NCBI RefSeq assembly: GCF_004103715.1
Contig: NZ_CP035282.1
Coordinates: forward strand, 434,001 to 498,000
Length of the DNA stretch: 64,000 nucleotides
Source: Acidilutibacter cellobiosedens
GTDB lineage: Bacteria > Bacillota > Clostridia > Tissierellales > Acidilutibacteraceae
Reading direction: 5' to 3'
In this document: positions 1 to 64,000 of the stretch, piece after piece
How the letters are laid out: the number at the start of each line of letters is the position of its first letter
Position numbering within the stretch: the first letter of the stretch is position 1
The notes under the pieces: generated by a model
What the model saw: only the letters and a program-made list of their open reading frames with translations
Told to the model about the DNA's origin: nothing
Databases searched by the model: none
Translations under genes and position numbers: made by a program

Positions 1-1956
1 AAAGCCTATGTAGAATTTAATGAAAATGTAAATATAATGAATTCTACAAATAATCTTTCAAAGAAAATAGGTTTAGATAAAGATCATATATATAAAAATA
101 AAATGCTTATAGATGTATTAAATCAGACGGGAAAGATAGATAGAAATATGTTATTTTTTTCTATACTTGTATCTTTTGTATCTGCTATTGTAATATACAG
201 CATTTTTAATATATCAATGTATCAGAGAATAAAAGATTATGGAATAATAAGGGCAATCGGAGGAAGTAAGGCTCAGATATTTAAGCTTATACTGTCAGAA
301 TTGTTGATAATATCTTCAGCAAGTATACCAATTGGTATATTGGTAGGAATTTTAAGTGCCAAGGGACTCGGCTCGATATTTGGAAAGTTGTTTACCGAAT
401 TTGAAATAAGTAACCTTAAAATAATTATACCAAAAGAGATAATATTATTGGCAGTAGTACTTGTATTGATTTTAATAATTATTATATCTGCGTGGATATC
501 ATCAAGAGTATTAAAGATATCACCAGTAGAAGCCATATCTAAAAATTTTAAAAGTAATAAGAAAAGCACAAAATCAATTTTCTCTGTGAATGTACTGTCT
601 AAATTTATATCATTTAATAAAATACTTTCATTTAAAAACATAGAAAGGGATAAAAAAGGCGCTTTAATAACCGTATTATCTATGACAATGGGAAGCATTC
701 TTTTTATGGTTTCAAGTTATTATGGAAATATACAACAACAGCAAATAAATGAAAAATTAAAAATAGGGAAAATGTATGATGATTATAAATTAGTTACAAA
801 TGGCAATCTTGATATGAATGCCGGACTTAGCAAAGATGAGGTAAAAAAGCTGAAAAATTTGGAGGGAGTAAGAGAAGTAGTTTCCTACAAGACATTATAC
901 GGAAGAATATTTTTAGACAAAGATATTATTTACCAGAATTTTATAGAGTTTTTAAGGGACATGAACAGAAAAGAGGAAGGTACTATGATATTTATAAAAA
1001 AAGATGAAAAAAGTTCCAAAATGGTAATGGTAAGTACTTTGTGGGGACTTAATGATGAGTCTTTAAAAAATCTTGACTCGAAATTATTGGAAGGAAATGT
1101 TGATTTAACCAGGATGAAGAAAAAACCTGTTGCCATACTGTGTACCCCTTTTAAGGGAAATAGAAAGATAATAGATGCAAATGTTGGAGATACCATAAGA
1201 GTTTCTTTCAGAAAAGACGGAGAGCCAGTAAAAGGATTTTGGACTATGGAAGATGAAGGAGAATATGTGGAACAAGAATTTTTAATAGGAGGGATAATTA
1301 CTTATGATGATTTTCCCACTTCTGATGACTATTATTCAGCTTATGGGTTAGGAGCAGATATGATTGTGTCAGAGAATATTTTTGATAAGCTAAGCGGATT
1401 TAAACCTTATAGAATAATAACAGTAAATAAGGAGAAAGGTTATGACAATAGAGGGCTTGAAAAGAAAATTATTAGTATAGCAAGGCAAGGAAAAGGAGTT
1501 ACGGTAAGGGATTTTACTACTCAGAGAAAAGAAATGAATAAATATGGAGAAACGAAAATGACATTTTTATATGTTATATCATTGGTGCTGTTTATAATAA
1601 GCATGTTTAATATAATAAATAACATAAGCTATAGTCTGATATCAAGGACAGGAGAATTCGGAATGATAAGAGCTGTAGGGCTTACAAATAAAGAATTCAG
1701 ACAGATGATAAGAACGGAAGGGATATTCTATGGAATGGTTTCAAGTATATTTTCACTAATAATAGGGATATCTATAGAGCATAGACTTTATGAGTATCAT
1801 ATATGGTCAATTGAAAACCCGAGATTTATTTTACAGTGGAAGACTTATGTTTTAGTAGTATGTGTAAATATACTTATAGGATTGTTATCTACTTATATTC
1901 CATCAAGAAAGATAAAAAAATTATCAATAGTCGAATCTATAAATGCTGTGGAGTAG
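1..1956 (+). CDS. FtsX-family ABC transporter permease, 5' end outside window
   Basis: The frame is open from base 1, so the true start lies upstream; a Met at 37 is internal. The visible 651 residues show an FtsX block of about three membrane helices with the family pattern YQRIKDYGIIRAIGGSK near the start. A second helix then leads into a large extracytoplasmic region (roughly residues 240-505 of the visible part). A closing FtsX block carries the repeat pattern GEFGMIRAVGLTNKEF and ends IPSRKIKKLSIVESI. This two-block layout is that of full-length permeases that work with a separate ATPase, often in peptide, lantibiotic or lipoprotein export or resistance. The ATPase is presumably upstream and is not seen. 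The substrate cannot be told. Confidence 0.9.
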   Translation, partial: KAYVEFNENVNIMNSTNNLSKKIGLDKDHIYKNKMLIDVLNQTGKIDRNMLFFSILVSFVSAIVIYSIFNISMYQRIKDYGIIRAIGGSKAQIFKLILSELLIISSASIPIGILVGILSAKGLGSIFGKLFTEFEISNLKIIIPKEIILLAVVLVLILIIIISAWISSRVLKISPVEAISKNFKSNKKSTKSIFSVNVLSKFISFNKILSFKNIERDKKGALITVLSMTMGSILFMVSSYYGNIQQQQINEKLKIGKMYDDYKLVTNGNLDMNAGLSKDEVKKLKNLEGVREVVSYKTLYGRIFLDKDIIYQNFIEFLRDMNRKEEGTMIFIKKDEKSSKMVMVSTLWGLNDESLKNLDSKLLEGNVDLTRMKKKPVAILCTPFKGNRKIIDANVGDTIRVSFRKDGEPVKGFWTMEDEGEYVEQEFLIGGIITYDDFPTSDDYYSAYGLGADMIVSENIFDKLSGFKPYRIITVNKEKGYDNRGLEKKIISIARQGKGVTVRDFTTQRKEMNKYGETKMTFLYVISLVLFIISMFNIINNISYSLISRTGEFGMIRAVGLTNKEFRQMIRTEGIFYGMVSSIFSLIIGISIEHRLYEYHIWSIENPRFILQWKTYVLVVCVNILIGLLSTYIPSRKIKKLSIVESINAVE

Positions 1957-2017
1957 AGAATTCATGAAAGAAGGGCTTAATTAAAGGCTGTAAAATTAAA
2001 TAAGACCTATTAGAAGT

Positions 2018-2164
2018 ATGATAATAATATTATTATAGATTATCGTTTTAATACTCATTTTTAGTTTATCCAGATTCGGATTTTTTCCTTACGGCACAGA
2101 TAATGCATTTCTCATAAGAGCGAATAGAATTATAGAAAGAGCTAAAATTATAATAAGTCAGTAA
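2018..2164 (+). pseudogene. possible broken small membrane-peptide ORF in a 407-bp gene-free gap
   Basis: The gap 1957-2363 holds no intact gene. One frame from ATG 2018 reads six hydrophobic codons, a TAG at 2036, then 41 more codons in the same frame to TAA at 2162. The distal part looks like a hydrophobic helix followed by a polar tail (FPYGTDNAF, then IIERAKIII). This could be a small membrane protein killed by one nonsense change, or chance in AT-rich DNA. No ribosome site is convincing. The rest of the gap shows only AT-rich sequence leading to the ribosome site of the next gene. Confidence 0.2.
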
Positions 2165-2363
2165 GGAAAGATATGCTATATTTTCGTTGACATTTTTGCT
2201 CTTCTAATATATTCTTGGACTAAGAAATTAATAATATTAATAAAGAGTAATTAATTTAATAGATAAAATCAGGAAAACGATTTATTACATTAAAATAAAT
2301 ATTTAGAGTCGTGAAAAACAAAAAAGATACAGGGGGTATATCATATTATAAGGAGGTATTGTA

Positions 2364-2768
2364 ATGAAAAAAAAGACAGGAGCTTATATTACTTTTGCTG
2401 CAATTATATTGGCTGCTATGCTATTTGATTTTAGTGGTAAGGGTTTTTCTTTGAGACAAGATAGTACAGTTACAGAAATTGGTTCGTATACTATAGACCA
2501 ACTGACAAAAGCAGTACAAGAAAATGACGTGAATCTTGTAAACAAAATAATAAAGAGTAAATCCGTAGATATTAACGGAAAGGATTCGGAGGACAAATAT
2601 CCTATAGAAACGGTACTTGTAATGGGCAACTGTGATATGGCAAAGATTTTATTGGAAGCAGGAGCCGATCCCTATGTTACAACTTCCGACGGAAGAACAG
2701 TATATGACATTGTAATGAAAGGAGATAATAAATATTTAAAGGAAATTTTTAGGGAATATAAAAAATAG
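2364..2768 (+). CDS. small membrane-anchored ankyrin-repeat protein
   Basis: 134 residues with an AAGGAGG ribosome site eight bases before the ATG. Residues 7-25 form a hydrophobic helix after a short Lys-rich start, fitting a signal anchor or lipid-free signal peptide. Residues 45-132 contain about two and a half ankyrin repeats, with the typical patterns VDINGKD, AKILLEAGADPYV and SDGRTVYDIV. Ankyrin repeats bind other proteins, so the protein probably displays a small binding surface outside the membrane; the partner is unknown. It stands alone with its own terminator. Confidence 0.8.
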   Translation: MKKKTGAYITFAAIILAAMLFDFSGKGFSLRQDSTVTEIGSYTIDQLTKAVQENDVNLVNKIIKSKSVDINGKDSEDKYPIETVLVMGNCDMAKILLEAGADPYVTTSDGRTVYDIVMKGDNKYLKEIFREYKK

Positions 2769-2789
2769 AGAAGAAATAAGAACAATAAG

Positions 2790-2822
2790 GTCCGCATATT
2801 TTGAAGGTGCGGGCTTTTTTTA
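2790..2822 (+). terminator. intrinsic terminator after ankyrin gene
   Basis: GTCCGCA pairs with TGCGGGC (one G-U) around an 11-base loop and is followed directly by a run of T. Confidence 0.8.
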
Positions 2823-2848
2823 TTGTTACCAATAAATGCTATAACAAA

Positions 2849-2966
2849 ATTGCACCATCTGATGTGAAGAAAAGCAATCTTTATAAACACATAGCTTTGA
2901 TATATTATAATATACAGAAATACATGTAACGCATGAAAATTATAAATAGTAAACATATTGCACCAT
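2849..2966 (+). promoter_or_regulatory. control region of the PRD regulator operon with a 10-bp direct repeat
   Basis: ATTGCACCAT occurs at 2849-2858 and again at 2957-2966, the second copy just before the ribosome site of the regulator. A TATAAT-like box lies between them near 2910. The repeats could be operator half-sites for the PRD regulator encoded downstream. This is inference from repetition only. Confidence 0.35.
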
Positions 2967-2984
2967 AGAAAGGGAGAAAAGGTT

Positions 2985-5009
2985 ATGTATGTTTTAAATG
3001 AAAGGCAAAGTGCTATAATAATGGACTTAGTCAAATCGAGGAATCCTGTTACGGCAAAAGCTCTTTCTTTTAAATACAACGTAAGTATCAGAACTGTCCG
3101 CTATGATATTGAAATTGTCGAGAAATGGCTTTATGAAGGAAAGTTTAACTTTGTGAGAAAACATGGGACAGGTATGTGGTTAAACGTTACCGATAAGGAA
3201 AGAGAAAATATAAGAATAAAACTTCACGGCACAGACCCTTATGTTAAATTTTTTTCTAAGGATGAGAGAAAGAAGATAGTTATTAAAGAACTATTGAAAA
3301 GTTTATCTCCTGTTAATAGCGAATATCTTTGTGAGAAAACCGGAGTGAGCAAGACGACTTTACTGGAAGACATGAGGGAAGTCAGGGAGATGTTAAGCAG
3401 AAAGGGAGTTTTTGTGGAAGGGAAACCCGGTATAGGATATGTACTTGAAGGAGATGAAAAAGATATCAGAAAACTTATCAGCCAAATTTTGCTATCGGAT
3501 TTTGACAGATTTGAATTGATAGATATATTAAATGAGATAAGTTCTTCGAGGCAGATAGACCTTAATGACATTAAGAAAGATTTGAATTTGGCTCATAATA
3601 TTAATATCGAAGATATAAAAGATGCAATAAGTTCAAGCAAAAAAATTTATGATTTTTATATACCTGACAGTTCGTATATTTCCCTGATAGTTCATATTGC
3701 CATCGCGGTGGACAGACTATTAAGCAATCAGGAAATTAAATTGTCCGCCGAAAGAATAAACCTGCTTCAAAGTTACAAGGAATATAAATTGGCAAAAGAA
3801 ATATCATTAAATTTAGAGAAAACGTATAATATTTCAATTCCGGAAGCGGAAATAGCAAATATAACTTTTCACCTTATATCGGCTAACCTTAAAATGAATT
3901 ATTTTAATAATAAAAATATCTATGACTCCAATGATGATTTAATCGACGCGGTCAATAATATGATAAATTATTTAAAAAATAAATTGGTACTTCCGCAAAA
4001 GAGTTTGGAAAGTTTAAAGGTTGATTTATTGTCCCACTTAAAATTGACCCTCAAAAAAATAGAACTGAATATCCCTAACGAAAATCCTCTGCTGGAACAG
4101 ATTAAAGAAAATTACAGAAAATATTATACTTTGACTGAAGAGATTGCCCCTATATTTAAAAGAAGTACTGGTATTACTCTAACAGATGATGAAATAGGAT
4201 ATATTACTTTGCATATTGCTGCTCACGGAGAATTCAACAAAGAAAATATGACGAGAAATGTACTGCTGGTATGTACCACGGGAAAGGGAACAGCAAAAGT
4301 ATTAAAAGCTAAATTAAAAAGAGATATGCCAGAATTGGTTGTTAAAGATACGGTTTCTATTTTTGATTTGGAGGATGGTAATGTTCCTTTAGAAAACATA
4401 GATTTTATTATAAGTACTTTCCCGGCATCGGATATAAAGGTACCTGTAATAGAAGTCAATCCAATTATTACAGAGAAAGATATTTCGAGAATCAGAAGCC
4501 GTATATACGGGGAAGACTACAGAGTCATGCCTTATATGTTTACGGAAGACGATTACCTGCTGGATTCTTTAATGAGCGTAGTGAATAAATATGTTGATTG
4601 TGAAGATCAATATAAGTTAAGAGATGAATTAGGTTATGTAATGGAATTTATAATAAATCATTCCTCCGGAGATAAGGTTTTCAATAATTTCAGTTTAAAT
4701 AAATCGTCTGAAAATATAGCCTTGATTATGGCAGATATAGGAGAAATGTTGGAAGAATTAAAGGAATATTTAAAAGGTGAAGAAAGTTACTCGAAAATTT
4801 GGGGCTTGGCTATACACTTAATAATGGCTATACCTCGTTGGAACAGTAAAAAGGGGAAAAACTATGATGATTTCTCCAAAGATATCATGACAGAGAAGGA
4901 AGGAAAGATATATAAAGTTGTATCGCATTATATAAATAAAATAGCTGATAAATATAATATATTTATTCCGGAAAATGAAATTATTTCCATTGTTAAATAT
5001 TTTGAATAG
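2985..5009 (+). CDS. PRD-domain transcriptional regulator (BglG/LevR-like) with EIIB domain and C-terminal third PRD-like domain
   Basis: An upstream TTG at 2958 is in frame, but ATG 2985 has the ribosome site AAAGGGAG at the right distance, giving 674 residues. In order: an HTH_11-type winged helix (about 1-60), a second Mga-like HTH (about 85-150), PRD1 (His in LIVHIA and ITFHLI), PRD2 (His in LLSHLK and TLHIAAHG), then a GatB-like EIIB domain with Cys430 in VCTTGKGTA. Where related regulators carry an EIIA domain, this one ends with a PRD-like stretch (LAIHLIMAIPRW, then IPENEIISIVKYF). PRDs are controlled by PTS phosphorylation, so the operon is probably tied to PTS flux although it encodes no complete PTS. 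It leads the 2985-10548 operon. Confidence 0.88.
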   Translation: MYVLNERQSAIIMDLVKSRNPVTAKALSFKYNVSIRTVRYDIEIVEKWLYEGKFNFVRKHGTGMWLNVTDKERENIRIKLHGTDPYVKFFSKDERKKIVIKELLKSLSPVNSEYLCEKTGVSKTTLLEDMREVREMLSRKGVFVEGKPGIGYVLEGDEKDIRKLISQILLSDFDRFELIDILNEISSSRQIDLNDIKKDLNLAHNINIEDIKDAISSSKKIYDFYIPDSSYISLIVHIAIAVDRLLSNQEIKLSAERINLLQSYKEYKLAKEISLNLEKTYNISIPEAEIANITFHLISANLKMNYFNNKNIYDSNDDLIDAVNNMINYLKNKLVLPQKSLESLKVDLLSHLKLTLKKIELNIPNENPLLEQIKENYRKYYTLTEEIAPIFKRSTGITLTDDEIGYITLHIAAHGEFNKENMTRNVLLVCTTGKGTAKVLKAKLKRDMPELVVKDTVSIFDLEDGNVPLENIDFIISTFPASDIKVPVIEVNPIITEKDISRIRSRIYGEDYRVMPYMFTEDDYLLDSLMSVVNKYVDCEDQYKLRDELGYVMEFIINHSSGDKVFNNFSLNKSSENIALIMADIGEMLEELKEYLKGEESYSKIWGLAIHLIMAIPRWNSKKGKNYDDFSKDIMTEKEGKIYKVVSHYINKIADKYNIFIPENEIISIVKYFE

Positions 5010-5022
5010 AGGAGGTAAGAAA

Positions 5023-6156
5023 TTGGATTATAAACAGGTTTTAATAAAAGGAGCAAAGCTGTTGGATTTATCGGAGAAATACAGATACGTAAAAAAGGAT
5101 GTTCTCATAAAAAACGGTATAATTAATTCTATTGAAGATGATATACCGTATCTTTCAAATATGAAGTTAATCGATGGAAAAGGATATAATCTTTCTCCCG
5201 GGTTCATAGATATTCATACTCATGTATATCCTGAGAAGACAAGCCTTGGAATAAAAGCCGATACCGTAGGAGTATATAATGGGGTTACTTCTTTGTTCGA
5301 TGCGGGAAGTCAGGGCCCGGTCAATTTTGATGATTTTCGCCAAAACGTTATATTGAAAAATATAACGGACGTATACGCTTTCTTAAATATTGCAAAGACC
5401 GGGTTGGAAAAAGAAAGATATGAGATAGCGGATTTATCCAATATAGATTTAGATATGGTGAAAGACGTTTATTACAAAAATAAGGATTTTATAAAGGGAA
5501 TAAAGGTAAGAGCCAGTGCCAGCTGTGTAGGAGAATTGGGAATAAAGCCTGTAGAATTGGCAAAAAAGGTGTCAAAGGAGCTTGGTATTCCTCTTTTAGT
5601 CCATATAGGGAATCGTCCTCCTGATATAGATGATGTTTTAAATTTGCTGGAAAAAGGAGATATAGTTACTCATACCTTCCACGGCAAACCAAAGGGAATA
5701 TTGGAAAACGATAAGATAAGGCCATCATTTTTAAGAGCACGAGACAGAGGCGTTTTATTTGATGTAGGCCACGGCACTTCAAGTTTTAATTTCAACGTTT
5801 TCAGAAAAGCCTTTGATGAGAAATTTTATCCTGATTTAATAAGTACAGATATTTATAAAGATAACTATAATGGTCCGGTTTTTAGTTTGGAGCAGACAAT
5901 AAATAAACTTATCGGCATGGGAATGACTATAGAAGATTGTATTTATAAAGTTACTTATGTTCCTGCAAGACATTTAGGATTAGATAAGGTGGGAAGTTTA
6001 AAAGTCGGATTTAAAGCTGATTTAACCTTATTTAGGATAGAACAAAAAGAAAGGACTTATGTGGATTCGGAAAAAAATTTGTTGAAGACTTCAAAAGGTA
6101 TAGATATTGATTATGTATTAAAAAACGGAGTTTTAATTGAATCAGGGAAAAATTAG
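5023..6156 (+). CDS. amidohydrolase/deacetylase family metallohydrolase (EF_0837-type)
   Basis: The frame opens at 4975 inside the previous gene. The start with an ideal ribosome site (GGAGGT, six bases ahead) is TTG 5023, giving 377 residues. Residues 63-68 read DIHTHV, the metal-binding HxH of the amidohydrolase fold (His65, His67). Lys158 or Lys161 in FIKGIKVRA is the likely carboxylated bridging lysine. HIGNRPP and THTFHGKP supply further metal His, and STDIYKDN the catalytic Asp. Relatives include dihydroorotase-like enzymes and N-acyl amino-sugar or D-amino-acid deacetylases. Beside a DgaE-like lyase, a plausible job is removing an acyl group or opening a ring before deamination; the true substrate is unknown. 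Confidence 0.85.
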   Translation: MDYKQVLIKGAKLLDLSEKYRYVKKDVLIKNGIINSIEDDIPYLSNMKLIDGKGYNLSPGFIDIHTHVYPEKTSLGIKADTVGVYNGVTSLFDAGSQGPVNFDDFRQNVILKNITDVYAFLNIAKTGLEKERYEIADLSNIDLDMVKDVYYKNKDFIKGIKVRASASCVGELGIKPVELAKKVSKELGIPLLVHIGNRPPDIDDVLNLLEKGDIVTHTFHGKPKGILENDKIRPSFLRARDRGVLFDVGHGTSSFNFNVFRKAFDEKFYPDLISTDIYKDNYNGPVFSLEQTINKLIGMGMTIEDCIYKVTYVPARHLGLDKVGSLKVGFKADLTLFRIEQKERTYVDSEKNLLKTSKGIDIDYVLKNGVLIESGKN

Positions 6157-6168
6157 GAGGCCGCTGTT

Positions 6169-6522
6169 ATGGAAATATTAGACGAACTAAGAGAAAAGCT
6201 AAACATTAATGACGACGAATACAAAGAAATGGAAAATATAATTAAAGGTATGGAGAAAGTTCTGAATACCAAAGGTATTTACTTTAATGATCAACTGAAA
6301 ATAGGATTTTATTCTCATATGGTCAGCTTTGTAAGGCGGTTGAAAAACAAAGAATTGGTTACAGACGCAGATTCAAGTTCAGTATTATCTCAAATAAAGA
6401 AAGAAAATATGGATTTAGCGTCTGACCTTATAAAGCCTCTGTTTAAAAAATACGGCGCTGATTATAACAAAGAGGAAATAATATTGATAGCTATTTATAT
6501 ACAAACGGCAAGTAAAGATTAA
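6169..6522 (+). CDS. stand-alone PRD domain protein (EF_0829-type)
   Basis: 117 residues starting at ATG 6169, with AGGAGG ten bases upstream. The whole protein is one PRD-like domain: GFYSHMVSFVRRLKNKE matches the PRD core pattern H-x5-R, and YNKEEIILIAIYIQ the closing E-x-x-x-I-x-x-H/Y segment. Such single-PRD proteins are known members of the DUF4310-4312 gene set. It has no DNA-binding or catalytic domain. It may modulate the 674-residue regulator, for example as a phosphorylation decoy or partner; that role is inference. It lies 12 bases after the amidohydrolase gene. Confidence 0.82.
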   Translation: MEILDELREKLNINDDEYKEMENIIKGMEKVLNTKGIYFNDQLKIGFYSHMVSFVRRLKNKELVTDADSSSVLSQIKKENMDLASDLIKPLFKKYGADYNKEEIILIAIYIQTASKD

Positions 6523-6577
6523 ACTTTATTTTTACAGATAAAAATTACTAAAGATATTTATGGAGGAGGTTAAAAAT

Positions 6578-6949
6578 ATGGGGAAACAAGTAGTGGTTGT
6601 AATCGGAGATAGACTTGGAAAAGGACAAAAAGTAGCTAAAGGGGTAGAAGCTTCAGGAGGAAAGGCTATCTGTATTCCGGGAATGGGTGCTGATATGAAA
6701 GTCGGAGACGTAATGAAGGAAAATAATGCAGATTTCGGTATCAGCTTTTGCGGAAGCGGTGGAGCAGGAGCCTTGATGGCTTCAAATAAATACGGCTTTA
6801 AGGCAATTCACCATCTCAGAAGTATAGAAGCGGGAGTTACGGCTATAAAGGAAGGATATGAAGTTTTAGGTTTTGGTTTTATGGATAGGGAGGAGCTGGG
6901 ACAGAAATTAGCGGAAGAATATATCAAAATCCATAATAAAAAGGAGTAA
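6578..6949 (+). CDS. glycine-rich SFCGS family protein (EF_0830-type)
   Basis: ATG 6578 follows GGAGGAGG directly; an earlier in-frame ATG at 6560 lies upstream of that site and is not favoured. The protein has 123 residues and contains the family signature SFCGSGGAG in the middle plus an N-terminal Rossmann-like strand-loop pattern VVVIGDRLGKG. The conserved Cys in a Gly-rich loop recalls the phospho-accepting loop of PTS IIB proteins, but homology is not established. Its neighbours are always the DUF4312/4311/4310 genes in the known clusters, so it is probably a soluble part of that transporter. Confidence 0.85.
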   Translation: MGKQVVVVIGDRLGKGQKVAKGVEASGGKAICIPGMGADMKVGDVMKENNADFGISFCGSGGAGALMASNKYGFKAIHHLRSIEAGVTAIKEGYEVLGFGFMDREELGQKLAEEYIKIHNKKE

Positions 6950-6954
6950 TAAAT

Positions 6955-7242
6955 ATGGAGAAAAGACAGTGTATGAAGGAGGTTGAAAAAAATTTAACCA
7001 TAACTGCTCAGGGAAATTCCATAAAAACGGCTTACGGAAATATATTTTCTATATTGAGGAAGAAAGTTTACAGTGAAGTGGAAGGCCTTATTATTTATAT
7101 GGAACCTTTAAATGTCTATGAATTGGAAGTTAAGAAACATTCTTATACCGAGAAGTTTTTAGGACTGTTTATGCCGAGGGAAAAGAATAACTGTGAGGTT
7201 ACGGCAGAAATAGTTGTAAAAATAAAATATATTCAATGTTGA
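6955..7242 (+). CDS. DUF4312 family protein (EF_0831-type)
   Basis: 95 residues. The ribosome site AAGGAG overlaps the stop of the preceding gene, implying translational coupling. There is no signal peptide or membrane helix. The sequence is a compact alternating pattern with conserved segments ITAQGNSIKTAYGNIFSILR and EVTAEIVVKIKYI. No enzyme motif can be seen. Function is unknown; position between the SFCGS protein and two membrane proteins suggests a cytoplasmic transporter component. Confidence 0.82.
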   Translation: MEKRQCMKEVEKNLTITAQGNSIKTAYGNIFSILRKKVYSEVEGLIIYMEPLNVYELEVKKHSYTEKFLGLFMPREKNNCEVTAEIVVKIKYIQC

Positions 7243-7254
7243 GGAGGTTAAAAG

Positions 7255-7974
7255 ATGATAGGAATAATAATTAAATCCATTATTATCGGAGCAGTCGGCG
7301 GCGGAGCAATAGCTGCAGGTGCTTCAAGAATGTTCTATGCACCGGAAATTCAATCTATGGGCGCTTTCAGAACGTTGGGGGAATTAAATGCTTGTAAAGG
7401 AGATGCAGTTACCCACTTTTCCTTCGGCCTCGGCTTCTTTTTTAATGCCGCGGCCTCGGCAGTAGGTGCAGGAGCCTTGACTCAAGATGTATTTCACAGA
7501 ATAATTCCGAACTGGGCGGCAGGAGTACTTTTATTGAAAAATAAATCGGTGAAAGAAACTTTAGAAGATCCGGCTAAAATGTTTATTTCCGGTTCGGTAA
7601 TCGGAGCAGTAACGGTTTTATTCATGAATACCATAGCTTCGGTTATACCTAAAGTAGCGGCAGTAACGGCGAAAAATATTCTCGGACCAGCATCGGATCT
7701 GATGATTAATCCCATAATGCCTATAATATTTTGGTTGGCTGCATTGGATTCAGGCAAGATTACAGGAATATGGGCTACAATTCTCGGGGGATTTTCCCAT
7801 ATGATTATGGGAAATGCGGTACCGGGATTGGTCCTTGGGATATTGATAGGGCAATCAGTGGAATCAGGCGGGTATAATAAATCCGTTAAGATTATGATAG
7901 GAGTTGTTACGGTTCTTTTTGTTGTAATAGCGTATTTCAGAGGATTTTTTGATAAACTGGTAGGAATATTTTAA
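7255..7974 (+). CDS. DUF4311 family membrane protein (EF_0832-type)
   Basis: 239 residues from ATG 7255 behind GAGGAGG. About six to seven hydrophobic segments with many small residues (GGGAIAAGASRMF, FNAAASAVGAG, GGFSHMIMGNAVPGLVLG) show an integral membrane protein. The Gly-rich helices resemble the packing of small-molecule channels and of some PTS IIC proteins. Together with the DUF4310 protein it probably forms the membrane part of a transporter. No ATPase or classical PTS IIA is encoded in the operon, so the energy source is unknown. Confidence 0.85.
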   Translation: MIGIIIKSIIIGAVGGGAIAAGASRMFYAPEIQSMGAFRTLGELNACKGDAVTHFSFGLGFFFNAAASAVGAGALTQDVFHRIIPNWAAGVLLLKNKSVKETLEDPAKMFISGSVIGAVTVLFMNTIASVIPKVAAVTAKNILGPASDLMINPIMPIIFWLAALDSGKITGIWATILGGFSHMIMGNAVPGLVLGILIGQSVESGGYNKSVKIMIGVVTVLFVVIAYFRGFFDKLVGIF

Positions 7975-7989
7975 AGGAGGGGAAATGAT

Positions 7990-8652
7990 ATGGAAAAAGC
8001 TAATAATAGTTTTATGAGTAAATTCAGAAGTTTTTTGTTAAAAGATTCGACTTTTCCGTTGTTAGTGGCTTTAGCCGCCGCAGCTATTTTTGCCGGCACT
8101 CATATGTATGTTACTCATGGAGTTGGGGCCTTTAATGAAATATATATAGTCCAAATGCTTGATGAAGGCCTTCAAAAAGGTGATTATGCAGCAGCGGCGG
8201 CCTTTTCAACAGGATTTTTGATAGCAAGAATATTAGAGGGTCCGTTGGTTGGAGTATTGGATATTGGAGGTTCCTTATTAACAGGTGTTGGTATAGGAAT
8301 TCCAGCTCTAATGCTGGCTTCCGGTATAAGAGGACCTATTGACAATTTTGGACTGGCTTTGATTACCGGAGGATTGATAGGATTAGCCATAGGAATAATA
8401 GTGATTGGTATAAGAAAATTGATGCCTAAAGGAATATCCTCTTCGGGGACAGATATAATGATTGGAGCCGGAAATGCAACGGGAAGATATTTAGGCCCTC
8501 TTATTATAATATCTTCAATATCTTACAGTATTCCTGCGGGTATAGGGGCTTTTATAGGAGGGGCTATTTTTTATAAAATAGACAAGCCCATTGCCGGAGG
8601 AGCAATATTAGGGGCAATGATATTGGCAAGTTTCTTCCCGATACCTGTTTAA
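7990..8652 (+). CDS. DUF4310 family membrane protein (EF_0833-type)
   Basis: 220 residues, start ATG 7990 after AAGGAGGGG. A cytoplasmic N-terminus is followed by about six membrane segments with repeated Gly/Ala patterns (FSTGFLIARILEGPLVGVLD, IGAGNATGRYLGPLIIISS, GAFIGGAIFYKIDKPIAGG). It is paired with DUF4311 in all clusters of this kind known to me and is likely its membrane partner. Spacing is 15 bases. Substrate unknown; catabolic neighbours suggest an amino-sugar acid or related compound. Confidence 0.85.
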   Translation: MEKANNSFMSKFRSFLLKDSTFPLLVALAAAAIFAGTHMYVTHGVGAFNEIYIVQMLDEGLQKGDYAAAAAFSTGFLIARILEGPLVGVLDIGGSLLTGVGIGIPALMLASGIRGPIDNFGLALITGGLIGLAIGIIVIGIRKLMPKGISSSGTDIMIGAGNATGRYLGPLIIISSISYSIPAGIGAFIGGAIFYKIDKPIAGGAILGAMILASFFPIPV

Positions 8653-8679
8653 TAGACTAAAAAAGAGAGGAGAAATTAT

Positions 8680-9804
8680 ATGAGTATTTACAAAGATATG
8701 GGACTAAAAGATATAATAAATGCAAGCGGTAAGATGACTGTTTTGGGATGTTCTACTCTTGACAGAAGGGTATCCGATTATATGAGAGAAGCTTCCGACA
8801 ATTTTGTTGAAATGGAAGAACTGATTAATAAGGCAGGAGAAATAATTGCCCGCTATATAGGAGCGGAGGACGTATGCGTAACGGTAGGTGCAGCGGCAGG
8901 AATAGCCATATCTGTGGCAGCAATATTAACAGAAGGGGATTTGGACAGGATAGAAAAATTACCCATATTTGAAAGTGATAAAAAAAATATAATTATACAG
9001 AAAGGTCATGTTGTAAATTTTGGGGCACCTATAGTCCAAATGATAAAATTAGGGGGAGGAAATCCGATAGAAGTCGGACAAGCCAATAAAGTAGAGAAAT
9101 ACAATATAGAGAATAATATTAATGAAAATACAAAAGCCCTTTTGTATATTAAATCTCATCACTGTGTTCAAAAAGGGATGGTGTCCTTAGAAGATATGAT
9201 AAATATAGGTAAAAAACATAATATACCCGTTATAGTAGACGGAGCCGCGGAAGAAAATTTGAAAATCTATTTACAGAAGGGGGCAGATTTAGTTATCTAC
9301 AGTGGGGGAAAGGCTTTAGCCGGACCTACATCAGGGTTCATTGCAGGGAGAGAAGATTTAATTGAAAACTGCAAACTTCAATATAAAGGTATAGGCAGAG
9401 TAATGAAAGTAAGTAAAGAATGTATTGCAGGATTGATTAAGGCTGTGGAAATTTACTTCACCGACGACCATAAGGCAAAAGCTCAAAAACAAAAAGAAAA
9501 GATGGAATGGTTAATGGATGAAATAAATAAAATAGAGGGTTTTTCATCTGTTATAGAAAAAGATGAATCAGGAAGGGAAATATACAGACTTAAAATTTCC
9601 GTAATACGAGAAAAATTAAATATGAGTGCAGAAGAAGTAATCAAATATTTAAAGAACGGAGACCCTTCCATATTTACGAGAAACCATTATTCAAATATAG
9701 GAATAATTTATATAGACCCACGGCCCCTTAATGAAGGAGAGGAAAAGATAATATTAAACAGATTTATAGGAATCGGTAAAATAGGGAAAGAAGGAAAGAA
9801 ATAA
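8680..9804 (+). CDS. dgaE: DgaE-family PLP-dependent ammonia-lyase (SelA-like fold)
   Basis: 374 residues from ATG 8680. It has the fold-type I PLP pattern of the SelA/DgaE group: GAAAGIAISVAA in the cofactor phosphate loop, HCVQKG, IPVIVDGAAEE (Asp for the pyridine nitrogen), and Lys211 in YSGGKALAGPTSGF as the Schiff-base lysine. DgaE of Salmonella removes ammonia from D-glucosaminate 6-phosphate to give 2-keto-3-deoxy-6-phosphogluconate. The next gene encodes the matching aldolase, supporting the same or a closely related reaction here. The symbol is by family and context. The exact sugar stereochemistry is not shown by the sequence. Confidence 0.85.
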   Translation: MSIYKDMGLKDIINASGKMTVLGCSTLDRRVSDYMREASDNFVEMEELINKAGEIIARYIGAEDVCVTVGAAAGIAISVAAILTEGDLDRIEKLPIFESDKKNIIIQKGHVVNFGAPIVQMIKLGGGNPIEVGQANKVEKYNIENNINENTKALLYIKSHHCVQKGMVSLEDMINIGKKHNIPVIVDGAAEENLKIYLQKGADLVIYSGGKALAGPTSGFIAGREDLIENCKLQYKGIGRVMKVSKECIAGLIKAVEIYFTDDHKAKAQKQKEKMEWLMDEINKIEGFSSVIEKDESGREIYRLKISVIREKLNMSAEEVIKYLKNGDPSIFTRNHYSNIGIIYIDPRPLNEGEEKIILNRFIGIGKIGKEGKK

Positions 9805-10548
9805 ATGAAAGGTAAGATAAAATTTTATAAAGACAAGATTGCATTAAATTTATTAGCAAGAGATGTAAAAAATGCCTCCGATATCAATGATACTTTAGAA
9901 GGACATGAAATTATCGGAGTACTTTCCGATAGGTTTGATAAGGTAGAAGATGGAGTTAAATATGTAAATGAAATGCTTAAGTATGTTTCTGCTGTTTCCG
10001 TAGGATTGGGGAATGGAAACCCCAATCAATGGGAAATGGCGGCAGAAATAGCCAAAGAAACGGATTCCGGTCATGTTAATCAGGTTTTCCCCACGGCAGG
10101 GTATACTCAAGGATTGTTAGAAGGTTCCGGAGCAAATAATACTTTAGTAAATGCTCTTATCAGTCCTACAGGAACAGTTGGCAAAGTAATAATTTCAACT
10201 GGACCTTTCAGCAGTAAAAATAACATTGTTGTAGACATAGATGATGCTTTACTGATGTTGAAAGACTGCAAAATAAAATCCGTCAAATTTTATAACATTC
10301 ATGGGCTTAAACATATTAAAGAACTAAAAGAAGTGGCGAAAGCTTGCGTCAGAAATGGAATCCCTGTGATTGAACCGACAGGAGGAATAGATCTGTCAAA
10401 TATTTATGAGATAGTCAGAGTGTGTGTGGAAGCAAAGTGTGAAAAGATAATACCTCATGTCTACAGTTCTGCTGTGGATAAGAAAACTGGCCTTACGGAT
10501 TTAAATATAGTTAAAAATTTATATGATGAAATAAAGAGGGTAGTTTAA
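9805..10548 (+). CDS. dgaF: DgaF-family 2-dehydro-3-deoxy-phosphogluconate aldolase (EF_0839-type)
   Basis: 247 residues; the ATG abuts the TAA of dgaE, so the two are translationally coupled. The TIM-barrel-like segments include VSVGLGNGNPNQW, HVNQVFPTAGYTQG, IKSVKFYNIHGLKH (candidate Schiff-base Lys in KSVKFY) and PVIEPTGGIDLSN, which matches the phosphate-binding Gly-rich strand of KDPG-type aldolases. The family cleaves 2-keto-3-deoxy-6-phosphogluconate to pyruvate and glyceraldehyde 3-phosphate. It is the last gene of the operon. Confidence 0.85.
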   Translation: MKGKIKFYKDKIALNLLARDVKNASDINDTLEGHEIIGVLSDRFDKVEDGVKYVNEMLKYVSAVSVGLGNGNPNQWEMAAEIAKETDSGHVNQVFPTAGYTQGLLEGSGANNTLVNALISPTGTVGKVIISTGPFSSKNNIVVDIDDALLMLKDCKIKSVKFYNIHGLKHIKELKEVAKACVRNGIPVIEPTGGIDLSNIYEIVRVCVEAKCEKIIPHVYSSAVDKKTGLTDLNIVKNLYDEIKRVV

Positions 10549-10588
10549 TATATAAATAAAATATTAGTGCCATGAACTAACTTGTTAA

Positions 10589-10662
10589 ACCCTGAGAGAC
10601 TGTACAGAAACATATTTATATAATAATGCATTAAACCGACTTTCCGTACAGTCTTTAAGGGT
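10589..10662. repeat. 74-bp inverted-repeat element
   Basis: The arms 10589-10610 and 10641-10662 are 22 bases each and match as inverted copies at 19 of 22 positions around the core AGACTGTAC. The 30-base centre is AT-rich and codes for nothing. The ends resemble terminal repeats of transposon relatives, so this may be a MITE-like remnant. It could also act as a transcription barrier after the dga operon. Confidence 0.5.
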
Positions 10663-10665
10663 AAT

Positions 10666-11190
10666 TTATCCATTTCTACTTAGCCTGTTGTCCCCATATA
10701 TTATATTCCTATTTCTTGCATTTTTGTTTACGAGGAACCTTTTTGATGAGGCAAGTAACGAATTCATCTGTGAATCCCGGAGAAATCCTGCAACAGTAAA
10801 TTCTTTTCCGCATATAACAACCTGCTCTCCCACTTTTGCACTGCCATCTTTCATGTAGGATATGGGAATGTAGATTTCTCCAGGGGATACTTTTATAACT
10901 TTCCCGTCAAGGTCAAGGAGATAATCGAATTTTTCACTCTGTGTACATAAGCCGTTATCCTGAACACTATTTGCAAGTGAGTTTTTTCCAATTATAATCT
11001 GTGCGCCATCAATGTTGAGAAATTCAAGTACCTGGAATTCATCAACATTGCCGTTTTGTTCTGCAAAGGCCCCAAGCTGTGAAATATCAATTTCTCCTGA
11101 GTGCATCTGCATAAAATGCGGAGTTTTTGCTTGTTCCATTTTTAAAAGAATTTTTCCATTATTTATTGCTGTTTTCATTTTTTTTATCAA
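10666..11190 (-). pseudogene. fragment of an ABC permease (MacB/FtsX extracytoplasmic domain)
   Basis: 174 residues, lacking the N-terminal membrane helix and the C-terminal FtsX helices of full-length permeases. Segments such as TPHFMQMHSGEID, VLEFLNIDGAQI, QDNGLCTQSEKFD and AGFLRDSQMNS are typical of the extracytoplasmic part of Clostridial FtsX-type drug or peptide permeases. No membrane span remains. It ends just beside the 74-bp repeat, so deletion or insertion removed the rest. Confidence 0.75.
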
Positions 11191-11353
11191 ACATCTGCAT
11201 AATATCCGTAAGACTTCCTTTTTCAGCGCTAAGGAGTCTTCCCACGTTGAAAATAAAAGCCTGTATACGTAAAGCCCTTTCTTCTTTTGTCATTTCAACC
11301 ATATCATTATCAAAAATAGTATTCGTATATGCAACGATCATTTCCTTTAACAA
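11159..11353 (-). pseudogene. C-terminal fragment of a TetR-like regulator
   Basis: 64 residues from a TTG without a ribosome site, with a stop just upstream. The helical pattern (EERALRIQAFIFNVGRLLS, then LTDIMQMF) resembles the ligand domain end of a TetR protein; the N-terminal HTH is missing. It overlaps the permease fragment as the two genes of a former TetR-ABC operon would. The family call rests on pattern and context only. Confidence 0.45.
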
Positions 11354-11817
11354 TCATATTATTAGTCGTAATCTTATTTAGCATTAATTATAAAAGGAAA
11401 GGGACTTTTGAGGAATTGGTATTAAAGGAATATTTGGAGACTTCTAAAGCTAAAGATTTTGATCAGATTGTTTTTTGGGCTGATGATTTTCATAAAACGG
11501 AAAACGATGCTGACAAGATTGATGAAATACTGAATAAATTTAACAGCCTTCAGGGAACGGAATACAAAGATGGTCCCAATGCTTGGTTCCTTTATACCAT
11601 CTTTTTAAAGAACAGTACTACCGGTGAATCTTTAGCCGTTTCCGTAATGGAGGATAATTGGCTGTGGATTCATGAGGATGTACTTTCCATAACTGAAAAT
11701 AAAAAAGACAACATAACCGAGATGAAATACGTAAGGACAGAAAAATATTTTAAAGTTACAGATGGAAATATAGATTATGATTATTTTGCTACTCTGATGA
11801 ATTCTATTGATGAGTAA
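11329..11817 (+). CDS. hypothetical membrane-anchored protein, 5' end probably recombinant
   Basis: 162 residues as read from ATG 11329, with no ribosome site. The first eight codons lie inside sequence that reads as the TetR remnant on the other strand. A hydrophobic helix (PLTIILLVVILFSI) then leads to a soluble domain rich in Asp, Glu and aromatic residues (YKDGPNAWFLYTIF, VMEDNWLWIHEDV). I do not recognise the family. It was probably joined to foreign DNA near 11340-11353, losing its own start, so it may no longer be expressed. Confidence 0.5.
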   Translation: MQRSFPLTIILLVVILFSINYKRKGTFEELVLKEYLETSKAKDFDQIVFWADDFHKTENDADKIDEILNKFNSLQGTEYKDGPNAWFLYTIFLKNSTTGESLAVSVMEDNWLWIHEDVLSITENKKDNITEMKYVRTEKYFKVTDGNIDYDYFATLMNSIDE

Positions 11818-11963
11818 GGCAAATAGTTGAAAGCATATGACAATATATAAAATTGTATAAAAACTATCAGTACAATGATATGGTGAACGGCATCATAGAC
11901 ATGGAGATTTTGATAGAAAATATAAAATTTATGATATAATAATAGCAGAAAAGAGTGTTCAAT

Positions 11964-12152
11964 ATGAAAGAAATTGATACATTGCCTCCAAAGTTATTAA
12001 AGGAAATAGCTGATTATATAAGCTATGTAAAGTACAAATATGGAATAAATGATCAACCTATAAAAATAGATGAATTTACATTAGTAAGTGAAAAGAGCCT
12101 TGCAAAGGATTGGCTGAAACCTGAGGAGGACGAGGCATGGAAAGATTTGTAA
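11964..12152 (+). CDS. orphan type II antitoxin-like protein
   Basis: 62 residues from ATG 11964 (a GTG at 11955 is also in frame; AAAAGAG nine bases ahead favours the ATG). The start LPPKLLKEIADYISYVKYKYG resembles antitoxins of the DUF2281 kind, and the acidic end KDWLKPEEDEAWKDL resembles the toxin-binding tails of MazE-like proteins. The toxin reading frame begins inside its last codons but is broken. Confidence 0.55.
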   Translation: MKEIDTLPPKLLKEIADYISYVKYKYGINDQPIKIDEFTLVSEKSLAKDWLKPEEDEAWKDL

Positions 12153-12190
12153 GAATAGTATATAGTATGGCATCATCATGTCTCATCTAA
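12137..12190 (+). pseudogene. remnant start of a MazF/PemK-like toxin gene
   Basis: ATG 12137 overlaps the end of the antitoxin gene by 16 bases, a normal arrangement for such pairs, and follows GAGGA. The first residues MERFV fit MazF-like toxins encoded behind this antitoxin type. The frame then runs into unrelated codons and stops after 17 residues at 12190. The remainder of the toxin is absent. Confidence 0.4.
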
Positions 12191-12227
12191 TAAAATTAAA
12201 TATATTTTTAACTTAATGGGAAAAGTT

Positions 12228-12254
12228 ACGGCGGCAACCTCTTTATGCCGCCGT
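12228..12254 (-). terminator. hairpin terminator of the ABC permease operon
   Basis: ACGGCGGCA and TGCCGCCGT form a perfect 9-bp GC-rich stem around nine bases. On the minus strand the stem is followed by AACTTTTCCC, a short U-rich tail, downstream of the permease stop. Confidence 0.6.
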
Positions 12255-12313
12255 TTGCTGTTGTATAAGCAAAAAACAAATGATAGCTTTAAATTTTGTT
12301 TCAAAACTGCCGT

Positions 12314-13549
12314 TTAAGCTTGATGCTTGCAATAGGCGTGTACAGCCATCAAAAGGAAAATTGGAATTTCAACTGCTGCGGATACCAGTATGACATCAGG
12401 CGTCCAAAGGCTAATTTGGCCAATATGCAAGTAGTTAAGGTCAGTCAGCTGATATAACAGATTATTCCTCATGCCAACTCCTGCTGATGGCAAAATAGAA
12501 CTAATCCAGTTTTCACCCACGGCTGAATACGCAAATATGGGAAGCAAACACGATACAAAGGCAATCAGGATTACAGTCAGCGAGTCTTTGCATTTAGCTG
12601 ACAGAAATAATGTGAAGCTGACCGTTGCAAGTAAAGAAAGTAAGCCGCCGACCGCTATAACAACTTGCAGTTGTCCGAGATTAAGAGCCGGGAGGCTGAT
12701 AGTAGAGAATAACATTTGTATGGATGTTTTCATGCACTCCGTCCCAAAGGCAAGATCGGAAATGAGTAAATGTAAAAGGATACATACAACGAAAGTTACA
12801 ACAAAAATCGTTAAAGCGGCCGCTACTTTCATAATTGCCAACCGGAAACGCCCATGCTTTGTGCAACGCAAAATACTGTCAGAGCCTGTCTGATATTCAC
12901 TTGAAAATGTAGGTGCGGCAATAGCGGTACAAAGAATGACACATACAAAAATGAAAAATTCAATGTAATCAAAGGCATCCCTTGAATATCCGGCATATAA
13001 CTGAAAAGGTGTTTTTACCTCTGCGTATTTTTTCACGGCCTTCTCTTGTGCAACTGATCCCTTTTGCTCTAATTGCATGTAATCTTTTAGGTGCTGCACA
13101 GTTTGCTCATAAAAGCGATTAAATTCGTCCGGAGAAATATCCTTTAAATCTGCCGCCATACCGGTTTTGGGGTCAGCAAACGCTTCTCGCACTCCTCTTC
13201 CTAAAAGTACGCTGATTGGAGAAATCTTTTCCGTATAGACATCAAACGGAAAATTTTCACTGTCAACGTCTCCATATTGGGAAACAGTGCTTTGATATGT
13301 TTTTAAGGCAGCTTTGAGCTTTTCGGGCGTGACTTTACCATTATGGACGGAACGAATCGATTTTTTATAGGCAATCGCCTTCAAACCATTTAATTCAACA
13401 ATTTTCCCGTTATCGTCTTGATAATTGATGGATTCAAACATTACGGGAAGCCAAGCCATTGCCGCAGCCATTACTAAAGTAATAAGCAATAGAATCATAA
13501 TGCGGCGTGATTTCAACACACGTTTCATTTCCAGCCAATAGATACGCAT
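12314..13549 (-). CDS. ABC-2 type transporter permease
   Basis: 411 residues; start ATG 13549 with GGAGGAAAAA close behind the ATPase stop. A first membrane helix (residues 17-37) precedes an extracytoplasmic region of about 150 residues. Five or more helices follow (FFIFVCVILCTAIAAPTF, IFVVTFVVCILLHLLIS, LLSLLATVSFTLFL, LIAFVSCLLPIFAY, ILVSAAVEIPIFLLM). SSEYQTGSD matches the ABC-2 permease loop that contacts the ATPase. With the ATPase and a VanRS-like sensor pair it looks like an exporter or resistance pump for an antimicrobial compound. Confidence 0.88.
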   Translation of the reverse strand: MRIYWLEMKRVLKSRRIMILLLITLVMAAAMAWLPVMFESINYQDDNGKIVELNGLKAIAYKKSIRSVHNGKVTPEKLKAALKTYQSTVSQYGDVDSENFPFDVYTEKISPISVLLGRGVREAFADPKTGMAADLKDISPDEFNRFYEQTVQHLKDYMQLEQKGSVAQEKAVKKYAEVKTPFQLYAGYSRDAFDYIEFFIFVCVILCTAIAAPTFSSEYQTGSDSILRCTKHGRFRLAIMKVAAALTIFVVTFVVCILLHLLISDLAFGTECMKTSIQMLFSTISLPALNLGQLQVVIAVGGLLSLLATVSFTLFLSAKCKDSLTVILIAFVSCLLPIFAYSAVGENWISSILPSAGVGMRNNLLYQLTDLNYLHIGQISLWTPDVILVSAAVEIPIFLLMAVHAYCKHQA

Positions 13550-13552
13550 ATG

Positions 13553-14440
13553 TTATTTTTCCTCCTTTCCAATATCATCTTGTGGGAATAACCACAAATA
13601 CAAATCTTCTAAGCGCGGGGAAGCCATAACCGAGTTGCTTACTTTTGGTTCATCGGCCAAATAGCGAATGGATACTTGATTGTTGTCCTCGCCGCGCTGG
13701 TTGATAATACGCAACTGCATTTCATACATCGGCAGTTTGTCGGCAGGCACTATGCAAGTCCAGACTTTTCCCACGACTTGCTTCACTAATTCGTCCGTTG
13801 TGCCGACATCAAGAATTTTACCGGCTTTCATAATAGCATTTTGGGTGGCGATGTACTCAATGTCAGATACAATATGGGTCGATATGAGAACAATGCGGCT
13901 ATGGGAAAATTCCGAAATGAAATTGCGGAAGCGAACCCGCTCGCCTGGGTCAAGGCCGGCAGTCGGTTCATCCATAACAAGGATTTTGGGGTCGTTCAAC
14001 ACCGCTTGTGCAATTCCAACCCGGCGCCTCATTCCCCCGGATAGTTTTACGATTTTTTTGTTTTTTGCATCAGAAAGGGTGAGGGTATCCAATAGACTAT
14101 CAATTTTTTTTCTTGTTGTTTTTGTCGGTACGTCCTTAAGGGCAGCAACATATTCCAAATAATCTTTAACAGTAAAATCATGAAAGAAGCCAAATTCTTG
14201 CGGCAAAAATCCAAATAGATTTCTGTATTCTTCCCCCATAGTATGAATATTTTTTCCATCATAAAGGACTCTACCGCTGGTCGGTTTCATAATGTCTGCA
14301 ATCATCAGCATCAACGTAGTTTTACCGGCCCCGTTGGCACCAATCAGGCCCCATACACCCGGCGTAAGGCTCAGGCAGACATCATCAACGGCGGTTTTAT
14401 CCTTAAACTGTTTGCTAAGGTGTTCAATCGTCAGTTCCAT
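13553..14440 (-). CDS. ABC transporter ATP-binding protein
   Basis: 295 residues; ATG 14440 with AGGAGA upstream. Walker A GANGAGKT (about residues 34-41), Q-loop LPQEFGF, signature LSGGMRRRVG, Walker B ILVMDEPTAGLDP and the switch His in STHIVSD are all present, so the ATPase should be active. The C-terminal 80 residues form an extra regulatory domain common in antibiotic or bacitracin-type exporters. It is encoded directly ahead of its permease. Base composition is by eye richer in GC than the sugar operons, suggesting acquisition. Confidence 0.92.
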   Translation of the reverse strand: MELTIEHLSKQFKDKTAVDDVCLSLTPGVWGLIGANGAGKTTLMLMIADIMKPTSGRVLYDGKNIHTMGEEYRNLFGFLPQEFGFFHDFTVKDYLEYVAALKDVPTKTTRKKIDSLLDTLTLSDAKNKKIVKLSGGMRRRVGIAQAVLNDPKILVMDEPTAGLDPGERVRFRNFISEFSHSRIVLISTHIVSDIEYIATQNAIMKAGKILDVGTTDELVKQVVGKVWTCIVPADKLPMYEMQLRIINQRGEDNNQVSIRYLADEPKVSNSVMASPRLEDLYLWLFPQDDIGKEEK

Positions 14441-14470
14441 GTCATTTCTCCTTTTCTTCTATTACAAAAG

Positions 14471-14515
14471 CAAACGCCCTTGTTCAATACATATTGTACT
14501 GAGCAAGAGCGTTTG
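14471..14515. promoter_or_regulatory. long hairpin in the leader between the two-component and ABC genes
   Basis: The 45-base region folds with about twenty pairs, two mismatches and a three-base loop; the outer arms are CAAACGC and GCGTTTG. On the minus strand it is followed by CTTTTG, a weak U tract. It sits after the sensor kinase stop and before the ATPase start, so it may end the kinase transcript or attenuate ABC gene expression. Confidence 0.6.
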
Positions 14516-14575
14516 AAACTTTAAGATGAACCGAATAAATTCCTAAGAAAATCCTAACATCGAATTAATGTTTTC

Positions 14576-15640
14576 CTAAGTCATAGTTGGCAGTGACACG
14601 GTAAACGTGACGGTATCATTTTCACTATGAGCGGAAATTTCTCCCCCGTGTAAATGGACTATTTCTTCTGCAATAGACAAGCCAAGTCCCGCTCCCCCTG
14701 TATCTGATTTGCGGGCTTCATCTAAACGATTGAATTTCTCAAAAATAGCAGATAGTTGATCAGAAGGGATCGTCTGTCCATGGTTTTCAAATGTAATAAC
14801 GATTTTATTTTTGTTCACTTTTGCGGAAATAATAATTTCCGTATTAGGATAACTATATACAACAGCGTTTTTCAGAATGTTGTTGAACACTCTGGCTAAC
14901 TTTTCTGAGTCTGCATAGACTGTCAAATTTTCATCTGCATGGAGAGTAGCATAATTTCCCTTGGCAGACAATATGGGATAAAATTCATCGATCAACTGTA
15001 CGAGCATATAGTATAAGTCTACATTCTCTTTGGTTATCTTGATTTGTTGCGCATTGTATCGTGTAATTTCAAAAAATTCATTGATGAGCTTTTCCAACCG
15101 TTGTGCCTTTTTTAGTGCAATACCTACATATTTTGCCTTTTGTTCAACCGGAATATCGGGTGATTCATCAAGTAAACTTAAATAACCGATAATGGAGGTC
15201 AACGGTGTCCTAATATCATGAGCCAGATACATCACTAATTCATTCTTTTTGTTCTCTGTTTCTTTTACCGCCTGCTGACTTAACAGGACAGACATTTTAA
15301 TTTGGTTCATTTGTTTTTCTATGTTCTTAAGGGGTTCGGATAGCTCTATGGTACTATCGTTTTGCTGATACACAGTTTGGGTAGCATTTATAATTTCCTG
15401 TAAATATCCCCAGGGCTTTTTCCAATAGTAATAGAAGATGCAGCAAAAACCAATAATCAGATACAAAAAATAGACCAAGTCAATTCTCAAATGAAACCAC
15501 CTAAAAAACGGATTTGAAGACTGATTAAACCCATAGTCGGTTATCATGACTAAGGCATAACCAACCAGAGTATAGACTAACAGAGTAATATACAGCCGGA
15601 GCCGTAATTTATTTTCTATCGGATGATTTTTCTTAACCAA
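14576..15640 (-). CDS. VanS-like sensor histidine kinase
   Basis: 354 residues. Two membrane helices (about 16-34 and 54-72) enclose a short external loop of about 20 residues. Then come a HAMP-like linker, the H-box LAHDIRTPLTSIIGYLSLL with His141, the N-box NILKNAVVYS and G-boxes GGAGLGLS. The short sensor loop and H-box resemble VanS and related cell-envelope sensors. Its start overlaps the end of the response regulator gene by eight bases. No vancomycin resistance enzymes lie nearby, so the likely targets are the adjacent ABC genes. Confidence 0.9.
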   Translation of the reverse strand: MVKKNHPIENKLRLRLYITLLVYTLVGYALVMITDYGFNQSSNPFFRWFHLRIDLVYFLYLIIGFCCIFYYYWKKPWGYLQEIINATQTVYQQNDSTIELSEPLKNIEKQMNQIKMSVLLSQQAVKETENKKNELVMYLAHDIRTPLTSIIGYLSLLDESPDIPVEQKAKYVGIALKKAQRLEKLINEFFEITRYNAQQIKITKENVDLYYMLVQLIDEFYPILSAKGNYATLHADENLTVYADSEKLARVFNNILKNAVVYSYPNTEIIISAKVNKNKIVITFENHGQTIPSDQLSAIFEKFNRLDEARKSDTGGAGLGLSIAEEIVHLHGGEISAHSENDTVTFTVSLPTMT

Positions 15641-16331
15641 TTTTATACCCCACTCCCCATATCGTTTTAATATATTTGGGTTCGTCTACGGTATCCCCCA
15701 TTTTTTCACGCAAATGCCGGATATGAACAGTGATTGTGTTATTGCTTTTGCTGTAATATTCATCATGCCATATCTCATGAAATAATTCTTCGGCGCTTAC
15801 TACGGTTCCTTTGCGTTCAAGCAAAATACGAAGTATGGAAAATTCCGTAGGGGTCAACGAAATAGGCTCTTCATTTAGCAGGCATTCATAGGTCTTTATA
15901 TTTACTTCCAAGCCAAAATAGGAAAGAATCGGACTTATATCAGTTCCCTCTTTGAAGGAATTGTATTTTTTGTACCGGCGCAACTGTGCCTTTACTCTGG
16001 CAACCAGTTCAAGAGGGCGAAAGGGCTTTGTAATATAATCGTCAGCCCCTAAAGTTAAGCCTGTAATTTTATCTGTTTCCTCATCTTTGGCAGTCAACAT
16101 AATCACCGGGAAAGTATATTGTTCGCGAATTTTCCGGCAAAGGGAAAACCCACTTATGTTCGGCATCATAATATCCAGAATGGCAAGGTCAAGTTCTTCT
16201 GTTTCAATGCAGGTTAAAGCATCTTTAGCAGAATAGAACTTGTAAACAACATAATTTTCATTTTTCAAATAGACTTCTATTAAGTCCGCAATCTCATATT
16301 CGTCATCAACGACAAGAATTTTATCGTTCAT
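15633..16331 (-). CDS. VanR-like OmpR-family response regulator
   Basis: An in-frame Met at 16427 exists, but ATG 16331 has AAGGAG nine bases upstream, giving 232 residues. The receiver has acidic pair DD9-10, phospho-acceptor Asp53 in LAILDIMMPN, Thr in MLTAKD and Lys in YITKPF. The C-terminal winged helix (TPTEFSILRILLERKG, NTITVHIRHLREKMGD, IWGVGYKIG) is the OmpR/PhoB type. Strong likeness to VanR in the receiver (KNENY, KITGLTLGADDYITKPFRPL) suggests an envelope-stress or antibiotic-sensing role. Confidence 0.92.
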   Translation of the reverse strand: MNDKILVVDDEYEIADLIEVYLKNENYVVYKFYSAKDALTCIETEELDLAILDIMMPNISGFSLCRKIREQYTFPVIMLTAKDEETDKITGLTLGADDYITKPFRPLELVARVKAQLRRYKKYNSFKEGTDISPILSYFGLEVNIKTYECLLNEEPISLTPTEFSILRILLERKGTVVSAEELFHEIWHDEYYSKSNNTITVHIRHLREKMGDTVDEPKYIKTIWGVGYKIG

Positions 16332-16364
16332 GGAATAACGCTCCTTTCTGCCATAGCTAAGTAT

Positions 16365-16373
16365 ATTATACCA
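16365..16373 (-). promoter_or_regulatory. extended -10 promoter of the VanRS-like pair
   Basis: The minus strand reads TGGTATAAT, an extended -10 box, about 35 bases before ATG 16331. No good -35 box is seen, as is usual with extended -10 promoters. Confidence 0.45.
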
Positions 16374-16494
16374 GAATAAGTTTCCACAATTATGAATTTT
16401 AACATAAGAATTTACTAAGATTTTCATAAGATAGCAAAGTTATTTTTGTATTCATATAAGGAACAGAGCCGTATGGGATTTTGATACCAAACTT

Positions 16495-16932
16495 CTATAT
16501 TTCTATCATATTTGTAATTGTAGCTAAGAATTCATCATAATCATTGCAATTTATTAATTTCTGTACATTTTTAGGTTCTGATAATACTTCAATTAAAATA
16601 TCAAAGACATCTCTAAAGGTGGAACGATCGGTCTCACTTATTCCTATAAGTACAATGATATTAACATATTGATTTCCCCACTTCATGGGTTTTTCGTTGA
16701 TTACCATGGATATAAAGGATTTATAAGCATTATGCTTTAAAGAGTGCGGCACAGCTACTAAATTATTAAAGGATGTAGGTGACATTTTTTCTCTTTGCTC
16801 TACCTCTTCATAGAACTCAGGATTTGCATATTTCAAGGCAATGACTTCATTTGTCAAATTTTTAATCATTAAATGTTCATCCTTTAAATAATAATTTCTT
16901 TTAAATAAAGTACTGCCGAATAAAGATTTCAA
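16495..16932 (-). CDS. PTS EIIA-like domain, probably the detached C-terminus of the LicR-like regulator
   Basis: 145 residues from TTG 16932, which overlaps the stop of the preceding regulator frame by four bases (TTGA); GAGGGG lies only four bases ahead. It is a fructose/mannitol-type EIIA domain with active His63 in VAVPHSLKHN and the companion pattern REKMSPTSF. LicR/ManR regulators are about 640 residues and end with just this domain; 499 plus 145 gives that size. It is either a separate subunit or is joined by a -1 frameshift at the A8 run. Confidence 0.8.
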   Translation of the reverse strand: MKSLFGSTLFKRNYYLKDEHLMIKNLTNEVIALKYANPEFYEEVEQREKMSPTSFNNLVAVPHSLKHNAYKSFISMVINEKPMKWGNQYVNIIVLIGISETDRSTFRDVFDILIEVLSEPKNVQKLINCNDYDEFLATITNMIEI

Positions 16933-18428
16933 ATACCCCTCAATTTTTTTTGCTTCTTTGCTCTTTTTATCATAGTTAGTTTAGAATTTATATTACTTAC
17001 ATCTTCATCACTTATAAATGGTGAAACTACTATTACATTATCATCATCGGATATTATTGGTACACATGAAATTATCATATCGGTTTTAATTTCTTTTAAA
17101 CAGAAATTGTTTATAGAAACCATATTGATTATTTCTAAACTATTTTCAAAGATTTTTCTAATTTTATTATAAGCCTTTAGATGAGTATCATAATAATCTA
17201 AGTATACAAATACAGCCGTAACTTTTTTATTAAAGCTGTTATTTTTCTCTATTTCAGCACCAATGTGTATTGCAATAAAGGCTATTTCATCTTCAGATAT
17301 ATAAACATCTTCATATCGCTGTAATTCCAATGCAATAAAGACTGCAATTTCGTATATTAAAGGGTATGCCTCTTTAATCTTTGCAGTTAAAGGATTTTTT
17401 GTATACATACCGTTATATGTTCGTATCATCAAATTACGGATATGTATTGTAAATTTAGGCAGAAATTCATCGTCAAAAATATCAAATGAAAAGACCTCTT
17501 TTACTTTTTCAATAGCTTGCTTTGCTATATCTATATATTTACCTTCAATGAAATCCTGTATATTGTGTGAATTCACTAAAGAATAATTTATTTCCGAAGT
17601 GTAGCTTGAAATGGTTAGTGTTAAATAATAAAATTCGGATTCATTCATTGTAATACCGTAAGAATTATTTAAATACTTTTTGATTTCATCTGCAACTTTA
17701 GCTTCCTTAGTGTTTTGAATTTTTTCCATTTGAATATCTTCAGCAATATTTAATCCTTGCCTGATTCTTTGAACCATAACTATCAAATGGAGTGTTATAT
17801 TGTTTAAGGCATAATCGTTGACAAATAGATTATTTTTGTTTAGAATCTTGTGAATTGAGTTTCTTATATTATTGTATTCAGTACTGTTTAATTCCATAGA
17901 AAACATAGCAAGAGCTTTCGTCGGAGTGAAATTTTCCGAACTTTCATTGTTTACAATGTATCTTATCATCTTTCTTTTATCTCTTTCAAGTCCAGACAGA
18001 TAAAAATCCATTGAATTATTTTTTTTAATTACTATACTAAAATTTTTAAAAAATGCCTGCAAACTATTTATATCAGCTAAAATAGTTTCTTCGCTGACAA
18101 AAAGATCTGAACTAAGTACAAACAAGTTATAACCTTTAGGATGGGTTATTAATTTATTTCTAATAAAATTTATCCTTTGCTGAGGCGTTTCTACAGTGTT
18201 GTATTTATCATTGTTATTTAATATTAAATAGTAATTTTTTTTGTTAATTTTATATCCTCTGGAGGAAGAGAATATTAGCTCGTACCCTTTGTAAGTTGTA
18301 TTTAGTTGTTTGATATAATTCCTTACAGTTCTTGTAGAAACAGACAGTAATATGGATAGTTCGTCAGAAGTAACCCAATCATTTGTTTTAAGAAGATGTG
18401 CTAATAACCTTTTTTTATTTTCCTCCAT
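16929..18428 (-). CDS. LicR/ManR-like PRD transcriptional activator, EIIA part out of frame
   Basis: 499 residues; ATG 18428. Order: HTH (about 1-60), second HTH (about 90-150), PRD1 (His in ITLHLIVMVQRIRQG), PRD2 (His in FTIHIRNLMIRTYNG and FIAIHIGAEIEK), then an EIIB-like domain (about 400-490). The EIIB loop reads VFVYLDYYDTH, so the usual phospho-Cys seems missing. The frame ends KKQKKLRGI just after eight A's. It is divergent from the cellobiose-type PTS genes, which it presumably activates. Confidence 0.85.
   Translation of the reverse strand: MEENKKRLLAHLLKTNDWVTSDELSILLSVSTRTVRNYIKQLNTTYKGYELIFSSSRGYKINKKNYYLILNNNDKYNTVETPQQRINFIRNKLITHPKGYNLFVLSSDLFVSEETILADINSLQAFFKNFSIVIKKNNSMDFYLSGLERDKRKMIRYIVNNESSENFTPTKALAMFSMELNSTEYNNIRNSIHKILNKNNLFVNDYALNNITLHLIVMVQRIRQGLNIAEDIQMEKIQNTKEAKVADEIKKYLNNSYGITMNESEFYYLTLTISSYTSEINYSLVNSHNIQDFIEGKYIDIAKQAIEKVKEVFSFDIFDDEFLPKFTIHIRNLMIRTYNGMYTKNPLTAKIKEAYPLIYEIAVFIALELQRYEDVYISEDEIAFIAIHIGAEIEKNNSFNKKVTAVFVYLDYYDTHLKAYNKIRKIFENSLEIINMVSINNFCLKEIKTDMIISCVPIISDDDNVIVVSPFISDEDVSNINSKLTMIKRAKKQKKLRGI
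16944..16951 (-). other. A8 run, candidate -1 slippery site joining regulator and EIIA
   Basis: On the minus strand the upstream frame reads CAA AAA AAA TTG, so the heptamer A_AAA_AAA sits exactly in the -1 slippery phase. A shift of -1 continues ATT GAG GGG TAT TTG into the EIIA frame without a stop, adding the linker IEGYLKSLFGS. Frameshifting, transcript slippage and a one-base deletion all fit. Confidence 0.55.
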
Positions 18429-18499
18429 ATTCGACAGCCCCTACTATTTTTTTATTATATCTCAGTATATATAAAATAATTTGACATAACAAATATATT

Positions 18500-18543
18500 T
18501 ATTTCCTACCCTTGGGAAATAGAAATACTTGTTATGGGAAATA
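18500..18543 (+). promoter_or_regulatory. activator-binding repeats upstream of the cellobiose-type PTS operon
   Basis: TGGGAAATA occurs at 18513-18521 and again at 18535-18543, exactly 22 bases (two helix turns) apart. An inverted copy TATTTCC lies at 18500-18506. The site is in the divergent intergenic region between the LicR-like gene and the IIB gene, ahead of an AT-rich start region, as expected for an activator site. Confidence 0.5.
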
Positions 18544-18621
18544 CAATTGAATATTCTATAAATTAAGAGAAGTTAATATGAACAAATAACATAGATGGTT
18601 AAAGATCAGAAGGAGGAAAAC

Positions 18622-18939
18622 ATGAAAAAAATAAGAGTTTTGTTGGTATGCGGTTCTGGAGCCAGTTCCGGATTTATGGCAGTAAATATCAGAAAAGCGG
18701 CAAAAGTCAGAGGAATTGATATTCAAGTTAATGCAAGAAGTGATTCCGAAATAGGAAATTATATTGACGATTGTGATTTGATCTTTGTCGGTCCTCATTT
18801 AGAGTGCATGATTGATGAAATCAAAGAATATGAAGAAGAATTCCCTGTTAAAGTTGCTTTAATGAAACCGGAGTACTATTCGACTTTAGACGGAGATAAG
18901 GCACTGGATCATATTTTATCGTTATTTAATAAAAATTAA
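18622..18939 (+). CDS. PTS cellobiose/lactose-type EIIB
   Basis: The frame opens at 18595, but ATG 18622 follows AGGAGG by six bases, giving 105 residues. Residues 3-14 read KIRVLLVCGSGA, with Cys10 as the phospho-acceptor at the end of strand one. Length and the later segments DLIFVGPHLE and VKVALMKPEYYSTLDG fit the lactose/cellobiose IIB family. It accepts phosphate from the EIIA encoded two genes downstream and passes it to the incoming sugar at the IIC. Confidence 0.92.
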   Translation: MKKIRVLLVCGSGASSGFMAVNIRKAAKVRGIDIQVNARSDSEIGNYIDDCDLIFVGPHLECMIDEIKEYEEEFPVKVALMKPEYYSTLDGDKALDHILSLFNKN

Positions 18940-18959
18940 AAAATAAAGGAGGAAAAGGG

Positions 18960-20210
18960 ATGAATAAGTTAATAAATTGGTTAGAAAATTCATTTGCACC
19001 GAAGTTGAATAAAATAAGCCATTTTAGTTGGGTTACAATATTAAAAGATTCAATTATGCAGATATTGCCTTTTATTTTGCTTGGTTCGGTATTTTGCGTA
19101 TTGGCAATCCTTAATGATTATTTTCCGAATCTTCCCAGCTTTTGGACGCCTTTCGGATGGACTATGGGAAAATTATCTTTGTTTGTAGCATTTCTTGTAC
19201 CGTTCAATTATTGCGAGAAAAAGAAATTACGTAAGCAGAGATTAATCGCTGGTTTGACCGGATTAATATTTTTCTTGATCTGTACTACGCCGGTTATTGT
19301 TAAAGAAGGGACTGTAGGTTTTGATTCATCTGCCCTTGGCGCCGGAGGCATGTTTGTCGCAATTGTTACCGGTATTATTACATCATTAATATTTGGTGCA
19401 TTTGGCAAGTTTTCGTTTTTTAAAGAAGATTCGCCAATACCAGAATTTGTAAGAGTATGGTTTGATCAAATGCTTCCGATTTTTATAGTCGTATGTTTGG
19501 GGTGGCTTGTTGTACAAGTTAAAAATATTAATTTATACAATTTGATTTCTAATCTGTTTATGCCGTTGCAAAATGTTTTGAATACTTGGTACGGTTTTAT
19601 GTTCATAAATTTCTTTGAGTGTTTTATTTATTCCATGGGAATTTCAGGCTGGACACTTACTCCTGTGACTCAACCGGTTAAAATGGCAAGTATTGCGGCA
19701 AATCTTGCAATGGTAGCTGCCGGGACAGCTACAGTAGCTAATATGAATTTGTATACGGAAGGAACTATTTATGTTACTTATATGTGGGTAGGCGGAGTTG
19801 CGTGTACCTTACCTCTTGTAATCATGTTAATGCGTTCAAAAGTAAAAAAATTAAAAGCATTAGGGAGAGTATGTATCGGATCAAGTATTTTTAATATCAA
19901 CGAACCCGTAGTATTCGGATGTATTGCATGGAATCCATTATTAATGTTACCTATGTGGTTGCAGGGAATAGTTATATCTCTTCTCACATGGTTCTTTTGT
20001 AAGGTTATTGCTTTTGCTCCAATACCAAGGATTCAATTTGAACTATGGTATATGCCGTATCCAATTGGAACCTGGATTTCGACAAGGTCAATTAAAGCAA
20101 TTTTATTTTTAATTTTGTCTGTTTTTGTGTCAGCGTTAATTTGGTATCCTTTCTTTAAAGTATATGAAAAACAAGAATATAAAAACGAACAAGCAAGTAT
20201 ACAAGAATAA
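18960..20210 (+). CDS. PTS cellobiose/lactose-type EIIC membrane transporter
   Basis: 416 residues, ATG 18960 after GGAGGAAAAG. About ten membrane helices. Family patterns include SIMQILPFILLGSVFCV, WTLTPVTQPV and the sugar-site motif SSIFNINEPVVFG, in which the Asn-Glu pair binds the sugar. It imports a beta-glucoside or related disaccharide as its 6-phosphate together with the flanking IIB and IIA. It is slightly shorter than the usual 430-450 residues. Confidence 0.92.
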   Translation: MNKLINWLENSFAPKLNKISHFSWVTILKDSIMQILPFILLGSVFCVLAILNDYFPNLPSFWTPFGWTMGKLSLFVAFLVPFNYCEKKKLRKQRLIAGLTGLIFFLICTTPVIVKEGTVGFDSSALGAGGMFVAIVTGIITSLIFGAFGKFSFFKEDSPIPEFVRVWFDQMLPIFIVVCLGWLVVQVKNINLYNLISNLFMPLQNVLNTWYGFMFINFFECFIYSMGISGWTLTPVTQPVKMASIAANLAMVAAGTATVANMNLYTEGTIYVTYMWVGGVACTLPLVIMLMRSKVKKLKALGRVCIGSSIFNINEPVVFGCIAWNPLLMLPMWLQGIVISLLTWFFCKVIAFAPIPRIQFELWYMPYPIGTWISTRSIKAILFLILSVFVSALIWYPFFKVYEKQEYKNEQASIQE

Positions 20211-20231
20211 ATCAAGATAGGAGCAGATAAA

Positions 20232-20567
20232 ATGAATGAAGAAATGGTTCAGAATGCAATGCAGATTATTCTTCATGCCGGAGATGCAAGGACAAGAGTA
20301 GAAAAAGCGCTTATTGCGGTTTCTATATTTGATTTTGAAACTGCGGAAAAAGAAATGGAACTTGCTCAAGTGAAGATTACCGAAGCGCACAAAGTTCAAA
20401 CCGATGCAATTCAAGATGAAATTCGTGGAACGGCATCTGAAAGTTCATTATTGTTCACACATGCACAGGATACCTTGATGACAATTTACAGTGAGATCAA
20501 TATTGCTAAACAACTTATTAACATTGCTAAAAGTTTAGATCAACGATTAAAAGTTTTAGAAAAATAA
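20232..20567 (+). CDS. PTS lactose/cellobiose-type EIIA
   Basis: 111 residues, start ATG 20232. A three-helix bundle of the lactose/cellobiose IIA family: AMQIILHAGDARTRVEKAL (helix one), FDFETAEKEMELA (helix two), and active His77 in LLFTHAQDTLMT (helix three). It carries phosphate from HPr to the IIB. Order IIB-IIC-IIA-glycosidase marks a single operon ended by the terminator at 22096. Confidence 0.93.
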   Translation: MNEEMVQNAMQIILHAGDARTRVEKALIAVSIFDFETAEKEMELAQVKITEAHKVQTDAIQDEIRGTASESSLLFTHAQDTLMTIYSEINIAKQLINIAKSLDQRLKVLEK

Positions 20568-20584
20568 AATATATGAATTTCTAA

Positions 20585-22054
<1,470 letters not shown>

Positions 22055-22095
22055 AGGGTAAAATATAATTAAATTAATATTGTGTACAAACTTAT

Positions 22096-22137
22096 AAACA
22101 AGTTAGGGAAATATAGAACCTAACTTGTTTATTATTA
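22096..22137 (+). terminator. intrinsic terminator of the cellobiose-type PTS operon
   Basis: AAACAAGTTAGG and CCTAACTTGTTT form a perfect 12-bp stem with an 11-base loop, followed by ATTATT. Confidence 0.8.
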
Positions 22138-22177
22138 GAATCTAAATATCCTTTATTATTAATCCCTTATTGTTGGC

Positions 22178-22237
22178 TTGACAACGATTTCTTTATATGT
22201 TACCATATATAATGATAAAACGTTTTATCATTATATA
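22178..22237 (+). promoter_or_regulatory. ribokinase promoter with a 32-bp perfect palindromic operator
   Basis: TTGACA at 22178-22183 is followed after 17 bases by TACCAT; TATAAT also occurs at 22208. Bases 22206-22237 form a perfect palindrome centred on CG, with core TGATAAAACGTTTTATCA. The central CG and dyad form are typical of LacI-family operators, and a LacI-type gene lies just beyond the ribokinase gene. Confidence 0.75.
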
Positions 22238-22253
22238 ATACAAGGAGAATGCT

Positions 22254-23174
22254 ATGAATAATATTGTTATTTTAGGAAGCCTAAATATGGATTTAGTAAT
22301 TGATATCGAACATTTACCTAAAATCGGAGAGACGATTTGTGGGCAAAATATTTCTTATTTTTTAGGAGGAAAGGGAGCCAATCAAGGGGTATGTGCATCC
22401 AGAGTGATAGATGGAGTATCATTAATCGGATGTGTAGGAAATGATTTTTTTGGCACTGTATTGTTAAAACAGCTAAAAAAAGAAAGATTAGATATCTCCG
22501 GAGTTAATATTATGGAAGGAATTTCAACCGGTGTTGCTTCAATTTTTAAAACCAGATATGATAACGCAATTGTTACTGTTGCCGGAGCCAATAGCTATTG
22601 CGATGTTCAAAAAATTAAAGAACAGACAAATCTTATACGAGATTCAAAAGTGCTATTATTGCAGCTGGAAATTCCAATAGATACTGTTGTTTACGCTATA
22701 AAAGAAGCAAAAAGCAGTAATACTAAAGTAATTTTGAATCCGGCTCCTTATCGTAATTTACCTAATGAGCTGATAGATTCAGTTGATTATATCACTCCTA
22801 ATGAAACGGAATTTGAATATATGTATGGTTCAGAATTTAATGATGATAAATCCCTGGAGAAAGCAATGGTCTGTTGGCAGATGAGCCATCCTAATACCAG
22901 GTTGATTGTTACAAGAGGTAGAATCGGAGCTTCCTATGTTAAGGAAGAAATTGTAGCAACATCGGAATCTTTAAAGGTGAATGTTAATGATACCACAGGG
23001 GCCGGAGATACATTTAACGGATTATTTGCCTGCTGTATTGCATCGCAGAAGGAATTGGACTATGCAGTTAAATTTGCAACAACAGGTGCATCATTATCTG
23101 TTCAATATATTGGAGCCCAAACAGGAATGCCAACTCTAAATGAAATTAATAAATATATGGTTCAAAATGGGTAG
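22254..23174 (+). CDS. ribokinase-like PfkB-family sugar kinase
   Basis: 306 residues; ATG 22254 after AAGGAGA. Sugar-binding motif LGGKGANQGVCASR (about 38-51), central NPAPYRNLP, the ATP-site pattern and the catalytic Asp252 in DTTGAGDTFNG are intact. This is the ribokinase branch of the PfkB family, which phosphorylates ribose or a related pentose or nucleoside sugar at O-5. It is alone with its LacI-type regulator; no ribose transporter is adjacent. Substrate is likely a sugar delivered by another route. Confidence 0.85.
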   Translation: MNNIVILGSLNMDLVIDIEHLPKIGETICGQNISYFLGGKGANQGVCASRVIDGVSLIGCVGNDFFGTVLLKQLKKERLDISGVNIMEGISTGVASIFKTRYDNAIVTVAGANSYCDVQKIKEQTNLIRDSKVLLLQLEIPIDTVVYAIKEAKSSNTKVILNPAPYRNLPNELIDSVDYITPNETEFEYMYGSEFNDDKSLEKAMVCWQMSHPNTRLIVTRGRIGASYVKEEIVATSESLKVNVNDTTGAGDTFNGLFACCIASQKELDYAVKFATTGASLSVQYIGAQTGMPTLNEINKYMVQNG

Positions 23175-23225
23175 AAGAAATGTTTATAGAGGGCCGTTTA
23201 CAGGATATAGGCCCGCAGGCTGTTC

Positions 23226-24242
23226 TTATCTTAATTTTTGTACACTGTTTTTTTCAATTAAAACAGGAGATAAACTTATTATTTGATTTTTTGTAACGTT
23301 ATTCAAATTTTCTTTTAATAAATCATAAGCTTTCTTAGCTAAAACAGGGATATCTTGGGCAACTGAAGTAATTTCATTTCCTAATAAATAACGATATAAT
23401 ACATTATCATAGCTAATGATTGAAATTTCCTTCGGAATACTGATTTTATGCTGAATTAGATAATTCATACAGCCAAGTGCCATCATATCATTGCTTACAA
23501 AGATAGCTGTAATGTCTTCATTCATGAGCGCTTTAGTTGCATTGAATCCTCCTAAATATCTGAAATCACCATCAACAATGTATTTTTTATTTATTTTTAT
23601 GTTGTTTTCTTTTAGGGCATGACAGTATCCTTTAAATCTTAAAATAGAATTATTTACTTTATCCGGTCCTTTTATGCAGCCTATTTTAGAATGACCATTT
23701 TGTATTAAATAGGAAACAGCCTTATAAGCACCCAATTCATTATCATAAAAAACTTGATTACATTCAAAATTATCTAAATTTCTATCTACTAATACAAAAG
23801 GAATATTTAAATTTGCTAATAATTCTTTTATCTTTTTTTTATGCCTATAACTTTCTTGACCTAATACTATAAAAAGGCCATCTACCTTTCTTGAACTAAG
23901 CAAAGATATCGCCTTACAATCTTCATGATAACTATCATTTGTATTTATAATCATCAAAGAGTAGCCATCCTTTTTACAATTGCTTTCAATGCCTTTAGTA
24001 AGAGACGAAAAAAATAGATTTTCTAAGTCGGGAACAATTAATCCTAAAATTTTTGATATATTAGTAACAAGGCTTCTTGCAATTAAATTAGGTCTGTAAT
24101 TACTTTTCTTTGCTATTTTAATTATTTCTTCTCTTTTTTCTTTTGATATTCGGCAAGGTTTATTATTTAACACTAAGGAAACTGCACTAATGGAAACGTT
24201 GGCCTTTTTAGCTATACTTTTTAGGGTGACTTTTTGTGACAT
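23226..24242 (-). CDS. LacI-family transcriptional regulator
   Basis: 338 residues. N-terminal HTH VTLKSIAKKANVSISAVSLV and hinge helix YRPNLIARSL precede a periplasmic-binding-like effector domain (ILGLIVPDLENLFFSSL, KVDGLFIV, AIFVSNDMMALGCM). It converges on the ribokinase gene and probably binds the 32-bp palindrome ahead of it. The effector is likely a pentose or its phosphate; this is inference. Confidence 0.9.
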   Translation of the reverse strand: MSQKVTLKSIAKKANVSISAVSLVLNNKPCRISKEKREEIIKIAKKSNYRPNLIARSLVTNISKILGLIVPDLENLFFSSLTKGIESNCKKDGYSLMIINTNDSYHEDCKAISLLSSRKVDGLFIVLGQESYRHKKKIKELLANLNIPFVLVDRNLDNFECNQVFYDNELGAYKAVSYLIQNGHSKIGCIKGPDKVNNSILRFKGYCHALKENNIKINKKYIVDGDFRYLGGFNATKALMNEDITAIFVSNDMMALGCMNYLIQHKISIPKEISIISYDNVLYRYLLGNEITSVAQDIPVLAKKAYDLLKENLNNVTKNQIISLSPVLIEKNSVQKLR

Positions 24243-24378
24243 TACTAATCATGCCTTTCTCTTAGTTAACTCTGTAACCGTATTTTATAATATTGTATAA
24301 TAAATATAGCATATGTTAAAATATTTATCAATTATTTGAGTCTTCTATTTATTTAAATATAATATGAGGTGATTCAAA

Positions 24379-25203
24379 ATGAGAAAATTCATCATTGCCG
24401 CACTTCAATTGAATTCGAATGATAATAAGAAACAGAATTTGAGAAACGTAATAACATTAATTGAAGAAGCGGCAGAAAGAAAAGCCAAAATAGTAGCAAT
24501 GCCTGAAAATATGAATTATGTCGGAGTCGAAAAAGAATCGGAAACGATTCCGGGATATACAACAAATTTGTTGGCTGAACAAGCAGTTAAGTACAATATA
24601 TATATCCACTGCGGCAGTATTAGTGAAGATAGTAAAACGGGCAGACCTTACAATACAACGGTATTTATTAATCCGAAAGGTGAAATAATTTGCAAGTACA
24701 GAAAACTACACATGTTTGATGTTGACATAAAAGAAGGACCTTCTTTCAGAGAATCCGATAACAAAACACCTGGGAGTGAAATAGTAACCATTGAAACGGA
24801 ATACGGCAATTTAGGATTTTCAATATGCTATGATATAAGGTTTCCTGAAATGTACAGAATCATGGCATTAAACGGAGCACAAATAATCTTTGCACCGGCC
24901 TGCTTTTTAATGAATACCGGAAAGGATCATTGGGAACCTCTATTAAGAGCAAGAGCAATAGAAAACACATGTTATATAGTAGCACCTGCTCAAATAGGAA
25001 TTAAACCGTCATATCAAGCATACGGAAAAACGTTAATCGTAGACCCGTGGGGAAACGTGATTGCAAAAGCTATGGATAAGCCATGTGTTGTAACGTCAGA
25101 AATAGATCTTGATTACCTTGAAAACATAAGAAAGCAGGTTCCAAGTTTAAAAAACAGGCGTTCTGATATTTATGACTTAAAAAAAGTAATTAAAAATAAT
25201 TAA
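24379..25203 (+). CDS. carbon-nitrogen hydrolase (nitrilase superfamily, Nit/omega-amidase-like)
   Basis: 274 residues; ATG 24379 with GAGGTG upstream. The catalytic triad is complete: Glu43 in AMPENMNY, Lys109 in CKYRKLHMFD and Cys150 in FSICYDIRFPE. The KLHMFD and CYDIRFPE blocks place it with Nit1/Nit2-type amidases, which hydrolyse omega-amides such as alpha-ketoglutaramate or deaminated glutathione in repair. It may be co-expressed with the EamA gene 116 bases downstream, although a separate promoter is visible. Substrate not certain. Confidence 0.88.
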   Translation: MRKFIIAALQLNSNDNKKQNLRNVITLIEEAAERKAKIVAMPENMNYVGVEKESETIPGYTTNLLAEQAVKYNIYIHCGSISEDSKTGRPYNTTVFINPKGEIICKYRKLHMFDVDIKEGPSFRESDNKTPGSEIVTIETEYGNLGFSICYDIRFPEMYRIMALNGAQIIFAPACFLMNTGKDHWEPLLRARAIENTCYIVAPAQIGIKPSYQAYGKTLIVDPWGNVIAKAMDKPCVVTSEIDLDYLENIRKQVPSLKNRRSDIYDLKKVIKNN

Positions 25204-25245
25204 GATTATATTTTGCAAGTATAAAATTTTATAAACACTCTGTCC

Positions 25246-25275
25246 TTGACAGTGCTGTAAGATAAGTGCTAACAT
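25246..25275 (+). promoter_or_regulatory. probable promoter of the EamA gene
   Basis: TTGACA at 25246-25251, an 18-base spacer and TAACAT at 25270-25275. ACACTC near 25232 and GAGTGT near 25294 are complementary and could fold around it; no known riboswitch consensus was recognised. Confidence 0.45.
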
Positions 25276-25319
25276 TGGAGGGTGGGCAATGCCTGAGTGT
25301 AGCTTAAGGAGCTGATCTG

Positions 25320-26204
25320 ATGACGCGTTTTCGAGGAATTGTATGTGTAGCCATTTCGGCTATTTTGTTTGGATGCATGCCGTTAATGGCTAAAAAAATA
25401 TATTTATGTGGAGGAAATCCGGTAAACCTTGCGTTTAACCGGTTTGTATTTTCATTACCAATTTTATTTTTATTAATGAAAAGATTTTCGGACAATATAT
25501 ACATAAATCCAAGACAAATTTTAAAAGTCTTTATTTTGTCTCTCGGATTTTCGGGAACTTCGATTTTGCTTATGTCTTCTTACAACTATATTTCATCATT
25601 TACGGCTACAACGATTCACTTTATATATCCCACTATTGTTATACTGATGGATGTTATAATATTTCGTGAAAAGATTAAGCCTGTTAAATATATATGCGCT
25701 ATCCTTTGTACCATAGGGATCATGCTGTTTTATACTCCGGATCAATCGGGAAATATTATCGGCATAATTTTTGCACTTACTTCAGGAATTACATATGCTT
25801 TTTATATAGTTTATCTTGACAAAAGCAATATCGAAGAACTACCGGCCTTTAAACTTGCTTTTTATTTGTCGCTTATTTCATCAATCGAACTATTTTTATT
25901 TTCTTTTGCTACAAATAAATTAACATTTAATATTAAACCGTCAGGCTGGATACTAACTATTGTTTTTTCCATTCTTATTTCCACAGGTGCAACTACTTTA
26001 TTTCAAATAGGAGTAAAAATTATAGGAGATCAGCAAGCTTCTATTCTCAGTACTTTTGAACCAATTACCAGCATGATTTTAGGAGTATTGGTTTTTAAAG
26101 AAATGTTGAACATGAAAATTTTTACAGGAGTATTTTTTGTTATCCTATCCATTATATTAATTACTATGTTTGACAGATCTACTGATAAAATAACTTTAAA
26201 ATAA
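25320..26204 (+). CDS. EamA/DMT-family membrane transporter
   Basis: 294 residues; AAGGAG lies nine bases before ATG 25320. Ten hydrophobic segments fall in two EamA halves (about 5-135 and 150-285), with patterns ISAILFGCMPLMAKK, NRFVFSLPILFLL, STFEPITSMILGVLVFKEML and YPTIVILMDVIIFREK. Members export metabolites such as amino acids or take up small solutes. No substrate can be inferred; the amidase upstream may be a functional neighbour. Confidence 0.88.
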   Translation: MTRFRGIVCVAISAILFGCMPLMAKKIYLCGGNPVNLAFNRFVFSLPILFLLMKRFSDNIYINPRQILKVFILSLGFSGTSILLMSSYNYISSFTATTIHFIYPTIVILMDVIIFREKIKPVKYICAILCTIGIMLFYTPDQSGNIIGIIFALTSGITYAFYIVYLDKSNIEELPAFKLAFYLSLISSIELFLFSFATNKLTFNIKPSGWILTIVFSILISTGATTLFQIGVKIIGDQQASILSTFEPITSMILGVLVFKEMLNMKIFTGVFFVILSIILITMFDRSTDKITLK

Positions 26205-26230
26205 TTTTTTTATAATCTAAAGTGAGTTTC

Positions 26231-26268
26231 AAAAGGGGCCTCTTATTTGATGGAAGCCCTTTTATTTG
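26231..26268 (+). terminator. terminator after EamA gene
   Basis: AAAAGGGGC pairs with GCCCTTTT around TCTTATTTGATGGAA-type loop sequence; TATTTG follows the stem. Confidence 0.6.
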
Positions 26269-26282
26269 TTCCCGAATTCGTT

Positions 26283-26516
26283 TTAGATTCTTTTTAATAA
26301 TTCCTCTTTTTCATATTTTTTAACTATACCATACCATTCATCTTGAATTGGTACATTATTTATATGGCAATGGTAGTTCCAGATATCTCCGAAAGGATAA
26401 GATTTAAGCTCCTCCATTAAGACTAATCTCTTAGTAAAATCCTCTTCTTCTTGTAGTTTTTTCAACTCGTCATTAGGCAAGAGAAGGGCAAACATCAAAG
26501 GGTATTCTGCTAACAT
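26283..26516 (-). pseudogene. rhaA: C-terminal fragment of L-rhamnose isomerase
   Basis: 77 residues with no ribosome site and no N-terminal two thirds or more of the enzyme (full length about 420). The segment LVLMEELKSYPFGDIWNYHC and the end EWYGIVKKYEKEELLKR match the C-terminal end of RhaA. The TIM-barrel metal-binding residues are lost. It is a relic of a rhamnose operon; a truncated rhaB lies 5.6 kb away at 32141. Confidence 0.65.
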
Positions 26517-26540
26517 AAGTTAAGAAGGAGGAAAAATTAT

Positions 26541-26912
26541 ATGAATAATTTAGGTTCTAAAGTTTGGATTATTCCAGATGGATTTTTACCTTTAAAAAGC
26601 AGTGGAAACCTTAAAAGCCATGAGGCGGTATGTGTGCTAAATTTAGGAGAGAAAGATGCAAATATAAATTTGAGTATCTATTTTGAAGACAGGAATCCTA
26701 TGGAAAATTTTAAAGCTGTCTGTGGTGCCAAAAGGACTAACCATATAAGATTGGATAAGATCATGGACAACAAAGGGAATAAAATTCCTGTAAATATTCC
26801 TTATTCGATAAAAATAGAGAGTGACGAACCCATAATAGTGCAGCATAGCAGGATGGATACAACACAGGCCGAGATGACTTTAATGACAACTATTGCATAT
26901 GAATTAAAATAA
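26541..26912 (+). CDS. sensory rhodopsin transducer (ASRT) family protein
   Basis: 123 residues; ATG 26541 follows AGAAGGAGG. The start KVWIIPDGFLPL and the segments SHEAVCVLNLGEKDANI, YFEDRNP and EPIIVQHSRMDTTQAE are the hallmarks of the ASRT family, whose structure is a beta-sandwich tetramer resembling carbohydrate-binding folds. No rhodopsin gene is present. In heterotrophs the family appears beside sugar genes, and here it abuts a rhaA remnant, so a role with deoxysugar metabolism is more likely than light signalling. Confidence 0.82.
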   Translation: MNNLGSKVWIIPDGFLPLKSSGNLKSHEAVCVLNLGEKDANINLSIYFEDRNPMENFKAVCGAKRTNHIRLDKIMDNKGNKIPVNIPYSIKIESDEPIIVQHSRMDTTQAEMTLMTTIAYELK

Positions 26913-27473
26913 TAGGAATTCCAAAGTATAATAAATGCTTCTATTTAAAATCAAACAAAGAAAATATACCAATAGTTTGAAGACCTAATTTAGTTCATTG
27001 CAGGTTTCTTCGAATTCATGGTTAATAAATTATGAGTTACTATCTTATCATTATATAGTTTTTCTATTAGTATTCCTCTAACATTACGGCTATTTTATAA
27101 TAGCCGTATCATATTCTTCAGATCAAATGATTTTAATATCCAAATTTTATCCATTCATTATCTGTATTTACTTTATATTCTATATTTTCCTTTTAAAATT
27201 TTTCGTATATCCTATATCTTGTTCCCTCCTTGGCCTTATAATTTTTTATAATTATGCGCTACTGCCTACAGCGGTTAGGAAGCTAAATGGCAATTTTTTA
27301 ACTAAACAGTATTGTTACGTATACAATAGGACTAATCTGATAATTATTCTATTTACTTGATTTAGCATAAAGTTTCAGTACAGTGAATGTTCTGAAAACA
27401 ACAAAGATTGGGATGAATTGGAGAAGACATTGTTAAATGTCTAAGTTATAATAAAACTAAAGGAGTGATTTGT
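26913..27473. other. 560-bp intergenic region with one hairpin
   Basis: No convincing gene. A 77-codon frame at 27127-27360 lacks a ribosome site and is only low-complexity hydrophobic codons. TACGGCTATT and AATAGCCGTA (27085-27108) form a perfect 10-bp stem with a four-base loop but no U tract, so it is a weak terminator candidate or an operator. The last 20 bases hold the ribosome site AAAGGAG for the next, broken, gene. Confidence 0.6.
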
Positions 27474-28386
27474 ATGCAAATAGATTCAACAATGATAAGT
27501 ATCATTGAAGATATTTGTACTAATGGAAGCCTAAGCATCTTGGAACTGGAATCAAAATATAATTTTACAAAGAGACAGCTCAGATATTGTATAGAAAAGA
27601 TAGATGAATATTTAATGTCAGAAGGATTTAATTTGATAGTAAATGATAGTGAAGGATTTTTCGCAATTAATCATGAAAGATGTAATGAGCTCATGGGAAA
27701 GATAAGCAGTATCAAAGTCAAAAATTATTATTTCAGTAAAGAGGAAAGAATTAGGCTTATAATACTTTTTATTATCAGTAAAGAAGAGGAATTATCACTC
27801 CAGCATTTTATTAGTGCCTTAAAGGTAAGCAAAAATACAATATTAAATGATATCAAGGCTGCTCAGCAAAAAGCTTTTCGTGGTTAATCTTCCATTAACG
27901 CAAAACGGGAAAAACAAGCTCAGAAATATGGTTACGAGAGAAGTATATGGCAGCAGTTCAGTTGTACTGAACGTAGATAGAATATTAGAAATAATCGATG
28001 AAAGCTCTGAAATAAAGGACAGAAAAAAACTGAAAGCAGATATAAAGAAATATCTATTTGATGAATTAGGTGCGGAGGACGTTTCTGCAGAGGAAAACGA
28101 AACCCCCAATTTATCAGGTTTTATAACAGATAACCATATACAAATAACAGAACAGGTTATAGATTGGAAGCAGGCTATAGAAATTGCATCTATGCCGTTG
28201 TTAAAAGAAGGTTACATTAATCAAAGTTATGTACAAGCAATGCTCGATCAATATAGTTGGGATAGCCGCACAGTGATATGGGGATATGATATGGCTTTGG
28301 TTCATTCTAAGCCAAGTGCCGGAGGAAACCGGGTAGGTATGGCATTGCTTAAACTGAAAAAAGGGGTTGCCAGGTCCCATATATGA
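27474..28386 (+). pseudogene. PRD-type PTS regulator with large internal deletion and frameshift
   Basis: From ATG 27474 about 135 residues give the N-terminal HTH and part of a second HTH (ALKVSKNTILNDIKAAQ). Near 27865-27880 the sequence jumps and changes frame to the end of an EIIB domain (VVNLPLTQNG), then an EIIA domain in the second frame (DWKQAIEIASMPLLKEGYIN, active His in LVHSKPSAGGNRVGM). The two PRDs are gone, some 350 residues or more. The EIIA end is itself cut near 28366. Full-length relatives are about 690 residues; the product cannot be a working regulator. Confidence 0.75.
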
Positions 28387-28672
28387 TATTGCCGTACCCC
28401 ATACTGATCCCGATTATGTTGTTAAACCGTTTATAGCAGTTGCAAGAACAAAGGAAGGAATTCCCTTTGTACAAATGGGAACCAGAGATTTACACCTTAA
28501 GACAAGGATAGTTTTTGTTTTGGGTTTTAAAACAGGCAAATATCAAGTAAAAATTTTGCAGACCCTTGTGGACTTGTTCATTCAGGGAACCATGGCTGAA
28601 GAATTTATGAAGGTTAATGACGAAGATGAAGCTTTAGAATTATTAAAAAATATAAAAATCGAGGGAAATTAA
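28367..28672 (+). pseudogene. fragment of a galactitol-type PTS EIIA
   Basis: About 100 residues in a third frame, fused directly to the broken regulator EIIA end near 28366. The active-site segment YDIAVPHTDPDYV and the later part VFVLGFKTGKYQVKILQTL match GatA-type IIA proteins (about 150 residues). The first 50 residues are missing and there is no start signal; the ATG at 28367 has no ribosome site. The deletion removed the end of the regulator gene and the start of this one. Confidence 0.7.
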
Positions 28673-28796
28673 AAAGGACTCTATTATAAGCATCTTTTAA
28701 TGCTTGATTATAATAAATAGTACGGCCGTACAGGAATTGTTTAACAAGCTTAGGAGTAATGCCCATATAGATATATAAATTCAGGAGGTGTTAATT

Positions 28797-29078
28797 GTGA
28801 AAAAATTTATTGTTGCATGTAATAATGGAGTTGCTACATCACAGACAATTGCCAGTAAAGTCAATAGCTTGCTGGAAGAGAGAGGAGTGAAAAATGCAAG
28901 GGTTGAAGCTGTAGATATAAAATCAATTGATACCTATTTATCTACTGCAGATGCTTATATCTGTGTTATAGCTCCCGATAAGGAATATGATTTGCCTGTA
29001 ATTAACGGAGTTTCATTTTTAACTGGTGTGGGAGCTGAAGAAGAACTTCAGAAATTAATTGATATAGCAAATAGTTAA
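28797..29078 (+). CDS. PTS galactitol-type EIIB
   Basis: 93 residues. GTG 28788 lies within the ribosome site AGGAGG and is not a start; GTG 28797 is eight bases after it. The N-terminus KKFIVACNNGVATSQTIASK has the phospho-Cys8 in the GatB-type loop. Upstream is a GTACGGCCGTAC palindrome at 28720-28731. The gene is intact but its IIA and regulator are fragments, so the system is likely not functional unless served by another IIA. Confidence 0.85.
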   Translation: MKKFIVACNNGVATSQTIASKVNSLLEERGVKNARVEAVDIKSIDTYLSTADAYICVIAPDKEYDLPVINGVSFLTGVGAEEELQKLIDIANS

Positions 29079-29138
29079 ATAAAAAACCGTTTATGAGATA
29101 TGATTGATGATTATTAAATTACGAAGGGAGTGTATTTA

Positions 29139-30509
29139 ATGAGTACTATTATCAATATTTTTAATTTTATAGTAAACGATCTGGGTTCAACTTTGTTCTT
29201 ACCGGCTTTAATGATGATTTTAGGATTGTGTATGGGAATGAAGGTTAAGAAAGCCTTTTCAGCAGCTATTACCTTTGGCGTGGCTCTTGCTGCCATGTCT
29301 TTGGTTATAGGTTATATGACCGGTGCAATTTCACCTGCAGCCCAGGCTATGTCAAAGACTGTAGGTAAAACGTTTGATGTGGTAGATGGCGGCTGGGTGA
29401 CATTAGCCTCAATAACATGGTCATGGAAGTATGCATTTTTACTTTTCCCATTTCAAATTGTAATAAACCTATTGATGTTTTTCATGGGTAAAACAAAAAC
29501 TATAAATGTTGACCTGTGGAATGTCTGGGGAAAGGTATTTCAAACTATAGTTATTAAAGCTATCACAGGGAGCATATTGTTAGGTTTAGTTGTGGCTGCA
29601 TTGAGAATAGTTCTTGAATTGATACTCGGTGATGCATTACAGCCTAGGGTTCTTGAAAAGTCAGGAGTTCCCGGAGTTACTTGTCCTCATAGTTTATTTT
29701 TATTCGGCAGCGTTATATATCCTATAGATATGCTTTTAAGAAAAATTCCGGCTTTAAGCAGGAGAAAGTTTGATGCCGCATATTTAAAGGAAAAGATAGG
29801 GATATTTGCCGAAAACCATGTAATGGGATTTATTTTAGGTGTTCTTTTTGGACTAGTTGCTAAGTACAGTGTTGTTAAGTCTTTAACTTTGGGGATCACC
29901 TGTGCCGCCGCTATGACCTTATTGCCAATGGCCACAAAGTTATTTATGCAAGCCTTGGCTCCTATATCGGACGCTTGCACATCTTTTATGAAGAAGAAGG
30001 TTAAAGGCAGAGAGGTATTTATTGGTCTTGATGCACCTATAATCTTAGGTAATCCCGAAATCTGGGTCTCATGTATGATTACCATACCGTTTCTTTTAAT
30101 CTGGGCAGTAGCATTACCTCAGAACAGGATGCTTCCTTTTGCAGGGATAGTTAACTTAGCATTGGCATTATGTGCTTTCTATGTTTGTGACGGGAATCTT
30201 GTCAGAATGTTGATAATAATGTGCGGTGTCGGCGCTCCGATATTCCTTCTTTGCGGTACTGCTATGGCTCCTATGATTTCCGAACTTGCTGTGCAAAATG
30301 GGTTCATTGCTGCCGGGACACTTGTTTCTAACTCTGCTTTAGATGCACCGGTCTTTTGCTATGCGTTCTCGTTTATATGGAAGATTACGAAAGGTAATTT
30401 ATTACCGTTAATCTGTGTAATATACTATATTTTCGGATATATATTGATGATCCGTGATTTAAGAAAAACTTATGCTAAACAAGATTCAACCAATGTAGTA
30501 AGTGATTAA
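29139..30509 (+). CDS. PTS galactitol-type EIIC
   Basis: 456 residues from ATG 29139 (GGGAG eight bases ahead; an upstream start at 29130 is less good). About ten membrane helices. LFLPALMMILGLCMG, VNVDLW-like region, CPHSLFLFG, IGLDAPIILGNPEIW and NSALDAPVF are family patterns. It is complete at both ends. The IS at 30534 follows 24 bases after the stop. Its former substrate may have been a deoxysugar, given the rhaA and rhaB fragments around it. Confidence 0.88.
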   Translation: MSTIINIFNFIVNDLGSTLFLPALMMILGLCMGMKVKKAFSAAITFGVALAAMSLVIGYMTGAISPAAQAMSKTVGKTFDVVDGGWVTLASITWSWKYAFLLFPFQIVINLLMFFMGKTKTINVDLWNVWGKVFQTIVIKAITGSILLGLVVAALRIVLELILGDALQPRVLEKSGVPGVTCPHSLFLFGSVIYPIDMLLRKIPALSRRKFDAAYLKEKIGIFAENHVMGFILGVLFGLVAKYSVVKSLTLGITCAAAMTLLPMATKLFMQALAPISDACTSFMKKKVKGREVFIGLDAPIILGNPEIWVSCMITIPFLLIWAVALPQNRMLPFAGIVNLALALCAFYVCDGNLVRMLIIMCGVGAPIFLLCGTAMAPMISELAVQNGFIAAGTLVSNSALDAPVFCYAFSFIWKITKGNLLPLICVIYYIFGYILMIRDLRKTYAKQDSTNVVSD

Positions 30510-30533
30510 AAAATGCAAGTAATATATAAATTT

Positions 30534-32140
30534 ATCAGAAGTTTCGCAGCTAAATTCCAGTAAAATTTCATTTTTACTGGAATTGCCAATTCTTACATTC
30601 ATTTAAATGACTGGTAATGCCGCAGACCAATAAGTCATGATAATGAATATATCTTCCCCTTACCCCAAAATTTATTCATATTTATTTTTCCAGTTCAAAT
30701 CATAGTCATCCCGTTTCAAATATGGGATTTATCCAATTATTTATTATGACAAGTTCATCTTTTATATCTTCAATAAAATCTATTTGAAGCAAATGTTTCT
30801 TCCTAAAGTTTCTTATACATCTAAAAAAATATAACTGCATTAAATTAAAAGCAATGATTATAAACATTAATACCGTCTCAACTCCTGTAGAGCTATGAAG
30901 AAAGCAATAATCCAAATGCCATTCAGTTTTCAATTGGTGAAATGCATTATTTTCGATATGCCATCTATTATGTATTATTTTCCATAGAGTCTCTAATGGT
31001 GTAAATTTGTCTGTTGTTATAATCCATGTTTCTTTGAATTCTATTTTATCCCCGGTATGGATTTCTTCTACAAACTTTAAAAATCTAGCTTTAATATTCG
31101 AATCTGACATTTCAAAGTTATCTTCATCCCAGACTTTAATTATCGTATATTTTTTATTACCTTGTTTTATAAGCAATTCTTTATCTGCCTCACGGCATTT
31201 AAATAAGGCTAATGCATCTTTAATAATATGGAGTCTTTCTTCCTTAACTCTTATAACTGCATCCATGCCTATTGAAAGGACCTCTTTAATCCAAGTAGAT
31301 TTACAATATAAAGCGTCAGCAACAATAATGTCAGCAAAGTGATGGAACTCTCCATATAGTTTTTTTATAAGTCTTTTTGCACCTGTAATTTCACCTTCGT
31401 TTTTATCTGAACTATCTTTCTTTGGGTTCAGCATTTCTTGCCCCATAATAATATGTGGATCGGAGCCTACTGCAGCACATACAATGGATGTATGAAAATA
31501 ATGCTTGGTTCCATTTTTATCATTACGCGTAAGGCATTTATCGCAACATTTTTTAGTACTTTCAAATAGTTCTGTCCCGTCTATTGCAACTACCTTTAGG
31601 CCATCAATAGTTCCATTCCTGAAAACTTTATTTTTAATAGTATTTTTTACTATATGACTATGAAAATTCTTTAATCCATCCAACTCGAAATCACTAAGTG
31701 ATCGTCTAACTGCATCAATGTAGGGCATTTTTGTTTTCTTAGGCAGCAACTTTTTAAATCTATTTCTTTTAAGCAAGTGTTCTAATCTATTAAAACTTCT
31801 AATTTGAATCATAAATCCAAACAATACGATAAATGAAATAGTAGAAATTTTCACTGGCGATTTGTTTTTATTTTTCAAGCTATTGATTTTTTCACCAACA
31901 TCGTATACATTATTAATGTAGGTGAGAATTTGTTTCAAACAATTTCTTCCCATATTTAAGCATCCTTTTATTTTTAGTTTGTAGCAAAACCATTATAGAA
32001 AGGATGCTTTTATTATGCAAATTTTTTCTCTATAATTTCCAGTAAAAATCGGAATTAATCACTTTTTCTAAACCTGATACAAATTCTTATAAATCAACGG
32101 ACTATCGTCCTAAAAAATTTTTAAGTGCGAAACTTCTGAT
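30534..32140. mobile_element. complete insertion sequence, about 1607 bp, IS4-like
   Basis: ATCAGAAGTTTCGCA at 30534-30548 and its exact inverse at 32126-32140 form perfect 15-bp ends. A subterminal TTCCAGTAAAA is found near both ends (30555 and about 32036); at the left it is part of a 13-bp perfect hairpin (30553-30565 with 30572-30584). One intact transposase gene lies inside on the minus strand. No target duplication is visible, which suggests an adjacent deletion. Confidence 0.8.
30706..31953 (-). CDS. DDE transposase, IS4-like
   Basis: 415 residues, intact. DDE-type landmarks: first Asp in VVAIDGTELFES, second Asp in IIVADALYCKST, and the Glu block NRWHIENNAFHQLKTEW, which follows the Y-R-E-K type pattern of the IS4 superfamily. 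It fills most of the element between the 15-bp ends. Because the frame is whole, the IS may still be active. The exact IS family name is not certain. Confidence 0.85.
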   Translation of the reverse strand: MGRNCLKQILTYINNVYDVGEKINSLKNKNKSPVKISTISFIVLFGFMIQIRSFNRLEHLLKRNRFKKLLPKKTKMPYIDAVRRSLSDFELDGLKNFHSHIVKNTIKNKVFRNGTIDGLKVVAIDGTELFESTKKCCDKCLTRNDKNGTKHYFHTSIVCAAVGSDPHIIMGQEMLNPKKDSSDKNEGEITGAKRLIKKLYGEFHHFADIIVADALYCKSTWIKEVLSIGMDAVIRVKEERLHIIKDALALFKCREADKELLIKQGNKKYTIIKVWDEDNFEMSDSNIKARFLKFVEEIHTGDKIEFKETWIITTDKFTPLETLWKIIHNRWHIENNAFHQLKTEWHLDYCFLHSSTGVETVLMFIIIAFNLMQLYFFRCIRNFRKKHLLQIDFIEDIKDELVIINNWINPIFETG

Positions 32141-33155
32141 GTATCAGCTCTATTATGATATTAAATATCGTCCCAATATAGTTGAAAATGCAGAATCATT
32201 GTTATTTATTCCGGATTTGTTCAGCTATGCCCTCACAGGGAAGAAATACAGTGAATATACAATAGCATCCACATCTCAAATGTTAGATGCAAGAAAGAAG
32301 GACTGGGCAAGGGAATTACTTGAAAAAATTAATCTCCCGGTAAGATTATTACAGCCGATTATTGAACCGGGAAGGGTGTGGGGAAATCTTAAAAAGGAGA
32401 TTCAGGATGAAGTGGGACTGCCCTCTATACCTGTAATTGCCGTAGGAAGTCACGATACGGCATCTGCTGTTGCCGCCACGCCGTTAAATAGTAAAAACAG
32501 CGCCTATTTAAGCTGCGGAACTTGGTCTTTATTAGGGATGGAATTGGATAAGCCGATAATTGATAAGGATTCCTATAGTTATAATTTTACCAATGAAGGT
32601 GGAGTTGAAGGAAAGATTAGATATTTAAAGAATATAACAGGACTTTGGATCATTCAACAACTTAGAAAGAAATGGCTGCATTTTAATCCGGATATAGATT
32701 TTAAAGAAATAAGCAGAATCGCCAAAGAGTCAACATGTGATTATATGATCGAACCAAACCATGAATATTTTGTGTCACCTTTTGATATGGAAGATGCGGT
32801 TATAAAATATTGTGAAGAAAAATTGAATAAAAGACCGGAGACTATAGGAGAAATAGCCAGAGCATCTTATAATGGAATTGTAACAGAATATAAAAAGGCT
32901 GTGAAAGCTATTGAAAAGACCTGCGGAAAAACTATAGATTGTATTAATATGGTAGGTGGGGGAATACAAGACGAATTCCTATGTCAATTGACAGCCAATG
33001 TCACTGGGAAACCCGTAGCGGCAGGTCCGGCAGAGGCTTCTGTATTAGGAAATATATTAATGCAGCTCAAAGCATTAAATTATATAGAGAATCTGGATCA
33101 GGGAAGAAAGATAGTCAAGGATTCCTTTGAAATTAAGGAGTATGAATCCAAATAA
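32139..33155 (+). pseudogene. rhaB: L-rhamnulokinase lacking its N-terminal third
   Basis: About 338 residues remain of roughly 470-490. The sequence begins right at the IS end with YQLYYDIKYRP, which aligns with the middle of the FGGY N-terminal domain. LFIPDLFSYALTGK, VGSHDTASAVAATPL, LSCGTWSLLG and the C-terminal MVGGGIQDEF (ATP-site) are well kept. The first 135 or so residues, with part of the sugar site, are gone, and there is no ribosome site; the Met at 32139 straddles the IS end. The IS insertion and deletion made this fragment recently, as the remainder has no frameshift. Confidence 0.8.
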
Positions 33156-33311
33156 AAAATATATGAATTAGAATACCGTCAGTACTTTGCGTAGAATAAA
33201 TACAATATTTTTAAATCGCATATGACAAAAAGGTAAAGAAACAGTTCTCTACATTTATGATATTAGCAAATGCCTCATAAATTAATATTTAGTCGGCGCA
33301 GAGTACTGATT

Positions 33312-33950
33312 TTATTCATTTATATTCGAATCCTTTTTCAGCTTTCTTATTTTCAGATTGAATCTTAAAAGATTTATAACCAATAATATTTCAGCAATTC
33401 CGAGAACTATTAAAGAAATTAATTTGTTTGTTTCGGCGTTCAAAAAAGATGATCCTGATTGAGAACCAAAATTTACAACAATCATCATTACTCCTATAAA
33501 AATTAACATAGAAATGGTGGGTTTTCTCATAATCTCCAAAGCATTAATTTGGTCTTTAATATTTGTATAGATTTCAAAAGGACCGTCATTTCCTTTTTCC
33601 AATATTAAAAATTCTTTTTTTATCATTCCCTTTGAGGTTGCTAATTTTCCTCCCTTGTCAGCATAAGGCCTCCACCTTATGTTTCCGAAAGAAATTTTTC
33701 CTACGCTTCCCGGTTTTTCTATATACCTTATGTTTGAGCCTTTTAAAAATCTCTCATAATCATTTAAACTTTCATATGATCGATTTGCAACATAATCCAC
33801 GGCATATCTGTATTTGCCTCTTTCACATTCTTCAAAGTAAAAGAATGTATTATCCACTTTTATCAATCTGTAACCTTTATCCGACATTTTATTTAACCAC
33901 TTGGTTAATCCATCAATTGGATTAAAAAAGAATTTAAATTTTCTAATCAT
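33312..33950 (-). CDS. DUF2812 domain membrane protein
   Basis: 212 residues. The N-terminal 125 residues match DUF2812 (FFNPIDGLTKWLNKMSDKGYRLIKV, FEECERGKYRYAVDYV). Two membrane helices follow (about 148-164 and 178-195), then a Lys-rich tail. Its start overlaps the PadR gene end by eight bases, a pairing common in Firmicutes. The function of DUF2812 is unknown; with PadR it likely takes part in an envelope or drug response. Confidence 0.85.
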   Translation of the reverse strand: MIRKFKFFFNPIDGLTKWLNKMSDKGYRLIKVDNTFFYFEECERGKYRYAVDYVANRSYESLNDYERFLKGSNIRYIEKPGSVGKISFGNIRWRPYADKGGKLATSKGMIKKEFLILEKGNDGPFEIYTNIKDQINALEIMRKPTISMLIFIGVMMIVVNFGSQSGSSFLNAETNKLISLIVLGIAEILLVINLLRFNLKIRKLKKDSNINE

Positions 33951-34284
33951 AATTAATTCCCCTTTTCTCTAAAACTTTGACCCCTATATCATAGACTTCT
34001 TTTAATCTTGAAAGTTCTTGTTTTACTTGGTTTAGTCCATCTTCGGTTATAACATAATCCTTTTTTCGTTCTTCCGGATCAGTTGGATAAGGTTCAATCC
34101 ATCCTTTTCTATGGAGGTTATTTATTGCACCATAAAGTGTACCCGGACCCAAGATAACCCTGCCTTTAGTCTTTTCCTCTACGAATTGCATTACCCCATA
34201 ACCATGATTTGGTTCAATCATAGCTAATAATATTAGAAAAGCAGCTTCGGTTAAGGGACTGTTTGTTTCTAATTTTTTCATCAT
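33943..34284 (-). CDS. PadR-family transcriptional regulator
   Basis: 113 residues with two adjacent ATGs (34284 and 34281); AGGAG is four and seven bases ahead, so 34281 may be the real start. The winged-helix core ILLAMIEPNHGYGVMQFVEEKT and the wing GPGTLYGAINNLHRKGWIEPY are typical of PadR. The C-terminal helix is short, as in small PadR proteins (about 110 residues). It represses its own operon in most known cases; a dyad overlaps its promoter. Confidence 0.92.
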   Translation of the reverse strand: MMKKLETNSPLTEAAFLILLAMIEPNHGYGVMQFVEEKTKGRVILGPGTLYGAINNLHRKGWIEPYPTDPEERKKDYVITEDGLNQVKQELSRLKEVYDIGVKVLEKRGINYD

Positions 34285-34332
34285 TTGTCTCCTTTTTATA
34301 TCTATTTCAAATCAGCAATTTTCTCATATTTA

Positions 34333-34367
34333 ATTATATCGCCTTACGTACTACGTTTCAAGTAGTA
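34333..34367 (-). promoter_or_regulatory. padR promoter with overlapping dyad operator
   Basis: On the minus strand TTGAAA (34356-34361), a 17-base spacer and TATAAT (34333-34338) form a good promoter. TACTAC and GTAGTA (34349-34354 and 34362-34367) flank the -35 box as a 6-7-6 inverted repeat, the likely PadR site. The remainder of the gap up to 34698 is AT-rich with no other clear structure. Confidence 0.65.
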
Positions 34368-34698
34368 ATTTGATAAATTTCTTCGTTTAAGCCCGGCTGA
34401 TAAAATGTACTTTCCTGTTTTAGCCATAATGTTTAAATTGCAACATATCGAAGGAATAGATTCAATATTTACTATATTGTTTTATAGCGATTATAATGTA
34501 ATTAAGTTCTGATGATATCTACTATACAAATTATACAAAACGTTATTCCTATAGAATTTTTAAAGAAAACGGTTAATTGAAAATAAATAATAAATTTATT
34601 TAAGGTGAAAGGTGAAATAATATTAAGATGGAACGAAAAAGTTTTACTGGAAATTAAGAAGCTACTCCATATAAATATTAAATTACAAGGGTGATAAC

Positions 34699-36810
34699 AT
34701 GAAAACACTTACTGAAAGGCAATTTGAAATTTTATCGTTTCTTATTAATAAAGAAAAACCTGTCTCAGCAAAAAATTTAGCAAAAAAATTTGGGGTTAGC
34801 ACAAGAACTGTTAGATATGATCTTGATGACATAGAGTACTTCTTAAAGGGAAGTACAGTTAAATTGCAAAAAAGAAACAAGGTAGGTATTTGGATTGATA
34901 GCCCAAAAGAAGCAAAGAAAATGTTTTTATTGGAGGCACCTCGGGAAGAAAAAACCTTATGGAAAGTGGTATCTAAAGAGGACAGAAAAAAAGGTATCAT
35001 TGAAACATTGTTAAAGTGCGAAGGTTATACTACAATAAGTGAGCTGTCGAATATTCTTGAAGTAAGCTATTCAACAGTTAGAAAGGATTTAAATGAAGCT
35101 GATAAGTGGTTTGAGCAAAGAGAAATAAAGATAATCAGAAAGAAAAAACATGGTATTTGCATTTCAGGAAATGAATCAAATGTAAGAAAAGCAATATCCG
35201 AAGTTCTGGAATATAGAAATTTGGAAGATGCGGAATTCAAGATTTTTGACGAATGGTTATTTTCTGATGTTTCCATAAACGTATTATACAATTATATAAA
35301 TAAAGTGAGCAAAGAACTTAAAGTAATTTATTCCGACGAATTTTCAACAAAGTTATTAATTCATATAGGTATATGTATAAAGAGATTGAGACAGGGAAAG
35401 AAAATAAATGTGAAAAAAGAGGATATAGATGTATTAAAAGACACTAAGGAATTTATTGCAGTAAAGAAATATATTCCTGATATTGAAATGTATCTCGGAT
35501 TCAGAGTACCCATCGGAGAAATATGGTATATAACAACTCACGTAATTTGCACTAAGATTATTGAAACCTACAGGGATAAAAACAATGCTTCTTTATATAC
35601 AAAAGAAGAATTGGAAATTACTCAGAGATATATTTCAAAGATTAGTGATGCTTTATCACTAAACTTAAGAAAAGACAATATCCTTATAAAAAATCTTTTA
35701 ATGCATATCAAACCTACTTTAAATAGGTTAAAATACAAAATGCCTATAGAAAATCCGATTTTAGAGGAAATTAAGAGATGCTATCCTAAAATTTTTGGAC
35801 TAGTAAAAAAAATATCAAATGAAATATCTGAAGAGAAAGGGATAATAATAAATGATGATGAAATAGGTTTCATAGTAATGCACATATGTGCATCTGTAGA
35901 AAGAGTACAAAAAAATATGAATAAAAAGAAGTTTCGAATTTTGGTTGTCTGCGGCGGGAGTATTGGTACCTCTAAACTATTATCTTCCAGACTGAATAGT
36001 GAGTTTGAAGAATTAGAAATATCTTATGAGATCCCGGTTAGTCAAATTAGCAGTTATATAAATGGCAGCATTGATTTTTTAATATCAACTGTTCCGATAG
36101 ATGAGGTCCTTATAAAACCTGTTATAACAGTTAGCCCCCTTTTACCGGAAGAGGATATTGCTAGAATAAAAAGCCTAATGAAAGTTTTGAGAGGAGAAAA
36201 AATAAAAACAGAAAACCAAACAGTAGATGAAATCATGTTTATTATTAATCAATTTTGTAATGTTGAAAACACACATGAGCTGAAAAATGCATTAGAAAAA
36301 TCCTTTGATGAAAAATCAAATTATTATAAAAATATCGAGGAACAAAAATTGTTAACAGAAATGATTGACTTAAAGAGAATCGAAGTAAAAGTAAAATGCA
36401 GCGATAAATATGAAGCAATAAGAAAAGTAGGTAGTATGCTCCTGAAAGAAGGATATATAGAGGAACCTTATATTGATGCCATGATAAAGTTATGCGAAGA
36501 GTTAAATTCATATATAGTTATAGCACCAAAGGTGGCGATGCCTCATGCAAAACCGGAATCCGGAGCAAAAAAAACAGGGTTTTCGATAATTACATTAAAA
36601 GAACCGATAGTTTTTGGCCATAAGAAAAATGATCCTGTTAGCTTGGTGATAGGGTTTTCGGCAATAAACAATACGGGGCATATTAAAGCCATGCGAGAGT
36701 TATTATCTATGCTCTGTGAGAAAGAAACGATTGAAAAAGTTATAAATAGTACTTCGAAAGAAGAACTTTATAAGAATATTCAGCAATTTGAAAAGGTTTA
36801 TCTACAGTAA
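34699..36810 (+). CDS. PRD-type PTS regulator (BglG/MtlR-like) with EIIB and EIIA domains
   Basis: 703 residues from ATG 34699. Domain order: HTH_11 (FGVSTRTVRYDLDDIE), second HTH (LEVSYSTVRKDLNEADKW), PRD1 (about 190-290; LLIHIGICIKRLRQG), PRD2 (about 300-405; LLMHIKPTLNRLKYK and IVMHICASVERV), EIIB (Cys418 in VVCGGSIGTS) and EIIA (about 545-700; His616 in VAMPHAKPESG). It is the full MtlR-like layout and should be an activator controlled by phosphorylation. It precedes the IIB and IIC genes. Its EIIA is very like the free EIIA at 38846. Confidence 0.92.
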   Translation: MKTLTERQFEILSFLINKEKPVSAKNLAKKFGVSTRTVRYDLDDIEYFLKGSTVKLQKRNKVGIWIDSPKEAKKMFLLEAPREEKTLWKVVSKEDRKKGIIETLLKCEGYTTISELSNILEVSYSTVRKDLNEADKWFEQREIKIIRKKKHGICISGNESNVRKAISEVLEYRNLEDAEFKIFDEWLFSDVSINVLYNYINKVSKELKVIYSDEFSTKLLIHIGICIKRLRQGKKINVKKEDIDVLKDTKEFIAVKKYIPDIEMYLGFRVPIGEIWYITTHVICTKIIETYRDKNNASLYTKEELEITQRYISKISDALSLNLRKDNILIKNLLMHIKPTLNRLKYKMPIENPILEEIKRCYPKIFGLVKKISNEISEEKGIIINDDEIGFIVMHICASVERVQKNMNKKKFRILVVCGGSIGTSKLLSSRLNSEFEELEISYEIPVSQISSYINGSIDFLISTVPIDEVLIKPVITVSPLLPEEDIARIKSLMKVLRGEKIKTENQTVDEIMFIINQFCNVENTHELKNALEKSFDEKSNYYKNIEEQKLLTEMIDLKRIEVKVKCSDKYEAIRKVGSMLLKEGYIEEPYIDAMIKLCEELNSYIVIAPKVAMPHAKPESGAKKTGFSIITLKEPIVFGHKKNDPVSLVIGFSAINNTGHIKAMRELLSMLCEKETIEKVINSTSKEELYKNIQQFEKVYLQ

Positions 36811-36846
36811 GTGAATTTATAATTATTAAAGAAAGAAGGTGAAAAT

Positions 36847-37152
36847 ATGGCTAACAAAAGACTTACGGTTCTTACGGTTTGTGGTGCAGGAATAGGTTCA
36901 TCATTAATGGTTAAGATGAATGCGGAGGATGTGTTAAACAAGCATGGTATAAAAGCTAAAATAATTAATTCCGATGTTACAAGTGCAAAGGGGAATAAAG
37001 TTGATGTAGTAATAGCAACATCAATGGATATTTGTAAGCTTATTAAGGGAATAGATGCAAAGCAAATAGTTGTACTTGATAATCCGGTTAGTATGAAAGA
37101 ATTAGAAGAAAAACTTATTCCCGCTTGCAAAGAAATAATATCCCAGGAATAA
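36847..37152 (+). CDS. PTS ascorbate-type EIIB (UlaB/SgaB-like)
   Basis: 101 residues, ATG 36847 after AGAAGGTG. The N-terminal strand and loop LTVLTVCGAGIGSSLMVKM carry phospho-Cys12. Length and the later pattern VIATSMDICK fit the SgaB/UlaB branch. It forms a PTS with the UlaA-like IIC at 37235 and the free IIA at 38846. Confidence 0.9.
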   Translation: MANKRLTVLTVCGAGIGSSLMVKMNAEDVLNKHGIKAKIINSDVTSAKGNKVDVVIATSMDICKLIKGIDAKQIVVLDNPVSMKELEEKLIPACKEIISQE

Positions 37153-37234
37153 AGAGTATTTCTAATTAAGGGTGTGATTTAGAAGATTAGAAATAAATAA
37201 ATGATATTTAAAAAATATTTAAGGAGGAATGAGA

Positions 37235-38509
37235 ATGGGAGTTATAAACTTTATTTCTACACAGATTTTTGGAAATGCAGCTTTTTTATTTGGAATTATT
37301 TCCTTGATAGGCTTACTATTACTCAAAAAATCATTTGAAGATGTAATAACAGGCACTGTCAAAACTATAGTGGGAGTTCTGATACTTTTTGCTGGATGTG
37401 ATGTACTTTCTGCTTCTGTTACTCCCTTAGGTGAATGGATCAAATCCGTTCTTGGAGTTCAAGGAGTTTTACCTAACGCACTTATGATGATGAGTATGGT
37501 CATGTCCAAATATGGGGCAATTTTGGGAGCAGTAGTTGTTGTGGGATTTTTAGTTAATATCATTATGGCAAGGATTACAAAATTGAAGTATATAGCTTTA
37601 GTAGGTCACTTGTTTTTAAATTGGGGTGCATTTGTAGTAGGAACGTTGGTAGCATTAAATGTTTCTCCTGCCAAAATTATTTTAATAGGTGGAATATTTT
37701 GTGGGATATATTTTTGGTTATGTACGGCGGCAACCCACCATTTTATGAAAAAGAATGAGAACCTTACCAAAGATTTTGCTTTGTATATTCCGGAAGCAAC
37801 GGGTATTGCATTTACAAGTTGGTTTTCATCAAAAGTAGGAAATAAAGAAAATCGTTGTGATGATATAAAGGTTCCTGAAAAACTTGAATGGTTAAGGGAT
37901 AATGTGGTTGGTATTGCAGTTTTAGGAGCAATTTTATGGGTTTTATTCGGTATTTTAGTTGGAAAAGATGTCATTGCTAAGAGTGCCGGTAGTACAAACT
38001 GGATATTATACTTGGTTACATTAGGAATTAAATTTTCAGTAGGACTTAGCATTGTGCTTTATGGTGTAAGAATGATGCTTGCAGAGATTGTTCCGGCATT
38101 CAGAGGTATAGCTACTAAAGTTGTACCGGGAGCTATTCCCGGACTTGATTATCCGACGATATTTCAATTTTCACCCAATGCAGTATTTGTTGGATTTATA
38201 GCTAACCTAATTGGTGGAATATTAGGAACGTTAGTACTTGTTTACCTTAAAGCTCCGGTTGTTGTTATACCTTCGGTTTGGACAAACTTCTGGATGGGCT
38301 CTGTCCTTGGAGTTTTTGGTGACGCATATGGAGGTAGAAGAGGAGCAATATTATCAAATATAATAGTAGGTTTCGTAATAACATTCCTTTGGGCTGTTGC
38401 TTACCCGATGTCAGGATGGTGTACTACGACGGGGCTGTTACCTGATTATACGGATTATGGAGTTATAGGAACAATATTTGAATTTATTGCAAAATTAATA
38501 GCTAAATAA
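37235..38509 (+). CDS. PTS ascorbate-type EIIC (UlaA/SgaT-like)
   Basis: 424 residues; ATG 37229 is too close to AAGGAGG, so ATG 37235 is chosen. About eleven helices. NAAFLFGIISLIGLLLLKKS at the start, VLFAGCDVLSAS-like region, and VFVGFIANLIGG and WMGSVLGVFGDAYGGRRGA near the end are UlaA/SgaT patterns. The family transports L-ascorbate and probably other sugar acids or polyols. No ulaG, ulaD, ulaE or ulaF is nearby, so the substrate is likely not ascorbate. Confidence 0.9.
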   Translation: MGVINFISTQIFGNAAFLFGIISLIGLLLLKKSFEDVITGTVKTIVGVLILFAGCDVLSASVTPLGEWIKSVLGVQGVLPNALMMMSMVMSKYGAILGAVVVVGFLVNIIMARITKLKYIALVGHLFLNWGAFVVGTLVALNVSPAKIILIGGIFCGIYFWLCTAATHHFMKKNENLTKDFALYIPEATGIAFTSWFSSKVGNKENRCDDIKVPEKLEWLRDNVVGIAVLGAILWVLFGILVGKDVIAKSAGSTNWILYLVTLGIKFSVGLSIVLYGVRMMLAEIVPAFRGIATKVVPGAIPGLDYPTIFQFSPNAVFVGFIANLIGGILGTLVLVYLKAPVVVIPSVWTNFWMGSVLGVFGDAYGGRRGAILSNIIVGFVITFLWAVAYPMSGWCTTTGLLPDYTDYGVIGTIFEFIAKLIAK

Positions 38510-38525
38510 TTGACTTAAGCAATAT

Positions 38526-38566
38526 AAGAGACTTGTAAAAAATATATACAAGTCTCTTGAATTTTA
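38526..38566 (+). terminator. intrinsic terminator after the IIC gene
   Basis: AAGAGACTTGTA and TACAAGTCTCTT form a perfect 12-bp stem around nine bases; GAATTTTAT follows. It separates the regulator-IIB-IIC unit from the IIA and enzyme genes. Confidence 0.8.
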
Positions 38567-38780
38567 TCAAGTAAATTATTTATTATTTTTCTTTTCTTGA
38601 TATTTAATATATTACCCGATGCTTTATATCTGTTGCCCTGCAATAATTATTTTAACACATAAGGAAAATATATGCCTGTTTTGCAACATTTATAGTGAAA
38701 CGAAATCAAGTTTACTTGCTTATTGAACTGAATATATAATTAAGATGAAATATAAGTTATTAAAAAATTTAGAGAAATGA

Positions 38781-38811
38781 TTATTGTCTTATATCAGATA
38801 TAAGATAATAA
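38781..38811 (+). promoter_or_regulatory. 31-bp near-perfect dyad ahead of the EIIA gene
   Basis: Two 15-base arms around a central A match at 14 of 15 positions; the core CTTATATCAGATATAAG is perfect. It lies 35 bases before the EIIA start in a 335-bp gap. With no U tract it is not a terminator, so an operator for the PRD regulator or an antiterminator target is likely. Confidence 0.55.
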
Positions 38812-38845
38812 AAAAATTAATTTATAAGGATATGGAGGAGAACAA

Positions 38846-39310
38846 TTGCTAACAGATATGATCAGCTTAAATAGGATTGCAGTGAATGTTGCCTGCAAGA
38901 ATAAGGACGAAGCTATAAAGGTAGCAGGTAAACTGCTGTTAAAAGACGGCTATATAAAAGAAAATTATATTGAGAGTATGATAGAGCTTTCAGAAGAATT
39001 AAATGCTTATATAGTTTTGATACCAAAAGTTGCTATGCCCCATGCAAGGCCGGAGGACGGAGCATTAAAAACAGGATTTTCTATAGTAACTTTAAAAGAA
39101 CCTGTTTGCTTCGGTAACAAAAAAAATGATCCTGTATACTTGGTAATAGGTCTTTCGGCAGTTGACAATGTAAGTCATCTTGAAACTATGAAACAGTTAT
39201 CAATGATGCTTTGTGATGATGACGTGGTTAATAATATAATTAAAAGTCAATCATGCGAGGAATTGTATAAGTATATTGAAGACTTTGAGAAGAAGACATT
39301 GAAGTGTTAA
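38846..39310 (+). CDS. PTS fructose/mannitol-type EIIA
   Basis: 154 residues, start TTG 38846 five bases after GGAGGAG; the next ATG (38858) is too far from that site. Active His66 in VAMPHARPEDG; KTGFSIVTLKEPVCFGNKKNDP is the family core. It is closely similar to the C-terminal EIIA of the regulator at 34699 over the whole domain, so one arose by duplication from the other. It should donate phosphate to the UlaB-like IIB. Confidence 0.9.
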   Translation: MLTDMISLNRIAVNVACKNKDEAIKVAGKLLLKDGYIKENYIESMIELSEELNAYIVLIPKVAMPHARPEDGALKTGFSIVTLKEPVCFGNKKNDPVYLVIGLSAVDNVSHLETMKQLSMMLCDDDVVNNIIKSQSCEELYKYIEDFEKKTLKC

Positions 39311-39362
39311 ATTAGTAAATTAATAAAATATTTTTATGTTGTAGATAAAAGGAGAAATCTTA

Positions 39363-40307
39363 ATGAAGAATTTTAAACTGTTGATAACATCTCATTCTTT
39401 TGGTAGCTGTGAGAAAGAGGTGTTTACAGAATTAGAAAATGCAGGAATATCGTACAATTTAATAAAAAGTAATACAATTTTAAAAGAAAATGATTTGATT
39501 GACGTTATAGGCGATTACGATGCTGTAATTGTTGGAGCGGACATAATATCCGAGAAAGTCATTGATGCGGCAAAAAATTTAAAAATCATATCAAAACATG
39601 GAGTAGGTTTAGATAATATTGATTTGGAAGCTGCAAAGAAAAATGATATAAAGGTTACTGCAGCTAAAGGGTCCAATAGTTTAGCCGTGGCAGAATTAGC
39701 GGTTTCAATGATGACTGCATTAGCCAGAAATATAACTCAATCCACTGATGAAATTAAGAAGGGAATTTGGAACAGGAAAAAAGGAACGGAATTGTCCGGC
39801 AGAACCTTAGGAGTTGTAGGAACCGGTGCTATAGGAAAGAAAGTTATTGAACTTTTGTATGGATATCACATGAATATATTAGCATATGACCTTTATCAGG
39901 ACAATAAATTTATAGATAGTCATAACGGAAGATATGTCAGCTTGGATGATTTATGTAGGGAATCAGACTTTATAACTTTACATTTACCTCTTATGAAGGA
40001 TACAGAAAATCTTATAGACGAACGCAGGTTTAGTCTTATGAAAGACGGTGTATTTTTAGTAAACGCTGCAAGAGGAGGGCTTGTAGATGAAGCCGCGTTA
40101 TATAAATTTTTGCAGTCCGGTAAATTAGCCGGAGCAGCTATAGATACTTTTGCAGAAGAACCTCCTGATAAGGACAGCCCTCTTCTTAAATTAAACAATT
40201 TAATTTGTACACCCCATATAGGAGCTTATACCTATGATGCTATAAATAAAATGAGTAAGTACTCTGCAAAATCGGTAATCGAGTTTAAAAAACAGCTTTA
40301 CAAATAA
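39363..40307 (+). CDS. D-isomer-specific 2-hydroxyacid dehydrogenase
   Basis: 314 residues, ATG 39363. The Rossmann motif GVVGTGAIGKKVIELL, with the catalytic Arg in NAARGGLVDE, Glu in AIDTFAEEPP and His in CTPHIGAY, defines the phosphoglycerate dehydrogenase-like family. There is no C-terminal ACT domain, so it is a catabolic or general 2-hydroxyacid dehydrogenase using NAD(H). Likely substrate is a sugar acid or its phosphate formed after PTS uptake. Confidence 0.9.
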   Translation: MKNFKLLITSHSFGSCEKEVFTELENAGISYNLIKSNTILKENDLIDVIGDYDAVIVGADIISEKVIDAAKNLKIISKHGVGLDNIDLEAAKKNDIKVTAAKGSNSLAVAELAVSMMTALARNITQSTDEIKKGIWNRKKGTELSGRTLGVVGTGAIGKKVIELLYGYHMNILAYDLYQDNKFIDSHNGRYVSLDDLCRESDFITLHLPLMKDTENLIDERRFSLMKDGVFLVNAARGGLVDEAALYKFLQSGKLAGAAIDTFAEEPPDKDSPLLKLNNLICTPHIGAYTYDAINKMSKYSAKSVIEFKKQLYK

Positions 40308-40352
40308 TATTTATGAGAAAGACAATAAAGAGAAATTTTGGGGAGGCGGCAA

Positions 40353-41384
40353 ATGGCAACGTTAAGTTCAGAGGAAATATATAGTATTGTTAAAGAATCA
40401 TTGAGAGCCGTTGGTACTAGCAAAGCTGCTGCGGAAGCAGTAGCTGAAACAACATGCCAAGCTGAGCTGAGAGGCATATCTTCACATGGATTACAGATGA
40501 TACCGGTATATGTAGAAAGAATCTTAGAAGGAGGAATTCAGGGTAAGGCAGAACCAACTGTTTCAACTGGTGGGGACAATATCCATATAATTGACGGTAA
40601 TGGATGCTGCGGTCAGCTTGCGGCTAAAAAAGCTATGGAACTGGTTATTGAAGAAGTTAAAAAAAACAGAGTATCAGTGGTAGGAGTTAAAAATACTAAC
40701 CATTGCGGTATGCTGGCGTATTATACTGAAAATATTTCTAAAGAATACTCTATAGCTTTTATGTGTACCAATACAAATCCAAATGTCGCAGCATTTGGAG
40801 GGGCAGAGAAAGTTTTAGGAACTAATCCCTTTTCTGTGGCATTACCGTGGGATAAGGAATCTATAGTTATAGATATGGCTACGACTTCCATTGCCAAAGG
40901 GAAAATATATGAGTATGCGATGAAAGGGATAAGTATTCCCGAAGGATATGCCTTAGATAAAGACGGCAAAGCTACTACAGATGCAAATGAAGCTTTAAAT
41001 GGAACATTGCTTCCCTTTGGAGGTCATAAAGGTTATGCATTATCTATTCTTGTAGAGATATTGGCAGGAGTTATTACCGGCGGAGGATTTTCTAAAAATG
41101 TATTTTCACTGCACTCAGATATAAGTAAACAACAGAATGTCGGAATGTTTCTGATGGGTATACCCATAGAGCCTTTAATGGGAGAAAAAATGTATAAGGA
41201 AAGAATCAAGGAATTTGTATCGATAATTAAAGGAAGCAAATTGGCAGTAGGATTTAATGAGATATACATGCCGGGAGAAATTGAGGCAAATAGAAGAAAA
41301 GATAGACTTCGTAATGGAATTGAAGTCAATGATGATATCATAGAAAAACTGAAACAAATAATAAATAGCAAAAAAATACTGTAA
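40353..41384 (+). CDS. malate/L-lactate (Ldh_2) family dehydrogenase
   Basis: A TTG at 40338 is in frame, but ATG 40353 follows GGGAGG by six bases, giving 343 residues. Patterns AELRGISSHGLQMIPVYVER, VKNTNHCGMLAYYTE, TNPFSVALPW and GGHKGYALSILVEILAG are typical of the Ldh_2 family, which also includes ureidoglycolate, sulfolactate and 2,3-diketo-L-gulonate (YiaK) dehydrogenases. It is a second oxidoreductase in the operon, so a sugar-acid intermediate may be reduced and re-oxidised at different carbons. Confidence 0.9.
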   Translation: MATLSSEEIYSIVKESLRAVGTSKAAAEAVAETTCQAELRGISSHGLQMIPVYVERILEGGIQGKAEPTVSTGGDNIHIIDGNGCCGQLAAKKAMELVIEEVKKNRVSVVGVKNTNHCGMLAYYTENISKEYSIAFMCTNTNPNVAAFGGAEKVLGTNPFSVALPWDKESIVIDMATTSIAKGKIYEYAMKGISIPEGYALDKDGKATTDANEALNGTLLPFGGHKGYALSILVEILAGVITGGGFSKNVFSLHSDISKQQNVGMFLMGIPIEPLMGEKMYKERIKEFVSIIKGSKLAVGFNEIYMPGEIEANRRKDRLRNGIEVNDDIIEKLKQIINSKKIL

Positions 41385-41403
41385 AATAGGGAGGATGATT
41401 ATT

Positions 41404-42288
41404 ATGTATAAAATGAAGGGATGTATTCCGCCTATGGTAACTCCTTTTAAGGAAAATGGTGATTTGGACAAGGAATCCTTAGAAAAATTAGTAAGCTTTC
41501 TGTCGGATAATGTTCAGGGGTTGTTTATTAACGGCTCTTATGGAGCGGGAGCTCTTATGACTTTGGAAGAAAGAAAGGAAGTAGCAGAGATTACAAAGAA
41601 AACAGCAGGCAATAAAGTTCAGGTTGTTGTACAAGTAGGAACAACTTCCAACAGAAGTTCGGCTGAGCTTGCATCTCATGCAAACAGTATAGGAGTCGAT
41701 GCTGTAGCTGCGGTCGGTCCGTATTACTATAAGTATAATGACGATAGCATTTTATATTTCTTTGATGATATTATAAAAGCTTCAAAGGGTACACCGGTGT
41801 ATGTATATAACAATCCGCAGTTTCAAGGTTATCCCATGTCCTTAAATCTTATAAAAAGACTTAGAGATATAGGCGTTCACGGCATTAAAGATGCTACTTT
41901 TGATATTATGACCCATGCACAATATCATAGAATTTTAGGGCCCGATGGTTTTGATATAGTTTTAGGTACCGAGGCAATGTGGCTTTCGGCTTGCGCTTTA
42001 GGGACCAAAGCCTTTATACCCGGGTTAGCTAACGCATTTCCGGAAATAAACGTTCAGATGTACCAAGAAGGCATAAACGGAGAGTTTGATAAATGCAGGA
42101 ATACACAGTTTAAGATTAATAAGATGAGAGATATTATGTATTTGGCGGGATCCACACAACTGGCTATATATGCCATGTTAGAGATTAGGGGAATAATTAA
42201 AGCTTATCCCCGTGCACCGTTTATTCCTGCAGGAGAGAAAGAAAAAGAGGCTATCAAGAAAGAACTGATTAAGTTAAACGTGCTATAA
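41404..42288 (+). CDS. DapA-family (dihydrodipicolinate synthase/NAL superfamily) aldolase
   Basis: 294 residues; ATG 41404 is nine bases after AGGGAGG (ATG 41395 abuts the site). Schiff-base Lys162 in GIKDATFD and Tyr135 in PVYVYNNPQF are present; GSYGAGALMTLEERKEV is the pyruvate-binding GxxGE-like loop with Ser-Tyr. The superfamily includes aldolases and dehydratases for 2-keto-3-deoxy sugar acids. Beside two dehydrogenases it probably cleaves the sugar-acid skeleton to pyruvate and an aldehyde. Confidence 0.88.
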   Translation: MYKMKGCIPPMVTPFKENGDLDKESLEKLVSFLSDNVQGLFINGSYGAGALMTLEERKEVAEITKKTAGNKVQVVVQVGTTSNRSSAELASHANSIGVDAVAAVGPYYYKYNDDSILYFFDDIIKASKGTPVYVYNNPQFQGYPMSLNLIKRLRDIGVHGIKDATFDIMTHAQYHRILGPDGFDIVLGTEAMWLSACALGTKAFIPGLANAFPEINVQMYQEGINGEFDKCRNTQFKINKMRDIMYLAGSTQLAIYAMLEIRGIIKAYPRAPFIPAGEKEKEAIKKELIKLNVL

Positions 42289-42300
42289 ACTAATTATACG

Positions 42301-42332
42301 AGGCCTATAAATAAAAATATAGGCCTATTTTT
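42301..42332 (+). terminator. intrinsic terminator inside the sugar-acid operon
   Basis: AGGCCTATA and TATAGGCCT form a perfect 9-bp stem around eight A-rich bases, followed by ATTTTTC. It lies between the aldolase and the cyclase-family gene and may lower or separate expression of the last two genes. Confidence 0.7.
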
Positions 42333-42351
42333 CAATATGGAGGCTATATAG

Positions 42352-42981
42352 ATGAAAATACATGATATATCGGTAAAAATAGAAAAAAACATGATGAAAT
42401 ATTATTCTTTGAGAGATGTGATTCATACTTTCGAAAGGGATTATTCGAAAGGTGATAATATGTCATTATCATCGATTTCTATGCAAATGCATTTGGGTAC
42501 CCATTTAGATTCGCCATATCACTATATTAAAGAAGGAAAAAGAATTGATGAAATACCTTTGGAAAAATTTTGCGGAAAAGTACAAGTTATAGAAATAAAT
42601 GAAAAAGAAATAAAAGCAGAAGATATTAAAACCAAAGGGATAAAATGTGATAAGCTGTTGTTTAAAACCCCTTATTCAAAGGATCTGAACAATAAAAACA
42701 AAGATGCATCTCTCAGCTATTTTTCTGAAGATGCCGCCGATTATTTAGCTGATACAAATGTGGATTTAATCGGAATAGACAGTTTTTCTATTGACAGAAG
42801 CGGTGCTAAAGAGAAATATGTTCACAAGAAGATATTAGGTGCAGGTAAGATTGCTTTAGAGGGAATCAATTTATATGATATAGATGAAGGATTTTATTAT
42901 TTATATGCCTTTCCTCTAAATATAAAAGGTGCCGAAGGGGCACCGTGCAGAGCAGTGCTTATAGAAGGAGAGATATTATGA
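42352..42981 (+). CDS. cyclase-family metal-dependent hydrolase (kynurenine formamidase-like)
   Basis: 209 residues, ATG 42352 with GGAGG upstream. The family motif HLGTHLDSPYHY supplies His47, His51, Asp53 and His57 for metal binding; LIGIDSFSIDR is the second conserved block. Members hydrolyse amide or lactone bonds (formylkynurenine, isatin, cyclic imides). Here it may open a lactone of the sugar acid. Its TGA overlaps the next ATG. Confidence 0.87.
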   Translation: MKIHDISVKIEKNMMKYYSLRDVIHTFERDYSKGDNMSLSSISMQMHLGTHLDSPYHYIKEGKRIDEIPLEKFCGKVQVIEINEKEIKAEDIKTKGIKCDKLLFKTPYSKDLNNKNKDASLSYFSEDAADYLADTNVDLIGIDSFSIDRSGAKEKYVHKKILGAGKIALEGINLYDIDEGFYYLYAFPLNIKGAEGAPCRAVLIEGEIL

Positions 42982-43841
42982 AGGTTTTAATAACGGGAGC
43001 AACAGGACTTTTCGGAGAGGACATAACAAGGGTATTTGCCGAAAAGCATGAAGTTATTGCGGTAATGGGGAAAAAGGAATTAGATATTACCAATGCCCAA
43101 GAAGTGTTTTCTTATATTGAAAAAGCAGAACCCGATTTAGTTATTCACAGTGCAGGATTTAGGATGGTGGATGAAGCTGAAAAAAATCCGACTAAGACAA
43201 TTGCGATAAATTCTTTGGGGACTAAAAATGTGGCGCTGGCAGCTTCGAGATGCGGTGCAAAACTTATATATATAAGCAGTGATTCGGTTTTTGATGGAGA
43301 AAAAAATACTCCTTATAATGAATACGATAAAAGAAATCCGGTAAATGTGTATGGTTATAGTAAGCTTATGGCAGAAGAGGAAGTAAGGTGTTATAATAAA
43401 AAACATTTTATTGTAAGAGTACCGCTACTTTTTGGCGCATCGGGGCATAGGGAGAATAATTATATTTATATTATGCGAAATAAAATATTGAATGGACAAA
43501 CATTGGAATATACAACCGATCAAATGTGTTCGCCGACTTATACGACAGATGCGGCAAAAGCTCTTTTGGATATGGCTGATACAGAATTCTACGGAGTATA
43601 TCATATAGCCAATGAAGGCAAAGCATCAAGATATGAATTTTATAAAAAATGTGCTGAATTATTGGGGTTGAATACACAAAATATTATACCTGTGTTACAA
43701 AGTGAAAAGGCTGTAAGAAGGCCTAAAAATACCATGTTTGAAAGTATTGCATATAAAATGACTTACAACACTACGCTGAGAAAATGGGAATATGCCCTTG
43801 AGGATTGCATAGAGGAAATAAAAAATAATATTAAAAAATAA
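42978..43841 (+). CDS. RmlD-like NAD(P)-dependent sugar reductase (extended SDR)
   Basis: An upstream in-frame ATG at 42945 exists, but ATG 42978 has GGAGAG ahead and overlaps the previous stop (ATGA), giving 287 residues. It shows the nucleotide motif ITGATGLFGED, Ser-Asp in YISSDSVFDG and the catalytic YGYSK. This is the dTDP-4-dehydrorhamnose reductase family, but no rmlABC genes are present. In a catabolic operon it more likely reduces a keto-sugar acid or aldehyde product. Confidence 0.87.
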   Translation: MKVLITGATGLFGEDITRVFAEKHEVIAVMGKKELDITNAQEVFSYIEKAEPDLVIHSAGFRMVDEAEKNPTKTIAINSLGTKNVALAASRCGAKLIYISSDSVFDGEKNTPYNEYDKRNPVNVYGYSKLMAEEEVRCYNKKHFIVRVPLLFGASGHRENNYIYIMRNKILNGQTLEYTTDQMCSPTYTTDAAKALLDMADTEFYGVYHIANEGKASRYEFYKKCAELLGLNTQNIIPVLQSEKAVRRPKNTMFESIAYKMTYNTTLRKWEYALEDCIEEIKNNIKK

Positions 43842-43845
43842 TATT

Positions 43846-43894
43846 AAAAAATAATATATCCCTACCTTAAAAAAGTAGGGATATATTATTTTTT
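43846..43894 (+). terminator. strong terminator ending the sugar-acid operon
   Basis: A perfect 20-bp stem (43846-43865 with 43875-43894), core ATATATCCCTAC, nine-base loop. The A-rich and T-rich outer ends supply U tracts in both directions. A 14-base AT repeat runs into its left arm. Confidence 0.85.
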
Positions 43895-43900
43895 GCATCC

Positions 43901-43943
43901 TTGACATTATAACAATAAGTAATATAATATATCGTATAACGAT
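43901..43943 (+). promoter_or_regulatory. promoter and dyad operator of the MarR operon
   Basis: TTGACA (43901-43906), 16-base spacer, TATAAT (43923-43928). Directly after the -10 box ATCGT-ATA-ACGAT (43931-43943) is a perfect dyad, the likely site of the MarR protein encoded downstream. Confidence 0.75.
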
Positions 43944-43977
43944 TATATCTATATAAGATATATTTAAGGAGGTCAAT

Positions 43978-44442
43978 ATGGATAAAGAAGAAAAGATACA
44001 AAAAATAATTCGATATAAAAATAAAATCGATACTCTTATGCATGAGAAATATCATAAATTGGCCTATAAATACGGATTGAGCTTAGGGCAGTACCATCTA
44101 TTAATAGAATTGGATGAACTTATGCTGGACGTTGATGACGAGCTTAAAGGGCCTACTGTCGGAGAGATAGCAAAAAATATCAATAATTCACAAAATACAA
44201 TGTCGGAAAAGATAACAAGGCTTGAAAATAGGGGGCTTGTAAAGAGAATAAAGGATAGTGAGGATAGAAGAATAAGCAGAATTGTTTTAACTGAAGAGGG
44301 AAGGAATTTAATTGATTCAATAGATAAGGAAGCAAACAGCAAATTCTTATTTAATTCGATATCTAAAATGGAAGACAAAGATATAAATAATTTGCTCAGC
44401 TGTTTAGAAAATCTTATAGAGCAGATGAATGGCATTGAATAA
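43978..44442 (+). CDS. MarR-family transcriptional regulator
   Basis: 154 residues, ATG 43978 after AAGGAGGT. Winged-helix motif GEIAKNINNSQNTMSEKITRL (shown in part) with wing LVKRIKDSEDRRISRIVLTEEG are typical of MarR. N- and C-terminal helices form the dimer. It leads an operon with an O-methyltransferase and an acetyltransferase, a set that suggests response to and modification of a small aromatic or toxic compound. Confidence 0.93.
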   Translation: MDKEEKIQKIIRYKNKIDTLMHEKYHKLAYKYGLSLGQYHLLIELDELMLDVDDELKGPTVGEIAKNINNSQNTMSEKITRLENRGLVKRIKDSEDRRISRIVLTEEGRNLIDSIDKEANSKFLFNSISKMEDKDINNLLSCLENLIEQMNGIE

Positions 44443-44466
44443 AATTGTATAAAGGAGAATATTATT

Positions 44467-45111
44467 ATGGATTTCAATAAGATTAATTTATACATTAACG
44501 ATATATACAAGAAAAGTACAGAACTGACTAAAAGGGAATTTATCAATAAAACCCAATTAAAGGATTTTGTACCCGTTATTGATGATGATGTCGCAAGATT
44601 TCTGAAATTGATAATTAAGATTACGAAACCGGAGAACATCTTGGAAATAGGGACGAGCATAGGATATTCAACTACATCAATGGCTCAAATAGTGAAAGAA
44701 TACGGAGGGAAAATAACTACCATTGAATATGATGAAAAAGTCGCGGCTCAAGCTAAACTAAATTTTATTAGTGCAGGTGTGGAAGATTTTATTGAATTGA
44801 AAATCGGAAATGCAGAAAAGATAATCCCCGATATGGAAGAAAAATTCGATTTGATATTTCAGGATGTAGATAAGAGGCTATATCCATTATTATTTGATGA
44901 TTGCCTAAGGATTCTAAAGACAGGAGGACTTTTAATAGCTGAAGATACTCTTTTCCCCGTATTGGACTTGGATGAAAGATGGCATTGTTTGATTGAACCA
45001 ATCGAACAGTTTAATGAATTAGTCGTTAACTGTTTAAAACTTGACAGTACTTTCTTGCCTATTGGAGACGGGCTTATTGTTGCAGTAAAAAAAGATGGGA
45101 GGCGGCTTTAA
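44467..45111 (+). CDS. O-methyltransferase (Methyltransf_3 family)
   Basis: 214 residues, ATG 44467 after AAAGGAGA. SAM-binding motif ENILEIGTSIGYSTTSMA, acidic ITTIEYDEK, and the metal-site DVDK in LIFQDVDKR followed by RILKTGGLLIAEDT fit the family of caffeoyl-CoA/catechol-like, divalent-metal-dependent O-methyltransferases. TrmR, which methylates tRNA hydroxyuridine, also belongs here. With a MarR neighbour, a small-molecule substrate is preferred, but tRNA cannot be excluded. Confidence 0.9.
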   Translation: MDFNKINLYINDIYKKSTELTKREFINKTQLKDFVPVIDDDVARFLKLIIKITKPENILEIGTSIGYSTTSMAQIVKEYGGKITTIEYDEKVAAQAKLNFISAGVEDFIELKIGNAEKIIPDMEEKFDLIFQDVDKRLYPLLFDDCLRILKTGGLLIAEDTLFPVLDLDERWHCLIEPIEQFNELVVNCLKLDSTFLPIGDGLIVAVKKDGRRL

Positions 45112-45602
45112 TGAAAAATTATGTTTTGGGAATACTGACGGAGAACTATGCTAAGGAGATTTGTGATTGGAAATATGAAGGAGATTATTCCGTTTATAAT
45201 TTTTCGGATTGGGGTACTGTAGTTAAAAACGGTTGGGACTTATCTTTAAGAGATAAAAGAGAAAAAGAATTTTTATCCATATTGCTTGATGGAGAGCTGA
45301 TTGCTTACGGAAGGATAATTGAAGATAGGGGAAAGACATTTATCGGCGTTGGATTAAAGCCATCCTGGTGCGGAAAAGGATACGGAAAGGACATTATGAA
45401 CTTATTGATTGAAGAATGTAAAAAAAGATTTCCGGATAATCCGATAGCCCTTGAAGTTAGGATTTTCAACAAAAGAGCAGTTAAATGCTACCAGACCGTA
45501 GGGTTTCGTATTAAAGATAAGTATATAAAAAATACTTTCAATGGTAAAGATGAATTTTATTATATGGAGTATGAAAAAGAGCCTGCAAGAAAATTTGTGT
45601 AA
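45111..45602 (+). CDS. GNAT-family N-acetyltransferase
   Basis: 163 residues; the ATG shares one base with the stop of the methyltransferase gene (TAATG), so translation is coupled. The acetyl-CoA loop is GVGLKPSWCGKGYGKDIMN, and the closing IFNKRAVKCYQTVGFR is the usual GNAT end. Substrate unknown; context suggests detoxification or RimI-like modification of small molecules. Confidence 0.9.
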   Translation: MKNYVLGILTENYAKEICDWKYEGDYSVYNFSDWGTVVKNGWDLSLRDKREKEFLSILLDGELIAYGRIIEDRGKTFIGVGLKPSWCGKGYGKDIMNLLIEECKKRFPDNPIALEVRIFNKRAVKCYQTVGFRIKDKYIKNTFNGKDEFYYMEYEKEPARKFV

Positions 45603-45617
45603 ACAGTATAATAAAAT

Positions 45618-45681
45618 AATGCTCTTCTTTAGCTATAATTGTTATAAATAACAACCAATAGATTATAGAAAGAAGAGCATT
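45618..45681. terminator. bidirectional terminator between convergent genes
   Basis: AATGCTCTTCTTT and AAAGAAGAGCATT form a perfect 13-bp outer stem, extended inside by CTATAAT and ATTATAG. TTATTTT follows on the plus strand; the minus strand also leaves an AT-rich tail. Confidence 0.75.
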
Positions 45682-45715
45682 TATTTTCACAAAAGCACAG
45701 ATTATTTTACACTAC

Positions 45716-46621
45716 TTATTCTTCTAATTCTTTTATTTGTTCCTCATTTAAACCAGTTGCTTCCATTATCTGTTTTAAGGGAATATTCATTTTTAGCAGT
45801 TTTTTTGCTATTTCTGTTTCTTTTTGTTTCATGCCTTGTTTCATGCCTTGTTTCATGCCTTGTTTCATGCCTTGTTCCGTTGCTTTCCTTTCCGCATATT
45901 TAATTCTTGATATTTCGTCCAACCTTGCTTTCTCTCTTGCCCATGCTATTTCTCTCATTCTATCGTCTTCACTTATTTTCCCTAAATTTTCTACTGCGTC
46001 CTTCATAATATCACTCCTTTCCATCAATTCTTTTATTTTCTTTTCGCTTCCTTCTTTGCCTGCTTCCTTTAAAAATTCCGCCCACAATTCTATTCCGCTT
46101 AATTCTTTTATTTCCTTTTGTTTTAACTTCGGCAGTTCCAAAAAGTGAATCTGAAGGTCTTCCGTCAGCGGAAAATATTCGCCCTTTTCCAATATCTTAA
46201 AACTGCTGTGAAGTTTTTTACTTTCAGGAATCGCATTGTAATCCGTTATATTCACGGATATTGTTTTCTTTAAAGCAGAATAATCTTCCGATTTCTTTAT
46301 TGTTTCCCCATAAATTTTTGACCAATAATATAATATCCTTTTTCTGTAGTTATAATCATTTTTGACCTGCACCTCTACATTTATTAATTCTTCTTTTTCC
46401 GTTTTTGCCTTTATGTCCAATATAGACAATTTATCATCCATAAAGTCCCTATAGTTGAATGGATTCAAATATGTTATGCTCGTTATTCTGTCCTCTCCCG
46501 CACTGACGAATATGTCATTTAACAGGGATATCAATAATTTTTTGCTTATATTGTCTTCTTTCCCGAATAAAGCCTTAAAGACAAAATCAAGCATTGGGTT
46601 TAACATCTTCAAATACATCAT
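45716..46621 (-). CDS. Rpn-family recombination-promoting nuclease / PD-(D/E)XK putative transposase
   Basis: 301 residues, two adjacent Met starts (46621, 46618). MLDFVFKALFG is the family N-terminus. The nuclease core is LDIKAKTEKEELINVEVQVK (Asp, then Glu-x-Gln in place of EXK). The middle has an acidic helical linker, then four copies of GMKQ and a C-terminal helix LLKMNIPLKQIMEATGLNEEQI. Such proteins are common and often multi-copy in Clostridia; related RpnA proteins cut DNA and promote recombination. Confidence 0.88.
   Translation of the reverse strand: MMYLKMLNPMLDFVFKALFGKEDNISKKLLISLLNDIFVSAGEDRITSITYLNPFNYRDFMDDKLSILDIKAKTEKEELINVEVQVKNDYNYRKRILYYWSKIYGETIKKSEDYSALKKTISVNITDYNAIPESKKLHSSFKILEKGEYFPLTEDLQIHFLELPKLKQKEIKELSGIELWAEFLKEAGKEGSEKKIKELMERSDIMKDAVENLGKISEDDRMREIAWAREKARLDEISRIKYAERKATEQGMKQGMKQGMKQGMKQKETEIAKKLLKMNIPLKQIMEATGLNEEQIKELEE
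45830..45877. repeat. 12-bp tandem repeat, four copies, inside the Rpn-family gene
   Basis: CATGCCTTGTTT repeats four times (last copy ends C). The minus strand codes for GMKQ repeats. The unit is a multiple of three, so copy changes would alter linker length without a frameshift. Confidence 0.9.
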
Positions 46622-46808
46622 CCTCCATTCATATTGTTATTTCTTTATATATATTTTATCATATTATTCAGAATTTTTATATTGAAGTTTTTATATAATA
46701 AATTTTAGAATTATGAATAGAATACAAGAACCCTTTTTTATAATTGAATATTGTTTACAGTTATAATATAATATGAACTAACTCTATAGTTAAATGAGGT
46801 GTAAAATT

Positions 46809-47177
46809 ATGAAAAGCGTTAAGCCGGGCCGTGGACCTTCCGGGATGTCCTTTATAGGGTCCATATTTGCGGTGATATTTGGAATATTTTGGACTGCTAT
46901 AGCTTTTAGTATGACCGAATCAATTTTATTTCCTATGTTTGGAGTATTGTTTATAATAATGGGAATTATTCAAGCTGTTTATCATTTCAAAAATGCTACG
47001 GGAAAAAATCGATTTTCGGAATTCGATATAACCGATTCTTCCGAAGAAGAAGATCCCATGGGAAAATGGGTGGATAATAAATCGAAAATATTATATTGTC
47101 CTTATTGCGGAGCTAAAATAGATAAAGAATTTTCATTCTGTCCTAAATGCGGTAAAAAATTGGACAATATTAAATGA
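46809..47177 (+). CDS. small membrane protein with C-terminal zinc ribbon
   Basis: 122 residues; ATG 46809 follows GAGGTG (an earlier in-frame start at 46794 lies before that site). Two hydrophobic helices (about 17-35 and 42-60) are followed by an acidic linker and a zinc ribbon with two Cys pairs, YCPYCGAK and FCPKCGKKL. The domain presumably sits in the cytoplasm. Function unknown; such proteins often bind other proteins. It precedes the DUF606 gene by only a few bases. Confidence 0.82.
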   Translation: MKSVKPGRGPSGMSFIGSIFAVIFGIFWTAIAFSMTESILFPMFGVLFIIMGIIQAVYHFKNATGKNRFSEFDITDSSEEEDPMGKWVDNKSKILYCPYCGAKIDKEFSFCPKCGKKLDNIK

Positions 47178-47190
47178 AAGTGGTGTGGAA

Positions 47191-47622
47191 ATGGTAGGAA
47201 TTTTATTTTCTCTCCTTACGGGGATATTGGTAAGCCTTCAGGTAGTATTTAACAATCGCGTAAGTGACAAAATAGGGTTGTGGGAAACGACCGTAATTGT
47301 TCATGCTGTGGGACTTATTTTCGGAATTATACTTATGGCTGTCTTTGGCGACGGGAATTTAGGCAAGATAGGTGAGGTAAAAAAGCTGTACTTAATAGGC
47401 GGAATGTTTGGAGTAATTATAGTATACAGTTCTATGGTAGGAATAATCCTATTGGGAGCTGCTTTTTCGACTTCGGTGATGCTCATAGCTCAATTGATAG
47501 TGGCAACAGCTATTGATGCCTTCGGACTTTTTGGAGCATCTCGGATAGAATTTGATTTTACAAAGCTATTGGGAGTTTTGATTATGATAATTGGGATTAT
47601 CGTATTTAAATTGAGAGGATGA
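47191..47622 (+). CDS. DMT-family transporter, YdcZ/DUF606 type
   Basis: 143 residues from ATG 47191; a GTG at 47185 is an alternative. Five hydrophobic segments with the DUF606 patterns SLLTGILVSLQVVFNNRVS, HAVGLIFGIILM and SVMLIAQLIVATAIDAFGLF. Members of this short family work as homo- or heterodimers; some are small-solute exporters. Only one such gene is seen here, so a homodimer is likely. It is probably in one operon with the zinc-ribbon gene. Confidence 0.87.
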   Translation: MVGILFSLLTGILVSLQVVFNNRVSDKIGLWETTVIVHAVGLIFGIILMAVFGDGNLGKIGEVKKLYLIGGMFGVIIVYSSMVGIILLGAAFSTSVMLIAQLIVATAIDAFGLFGASRIEFDFTKLLGVLIMIIGIIVFKLRG

Positions 47623-47632
47623 AAATAAGGGA

Positions 47633-47660
47633 AACAGAGAAACTAATTAGTTTCTCTGTT
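47633..47660. terminator. bidirectional terminator between DUF606 gene and purD
   Basis: A 28-bp perfect palindrome (arms AACAGAGAAACTAA and TTAGTTTCTCTGTT) followed on the plus strand by CTTTTCC. The purD stop codon lies in its right arm. Confidence 0.7.
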
Positions 47661-48906
47661 CTTTTCCTATATCTTTTCTGTAAGCCATGTTTTCAAAATG
47701 TATTTTGTCTATATTTTTATATACTTTATTCCGTCCTTCATTGAAATTGCCTGCAAGAGTGCCTACAGTGAGGACTCTTCCTCCGTTTGTAACTATTTTA
47801 TCGGTTTTTTTCGTTCCCGCATGGAATACCAATATGTCCTTATCCAATGAATCCAGTCCGTATATGGCGTTTCCCTTTTCGTAGAATTCGGGATATCCGC
47901 CTGAAGTCAGAACAGTACAGATGCATACTTTATCTGTCCATTTTAAATCCTCTTCCGAGATGGTTCCGTCTATAGTCTTTAAAAATATACTGAACAGATC
48001 ACTTTCCAATCGGGGGAGAAGAACCTCCGTTTCCGGGTCCCCAAATCTCACATTAAATTCTAAAACTTTTACATCATCCGATGTAATCATAAGGCCCACA
48101 TATAATATTCCTTTATAATAAATTTTTTCTTCGTGAAGACCTATTAGTATCCTGTCTAATATCTCGGTTTTTATTTTATTCATTAACTCTTCGTTTAATA
48201 TTTTATTGGGGGAAATAGAACCCATTCCTCCGGTATTAAGGCCCTTGTCATTGTCCAATGCTTTCTTATAATCCTTGGCACTCTCTAAAGGTATAATCTT
48301 TTTGTTATCAACCAAGCACATAAGAGATGCTTCAGTTCCTTTAAGATATTCCTCAATTATAATTTCATTTCCCGAATCGCCGAATTTTTTATTTTTGAGG
48401 ATATCTTCAATTGCTTTTTTAGCATCATCAATATTTTCGCATATAATGACACCTTTTCCTGCCGCCAGACCGTCGGCTTTTATTACTAAAGGAAAGGCAA
48501 ATTGACTTAATCCATTTATTGCATCTTCTGCTTGATTGTATGTGGAATATCTTGCTGTAGGTATTTGATATTTTTCCATAAATTTTTTGGCATATTTTTT
48601 ACTTCCTTCGAGCATTGCACCTTTTTTATTCGGACCAAATATCTTCATACCATTTTCAGTAAATTTATCTGTTATTCCCAATACTAAAGGTACTTCCGGA
48701 CCGACAACCGTCAGATCTATTTTTTCTTGGATTGCAAAGGATAAAAGAGTATCAATGTCATTGGGATTTATATTGACGCATTGGGCAAGTTGAGCGATAC
48801 CTTCATTTCCGGGAGCACAAAATATTTTTGATACATTGGGACTTTGAGATAATTTCCAAACGATGGCATGTTCTCTTCCGCCTCCGCCTATAACAAGAAC
48901 TTTCAT
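47647..48906 (-). CDS. purD: phosphoribosylamine-glycine ligase
   Basis: 419 residues, complete. MKVLVIGGGGREHAIVWKL at the N-terminus, ATP-grasp landmarks FPLVIKADGLAAGKGV, LNTGGMGSISP and FNVRFGDPETE are typical of GARS. It joins phosphoribosylamine and glycine with ATP. It is the last gene of the minus-strand purine operon and ends within a bidirectional terminator. Start ATG 48906 has GGAGGT ahead. Confidence 0.97.
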   Translation of the reverse strand: MKVLVIGGGGREHAIVWKLSQSPNVSKIFCAPGNEGIAQLAQCVNINPNDIDTLLSFAIQEKIDLTVVGPEVPLVLGITDKFTENGMKIFGPNKKGAMLEGSKKYAKKFMEKYQIPTARYSTYNQAEDAINGLSQFAFPLVIKADGLAAGKGVIICENIDDAKKAIEDILKNKKFGDSGNEIIIEEYLKGTEASLMCLVDNKKIIPLESAKDYKKALDNDKGLNTGGMGSISPNKILNEELMNKIKTEILDRILIGLHEEKIYYKGILYVGLMITSDDVKVLEFNVRFGDPETEVLLPRLESDLFSIFLKTIDGTISEEDLKWTDKVCICTVLTSGGYPEFYEKGNAIYGLDSLDKDILVFHAGTKKTDKIVTNGGRVLTVGTLAGNFNEGRNKVYKNIDKIHFENMAYRKDIGKEQRN

Positions 48907-48925
48907 GTTTTTACCTCCATCTATC

Positions 48926-50458
48926 TTAATGTTTGAAATGTCTCATGCCTGTAAATAGCATTGCTATTTTATACTTATCAGCCATATCTATTGAATCCTT
49001 ATCCCTTACTGAACCGCCTGGCTGAATAACTGCAGTGATTCCGGCTTTTGCGGCTGCTTCAATACAGTCGGAAAAAGGGAAAAAGGCATCCGATGCCATT
49101 ACACTTCCGCGAACACTTTCTTCACCTTGCTTTATGGCGTTTTCCAATGCCCATATTCTGCTGACCTGTCCGGGGCCTACAGCTACGGTTCCTTGATTTT
49201 TAGCCAATACTATGGCATTTGATTTGGTATTTTTGACTACCTTCCATGCAAACAATAAATCCTTCAATTCTTCATCGGAAGGTTTTCTTTGAGTAACTAT
49301 TTTTAAATCCTCATACATTTTTCCCTGATTTCTGTCTTGAAGGAGAACTCCTCCCAATATTTTTTTCATATCATAAGTTGAATATTTGTTATAGTTTATA
49401 TGAGGCAATCTTAATAATCTGATATTTTTCTTAGCTTCTAAAATTTCCAAAGCAGATTCAGAATAAGAAGGTGCTATAACAACTTCTATAAAAATATCTT
49501 TTATCATCTTTGCGGTATCAACATCTATTTCATCATTTGCGGCTATTATTCCTCCAAATATAGACTGTTTATCCGATTCGTAGGCTTTTTTAAATGCTTC
49601 GGCTATATTTTTTCCGCTTCCTACTCCGCATGGATTGGCATGTTTTACGGCTACAACGGTTGGAAGGGTAAATTCCTTAAGGATTTCCAATGCTCCGTTT
49701 CCATCACCGATATTATTGTAGGATAATTCTTTCCCATGAAGTTTAACTGCTTCCGAAAGTGTACCTGTGGTTTCCAGTTCTTCAGTATAAAATGCAGCCT
49801 CTTGATGAGGATTTTCTCCGTATCTCAAATCCTGTTTTTTTTCAAAGGTTAGAGTTATAGTATCTGGGAATTTAATATTCGTTTTTTCATTAAAATAGTG
49901 AGAAATCAATGCATCATAGTTACTTGTATGCTGAAAGACTTTGGCGGCAAGATATTCTCTTGTTTTATATGATACTTCGCCTTTATTTTCAAGCTCATCT
50001 ATTATTGTATTATAATCCTTCGGATCTACTATTACCGTTACGAATTTATAATTTTTTGCAGCAGCTCTTAACATGGAAGGTCCGCCTATATCAATATTTT
50101 CTATTATATTTTCATGAGTCGATTCTGTCTTTAGAATGGTTTCTTTAAAAGGATATAAATTATTCACCACCATATCTATAGGCTTTATGTCCAATTCTTT
50201 CATAGTCTTTAAATGGTTTTCATCATCCCTTAATGCTAAGATACCACCATGTATTTTAGGATGAAGAGTTTTTACCCTTCCGTTAAAACATTCAGGAAAG
50301 CCTGTAACATCTGAGACATCAGTGACTTTTAGTCCTGAATCGGAAAGAATCCTTGATGTTCCTCCCGTAGAAATAATCTCCCATCCCATATGGGAAAGCT
50401 TTTTAGCAAATTCTATTATTCCTTTCTTATCATAAACACTTATCAATGCCCTTTTCAT
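48926..50458 (-). CDS. purH: bifunctional AICAR transformylase/IMP cyclohydrolase
   Basis: 510 residues. The N-terminal IMP cyclohydrolase domain (about 1-150) begins [12 protein letters not shown] and has STGGTSRIL and [15 protein letters not shown]. The transformylase domain shows [37 protein letters not shown] and SDAFFPFSD. It carries out the last two steps to IMP. It precedes purD by 19 bases. Confidence 0.97.
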
Positions 50459-50462
50459 ATTT

Positions 50463-51089
50463 TCACTCCTTTATCGATACTTTTCTTCCGTCTATGGTTA
50501 TTCTGCCTTCACAATATAATTTTACTGCTTCCGGAAGAAGTGTATGTTCTATTTTTAATACTTTATTTTGAAGAGAACCTACGGTATCACTTTCATCTAT
50601 CATCACCGGCCTTTGAAGTATTATAGGGCCGGCATCTGCTTCTTCGTTTACAAAATGGACAGTAGCTCCTGTAACTTTTGCTCCGTAATCCAACACAGCC
50701 TTATGGACCTTTTCTCCATAGTAGCCCTTTCCGCAGAAACTTGGGATTAAAGAAGGATGGATATTTATTATCTTATTTTTGTATTCATTAATAAATTTGC
50801 TGCTCAAAATTTTTAAATATCCTGCCAATACAACAAGGTCCACATCTCTTTTTTTAAGCTCATACATAATCGCCCTGTTGAATTCTTCTTCATCTTTAAA
50901 GATTTTTTTGTCGATATAAGCGGTATCTATTCCGTTATTTTTAGCCCTTATAAGCCCGTAAGCATTTTTTCTGTTGGATATGACTACTTTGATTTTTGCG
51001 TTTATGTTTCCGGCATTTATATGGTCGATTAACGACTGGAGATTCGTTCCGTTACCGGATATGAGTACTCCCATACTTACCGGCGACAT
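50463..51089 (-). CDS. purN: phosphoribosylglycinamide formyltransferase
   Basis: 208 residues from ATG 51089, which overlaps the purM end; ATG 51074 (giving [11 protein letters not shown]) is the start that matches the family N-terminus better, and neither has a strong ribosome site. Catalytic Asn-His-Asp set: [10 protein letters not shown] (Asn, His) and Asp in the region NEEADAGPI. It uses 10-formyltetrahydrofolate to formylate GAR. Confidence 0.95.
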
Positions 51090-52120
51090 ATTGACAGACC
51101 CCCGTTTCCTTCAATAACGCTTCCTATTATATAGGCCTCTTCATTTTTACATTTTAAAAATTTTATTATATTGTCAGCGTCTTTTTCGTCAACTGCCATT
51201 ACTATTCCTATTCCCATGTTGAATGTGGAATACATCTCATCGATATCGATATTTCCAAGTTCTTGGATGAGTTGAAAGATAGGAGGGATACTGACATGGT
51301 TTCTGTCTATAAAGCCTGTCAATCCTTCAGGGAACATTCTCGGTATATTTTCATAGAATCCTCCTCCGGTTATATGGCTGATTCCCTTTATATCGAATTT
51401 ATCATTCAGTTCCGTTAAAGGGTCATAATATATTCTTGTGGGCTTCAGGAGTTCTTCTCCCAAGGTGGTACCCAAATCCTCTATATATTGATCAATTTTA
51501 TATTTTTTAATATCAAAGAACAGCTTCCTTACCAAAGAAAATCCGTTACTGTGCAATCCGCTGGAGGGAAGGCCTATAAGAACATCACCTTTCTTAATTT
51601 TTTCTCCCGTTATGATTTTTTTCTTGTCCGCTATTCCTACGGCAAATCCTGCCAAATCATATTCGTCTTCTTTGTACAATCCGGGCATTTCCGCTGTTTC
51701 TCCTCCTATAAGAGCACATTTTGCCTTTATGCATCCGGTGGAAATACCTGATACTATTTTTTCTATTTTTTCGGGATTTAATATTCCTGAGGCTACATAA
51801 TCCAAGAAAAATAGCGGCCTTGCTCCTTGACACAATATATCGTTTACACACATGGCCACACAATCCTGTCCAATTGTATCATGCTTATCCATCATGAAAG
51901 CAATCATCAGTTTGGTTCCCACACCGTCGGTGCCTGATAACAATACAGGTTCTTCAAATTCATTTTTATTTAATGCAAACATTCCGCTGAATCCGCCTAT
52001 GTCCGACAAAACTCCTTCCGTAAATGTGCTGTGTACGTGGGCTTTCATGCGTTTAACTGCTTCATATCCCGCATTTATATTTACTCCCGAATCCTTATAA
52101 GTCAGTCCTTTATTATTCAT
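51077..52120 (-). CDS. purM: phosphoribosylformylglycinamidine cyclo-ligase
   Basis: 347 residues. [17 protein letters not shown] at the start, [16 protein letters not shown] and [18 protein letters not shown] are the AIR synthase ATP-site blocks; [17 protein letters not shown] and [13 protein letters not shown] follow. Its start overlaps the purF end by eight bases. It forms AIR from FGAM. Confidence 0.97.
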
Positions 52121-53519
52121 CTAATTCCAACCCCTCTCTTGGTATTTCCATAGGATAATCTCCGTTGAAGCAGGCAGAACAGAACTGGTCGCTTTTCCCC
52201 GTGGATTTAATAAGACCTTCTTGAGATAGAAATCCTAAACTGTCCGCATTAATCATTTCACATATTTCATCAGAGGTCTTATTTGCACCTATCAGATATT
52301 TTCTGTAAGGAGTATCAATGCCGAAATAACAAGGGTATGATACCGACGGAGAGCTTACTCTTAAGTGAACTTCTTTAGCTCCTGCTTTTTTAAGCATATT
52401 TACGATTCTTTTACTCGTTGTCCCTCTTACGATTGAATCATCTACAAGAACTACCCTTTTTCCTTCAATATTTTCTTTTATAACATTTAATTTTATTTCT
52501 ACTCCTTTTTCTCTTGCCTTTTGATTTGGACTTATAAATGTTCTTCCTATATATCTGTTTTTTATTAAGCCTATGCTGTAGGGTATGCCTGATTCTTCCG
52601 CATATCCTATGGCAGCGGGAGTACCGGAGTCCGGAACGGAGATTACCACATCGGCGTCTACCGGATATTCACTTGAAAGTATTTTTCCGGCTTCTTTTCT
52701 TGCGGAATAAACGTTTATACCGTCTATTATACTGTCAGGTCTGGCAAAATAGATAATTTCAAATATGCATAATTTTTTTCTGTTCCATTTATCGTTGAAT
52801 ATACTTCTTATGCCGTTTTTATCTATTATGACTATTTCTCCGGGTTCAATATCCCTTACAAGTTCCGCTCCTATAGCATCCAACCCGCAGCTTTCCGAAG
52901 AGAGAACGTATCCGTCATCTGTTTTTCCAAGGCAGAGAGGCCTTATACCCTGATTGTCTCTTACACCTATGAGTTTATCTTCCGTCATTATTATAAGGGC
53001 GTAAGAACCTTTTACTATTTCCATTACTCCCTTTATGGCTTTTTCTATATCATCTTTATAATACCTTGCTATCATATTAGCCATGACTTCACTGTCGTTT
53101 GTGGTTTGAAAAGACACTCCTTCTGATTCAAGGATCTTTCGTATACTTCCGGCATTTACTATATTACCGTTGTGAACCAGTGCCATTTCTCCGTTTTTAC
53201 ATTTGACAATCAGAGGCTGAGCATTTACCGCTAAACTTTCTCCTGTTGTAGAATATCTTACATGACCTACCCCTATATTTCCCTCTAATCTTTCCAATTT
53301 ATTTTTATCGCTGAATACCTGAGATACAAGGCCCATATCTTTATAGCAGTCTATTTTACTATCTTTGCTTACGGCAATTCCGGCACTTTCCTGACCTCTG
53401 TGTTGAAGGGCATAAAGACCGTAATAGATCATATGGGAAACATTTTGCACTTTTGAATATACTCCCATAACTCCGCATTCTTCTTTTAACTTATCTTCAT
53501 CCATCAAATCGAAACCCAT
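52113..53519 (-). CDS. purF: amidophosphoribosyltransferase
   Basis: An in-frame codon at 53591 lies upstream, but ATG 53519 has AGGAGG eight bases ahead, giving 468 residues. The N-terminal nucleophile is Cys15 in [11 protein letters not shown], preceded by a 14-residue propeptide as in Bacillus Pur[11 protein letters not shown] and LVHNGNIVN belong to the glutaminase; [18 protein letters not shown] is the PRPP site. Cys residues near the end ([11 protein letters not shown]) fit the Fe-S form. It catalyses the first committed purine step. Confidence 0.97.
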
Positions 53520-53544
53520 TTTATGTTCCTCCTGACTGCTGCTT

Positions 53545-54249
53545 CTATTTAGATAACCTGGATAATACTTCCTCATAGGCTTCCTCCACATTTCCCAGAT
53601 CTCTTCTGAACCTGTCTTTGTCTAATTTTTCATTAGTCTCAACATCCCAAAGTCTGCATGTATCGGGAGATATTTCGTCTGCAAGAATTACTTTTCCGTC
53701 ATATAATCCGAATTCCAATTTAAAATCAATTAACTTCATCTTTTTTTCTCTGAAAAATTTAATCAATATATCGTTAATTTTAAAAGCGTAATCTTTTATT
53801 ATATTCAACTGTTCATCCGTTGCAAGTTCCATGGCTTTTATGTGATAATCATTAACAAGGGGATCTCCGAGTTCGTCGTTTTTGTAGCTGAATTCAAGAA
53901 CGGTACTTTTTAATTCGGTCCCTTCCTTAAGTCCGAGCCTTTTTGACAGAGAACCTGCCGCAACGTTTCTTACTATAACCTCCAAAGGAAGTATTTTTAC
54001 GGCCTTCACGAGCATTTCCCGGTCGCTTAAAAGTCTTTCAAAATGAGTGGGGATATTTTCTTTTTCAAGGAGTGTAAATAATTGAGCCGACATTTTATTG
54101 TTTATTACTCCTTTTCCTACTATGGTTCCTTTTTTTACTCCGTTGAAAGCAGTAGCATCGTCTTTATATTCTACAATATACTTTTTATCATCATCGGTTT
54201 TAAATACCTTTTTAGCTTTACCTTCATATAACATTTCAAGTTTTTCCAT
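53545..54249 (-). CDS. purC: SAICAR synthetase
   Basis: 234 residues. The frame opens at 54264, but ATG 54249 is seven bases after [47 protein letters not shown] and [14 protein letters not shown] are the classic PurC blocks. It adds aspartate to CAIR. Class I PurE is encoded just upstream. Confidence 0.97.
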
Positions 54250-54263
54250 CCCGACTACCTCCA

Positions 54264-54752
54264 TTAAATTAATTTTTGTTGAATTTCTTTATCTTTTTCG
54301 TTGATTTCTTCCGCCATTTTTTTTCTGTATTCTCTAAGTTTTATTTTTAAATTTTCATCCTTTACGGATAATATTTGAATTGCTAAGAGAGCAGCATTTT
54401 CCGCTCCGTCTATTGCCACGGTAGCCACGGGAATACCTTTAGGCATTTGAACCGTAGATAACAGAGAATCCAGTCCGTCCAAAGTCGATGATTTTATCGG
54501 CAATCCGATAACCGGTACAATACTTACTGCCGCTATTATTCCTCCAAGATGGGCAGCCTTTCCTGCAGCCGCTATTATTACATCAAAGCCGTTTTTTTCT
54601 GCATTTTTTCCGAATTCAACTGCTTCATCCGGAGTTCTGTGAGCCGATATAACTCTTACTTCCGTGCCGACTCCGAATTCCTTTAAAATTCTAAAACTTC
54701 TTTCCACTACGGGAAGATCAGAATCACTTCCCATAATTATTGCGACTTTCAT
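54264..54752 (-). CDS. purE: N5-CAIR mutase, class I
   Basis: 162 residues; ATG 54752 with GGAGGAAG ahead (an upstream frame to 54794 overlaps purL). [26 protein letters not shown] and [14 protein letters not shown] are the family motifs. No purK is adjacent. Class I PurE normally works with PurK, which may be elsewhere or missing under high CO2 growth. Confidence 0.96.
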
Positions 54753-54765
54753 AATACTTCCTCCC

Positions 54766-57700
54766 TTATTTAAAATAGCTGATTCCGGCCTCAAACAATC
54801 TTTGATCCGATTTGCCGGCGATGTTTTTATATAGATGCTTTCCTATTCTTTCCGAATGTCCCATCTTGCCTAATATTCTCCCATCAGGGCTGGTTATTCC
54901 TTCTATACATTGGAAAGACCCGTTGGGATTGAAGCTGCCGTCATAATTGGCGTTTCCGTAGAAGTCAACGTACTGAGTAGCTATTTGCCCATTTTTTGTC
55001 ATTTCTTTAAATATTTTTTCGTTTGAGATCAATCGTCCTTCTCCATGGGATATAGGAATGGTAAATATATCTCCTACTTTTACATTGCTGAACCAAGGAG
55101 AAAGATTGGAAACCACTTTTGTTTGAACCATACGGGATATATGCCTTCCGATTTTGTTAAAGGTCAATGTAGGAGATTCCTCATCCATTTCTCTTATTTC
55201 CCCGTAAGGAAGGAGGCCTAACTTTATAAGGGCCTGAAATCCGTTACATATTCCCAATATGAGGCCATCTCTATTATTTAAGAAATTAGTTACTTCTTCT
55301 GCTATATATGGATTTTTGAATACAGTTGCTATAAATTTTCCGGAACCGTCAGGCTCGTCTCCTGCACTGAATCCTCCAGGCAGAGCTATAATTTGGCTGT
55401 TTTTGATCTTTTCTGCCATTGATTTTATAGAGTCCTTTATATCCTGAGGAGCTAAATTTTTGAATACGAAGATGTCAACATCGCCTCCCGCCTTTTCAAA
55501 AGCTCTTTTCATATCGTATTCACAATTTGTTCCGGGGAATACGGGGATGAAAACTTTTGGCTTTGATGTTGAAAATTTTGCCTTAAATGTATTCTCCCTT
55601 TCATAGCTGATATTTTCAGCACTATCATTTATGCTTCTTCTTATGGGAAATACATTGTTTAAAGGTTCTTCCCATTTTTTTATGGCACATTCCAAGTCTA
55701 TCTTGGTGCTATTTATATTTATTACCGAATTTTTATTTGTACGTCCGATTATTTCATATTTTAAATTTCCCAATAGTTCATTTAAATTTTCTTTTTCATC
55801 TATTTCCAAGATTATTGAGCCGTAGTCGGGAGAAAATAATTTTTTTCTTGTCATTTCACGGGTAAATACCATCCCTATCTTGTTTCCGAAGGCCATTTTG
55901 CTTATTGATGCAGCTATTCCGCCGATCCCTATGGTATAAGCCGAGAGTATTTTTTTATTTATAATCAATTCATGTATTGCCGAAAAATTTTTATTGAGTG
56001 TTTCAAAGTCCGGCAACTGATTTTCTTTTCGCGGAGATTTGATTATAACAATTTGACTTCCGACTTTTTTAAACTCCGGCGATATTATGTTTTTCGCATT
56101 GCCTACACATACGGCAAAGCTCACTAAGGTAGGAGGAACATTTAAATCGTTGAAACTTCCCGACATGCTGTCCTTTCCTCCTATGGCTGCAACTTTAAGA
56201 TTTTTCTGTGCTTCGTAAGCTCCCAATAGAGCAGACAGAGGCTTTCCCCATTTTTTATCATCAGTTAATTTTTCAAAGTATTCCTGAAAGGTAAGTTTTA
56301 TATTTTTGTGATTTCCTCCCATTGCCACAATTTTTGCGACTGAATCAACTACCGCATACATTCCGCCATGGAATGGACTCCAAGTGGAAAGTTCGGAATC
56401 GAATCCGTAAGCCATGAGGGTACATGTATCTGTATATCCTCTTAGAACGGGAATTTTAGCCGTCATTCCCAAAGAAGGGGTGAGCTGATATTTTCCTCCG
56501 AAAGGCATCAATATAGTACCGGCACCTATGGTGGAGTCGAATCTTTCGACTAATCCCTTTTGGCTTGCTACATTGATGCTTTTTAAATTATCTATAAAAG
56601 CAGTTTTTAAAGAATTTTTATTTAAACATTCGGGGATTGTATTAAAATAATTTTCAGAATCGGGTTCTTCCACATAGACATCAGTGTTTTGCTGAGCGCC
56701 GTTGGTATCTAAAAATTTTCTGTCTATATCCAATATTTTTTTGTTTTTCCACATCATCTTTAATCTGTTGTCGTCCGTTACTTTTCCTACTATTGTTGCT
56801 TCGAGATTTTCTTCTTCCACATATTTTTTCATCAATTCTAAATCTTCTTTGTTTATTACTACTGCCATTCTTTCTTGAGATTCGGATATGGCAAGTTCGG
56901 TTCCGTCAAGACCTTCATATTTCTTCAATACATTATCCAAATTGATTTCTATACTGTCAGTCAGTTCCCCTACAGCCACCGAAACTCCTCCGGCTCCAAA
57001 GTCATTACACCTTTTTACTATTTTACTGAATTGAGGATTTCTGAATAATCTTAACAGTTTCCTTTCTGTTGGAGCATTTCCTTTTTGTACCTCTGAGCCG
57101 CAGGTCAATATGGATTTGTCCGTATGGGATTTAGACGAACCGGTAGCTCCGCCGCAACCGTCTCTCCCTGTTCTTCCTCCTATTAAGATGATTAGATCTC
57201 CTGTTTTTGGCTTTTTTCTTATTACATTTTCTTTTTTGACAGCTGCTATTACCGCTCCTATTTCCATTCTCTTTGCTACATATCCTTCGTTGTATATTTC
57301 AGATACATGACCTGTAGCTATGCCGATTTGATTTCCGTAGGAGCTGTATCCTCTGGCGGCTTCCGTAGTTATTTTTCTTTGGGGAAGTTTTCCGGGAAGA
57401 GTGTCTTCTATACTTTTTCTCGGATCTCCGCTTCCTGTAACTCTCATTGCCTGATATACATAGGCTCTCCCTGATAGGGGGTCTCTTATAGCTCCTCCCA
57501 AACATGTTGCAGCGCCGCCGAAAGGTTCTATTTCGGTAGGATGATTGTGAGTTTCGTTTTTAAACATTACAAGCCATTTTTCTATTTTACCGTCTACATC
57601 CACATCTACATTTATACTGCAGGCGTTTATTTCGTCGGAATCGTCCAAATCATTTAACAATCCTCTTTTTTTAAGTTCTTTCATTCCGATAACTGCAATA

Positions 57701-58530
57701 TCCATCAGACAGACATTTTTTTTACTGTTGCCGTAAACATATTCCCTTGTACTGAGATATTCTTCATATGCTTTTTTGATAGAATCACAATAAAAGCCCT
57801 TATCGAAATTTACGGAATTTATTTTTGTCTGGAAGGTGGTATGCCTGCAGTGATCCGACCAATAAGTATCTATGACTTTTATTTCAGTTATAGTGGGATT
57901 TCTCTTTTCCGTGAGCTTAAAATATTCCTGGCAGAACTTAATATCCTCGATGCTCATGGCAAGACCCAAAGTATTTTTAAATTCTTCCAACTCTTTGGGG
58001 GATTTTTCGATGAACCCGTCTAATGTTATTACATTGTCGGGAGAAATTATTTCATTTTCCAGATTATCAGGTTTGGTTAATTCTGCTTCTCTGCGGTCTA
58101 CAGGATTTATACAATAATGTTTAATCTTTTTAAATTCTTCATTTGTAATATTTCCCTTAAGAATTATTATTTTTGCCGTATTTATAATCGGTTTTTCTTT
58201 TTCCGTCAGTATTTCGATGCATTGGACGGCAGAATCCGCTCTCTGGTCGTATTGACCGGGCAGATATTCTATCCCAAATATTTTCCATTCATCTTTTGTT
58301 TCTATTTTTTCTTCATATACCGTATCCACATTTGGTTCAGAGAATATGGTTTTTAATGATTTTAGGTATGCATCATCGGAAATTTCCTGGATATCATATC
58401 TGTTTAAAATTCTTACTTCTTCCAATCCTTTTATGGATAAATTTTGTTTTAAATCATTATATAGCCGTTCTGCTTCTATGTTGAACTTTCTTTTCTTTTC
58501 TACAAATATTCTTCTTACCGGACTATTCAC
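54766..58530 (-). CDS. purL: phosphoribosylformylglycinamidine synthase, single-chain
   Basis: 1254 residues from GTG 58530, with AGGAGG upstream. It is the large PurL with synthase and glutaminase parts in one chain, unlike the split PurS-PurQ-PurL of Bacillus. SDHCRHTTFQTKI and KNETHNHPTEIEPFGGAAT are in the first synthase part, IGGKDSMSGSFNDL in the second. The glutaminase end has nucleophile Cys in LGICNGFQALI and His in ISHGEGR. It is the first gene of the operon behind the riboswitch. Confidence 0.97.
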   Translation of the reverse strand: MNSPVRRIFVEKKRKFNIEAERLYNDLKQNLSIKGLEEVRILNRYDIQEISDDAYLKSLKTIFSEPNVDTVYEEKIETKDEWKIFGIEYLPGQYDQRADSAVQCIEILTEKEKPIINTAKIIILKGNITNEEFKKIKHYCINPVDRREAELTKPDNLENEIISPDNVITLDGFIEKSPKELEEFKNTLGLAMSIEDIKFCQEYFKLTEKRNPTITEIKVIDTYWSDHCRHTTFQTKINSVNFDKGFYCDSIKKAYEEYLSTREYVYGNSKKNVCLMDIAVIGMKELKKRGLLNDLDDSDEINACSINVDVDVDGKIEKWLVMFKNETHNHPTEIEPFGGAATCLGGAIRDPLSGRAYVYQAMRVTGSGDPRKSIEDTLPGKLPQRKITTEAARGYSSYGNQIGIATGHVSEIYNEGYVAKRMEIGAVIAAVKKENVIRKKPKTGDLIILIGGRTGRDGCGGATGSSKSHTDKSILTCGSEVQKGNAPTERKLLRLFRNPQFSKIVKRCNDFGAGGVSVAVGELTDSIEINLDNVLKKYEGLDGTELAISESQERMAVVINKEDLELMKKYVEEENLEATIVGKVTDDNRLKMMWKNKKILDIDRKFLDTNGAQQNTDVYVEEPDSENYFNTIPECLNKNSLKTAFIDNLKSINVASQKGLVERFDSTIGAGTILMPFGGKYQLTPSLGMTAKIPVLRGYTDTCTLMAYGFDSELSTWSPFHGGMYAVVDSVAKIVAMGGNHKNIKLTFQEYFEKLTDDKKWGKPLSALLGAYEAQKNLKVAAIGGKDSMSGSFNDLNVPPTLVSFAVCVGNAKNIISPEFKKVGSQIVIIKSPRKENQLPDFETLNKNFSAIHELIINKKILSAYTIGIGGIAASISKMAFGNKIGMVFTREMTRKKLFSPDYGSIILEIDEKENLNELLGNLKYEIIGRTNKNSVININSTKIDLECAIKKWEEPLNNVFPIRRSINDSAENISYERENTFKAKFSTSKPKVFIPVFPGTNCEYDMKRAFEKAGGDVDIFVFKNLAPQDIKDSIKSMAEKIKNSQIIALPGGFSAGDEPDGSGKFIATVFKNPYIAEEVTNFLNNRDGLILGICNGFQALIKLGLLPYGEIREMDEESPTLTFNKIGRHISRMVQTKVVSNLSPWFSNVKVGDIFTIPISHGEGRLISNEKIFKEMTKNGQIATQYVDFYGNANYDGSFNPNGSFQCIEGITSPDGRILGKMGHSERIGKHLYKNIAGKSDQRLFEAGISYFK

Positions 58531-58553
58531 AATTATACCTCCTAAAAAATAAT

Positions 58554-58604
58554 AAACCCAGGCAGAGTAAGATCACTACAAGTGAAACCTACCCCCTGGG
58601 TTTT
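58554..58604 (-). terminator. riboswitch-controlled terminator of the purine operon
   Basis: On the minus strand AAACCCAGG pairs with CCTGGGTTT, enclosing a smaller TCACT-TGT-AGTGA hairpin. The stem is followed by ATTATTTTTT and then the purL ribosome site, so it can stop transcription before purL. Confidence 0.8.
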
Positions 58605-58666
58605 ATCCTGAAGGCATTACATAAGCAATACAAATAAGCACCTTCGGAATCCTAAGTGCATTTTCA

Positions 58667-58733
58667 TTCATAGTCAAGTAATTTACGGTCACTTGGTAGA
58701 GACTTCTCAGCCATATTGTGAGATTTATATGAA
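58667..58733 (-). promoter_or_regulatory. guanine-type purine riboswitch aptamer
   Basis: The minus strand begins TTCATATAAATC and ends GACTATGAA, which close helix P1. Between them are the invariant blocks AATATGGC, GTCTCTACC and CCGTAAA with two loop-capped helices, matching the purine aptamer consensus. The ligand base in GACTAT is C (equivalent to C74), which indicates guanine or hypoxanthine; adenine types have T. Excess guanine would favour the terminator and lower pur expression. Confidence 0.92.
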
Positions 58734-58764
58734 CGTACATTATATAAAATTGTCTTACAATGAC

Positions 58765-58793
58765 ATAATATCAGTAAAAAAAAGATAAGTCAA
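58765..58793 (-). promoter_or_regulatory. promoter of the purine operon
   Basis: Minus strand TTGACT (58788-58793), 17-base spacer, TATTAT (58765-58770). It starts transcription about 25-30 bases before the riboswitch aptamer. Confidence 0.75.
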
Positions 58794-58853
58794 TAGAAAA
58801 TTATTCATATAATAATAAACAATAAAAGTTTTTTTATATTTATTGTTTTTTTA

Positions 58854-58882
58854 TTGACAAGAAATCCGTATACCTCTAAAAT
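58854..58882 (+). promoter_or_regulatory. strong promoter with dyad operator ahead of the radical SAM gene
   Basis: TTGACA (58854-58859), 17-base spacer, TAAAAT (58877-58882). The dyad CTCTAA-AA-TTAGAG, flanked by ATAC and GTAT, covers the -10 box, as a repressor site would. A second imperfect dyad (ATATCGCC and GGTGATAT, about 58964-58988) lies in the leader. Confidence 0.7.
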
Positions 58883-59054
58883 TAGAGATGTATATTGGAT
58901 ATATTGATTTTAATGTTTTTTATCTTCACTTTAAGTTAAGGTAAATAGGTTAAGCTGTGGGAGCATATCGCCGGTTAAACAGGTGATATGAGGGGAGAAG
59001 TATTACTGCTTATTGATGAAGTTCTCATATAACTTAATTTTGGAGGAAATGAGT

Positions 59055-60152
59055 ATGAATTTGATGGAATATATGAATGGTGGAATTGAACGAATTGTTC
59101 GGAAGGCATTAAAGTCGTCTTTAAAAAATCCTCGTGAAAGTGCTTTTCTCTTAAGATATATGATTGCGCAGAAAGATGCCGTAAAAAAACGTAATCAGTT
59201 GGAATCACAAGGTACACATATTCCGTCTTTTCTGATTGCAAGTATTACGACACAATGTAATATGTTTTGTAAGGGGTGTTATGCAAGGGCAAATCAATCC
59301 TGCAGTACTTACCCTCAACAAGAGAAGCTGACTTGTGATCAATGGAAACGAATTTTTCAGGAAGCCAATCAGCTCGGGATCTCGTTTATTCTTCTTGCAG
59401 GAGGAGAACCCCTTTTGTCCAGATGTATTATAGAAACAGCAGCTGAATTTCCCGATGTTATTTTTCCTATATTCACGAATGGAACTATTATGGATGAATC
59501 GTATATTGATTTATTTGACAAGAATAGAAATCTTGTTCCGGTCTTCAGCATGGAAGGCGGCCTTATTGAAACGGATAAAAGGCGGGGAGAAGGAGTATAT
59601 ACGTCATTGGTCGGGAAAATGAAGCAAATGAATACTCGGGGAATATTTTATGGTACTTCTATTACCGTCACTATGGAAAATTTGGATGTTGTAACGAGTA
59701 AGGAATTTATCGACACATTATATAAAGAAGGATGCGGCGTTGTATTTTATATTGAATATGTTCCGGCTGAACCTTCAACTGAAAATCTTGTTTTGACCGA
59801 AGGAGGAAGAAAGATCTTAGAAGAACGGCAGGATATTTTAAGAAAACAGTACGAAGATATCATCTACTTATCATTTCCGGGAGATGAAAAATACATGGGA
59901 GGATGCTTGGCCGCAGGCAGGGGATTCTTCCATATAAATACTGCAGGCAGAGCAGAACCTTGTCCTTTTTCTCCTTATTCTGATATGAATTTAAAAGATT
60001 GTTCCTTGTTAGAAGCACTTCAATCTCCCCTTTTTCAAAAGCTGAACACCCAAGGATTGATGAATGAAGAGCATGAGGGAGGTTGTGTACTGTTTGGGAA
60101 ACAGGATGAGATAAGGAAATTGCTGGGATATAACGACACAAATATAAAATAA
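59055..60152 (+). CDS. radical SAM protein with SPASM/twitch-like C-terminal cysteines
   Basis: ATG 59049 and ATG 59055 are both possible; 59055 is eight bases after GGAGG, giving 365 residues. The first cluster motif is CNMFCKGC (Cys68, Cys72, Cys75), followed by the SAM-site LLAGGEPLLS. The C-terminal part GGCLAAGRGFFHINTAGRAE, then PCPF and a later GGCVLFG, suggests an auxiliary iron-sulfur domain. Related proteins modify peptides or cofactors. There is no precursor peptide gene adjacent, and the gene stands alone behind a controlled promoter. Substrate unknown. Confidence 0.85.
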   Translation: MNLMEYMNGGIERIVRKALKSSLKNPRESAFLLRYMIAQKDAVKKRNQLESQGTHIPSFLIASITTQCNMFCKGCYARANQSCSTYPQQEKLTCDQWKRIFQEANQLGISFILLAGGEPLLSRCIIETAAEFPDVIFPIFTNGTIMDESYIDLFDKNRNLVPVFSMEGGLIETDKRRGEGVYTSLVGKMKQMNTRGIFYGTSITVTMENLDVVTSKEFIDTLYKEGCGVVFYIEYVPAEPSTENLVLTEGGRKILEERQDILRKQYEDIIYLSFPGDEKYMGGCLAAGRGFFHINTAGRAEPCPFSPYSDMNLKDCSLLEALQSPLFQKLNTQGLMNEEHEGGCVLFGKQDEIRKLLGYNDTNIK

Positions 60153-60163
60153 ATCTTATCAAT

Positions 60164-60194
60164 AAAAAAGAAGTATCTTAATACTTCTTTTTTT
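60164..60194. terminator. bidirectional terminator between radical SAM and glycerate kinase genes
   Basis: AAAAAAGAAGTAT and ATACTTCTTTTTT form a perfect 13-bp stem with a four-base loop; A and T runs give U tracts both ways. Confidence 0.8.
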
Positions 60195-61332
60195 AGATAT
60201 CTTGAGATGCCTTTATTAGCCTGCCGATGTTTTGGCTTGTTGTTTCAACATTTTGAGAACCGTCTTTAAGAGCATGTTCTAATGTGGTGACTTTGGAGAG
60301 TATATTAAATATTGCCGTTATGCCGTGATCATACAGTTTTTCATATCCCTTTCCGATTCTGCCCGCAAGGACTATGACGGGAACATTGTATTTCTTTGCC
60401 ACGGAAGCTACTCCAAAAGGGGTTTTCCCAAAGAGAGTCTGAGAATCTATGCTGCCTTCTCCCGTAAATACAAAATCTGCATCTTTTATATGAGATTCCA
60501 AATTGGTGTAATGAATAATGAGATCTACTCCCCTGACCAATTTTGTATCGAGAAAAGCTAAAAGGCCTGCTCCTAATCCTCCTGCTGCCCCTGCTCCGGA
60601 AATATTTTCAACATCCTTTCCGATTTGTTCTCTTATCACTTTAGCATAATGTTTTAAATTATTATCCAATTCTTTCACCATTTCTTCAGTTGCCCCCTTT
60701 TGGGGACCGAATATATAGGAAGCCCCTTCTTTTCCTGTTAAAGGATTGGTTACATCGCAGGCAACTTCTACTTTGACCTTTGATAATCTGGAATCTAAAT
60801 TGCTTATATCAATTTTGTGAATTAAATTCAAATTTTTCCCGCCTCTTGGAATTTCCTCATTATTTTTCGTCAGAAACCTTACGCCGAGAGCCTGAAGCAT
60901 TCCGGCGCCTCCGTCATTAGTTCCGCTTCCTCCGATTCCGATTATCAGATGATTTGCGCCTTTCTCAAGGGCGGCTTTAATTAATTCGCCGGTACCGTAA
61001 GTAGTGGTTACAGATGGATTTCTTTTATCTTGGGGAACCAATTGGATACCGCTGGCTGATGCCATCTCTATTACAGCTGTCTTTTTGTCTCCAAGGATTC
61101 CAAAGTTTGCAACAACAGGATTTCCTAATGGATCCGTAACTGATACATTATAAATTTTTCCCGATGTTGCTTCAACTAAAGATTCAACTGTGCCTTCTCC
61201 TCCGTCAGCCATTGGGATTTTTATATACTGGGCCTGAGGGAAAACAACCTTTAATCCTCGTTCCATGGATTCGGCAACTTCCTTAGCACTCATGCTTTCT
61301 TTAAAAGAATCCGGAGATAATACAAATTTCAT
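60193..61332 (-). CDS. glycerate kinase, GarK/GlxK type
   Basis: 379 residues, complete. KFVLSPDSFKESMSAKEVAE at the start, IPMADGGEGTVESLV, IGIGGSGTNDGGAGMLQALG and VFTGEGSIDSQTLFGK are the glycerate kinase type 1 landmarks. It phosphorylates D-glycerate to 2- or 3-phosphoglycerate with ATP. It may serve the sugar-acid routes of this genome, which can yield tartronate semialdehyde or glycerate, but no neighbour proves that. Confidence 0.94.
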   Translation of the reverse strand: MKFVLSPDSFKESMSAKEVAESMERGLKVVFPQAQYIKIPMADGGEGTVESLVEATSGKIYNVSVTDPLGNPVVANFGILGDKKTAVIEMASASGIQLVPQDKRNPSVTTTYGTGELIKAALEKGANHLIIGIGGSGTNDGGAGMLQALGVRFLTKNNEEIPRGGKNLNLIHKIDISNLDSRLSKVKVEVACDVTNPLTGKEGASYIFGPQKGATEEMVKELDNNLKHYAKVIREQIGKDVENISGAGAAGGLGAGLLAFLDTKLVRGVDLIIHYTNLESHIKDADFVFTGEGSIDSQTLFGKTPFGVASVAKKYNVPVIVLAGRIGKGYEKLYDHGITAIFNILSKVTTLEHALKDGSQNVETTSQNIGRLIKASQDI

Positions 61333-61598
61333 CTATTTATTTCACATCCTTTTTCGTCATTCTCTATTCTTTTCCGCAATATTGCTTTACTTGTCGCATA
61401 ATTTATACAATTATTATATAATATTACTGAAGTAATGTCACTTAAAACAACAAAAGTTTTAAAGTGATGGACTGCTGCTTAGTATTACAATTAAGTTATA
61501 TTATAATATAATTTGATATTATTAAAAATTAATAGTATATAACTGATTTAAAAATTTTTGATATTAAATATATAATATTAAAATTAGGAGGTAATATT

Positions 61599-62570
61599 AT
61601 GGTATTTGACGGACATTCGGATATTCTAACAGATGTAGCTATTAAAAGGCTTAATGGTGAAAAAAATGTTTTTAGAAATCATCATCTTGAAAGATTAAAA
61701 AAAGGGGAAGTGAACGGAAGCATATTTGTAGTTTGGGTAGATCCTCCTTATACGGACGAAAATCCCGCTTGGAGAATGCTGGAGATTTTAGGAGCACTGT
61801 CCGAGGAAATTAAAGATATGAAGGATTATGCAGAGATCGCCCATAATTATGAAGATATGAAGAGGATACAAGACCAAGGAAAATTTGCGATAATTCTTGG
61901 AATAGAAGGAATGAGCGGGCTTAGAGGAAATACAAGTTTAATAACAATGTTATATGAATTTGGAATAAGACACGGGATGCTTACTTGGAATGAAGAAAAT
62001 GAGTTTGCTACCGGAAGCAACGGAAATCCTGAAAGGGGCATAACCCAATTGGGAATTAAAGCACTTCATAAGATGGAGGAACTGGGAATGATAATTGATG
62101 TATCCCATGGAAATGAGAAAACTTTTTGGGATATATGTAATCATACACGAAAACCTTTTATCGCTTCTCATTCTAATGTTTATAATTTATGCCAATCCAA
62201 AAGAAACTTAAAAGATGACCAGATAAAAGCTATTGCGGAACGTAATGGAGTTATAGGAATGAATTCATGGCCGGACTTTATAGATAAAAAAAATCCGACG
62301 GTAGAAAGATTGGCAGATCATATAGATTATATAGTAAATTTGGTAGGAATAGATTATGTCGGATTCGGATTTGATTTTTGTGACTTCTTATCTGGAGATA
62401 CCACCAATAGTTTTCAAGAAAGTGAAACTACAATGGCAAAGGGAATCGAAGATGCATCAAAGATACCCCAACTGATTAAGATATTATCAGATAGGGGATA
62501 TGGTCAAGAACAGATAGAGAAGATTACCCATAAAAATTTTGAAAGAGTAATAAAGGAAATACTGAAATAA
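61599..62570 (+). CDS. membrane dipeptidase family protein (peptidase M19)
   Basis: 323 residues; ATG 61599 behind TTAGGAGG. Zinc ligands: His6 and Asp8 in FDGHSDILTD, the bridging Glu in LGIEGMSGL, and His in IDVSHGNE and IASHSNVYNL. YVGFGFDFCDF carries the last Asp. No signal peptide is seen, so it acts in the cytoplasm. Renal-dipeptidase relatives cleave dipeptides, often with a D-residue at the C-terminus. Confidence 0.93.
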   Translation: MVFDGHSDILTDVAIKRLNGEKNVFRNHHLERLKKGEVNGSIFVVWVDPPYTDENPAWRMLEILGALSEEIKDMKDYAEIAHNYEDMKRIQDQGKFAIILGIEGMSGLRGNTSLITMLYEFGIRHGMLTWNEENEFATGSNGNPERGITQLGIKALHKMEELGMIIDVSHGNEKTFWDICNHTRKPFIASHSNVYNLCQSKRNLKDDQIKAIAERNGVIGMNSWPDFIDKKNPTVERLADHIDYIVNLVGIDYVGFGFDFCDFLSGDTTNSFQESETTMAKGIEDASKIPQLIKILSDRGYGQEQIEKITHKNFERVIKEILK

Positions 62571-62696
62571 ACTATTTATAGTAGTTAAATATTATAGTGT
62601 AAATTTTAAAAGTATATCTTCTTTTCAGAAAGGATAGAATTCCGATAGTTTAAATGAAATATTTTGTGCTATAATATATATAAATTATGAATAATT

Positions 62697-62733
62697 TTTT
62701 TAGTAATATTTTTTAGAAAAATATTACTAAAAA
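62697..62733 (+). promoter_or_regulatory. 17-bp perfect hairpin in the toxin-antitoxin leader
   Basis: TTTTTAGTAATATTTTT and its exact inverse flank the loop TAG and end at the ribosome site AAGGGAGGG. A TATAAT lies about 30 bases upstream (near 62670). It may be the operator of the antitoxin complex or an mRNA structure controlling initiation. Confidence 0.65.
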
Positions 62734-62748
62734 GGGAGGGAAAAAGGC

Positions 62749-63003
62749 ATGACCCTTGAAAAAAAAATTGAACAAATATTAAAAGACGAATTGAGGCCGG
62801 AGAATATTAAAACCATTATTGACATGGCTGAATTTCTAAAATTTAAAGAGACTCAGGATAAATGGAATGAAATAAACGAACAGGAGCATGAATATATAAC
62901 TGAAGAAGAACGTCTTCAGTTAGAGAAGATTAAATTAAAAGGTGAATTTATCGATCAAGATGACATTTTAAAAGAATTAAAGGTTAATAAAAATGAGATA
63001 TAA
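62749..63003 (+). CDS. type II antitoxin (RelB-like context)
   Basis: 84 residues, ATG 62749 with GGGAGG ahead. Helical and highly charged: DELRPENIKTIIDMAEFLKF is a possible dimer domain, and the acidic second half (TEEERLQLEKIKLKGEFIDQ) fits a flexible toxin-binding tail. The last 11 bases overlap the toxin gene. The name rests on the toxin partner rather than a strong family motif. Confidence 0.75.
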   Translation: MTLEKKIEQILKDELRPENIKTIIDMAEFLKFKETQDKWNEINEQEHEYITEEERLQLEKIKLKGEFIDQDDILKELKVNKNEI

Positions 63004-63244
63004 TATTAAATATGAGAAAAATTGTCTCAAGTATCTAAAAAAATTAGATAAAAATACACAGTTAAGGATAATTAAATCTATAAATCAGCTTCCATTTGGA
63101 GATGTTAAAAAATTGCATGGGAATATGGAAGATTACAGATTGAGAGTTGGTAAATATAGAATTATATTTAGCAAAGATGAAAAAAATTTAATCATAAATA
63201 TTATTCAAATTGCATCTCGAGGAGAAGTTTACAGTAAATTATAA
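62993..63244 (+). CDS. type II toxin, RelE/ParE superfamily
   Basis: 83 residues, ATG 62993. The fold pattern is that of RelE: YNIKYEKNCLKYLKKLDK (helix one), LPFGDVKKLHGNMEDYRLRVGKY with the KLHG-x-YRLRVG core, then RIIFSKDEKNLIINIIQIASRG. The Arg-rich RLRVGKYRI strand and basic N-terminal helix fit an mRNA interferase acting at the ribosome. It is encoded behind and overlapping the antitoxin. Confidence 0.88.
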   Translation: MRYNIKYEKNCLKYLKKLDKNTQLRIIKSINQLPFGDVKKLHGNMEDYRLRVGKYRIIFSKDEKNLIINIIQIASRGEVYSKL

Positions 63245-63279
63245 ATTAATTTTCTGTTTCTTAATAATATTGCAATAAG

Positions 63280-63322
63280 AGCAGTAGGTTTTATGTGGAA
63301 AAGCTTACTGCTTTAATTTTTA
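63280..63322 (+). terminator. terminator after toxin-antitoxin operon
   Basis: AGCAGTAGGT pairs with GCTTACTGCT (two G-U pairs), followed by TTAATTTTTAT. Confidence 0.6.
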
Positions 63323-63404
63323 TATTATTTATTGAAGAATGTTGTTAGGTATGACATACTATAGTTAAAATGAATTTGAATAAAATTAAAGGGGAGGGTT
63401 AAAA

Positions 63405-63974
63405 ATGATTCGTGATTTGATATTAAAAAATCGTTCTTATAGGAGATTTTATCAGGATGAAAAAATTGAAAGAAAAACTATTGAAGAACTAATCGATTTG
63501 GCCAGATTATCATCTTCAGGAGGAAACCTCCAGTCTTTAAAGTATATTATTTCCTGTGACGATGATAAGAATAAAATCGTATTTTCCCATTTAAAATGGG
63601 CGGCATATTTTAAAGATTGGGAAGGGCCGGAAGAAGGGGAAAGACCTTCGGCATATATTATAATGCTGAGGGATAATAAAATCAGTAATAATCAACTTTG
63701 GGATCATGGAATTGCTTGTCAGAGCATACTTTTGGGAGCAGCTGAAAGAGGGCTTGGAGGCTGTATGTTTGGTTCGGCAGATAAACAAGGATTGAGAAAA
63801 GATCTCCGTATACCTGAGGAATATGAAGTATTGCTTGTGATTGCTTTAGGAAAGCCGAAGGAAAAGGTTGTTCTCGAGGAGCTGAGGGAGCCTAATGATG
63901 TTAAATATTGGAGGGACGAAAATCAAGTTCACCATGTTCCAAAAAGAAAATTGAAGGATATAATATTGGATTAA
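63405..63974 (+). CDS. nitroreductase-family flavoprotein
   Basis: 189 residues, complete; ATG 63405 after GGGGAGGG. FMN-site patterns: LKNRSYRRFYQDE (Arg-Ser-x-Arg), ARLSSSGGNLQSLKY and GLGGCMFGS near the second phosphate loop, then VLLVIALGKPKE. Members reduce nitro groups, quinones or enones with NAD(P)H as dimers. The single gene has no informative neighbour before the window ends. Confidence 0.92.
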   Translation: MIRDLILKNRSYRRFYQDEKIERKTIEELIDLARLSSSGGNLQSLKYIISCDDDKNKIVFSHLKWAAYFKDWEGPEEGERPSAYIIMLRDNKISNNQLWDHGIACQSILLGAAERGLGGCMFGSADKQGLRKDLRIPEEYEVLLVIALGKPKEKVVLEELREPNDVKYWRDENQVHHVPKRKLKDIILD

Positions 63975-63997
63975 CACAAGGGGACGGTTCTTTTGTG
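63975..63997. repeat. GGGGACGG-type short intergenic repeat
   Basis: CACAA and TTGTG flank GGGGACGGTTC directly after the nitroreductase stop. Such CACA-GGGGACGG-TGTG units are, from memory, scattered repeats in Clostridial genomes, probably REP-like. The window ends three bases later, so only one copy is seen. Confidence 0.4.
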
Positions 63998-64000
63998 CTG

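Follow-up and report, generated by a model that had tools for sequence, protein, structure and literature searches.

What does a gene set do that is already recorded in databases as conserved, but unexplained? The window (the whole stretch of DNA that was analysed, 64,000 nucleotides) carries such a set at 2985-10548 on the + strand, where its list of open reading frames (ORFs) gives nine ORFs, all in one direction. The spacing of neighbours ranges from a 35-nt overlap (genes 1 and 2, if gene 2 starts with the ATG at 4975) to a gap of 37 nt, or of 55 nt if the SFCGS gene starts at 6578; a first-pass annotation, which had described nine tightly spaced genes on one strand with several of them coupled, was correct. 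Between 2000 and 11400 there are 41 promoter-like sites (40.7 in shuffled background) and 7 terminator-like sites (4.6); as these counts are near background, transcript ends are not claimed.

The gene set and its recurrence

The match to EF_0829-EF_0839 of Enterococcus, also made by that annotation, holds: DUF4310, DUF4311, DUF4312, SFCGS, DgaE and DgaF are all present by NCBIfam and Pfam, and all nine gene families are common to the window and to EF_0829-EF_0839/AHA_3910-3917 (NCBIfam TIGR03577-03583). Four of the seven TIGR models were passed (TIGR03577, TIGR03579, TIGR03580 and TIGR03581), and three gave scores below cut-off (TIGR03578, TIGR03582 and TIGR03583). The gene set also occurs in Listeria, Helcococcus, Enterococcus, Klebsiella, Salmonella (STM4440-4447, per the notes of the record), Aeromonas, Bartonella and other genomes of the window's phylum; given this recurrence across genera, the co-occurrence of the nine genes is not due to chance. 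The window differs from the EF_0829-EF_0839 set in that its amidohydrolase gene lies between the genes for the regulator and the lone PRD protein, and its operon is without the EIIC, MupG and sugar kinase that are features of Enterococcus, and without the lactonase that is a feature of Klebsiella. A 3312-base Salmonella query had a match in 722 of 5426 E. coli genomes, none at 80% coverage, the best among the matches listed being 46 bases; the viral collection searched contained no relative.

Judged by titles, no literature on the transport part of the set (DUF4310, DUF4311, DUF4312 and SFCGS) was found. Passages of several papers mention its genes: STM4441-2 (marked crp) and STM4446 are listed as up when Salmonella is accompanied by a permissive community (PMC11000858); EF0838 is potentially critical and EF0839 may have a connection with amino sugars (PMC7701990); dgaE and dgaF are duplicated in E. 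faecalis (PMC7396535); the passages from PMC7432712, PMC9120511 and PMC11135667 name genes of the set and nothing more.

The operon begins with a PRD regulator (2985..5009, + strand, as for all features below) that comprises HTH_11, a Mga-like HTH, three PRD stretches and a weak IIB-like domain below cut-off; its Klebsiella and Bartonella counterparts have an EIIA_2 domain at the C-terminus. It is followed by an EF_0837-like amidohydrolase/deacetylase (4975..6156, start codon uncertain), which scores 399.8 bits with NF006689 (cut-off 371) and 346.8 bits with TIGR03583, below the required 432.15, and has the PDB relatives 8wzy, 2ics, 2ogj and 8je0. At the other end lie a DgaE-family PLP ammonia lyase (8680..9804) and a DgaF-like KDGP aldolase (9805..10548), which supports the tie to DgaE/DgaF that was likewise proposed at first pass. 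DgaF is past both of its cut-offs (NF047796, 343.3 bits against 300; TIGR03581, 271.9 against 222.4). DgaE is past that of TIGR01437 (457.1 bits against 385.3), whereas with the equivalog NF047797 it scores 432.3 bits, under the glucosaminate cut-off of 600, which suggests that its substrate may be other than D-glucosaminate. The DgaE- and DgaF-type enzymes are common to the window and to Salmonella DgaABCDEF, whereas SFCGS and DUF4310-4312 stand in the window instead of the DgaABCD PTS, and the amidohydrolase and lone PRD protein are extra. PMC9529869 describes DgaABCD as the PTS through which Salmonella takes up D-glucosaminate, and the 6-phosphate as the substrate of DgaE; a paper that it cites places DgaABCD, by its title, in the mannose family.

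The middle of the operon is a fixed block, in the order lone PRD-SFCGS-DUF4312-DUF4311-DUF4310, which is kept in 25 of 27 loci. The exceptions are L021, without DUF4310, and L053, which has DUF4311 split over two ORFs and a PRD-SFCGS fusion of 249 amino acids, found in this one genome. The block can be separated from the enzymes: in two genomes (G403 and G244) it is accompanied by its own regulator only, and DgaE is encoded elsewhere, in a cluster of the order EIIC-MupG-amidohydrolase-DgaE-DgaF-PfkB.

The lone PRD protein and the SFCGS protein

All five block proteins are past their Pfam cut-offs. The lone PRD protein (6169..6522; EF_0829/YhfY-like) scores 40.6 bits with Pfam PRD (cut-off 23) and 29.6 bits with TIGR03582, below the required 69.35. 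PRD domains are regulators that are phosphorylated by the PTS. His50 is invariant (27/27); the second PRD His, kept in 24 of 27, is Tyr in the window protein. Genes for HPr and EI are linked to the operon in L019 and L054, and also in L044, where they are probably housekeeping genes: on a Bartonella plasmid an HPr-EI fusion gene lies 64 nt downstream of the regulator gene, and in L054, whose genome has three EI genes, a HAD gene, HPr and EI lie downstream of DgaF. The HPr/EI genes at the end of two operons look dedicated, and could serve the PRD regulators only. EI is present in 19 of 19 operon genomes, a count that has no background rate beside it and in which 14 genomes are from a single order. 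The lone PRD protein, which the first-pass annotation did no more than list, is the better phosphocarrier candidate.

There is no kinase gene within the window operon (by the ORF list), nor within those of Listeria, Salmonella, Klebsiella and Bartonella when the operon is delimited by regulator, block and enzymes (the Listeria flanks being outside the annotation). Genes for sugar kinases of the PfkB type occur close to the block, or to the separate enzyme cluster, at six loci (L020, L038, L043, L055, L066 and L067), and the enterococcal clusters carry an additional EIIC; at those loci, the cargo might be phosphorylated or taken up in another way.

The SFCGS protein (6560..6949, likely start 6578) scores 185.6 bits with TIGR03577 (cut-off 141.1), and its Cys58 (numbered from 6578) is invariant (24/24). 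The suggestion that this loop Cys is like that of a PTS IIB is not borne out as written. The profile score of SFCGS is 34.7 against DUF2620 (100 column shuffles: 12.2 +/- 2.0), 29.5 against RpiB (hhalign P 2.4e-4; 0/100 shuffles as high; Cys aligned), and 18.6, over 31 columns, against IIB, and a plain IIB was rejected; a faint IIB signal persists, as 18.6 is above all 100 shuffles (maximum 18.2). DUF2620 and IIB score 20.3 (1/100 shuffles as high). RpiB itself scores 25.5 with IIB, so a distant Cys-loop may be shared. By profile, SFCGS is remotely related to DUF2620 (YhfU) and RpiB/LacAB, more than to PTS IIB. It is below the cut-offs of PF02502 (18.4 against 24.7 bits) and DUF2620 (14.7 against 25 bits). 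In the PDB, the single sequence matched six RpiB-type isomerases (E 0.036-0.67) and a seventh chain, not RpiB-type (E 1.3); the SFCGS profile matched seven isomerases (E 0.27-0.83) and one unrelated chain; and the DUF2620 profile matched RpiB at E 0.44-0.52, ranked under unrelated chance matches (best 0.022).

What SFCGS has in common with RpiB/LacAB is the Cys-Gly-Ser/Thr-Gly loop and local profile similarity. The RpiB His-Asn motif and C-terminal Arg/His, which have catalytic and phosphate-binding roles and are invariant among 20 aligned RpiB, are absent: His96, Asn97 and Asn100 face Ser, Ile and Gly, and in that alignment SFCGS stops short of the Arg/His.

The membrane proteins and the YhfT system

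DUF4312 (6955..7242) is a small soluble protein that scores 82 bits with Pfam (cut-off 27) and 52.5 with TIGR03578, below the required 89.65; by sequence it matched only RecA chains in the PDB, at E of at least 0.12. Its alignment has no conserved His or Cys, making it an unlikely phosphocarrier. DUF4311 (7255..7974; TIGR03580 335.6 bits, cut-off 301.1) and DUF4310 (7990..8652; TIGR03579 262.1 bits, cut-off 215.45) have five and six hydrophobic segments, respectively, in a crude hydropathy scan; Arg25, Glu43, Asp50, His54 and His81 of DUF4311 are invariant. Neither matched a PDB sequence at E<=10. The comparison of predicted structures with known folds that had been proposed for the membrane proteins gave little: the weak DUF4311 model (pLDDT 68.8), which shows more than five helices, matched nothing at E<=0.001 (lowest E 1.2; the highest Z, 5.4 over 105 residues, belonged to a bestrophin homologue), and the DUF4310 model (mean pLDDT 40) was too weak for a fold search.

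SFCGS, DUF4312, DUF4311 and DUF4310 had no PTS family match at E<=1 and no recognisable IIA, IIB or IIC. In profile comparisons with small sets (2-7 sequences, low power) of Man IIC/IID, Gat/Ula IIC or PF02378 IIC, neither DUF4310 nor DUF4311 gave a convincing relation. A 14-column match of DUF4311 to Gat/Ula IIC (two sequences, 0/30 shuffles as high) was gone with seven sequences (6/60); YhfT matched Man IIC over 29 columns (P 0.047, 0/30); and the ten remaining comparisons of that round were equalled by 2 to 27 of 30 shuffles. DUF4310 against DUF4311 was equalled by 12 of 100.

The YhfY-YhfU-YhfT system (yhf cluster of E. coli K-12) has the same layout as the SFCGS block: a lone PRD protein of the same family, a remotely related small Cys protein and a multi-span membrane protein. 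The order lone PRD-DUF2620-YhfT was found in 10 of 11 loci, with other enzymes alongside. With the model built from SFCGS-operon lone PRDs, those of the 11 YhfT loci reach 14.1-33.9 bits and the regulators at most 11.3 bits (25 ORFs tested, 22 with any match). The YhfT system differs in having one membrane protein of 420-450 amino acids, without detectable DUF4310/4311 similarity, and in lacking DUF4312; YhfT has no match in the window's own genome. Gene position, length and hydrophobic segments (5+6 against 12) prompted the idea of YhfT as a DUF4311+DUF4310 fusion, which was rejected without profile support: 69 and 79 of 100 shuffles were as high with 3 YhfT sequences, and 59 of 60 in each full-length comparison with 11. 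The DUF4311 model has a match below cut-off in E. coli, and none to YhfT at E<=1. Two papers, PMC4448311 and PMC10652928, name yhf genes.

A possible uptake system and its alternatives

The best explanation, held tentatively and at close to even confidence, is that the operon would encode a PTS-linked multi-component uptake system for an acylated relative of D-glucosaminate, an amino-sugar acid, together with the enzymes for its catabolism. The paired permease would consist of DUF4311 and DUF4310, DUF4312 would be an accessory subunit, and SFCGS would be an RpiB-like subunit in the cytosol, with a Cys58 loop that handles the substrate or phosphosubstrate. A phosphoryl group would pass from HPr to His50 of the lone PRD protein, which would dock on SFCGS, either as a phosphoryl relay or to gate transport. 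The product would go to DgaE, either as it is or once the amidohydrolase has removed the acyl group; DgaE would eliminate ammonia, and aldol cleavage by DgaF would then give pyruvate and glyceraldehyde-3-phosphate. The state of the PTS would be sensed by the PRD regulator, which would control the operon. In favour of this PTS-linked reading we counted the kept order of the block and its occurrence apart from the enzymes, the PRD-SFCGS fusion, the linked HPr and EI genes, the SFCGS-DUF2620 profile score, the scores of the YhfT-locus lone PRDs, the invariant His50 and Cys58, the PTS route of D-glucosaminate in Salmonella, and that the window operon has no kinase, although the substrate of Salmonella DgaE is a 6-phosphate; against it we counted the lack of PTS family matches, of a profile link of DUF4310/4311 to YhfT and of a convincing one to EIIC, the weak structure models, the lost second His of the window PRD, the chance that HPr/EI serve the regulators only, the EI count with its single-order bias, the nearby PfkB kinases and the enterococcal EIIC, DgaE under its equivalog cut-off, and the rank of RpiB below chance matches for the DUF2620 profile. 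The earlier proposal that the four proteins form a PTS-like or new transporter is partly supported: the conserved block with its lone PRD, its link to DgaE/DgaF and, in two operons, to HPr/EI genes, and the lack of a kinase in the window operon speak for it; the PTS likeness of the four proteins themselves, on the family, residue and EIIC comparisons above, is not supported.

The family and EIIC comparisons would suit a non-PTS secondary carrier, a possible though rather doubtful alternative, in which DUF4311/4310 take up the acid together with ions, the PRDs just report the state of the PTS, and the kinase is encoded elsewhere or is a later PfkB-type (KDG) kinase acting on the product, as the PfkB genes at six loci would allow. 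It fits less well with the kinase-free operons of the window, Listeria, Salmonella, Klebsiella and Bartonella, with the two operons that bring their own HPr-EI genes, and with the PRD fusion, in which the partner is SFCGS and not a DNA-binding part. Quite improbable is that there is no transporter, and that SFCGS/DUF4312 is a sugar-phosphate isomerase of the RpiB/LacAB kind, or a similar enzyme, held at the membrane by DUF4311/4310: the profile relation with its aligned Cys and the mostly RpiB-type PDB matches point that way, whereas the replaced and missing RpiB residues do not, an isomerase would not need two multi-span proteins, and the related DUF2620 protein adjoins a membrane gene in 10 of 11 YhfT loci despite the other enzymes there.

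An unlikely extension of the PTS-linked reading is a new class of group-translocating permease, in which the phosphoryl group would pass from HPr to a free-standing PRD (standing in for IIA), then to the Cys of RpiB-fold SFCGS or YhfU (standing in for IIB) and to the cargo, with a membrane part (DUF4311+DUF4310, or YhfT) unrelated to any EIIC, and YhfY-YhfU-YhfT as a second branch. 

More generally, a role in a permease, whether serving or gating it, would be new for a PRD domain. A single testable hypothesis would then cover two orphan gene sets, that of Salmonella and Klebsiella and that of E. coli K-12, with PRD His50, SFCGS Cys58 and the YhfU Cys as its named residues and safe laboratory organisms at its disposal; and a function would be suggested for families that Pfam lists as unknown.

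The operon and the PTS of its genome

The + strand between 2985 and 10548 is occupied by nine genes, all of which match the families named in the first-pass annotation. The undescribed transporter that this annotation saw in the four proteins of unknown function is upheld as a candidate, and a better anatomy for it is a lone PRD protein, an RpiB-like Cys protein (SFCGS) and a membrane pair, an arrangement that has a parallel in YhfY-YhfU-YhfT. Databases already list the gene set; as far as our searches of the literature went, the putative mechanism is new.

The genome is a single 3.74-Mb contig with one SFCGS gene. It holds three HPr, one EI and 30 PTS IIB matches, and is therefore rich in ordinary PTS. 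Further PTS clusters lie in the window at 18634-22051 (IIB match 18634-18909; EIIC 18960-20207, beside a GH1 glycosidase, 20615-22051), 28809-30506 (IIB match 28809-29051; Gat-type EIIC 29130-30506) and 34699-38506 (PRD/EIIA_2 regulator 34699-36807 with a IIB match, 36868-37116, and a Gat-type EIIC, 37229-38506). The PRD regulator of the operon has a C-terminal EIIA_2 domain in Klebsiella (L018; L numbers denote loci of other genomes) and Bartonella (L019); EIIA_2 was seen in none of the 11 Bacillota-side operon regulators scanned (the window's and ten others), four of which have three PRD stretches (window, L052, L053, L054).

Kinship of SFCGS and the YhfT parallel

Against Pfam, SFCGS matched LacAB_rpiB (E 0.0021) and DUF2620, the YhfU family (E 0.036), each under the cut-off; conversely, two DUF2620 proteins matched SFCGS (E 0.0042 and E 0.12) and another matched RpiB (E 0.065). 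Profile-profile scores were judged against 100 column-shuffled nulls (mean, sd, maximum in brackets), which keep no control over shared secondary-structure patterns, and the DUF2620 set comprised three rows: SFCGS-DUF2620, 34.7 (12.2, 2.0, 18.1); SFCGS-RpiB, 29.5 (13.4, 3.2, 25.3); DUF2620-RpiB, 27.5 (13.1, 2.6, 21.4); SFCGS-IIB, 18.6 (11.1, 2.5, 18.2); DUF2620-IIB, 20.3 (10.8, 2.4, 21.2); and RpiB-IIB, 25.5 over 48 columns (10.8, 2.2, 19.5). Judging by sequence profiles, the RpiB and PTS IIB Cys-loop families may be distantly linked. The hhalign probabilities were modest (SFCGS-DUF2620 77%, SFCGS-RpiB 44%), and the DUF2620 profile met RpiB in the PDB at E 0.44-0.52, ranked below unrelated matches. 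Aligned with RpiB, SFCGS has neither the His-Asn motif nor the C-terminal Arg, and isomerase activity is therefore unlikely.

Cys58 (numbered from the likely start at 6578), Arg12, Lys15, Lys71 and Arg81 are invariant in the 24 SFCGS sequences aligned, out of 27 non-identical ones. In the lone PRD, His50, Arg57 and Glu103 are invariant in 27/27 rows (24 from SFCGS operons, three from DUF2620/YhfT loci), and a second His is present in 24, being missing in the window, Helcococcus and YhfY. DUF4311 has invariant Arg25, Glu43, Asp50, His54 and His81 (24/24), and DUF4310 has invariant Glu75, Asp83 and Asn154 (25/25). No alignment column of 24 DUF4312 sequences holds more than five His or one Cys.

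In E. coli K-12, yhfY (PRD), yhfU (DUF2620) and yhfT lie in one gene run, although other genes separate yhfY from yhfU. Of 398 phylum genomes, 11 have YhfT above the cut-off. All 11 YhfT loci (L056, L057, L140-L148) contain a lone PRD, DUF2620 and YhfT, in that order in all except the rearranged L141, and the DUF2620 Cys is conserved throughout. A model of 24 SFCGS-operon lone PRDs gave 20.5 bits to YhfY and 14.1-33.9 bits to the 11 YhfT-locus lone PRDs, which were chosen with a model containing two of them and YhfY, whereas 25 regulator ORFs (including one duplicate) reached at most 11.3 bits. The SFCGS and YhfT sets thus have in common a lone PRD of one family and a Cys-loop protein, with a multi-span protein close by. 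Profile comparison of DUF4310 and DUF4311 with the YhfT membrane proteins gave no detectable kinship. The AlphaFold2 model of DUF4311 (five sequences) is all helical but weak (pLDDT 68.8, pTM 0.57), and had no significant match in the PDB; that of DUF4310 has a pLDDT of 40.4.

The block as a unit

We annotated 28 block-holding loci, or 27 once L039 was dropped as a repeat of L011, and 25 of the 27 keep the order lone PRD, SFCGS, DUF4312, DUF4311, DUF4310. Between DUF4311 and a short DgaF, no DUF4310, amidohydrolase or DgaE was found in the Aeromonas locus (L021). L053 encodes a PRD-SFCGS fusion of 249 aa (PRD 28-114, SFCGS 132-244) and spreads DUF4311 over two ORFs, so that sequencing error or decay is possible in this record. 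Like this DUF4311, the regulator (L012, L048) and DgaF (L020) appear as split ORFs, through decay or sequence errors.

The enzyme genes vary in place, being 5′ of, within or 3′ of the block. The regulator is the block's sole companion in L046 and L049; DgaE lies elsewhere in both genomes, in a cluster of EIIC (PF02378), an 87-90 aa protein without a Pfam match, MupG, amidohydrolase, DgaE, DgaF and a PfkB kinase, headed by a regulator read as GntR-like. Since the enzymes are movable and the block stands apart from DgaE in these genomes, the block is its own unit, co-travelling with the DgaE/DgaF pathway. In E. faecalis, the block and the EIIC-MupG-DgaE/DgaF cluster are joined; its EIIC is 70% identical to that of L067. 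Enterococcal-type DgaE/DgaF clusters occur in L020 (8941-19243), L066 (4467-12109) and L067 (4944-12381), each with a PF02378 EIIC, no IIA/IIB seen adjoining it, a MupG hydrolase and an 87-99 aa protein without a Pfam match; this content hints that the source could be a cell-wall-type disaccharide.

Of the 299 genomes sampled from the phylum, 6 (own genome counted) have SFCGS above the cut-off; for DUF4310, the figure is 14 of 148 genomes of one order. Named carriers are Helcococcus, Listeria, Klebsiella, Bartonella, Enterococcus, Aeromonas and Salmonella (a serovar Infantis record, annotated with the LT2 counterparts STM4440-4447). A search of 5426 complete E. coli genomes turned up no site covering 80% of the Salmonella SFCGS-amidohydrolase stretch. 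Pieces of the operon also turn up in six phage records that carry no annotation (Listeria, Salmonella, Escherichia, Enterococcus); they are probably host DNA in the deposits.

Possible phosphotransfer partners and substrate

On the Bartonella plasmid, an HPr-EI fusion of 671 aa (HPr 9-86 and three EI domains) starts 64 nt after the operon; its sequence shows the motifs of the active His loops. In L054, DgaF is followed on the same strand by a HAD gene, HPr and EI, in a genome with three EI genes. HPr and EI directly upstream of the operon in L044 are probably housekeeping, this EI being the sole one over the cut-off in its genome, and the HPr-like protein of L021 is taken for NPr of the rpoN region. 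The loci scanned held no HPr or EI beyond those in L019, L021, L044 and L054; an 880-aa match in L050 looks like PPDK, judged by its start. EI is present in 19/19 genomes with the operon, a count made over operon genomes only. This evidence fits a PTS-dependent permease and, equally, PTS-dependent PRD regulation.

PfkB-family sugar kinases lie near the block in L020 (assigned from its sugar kinase annotation alone), L038, L043 and L055; the split clusters of L066 and L067 also contain them. The Pfam kinase survey covered part of the loci. In Salmonella the 6-phosphate is delivered by DgaABCD, ammonia is removed by the lyase and the product is cleaved by DgaF (PMC9529869). The amidohydrolase in the operon suggests an acylated substrate; the Klebsiella operon differs in having an extra lactonase, and that of Enterococcus an extra MupG hydrolase.
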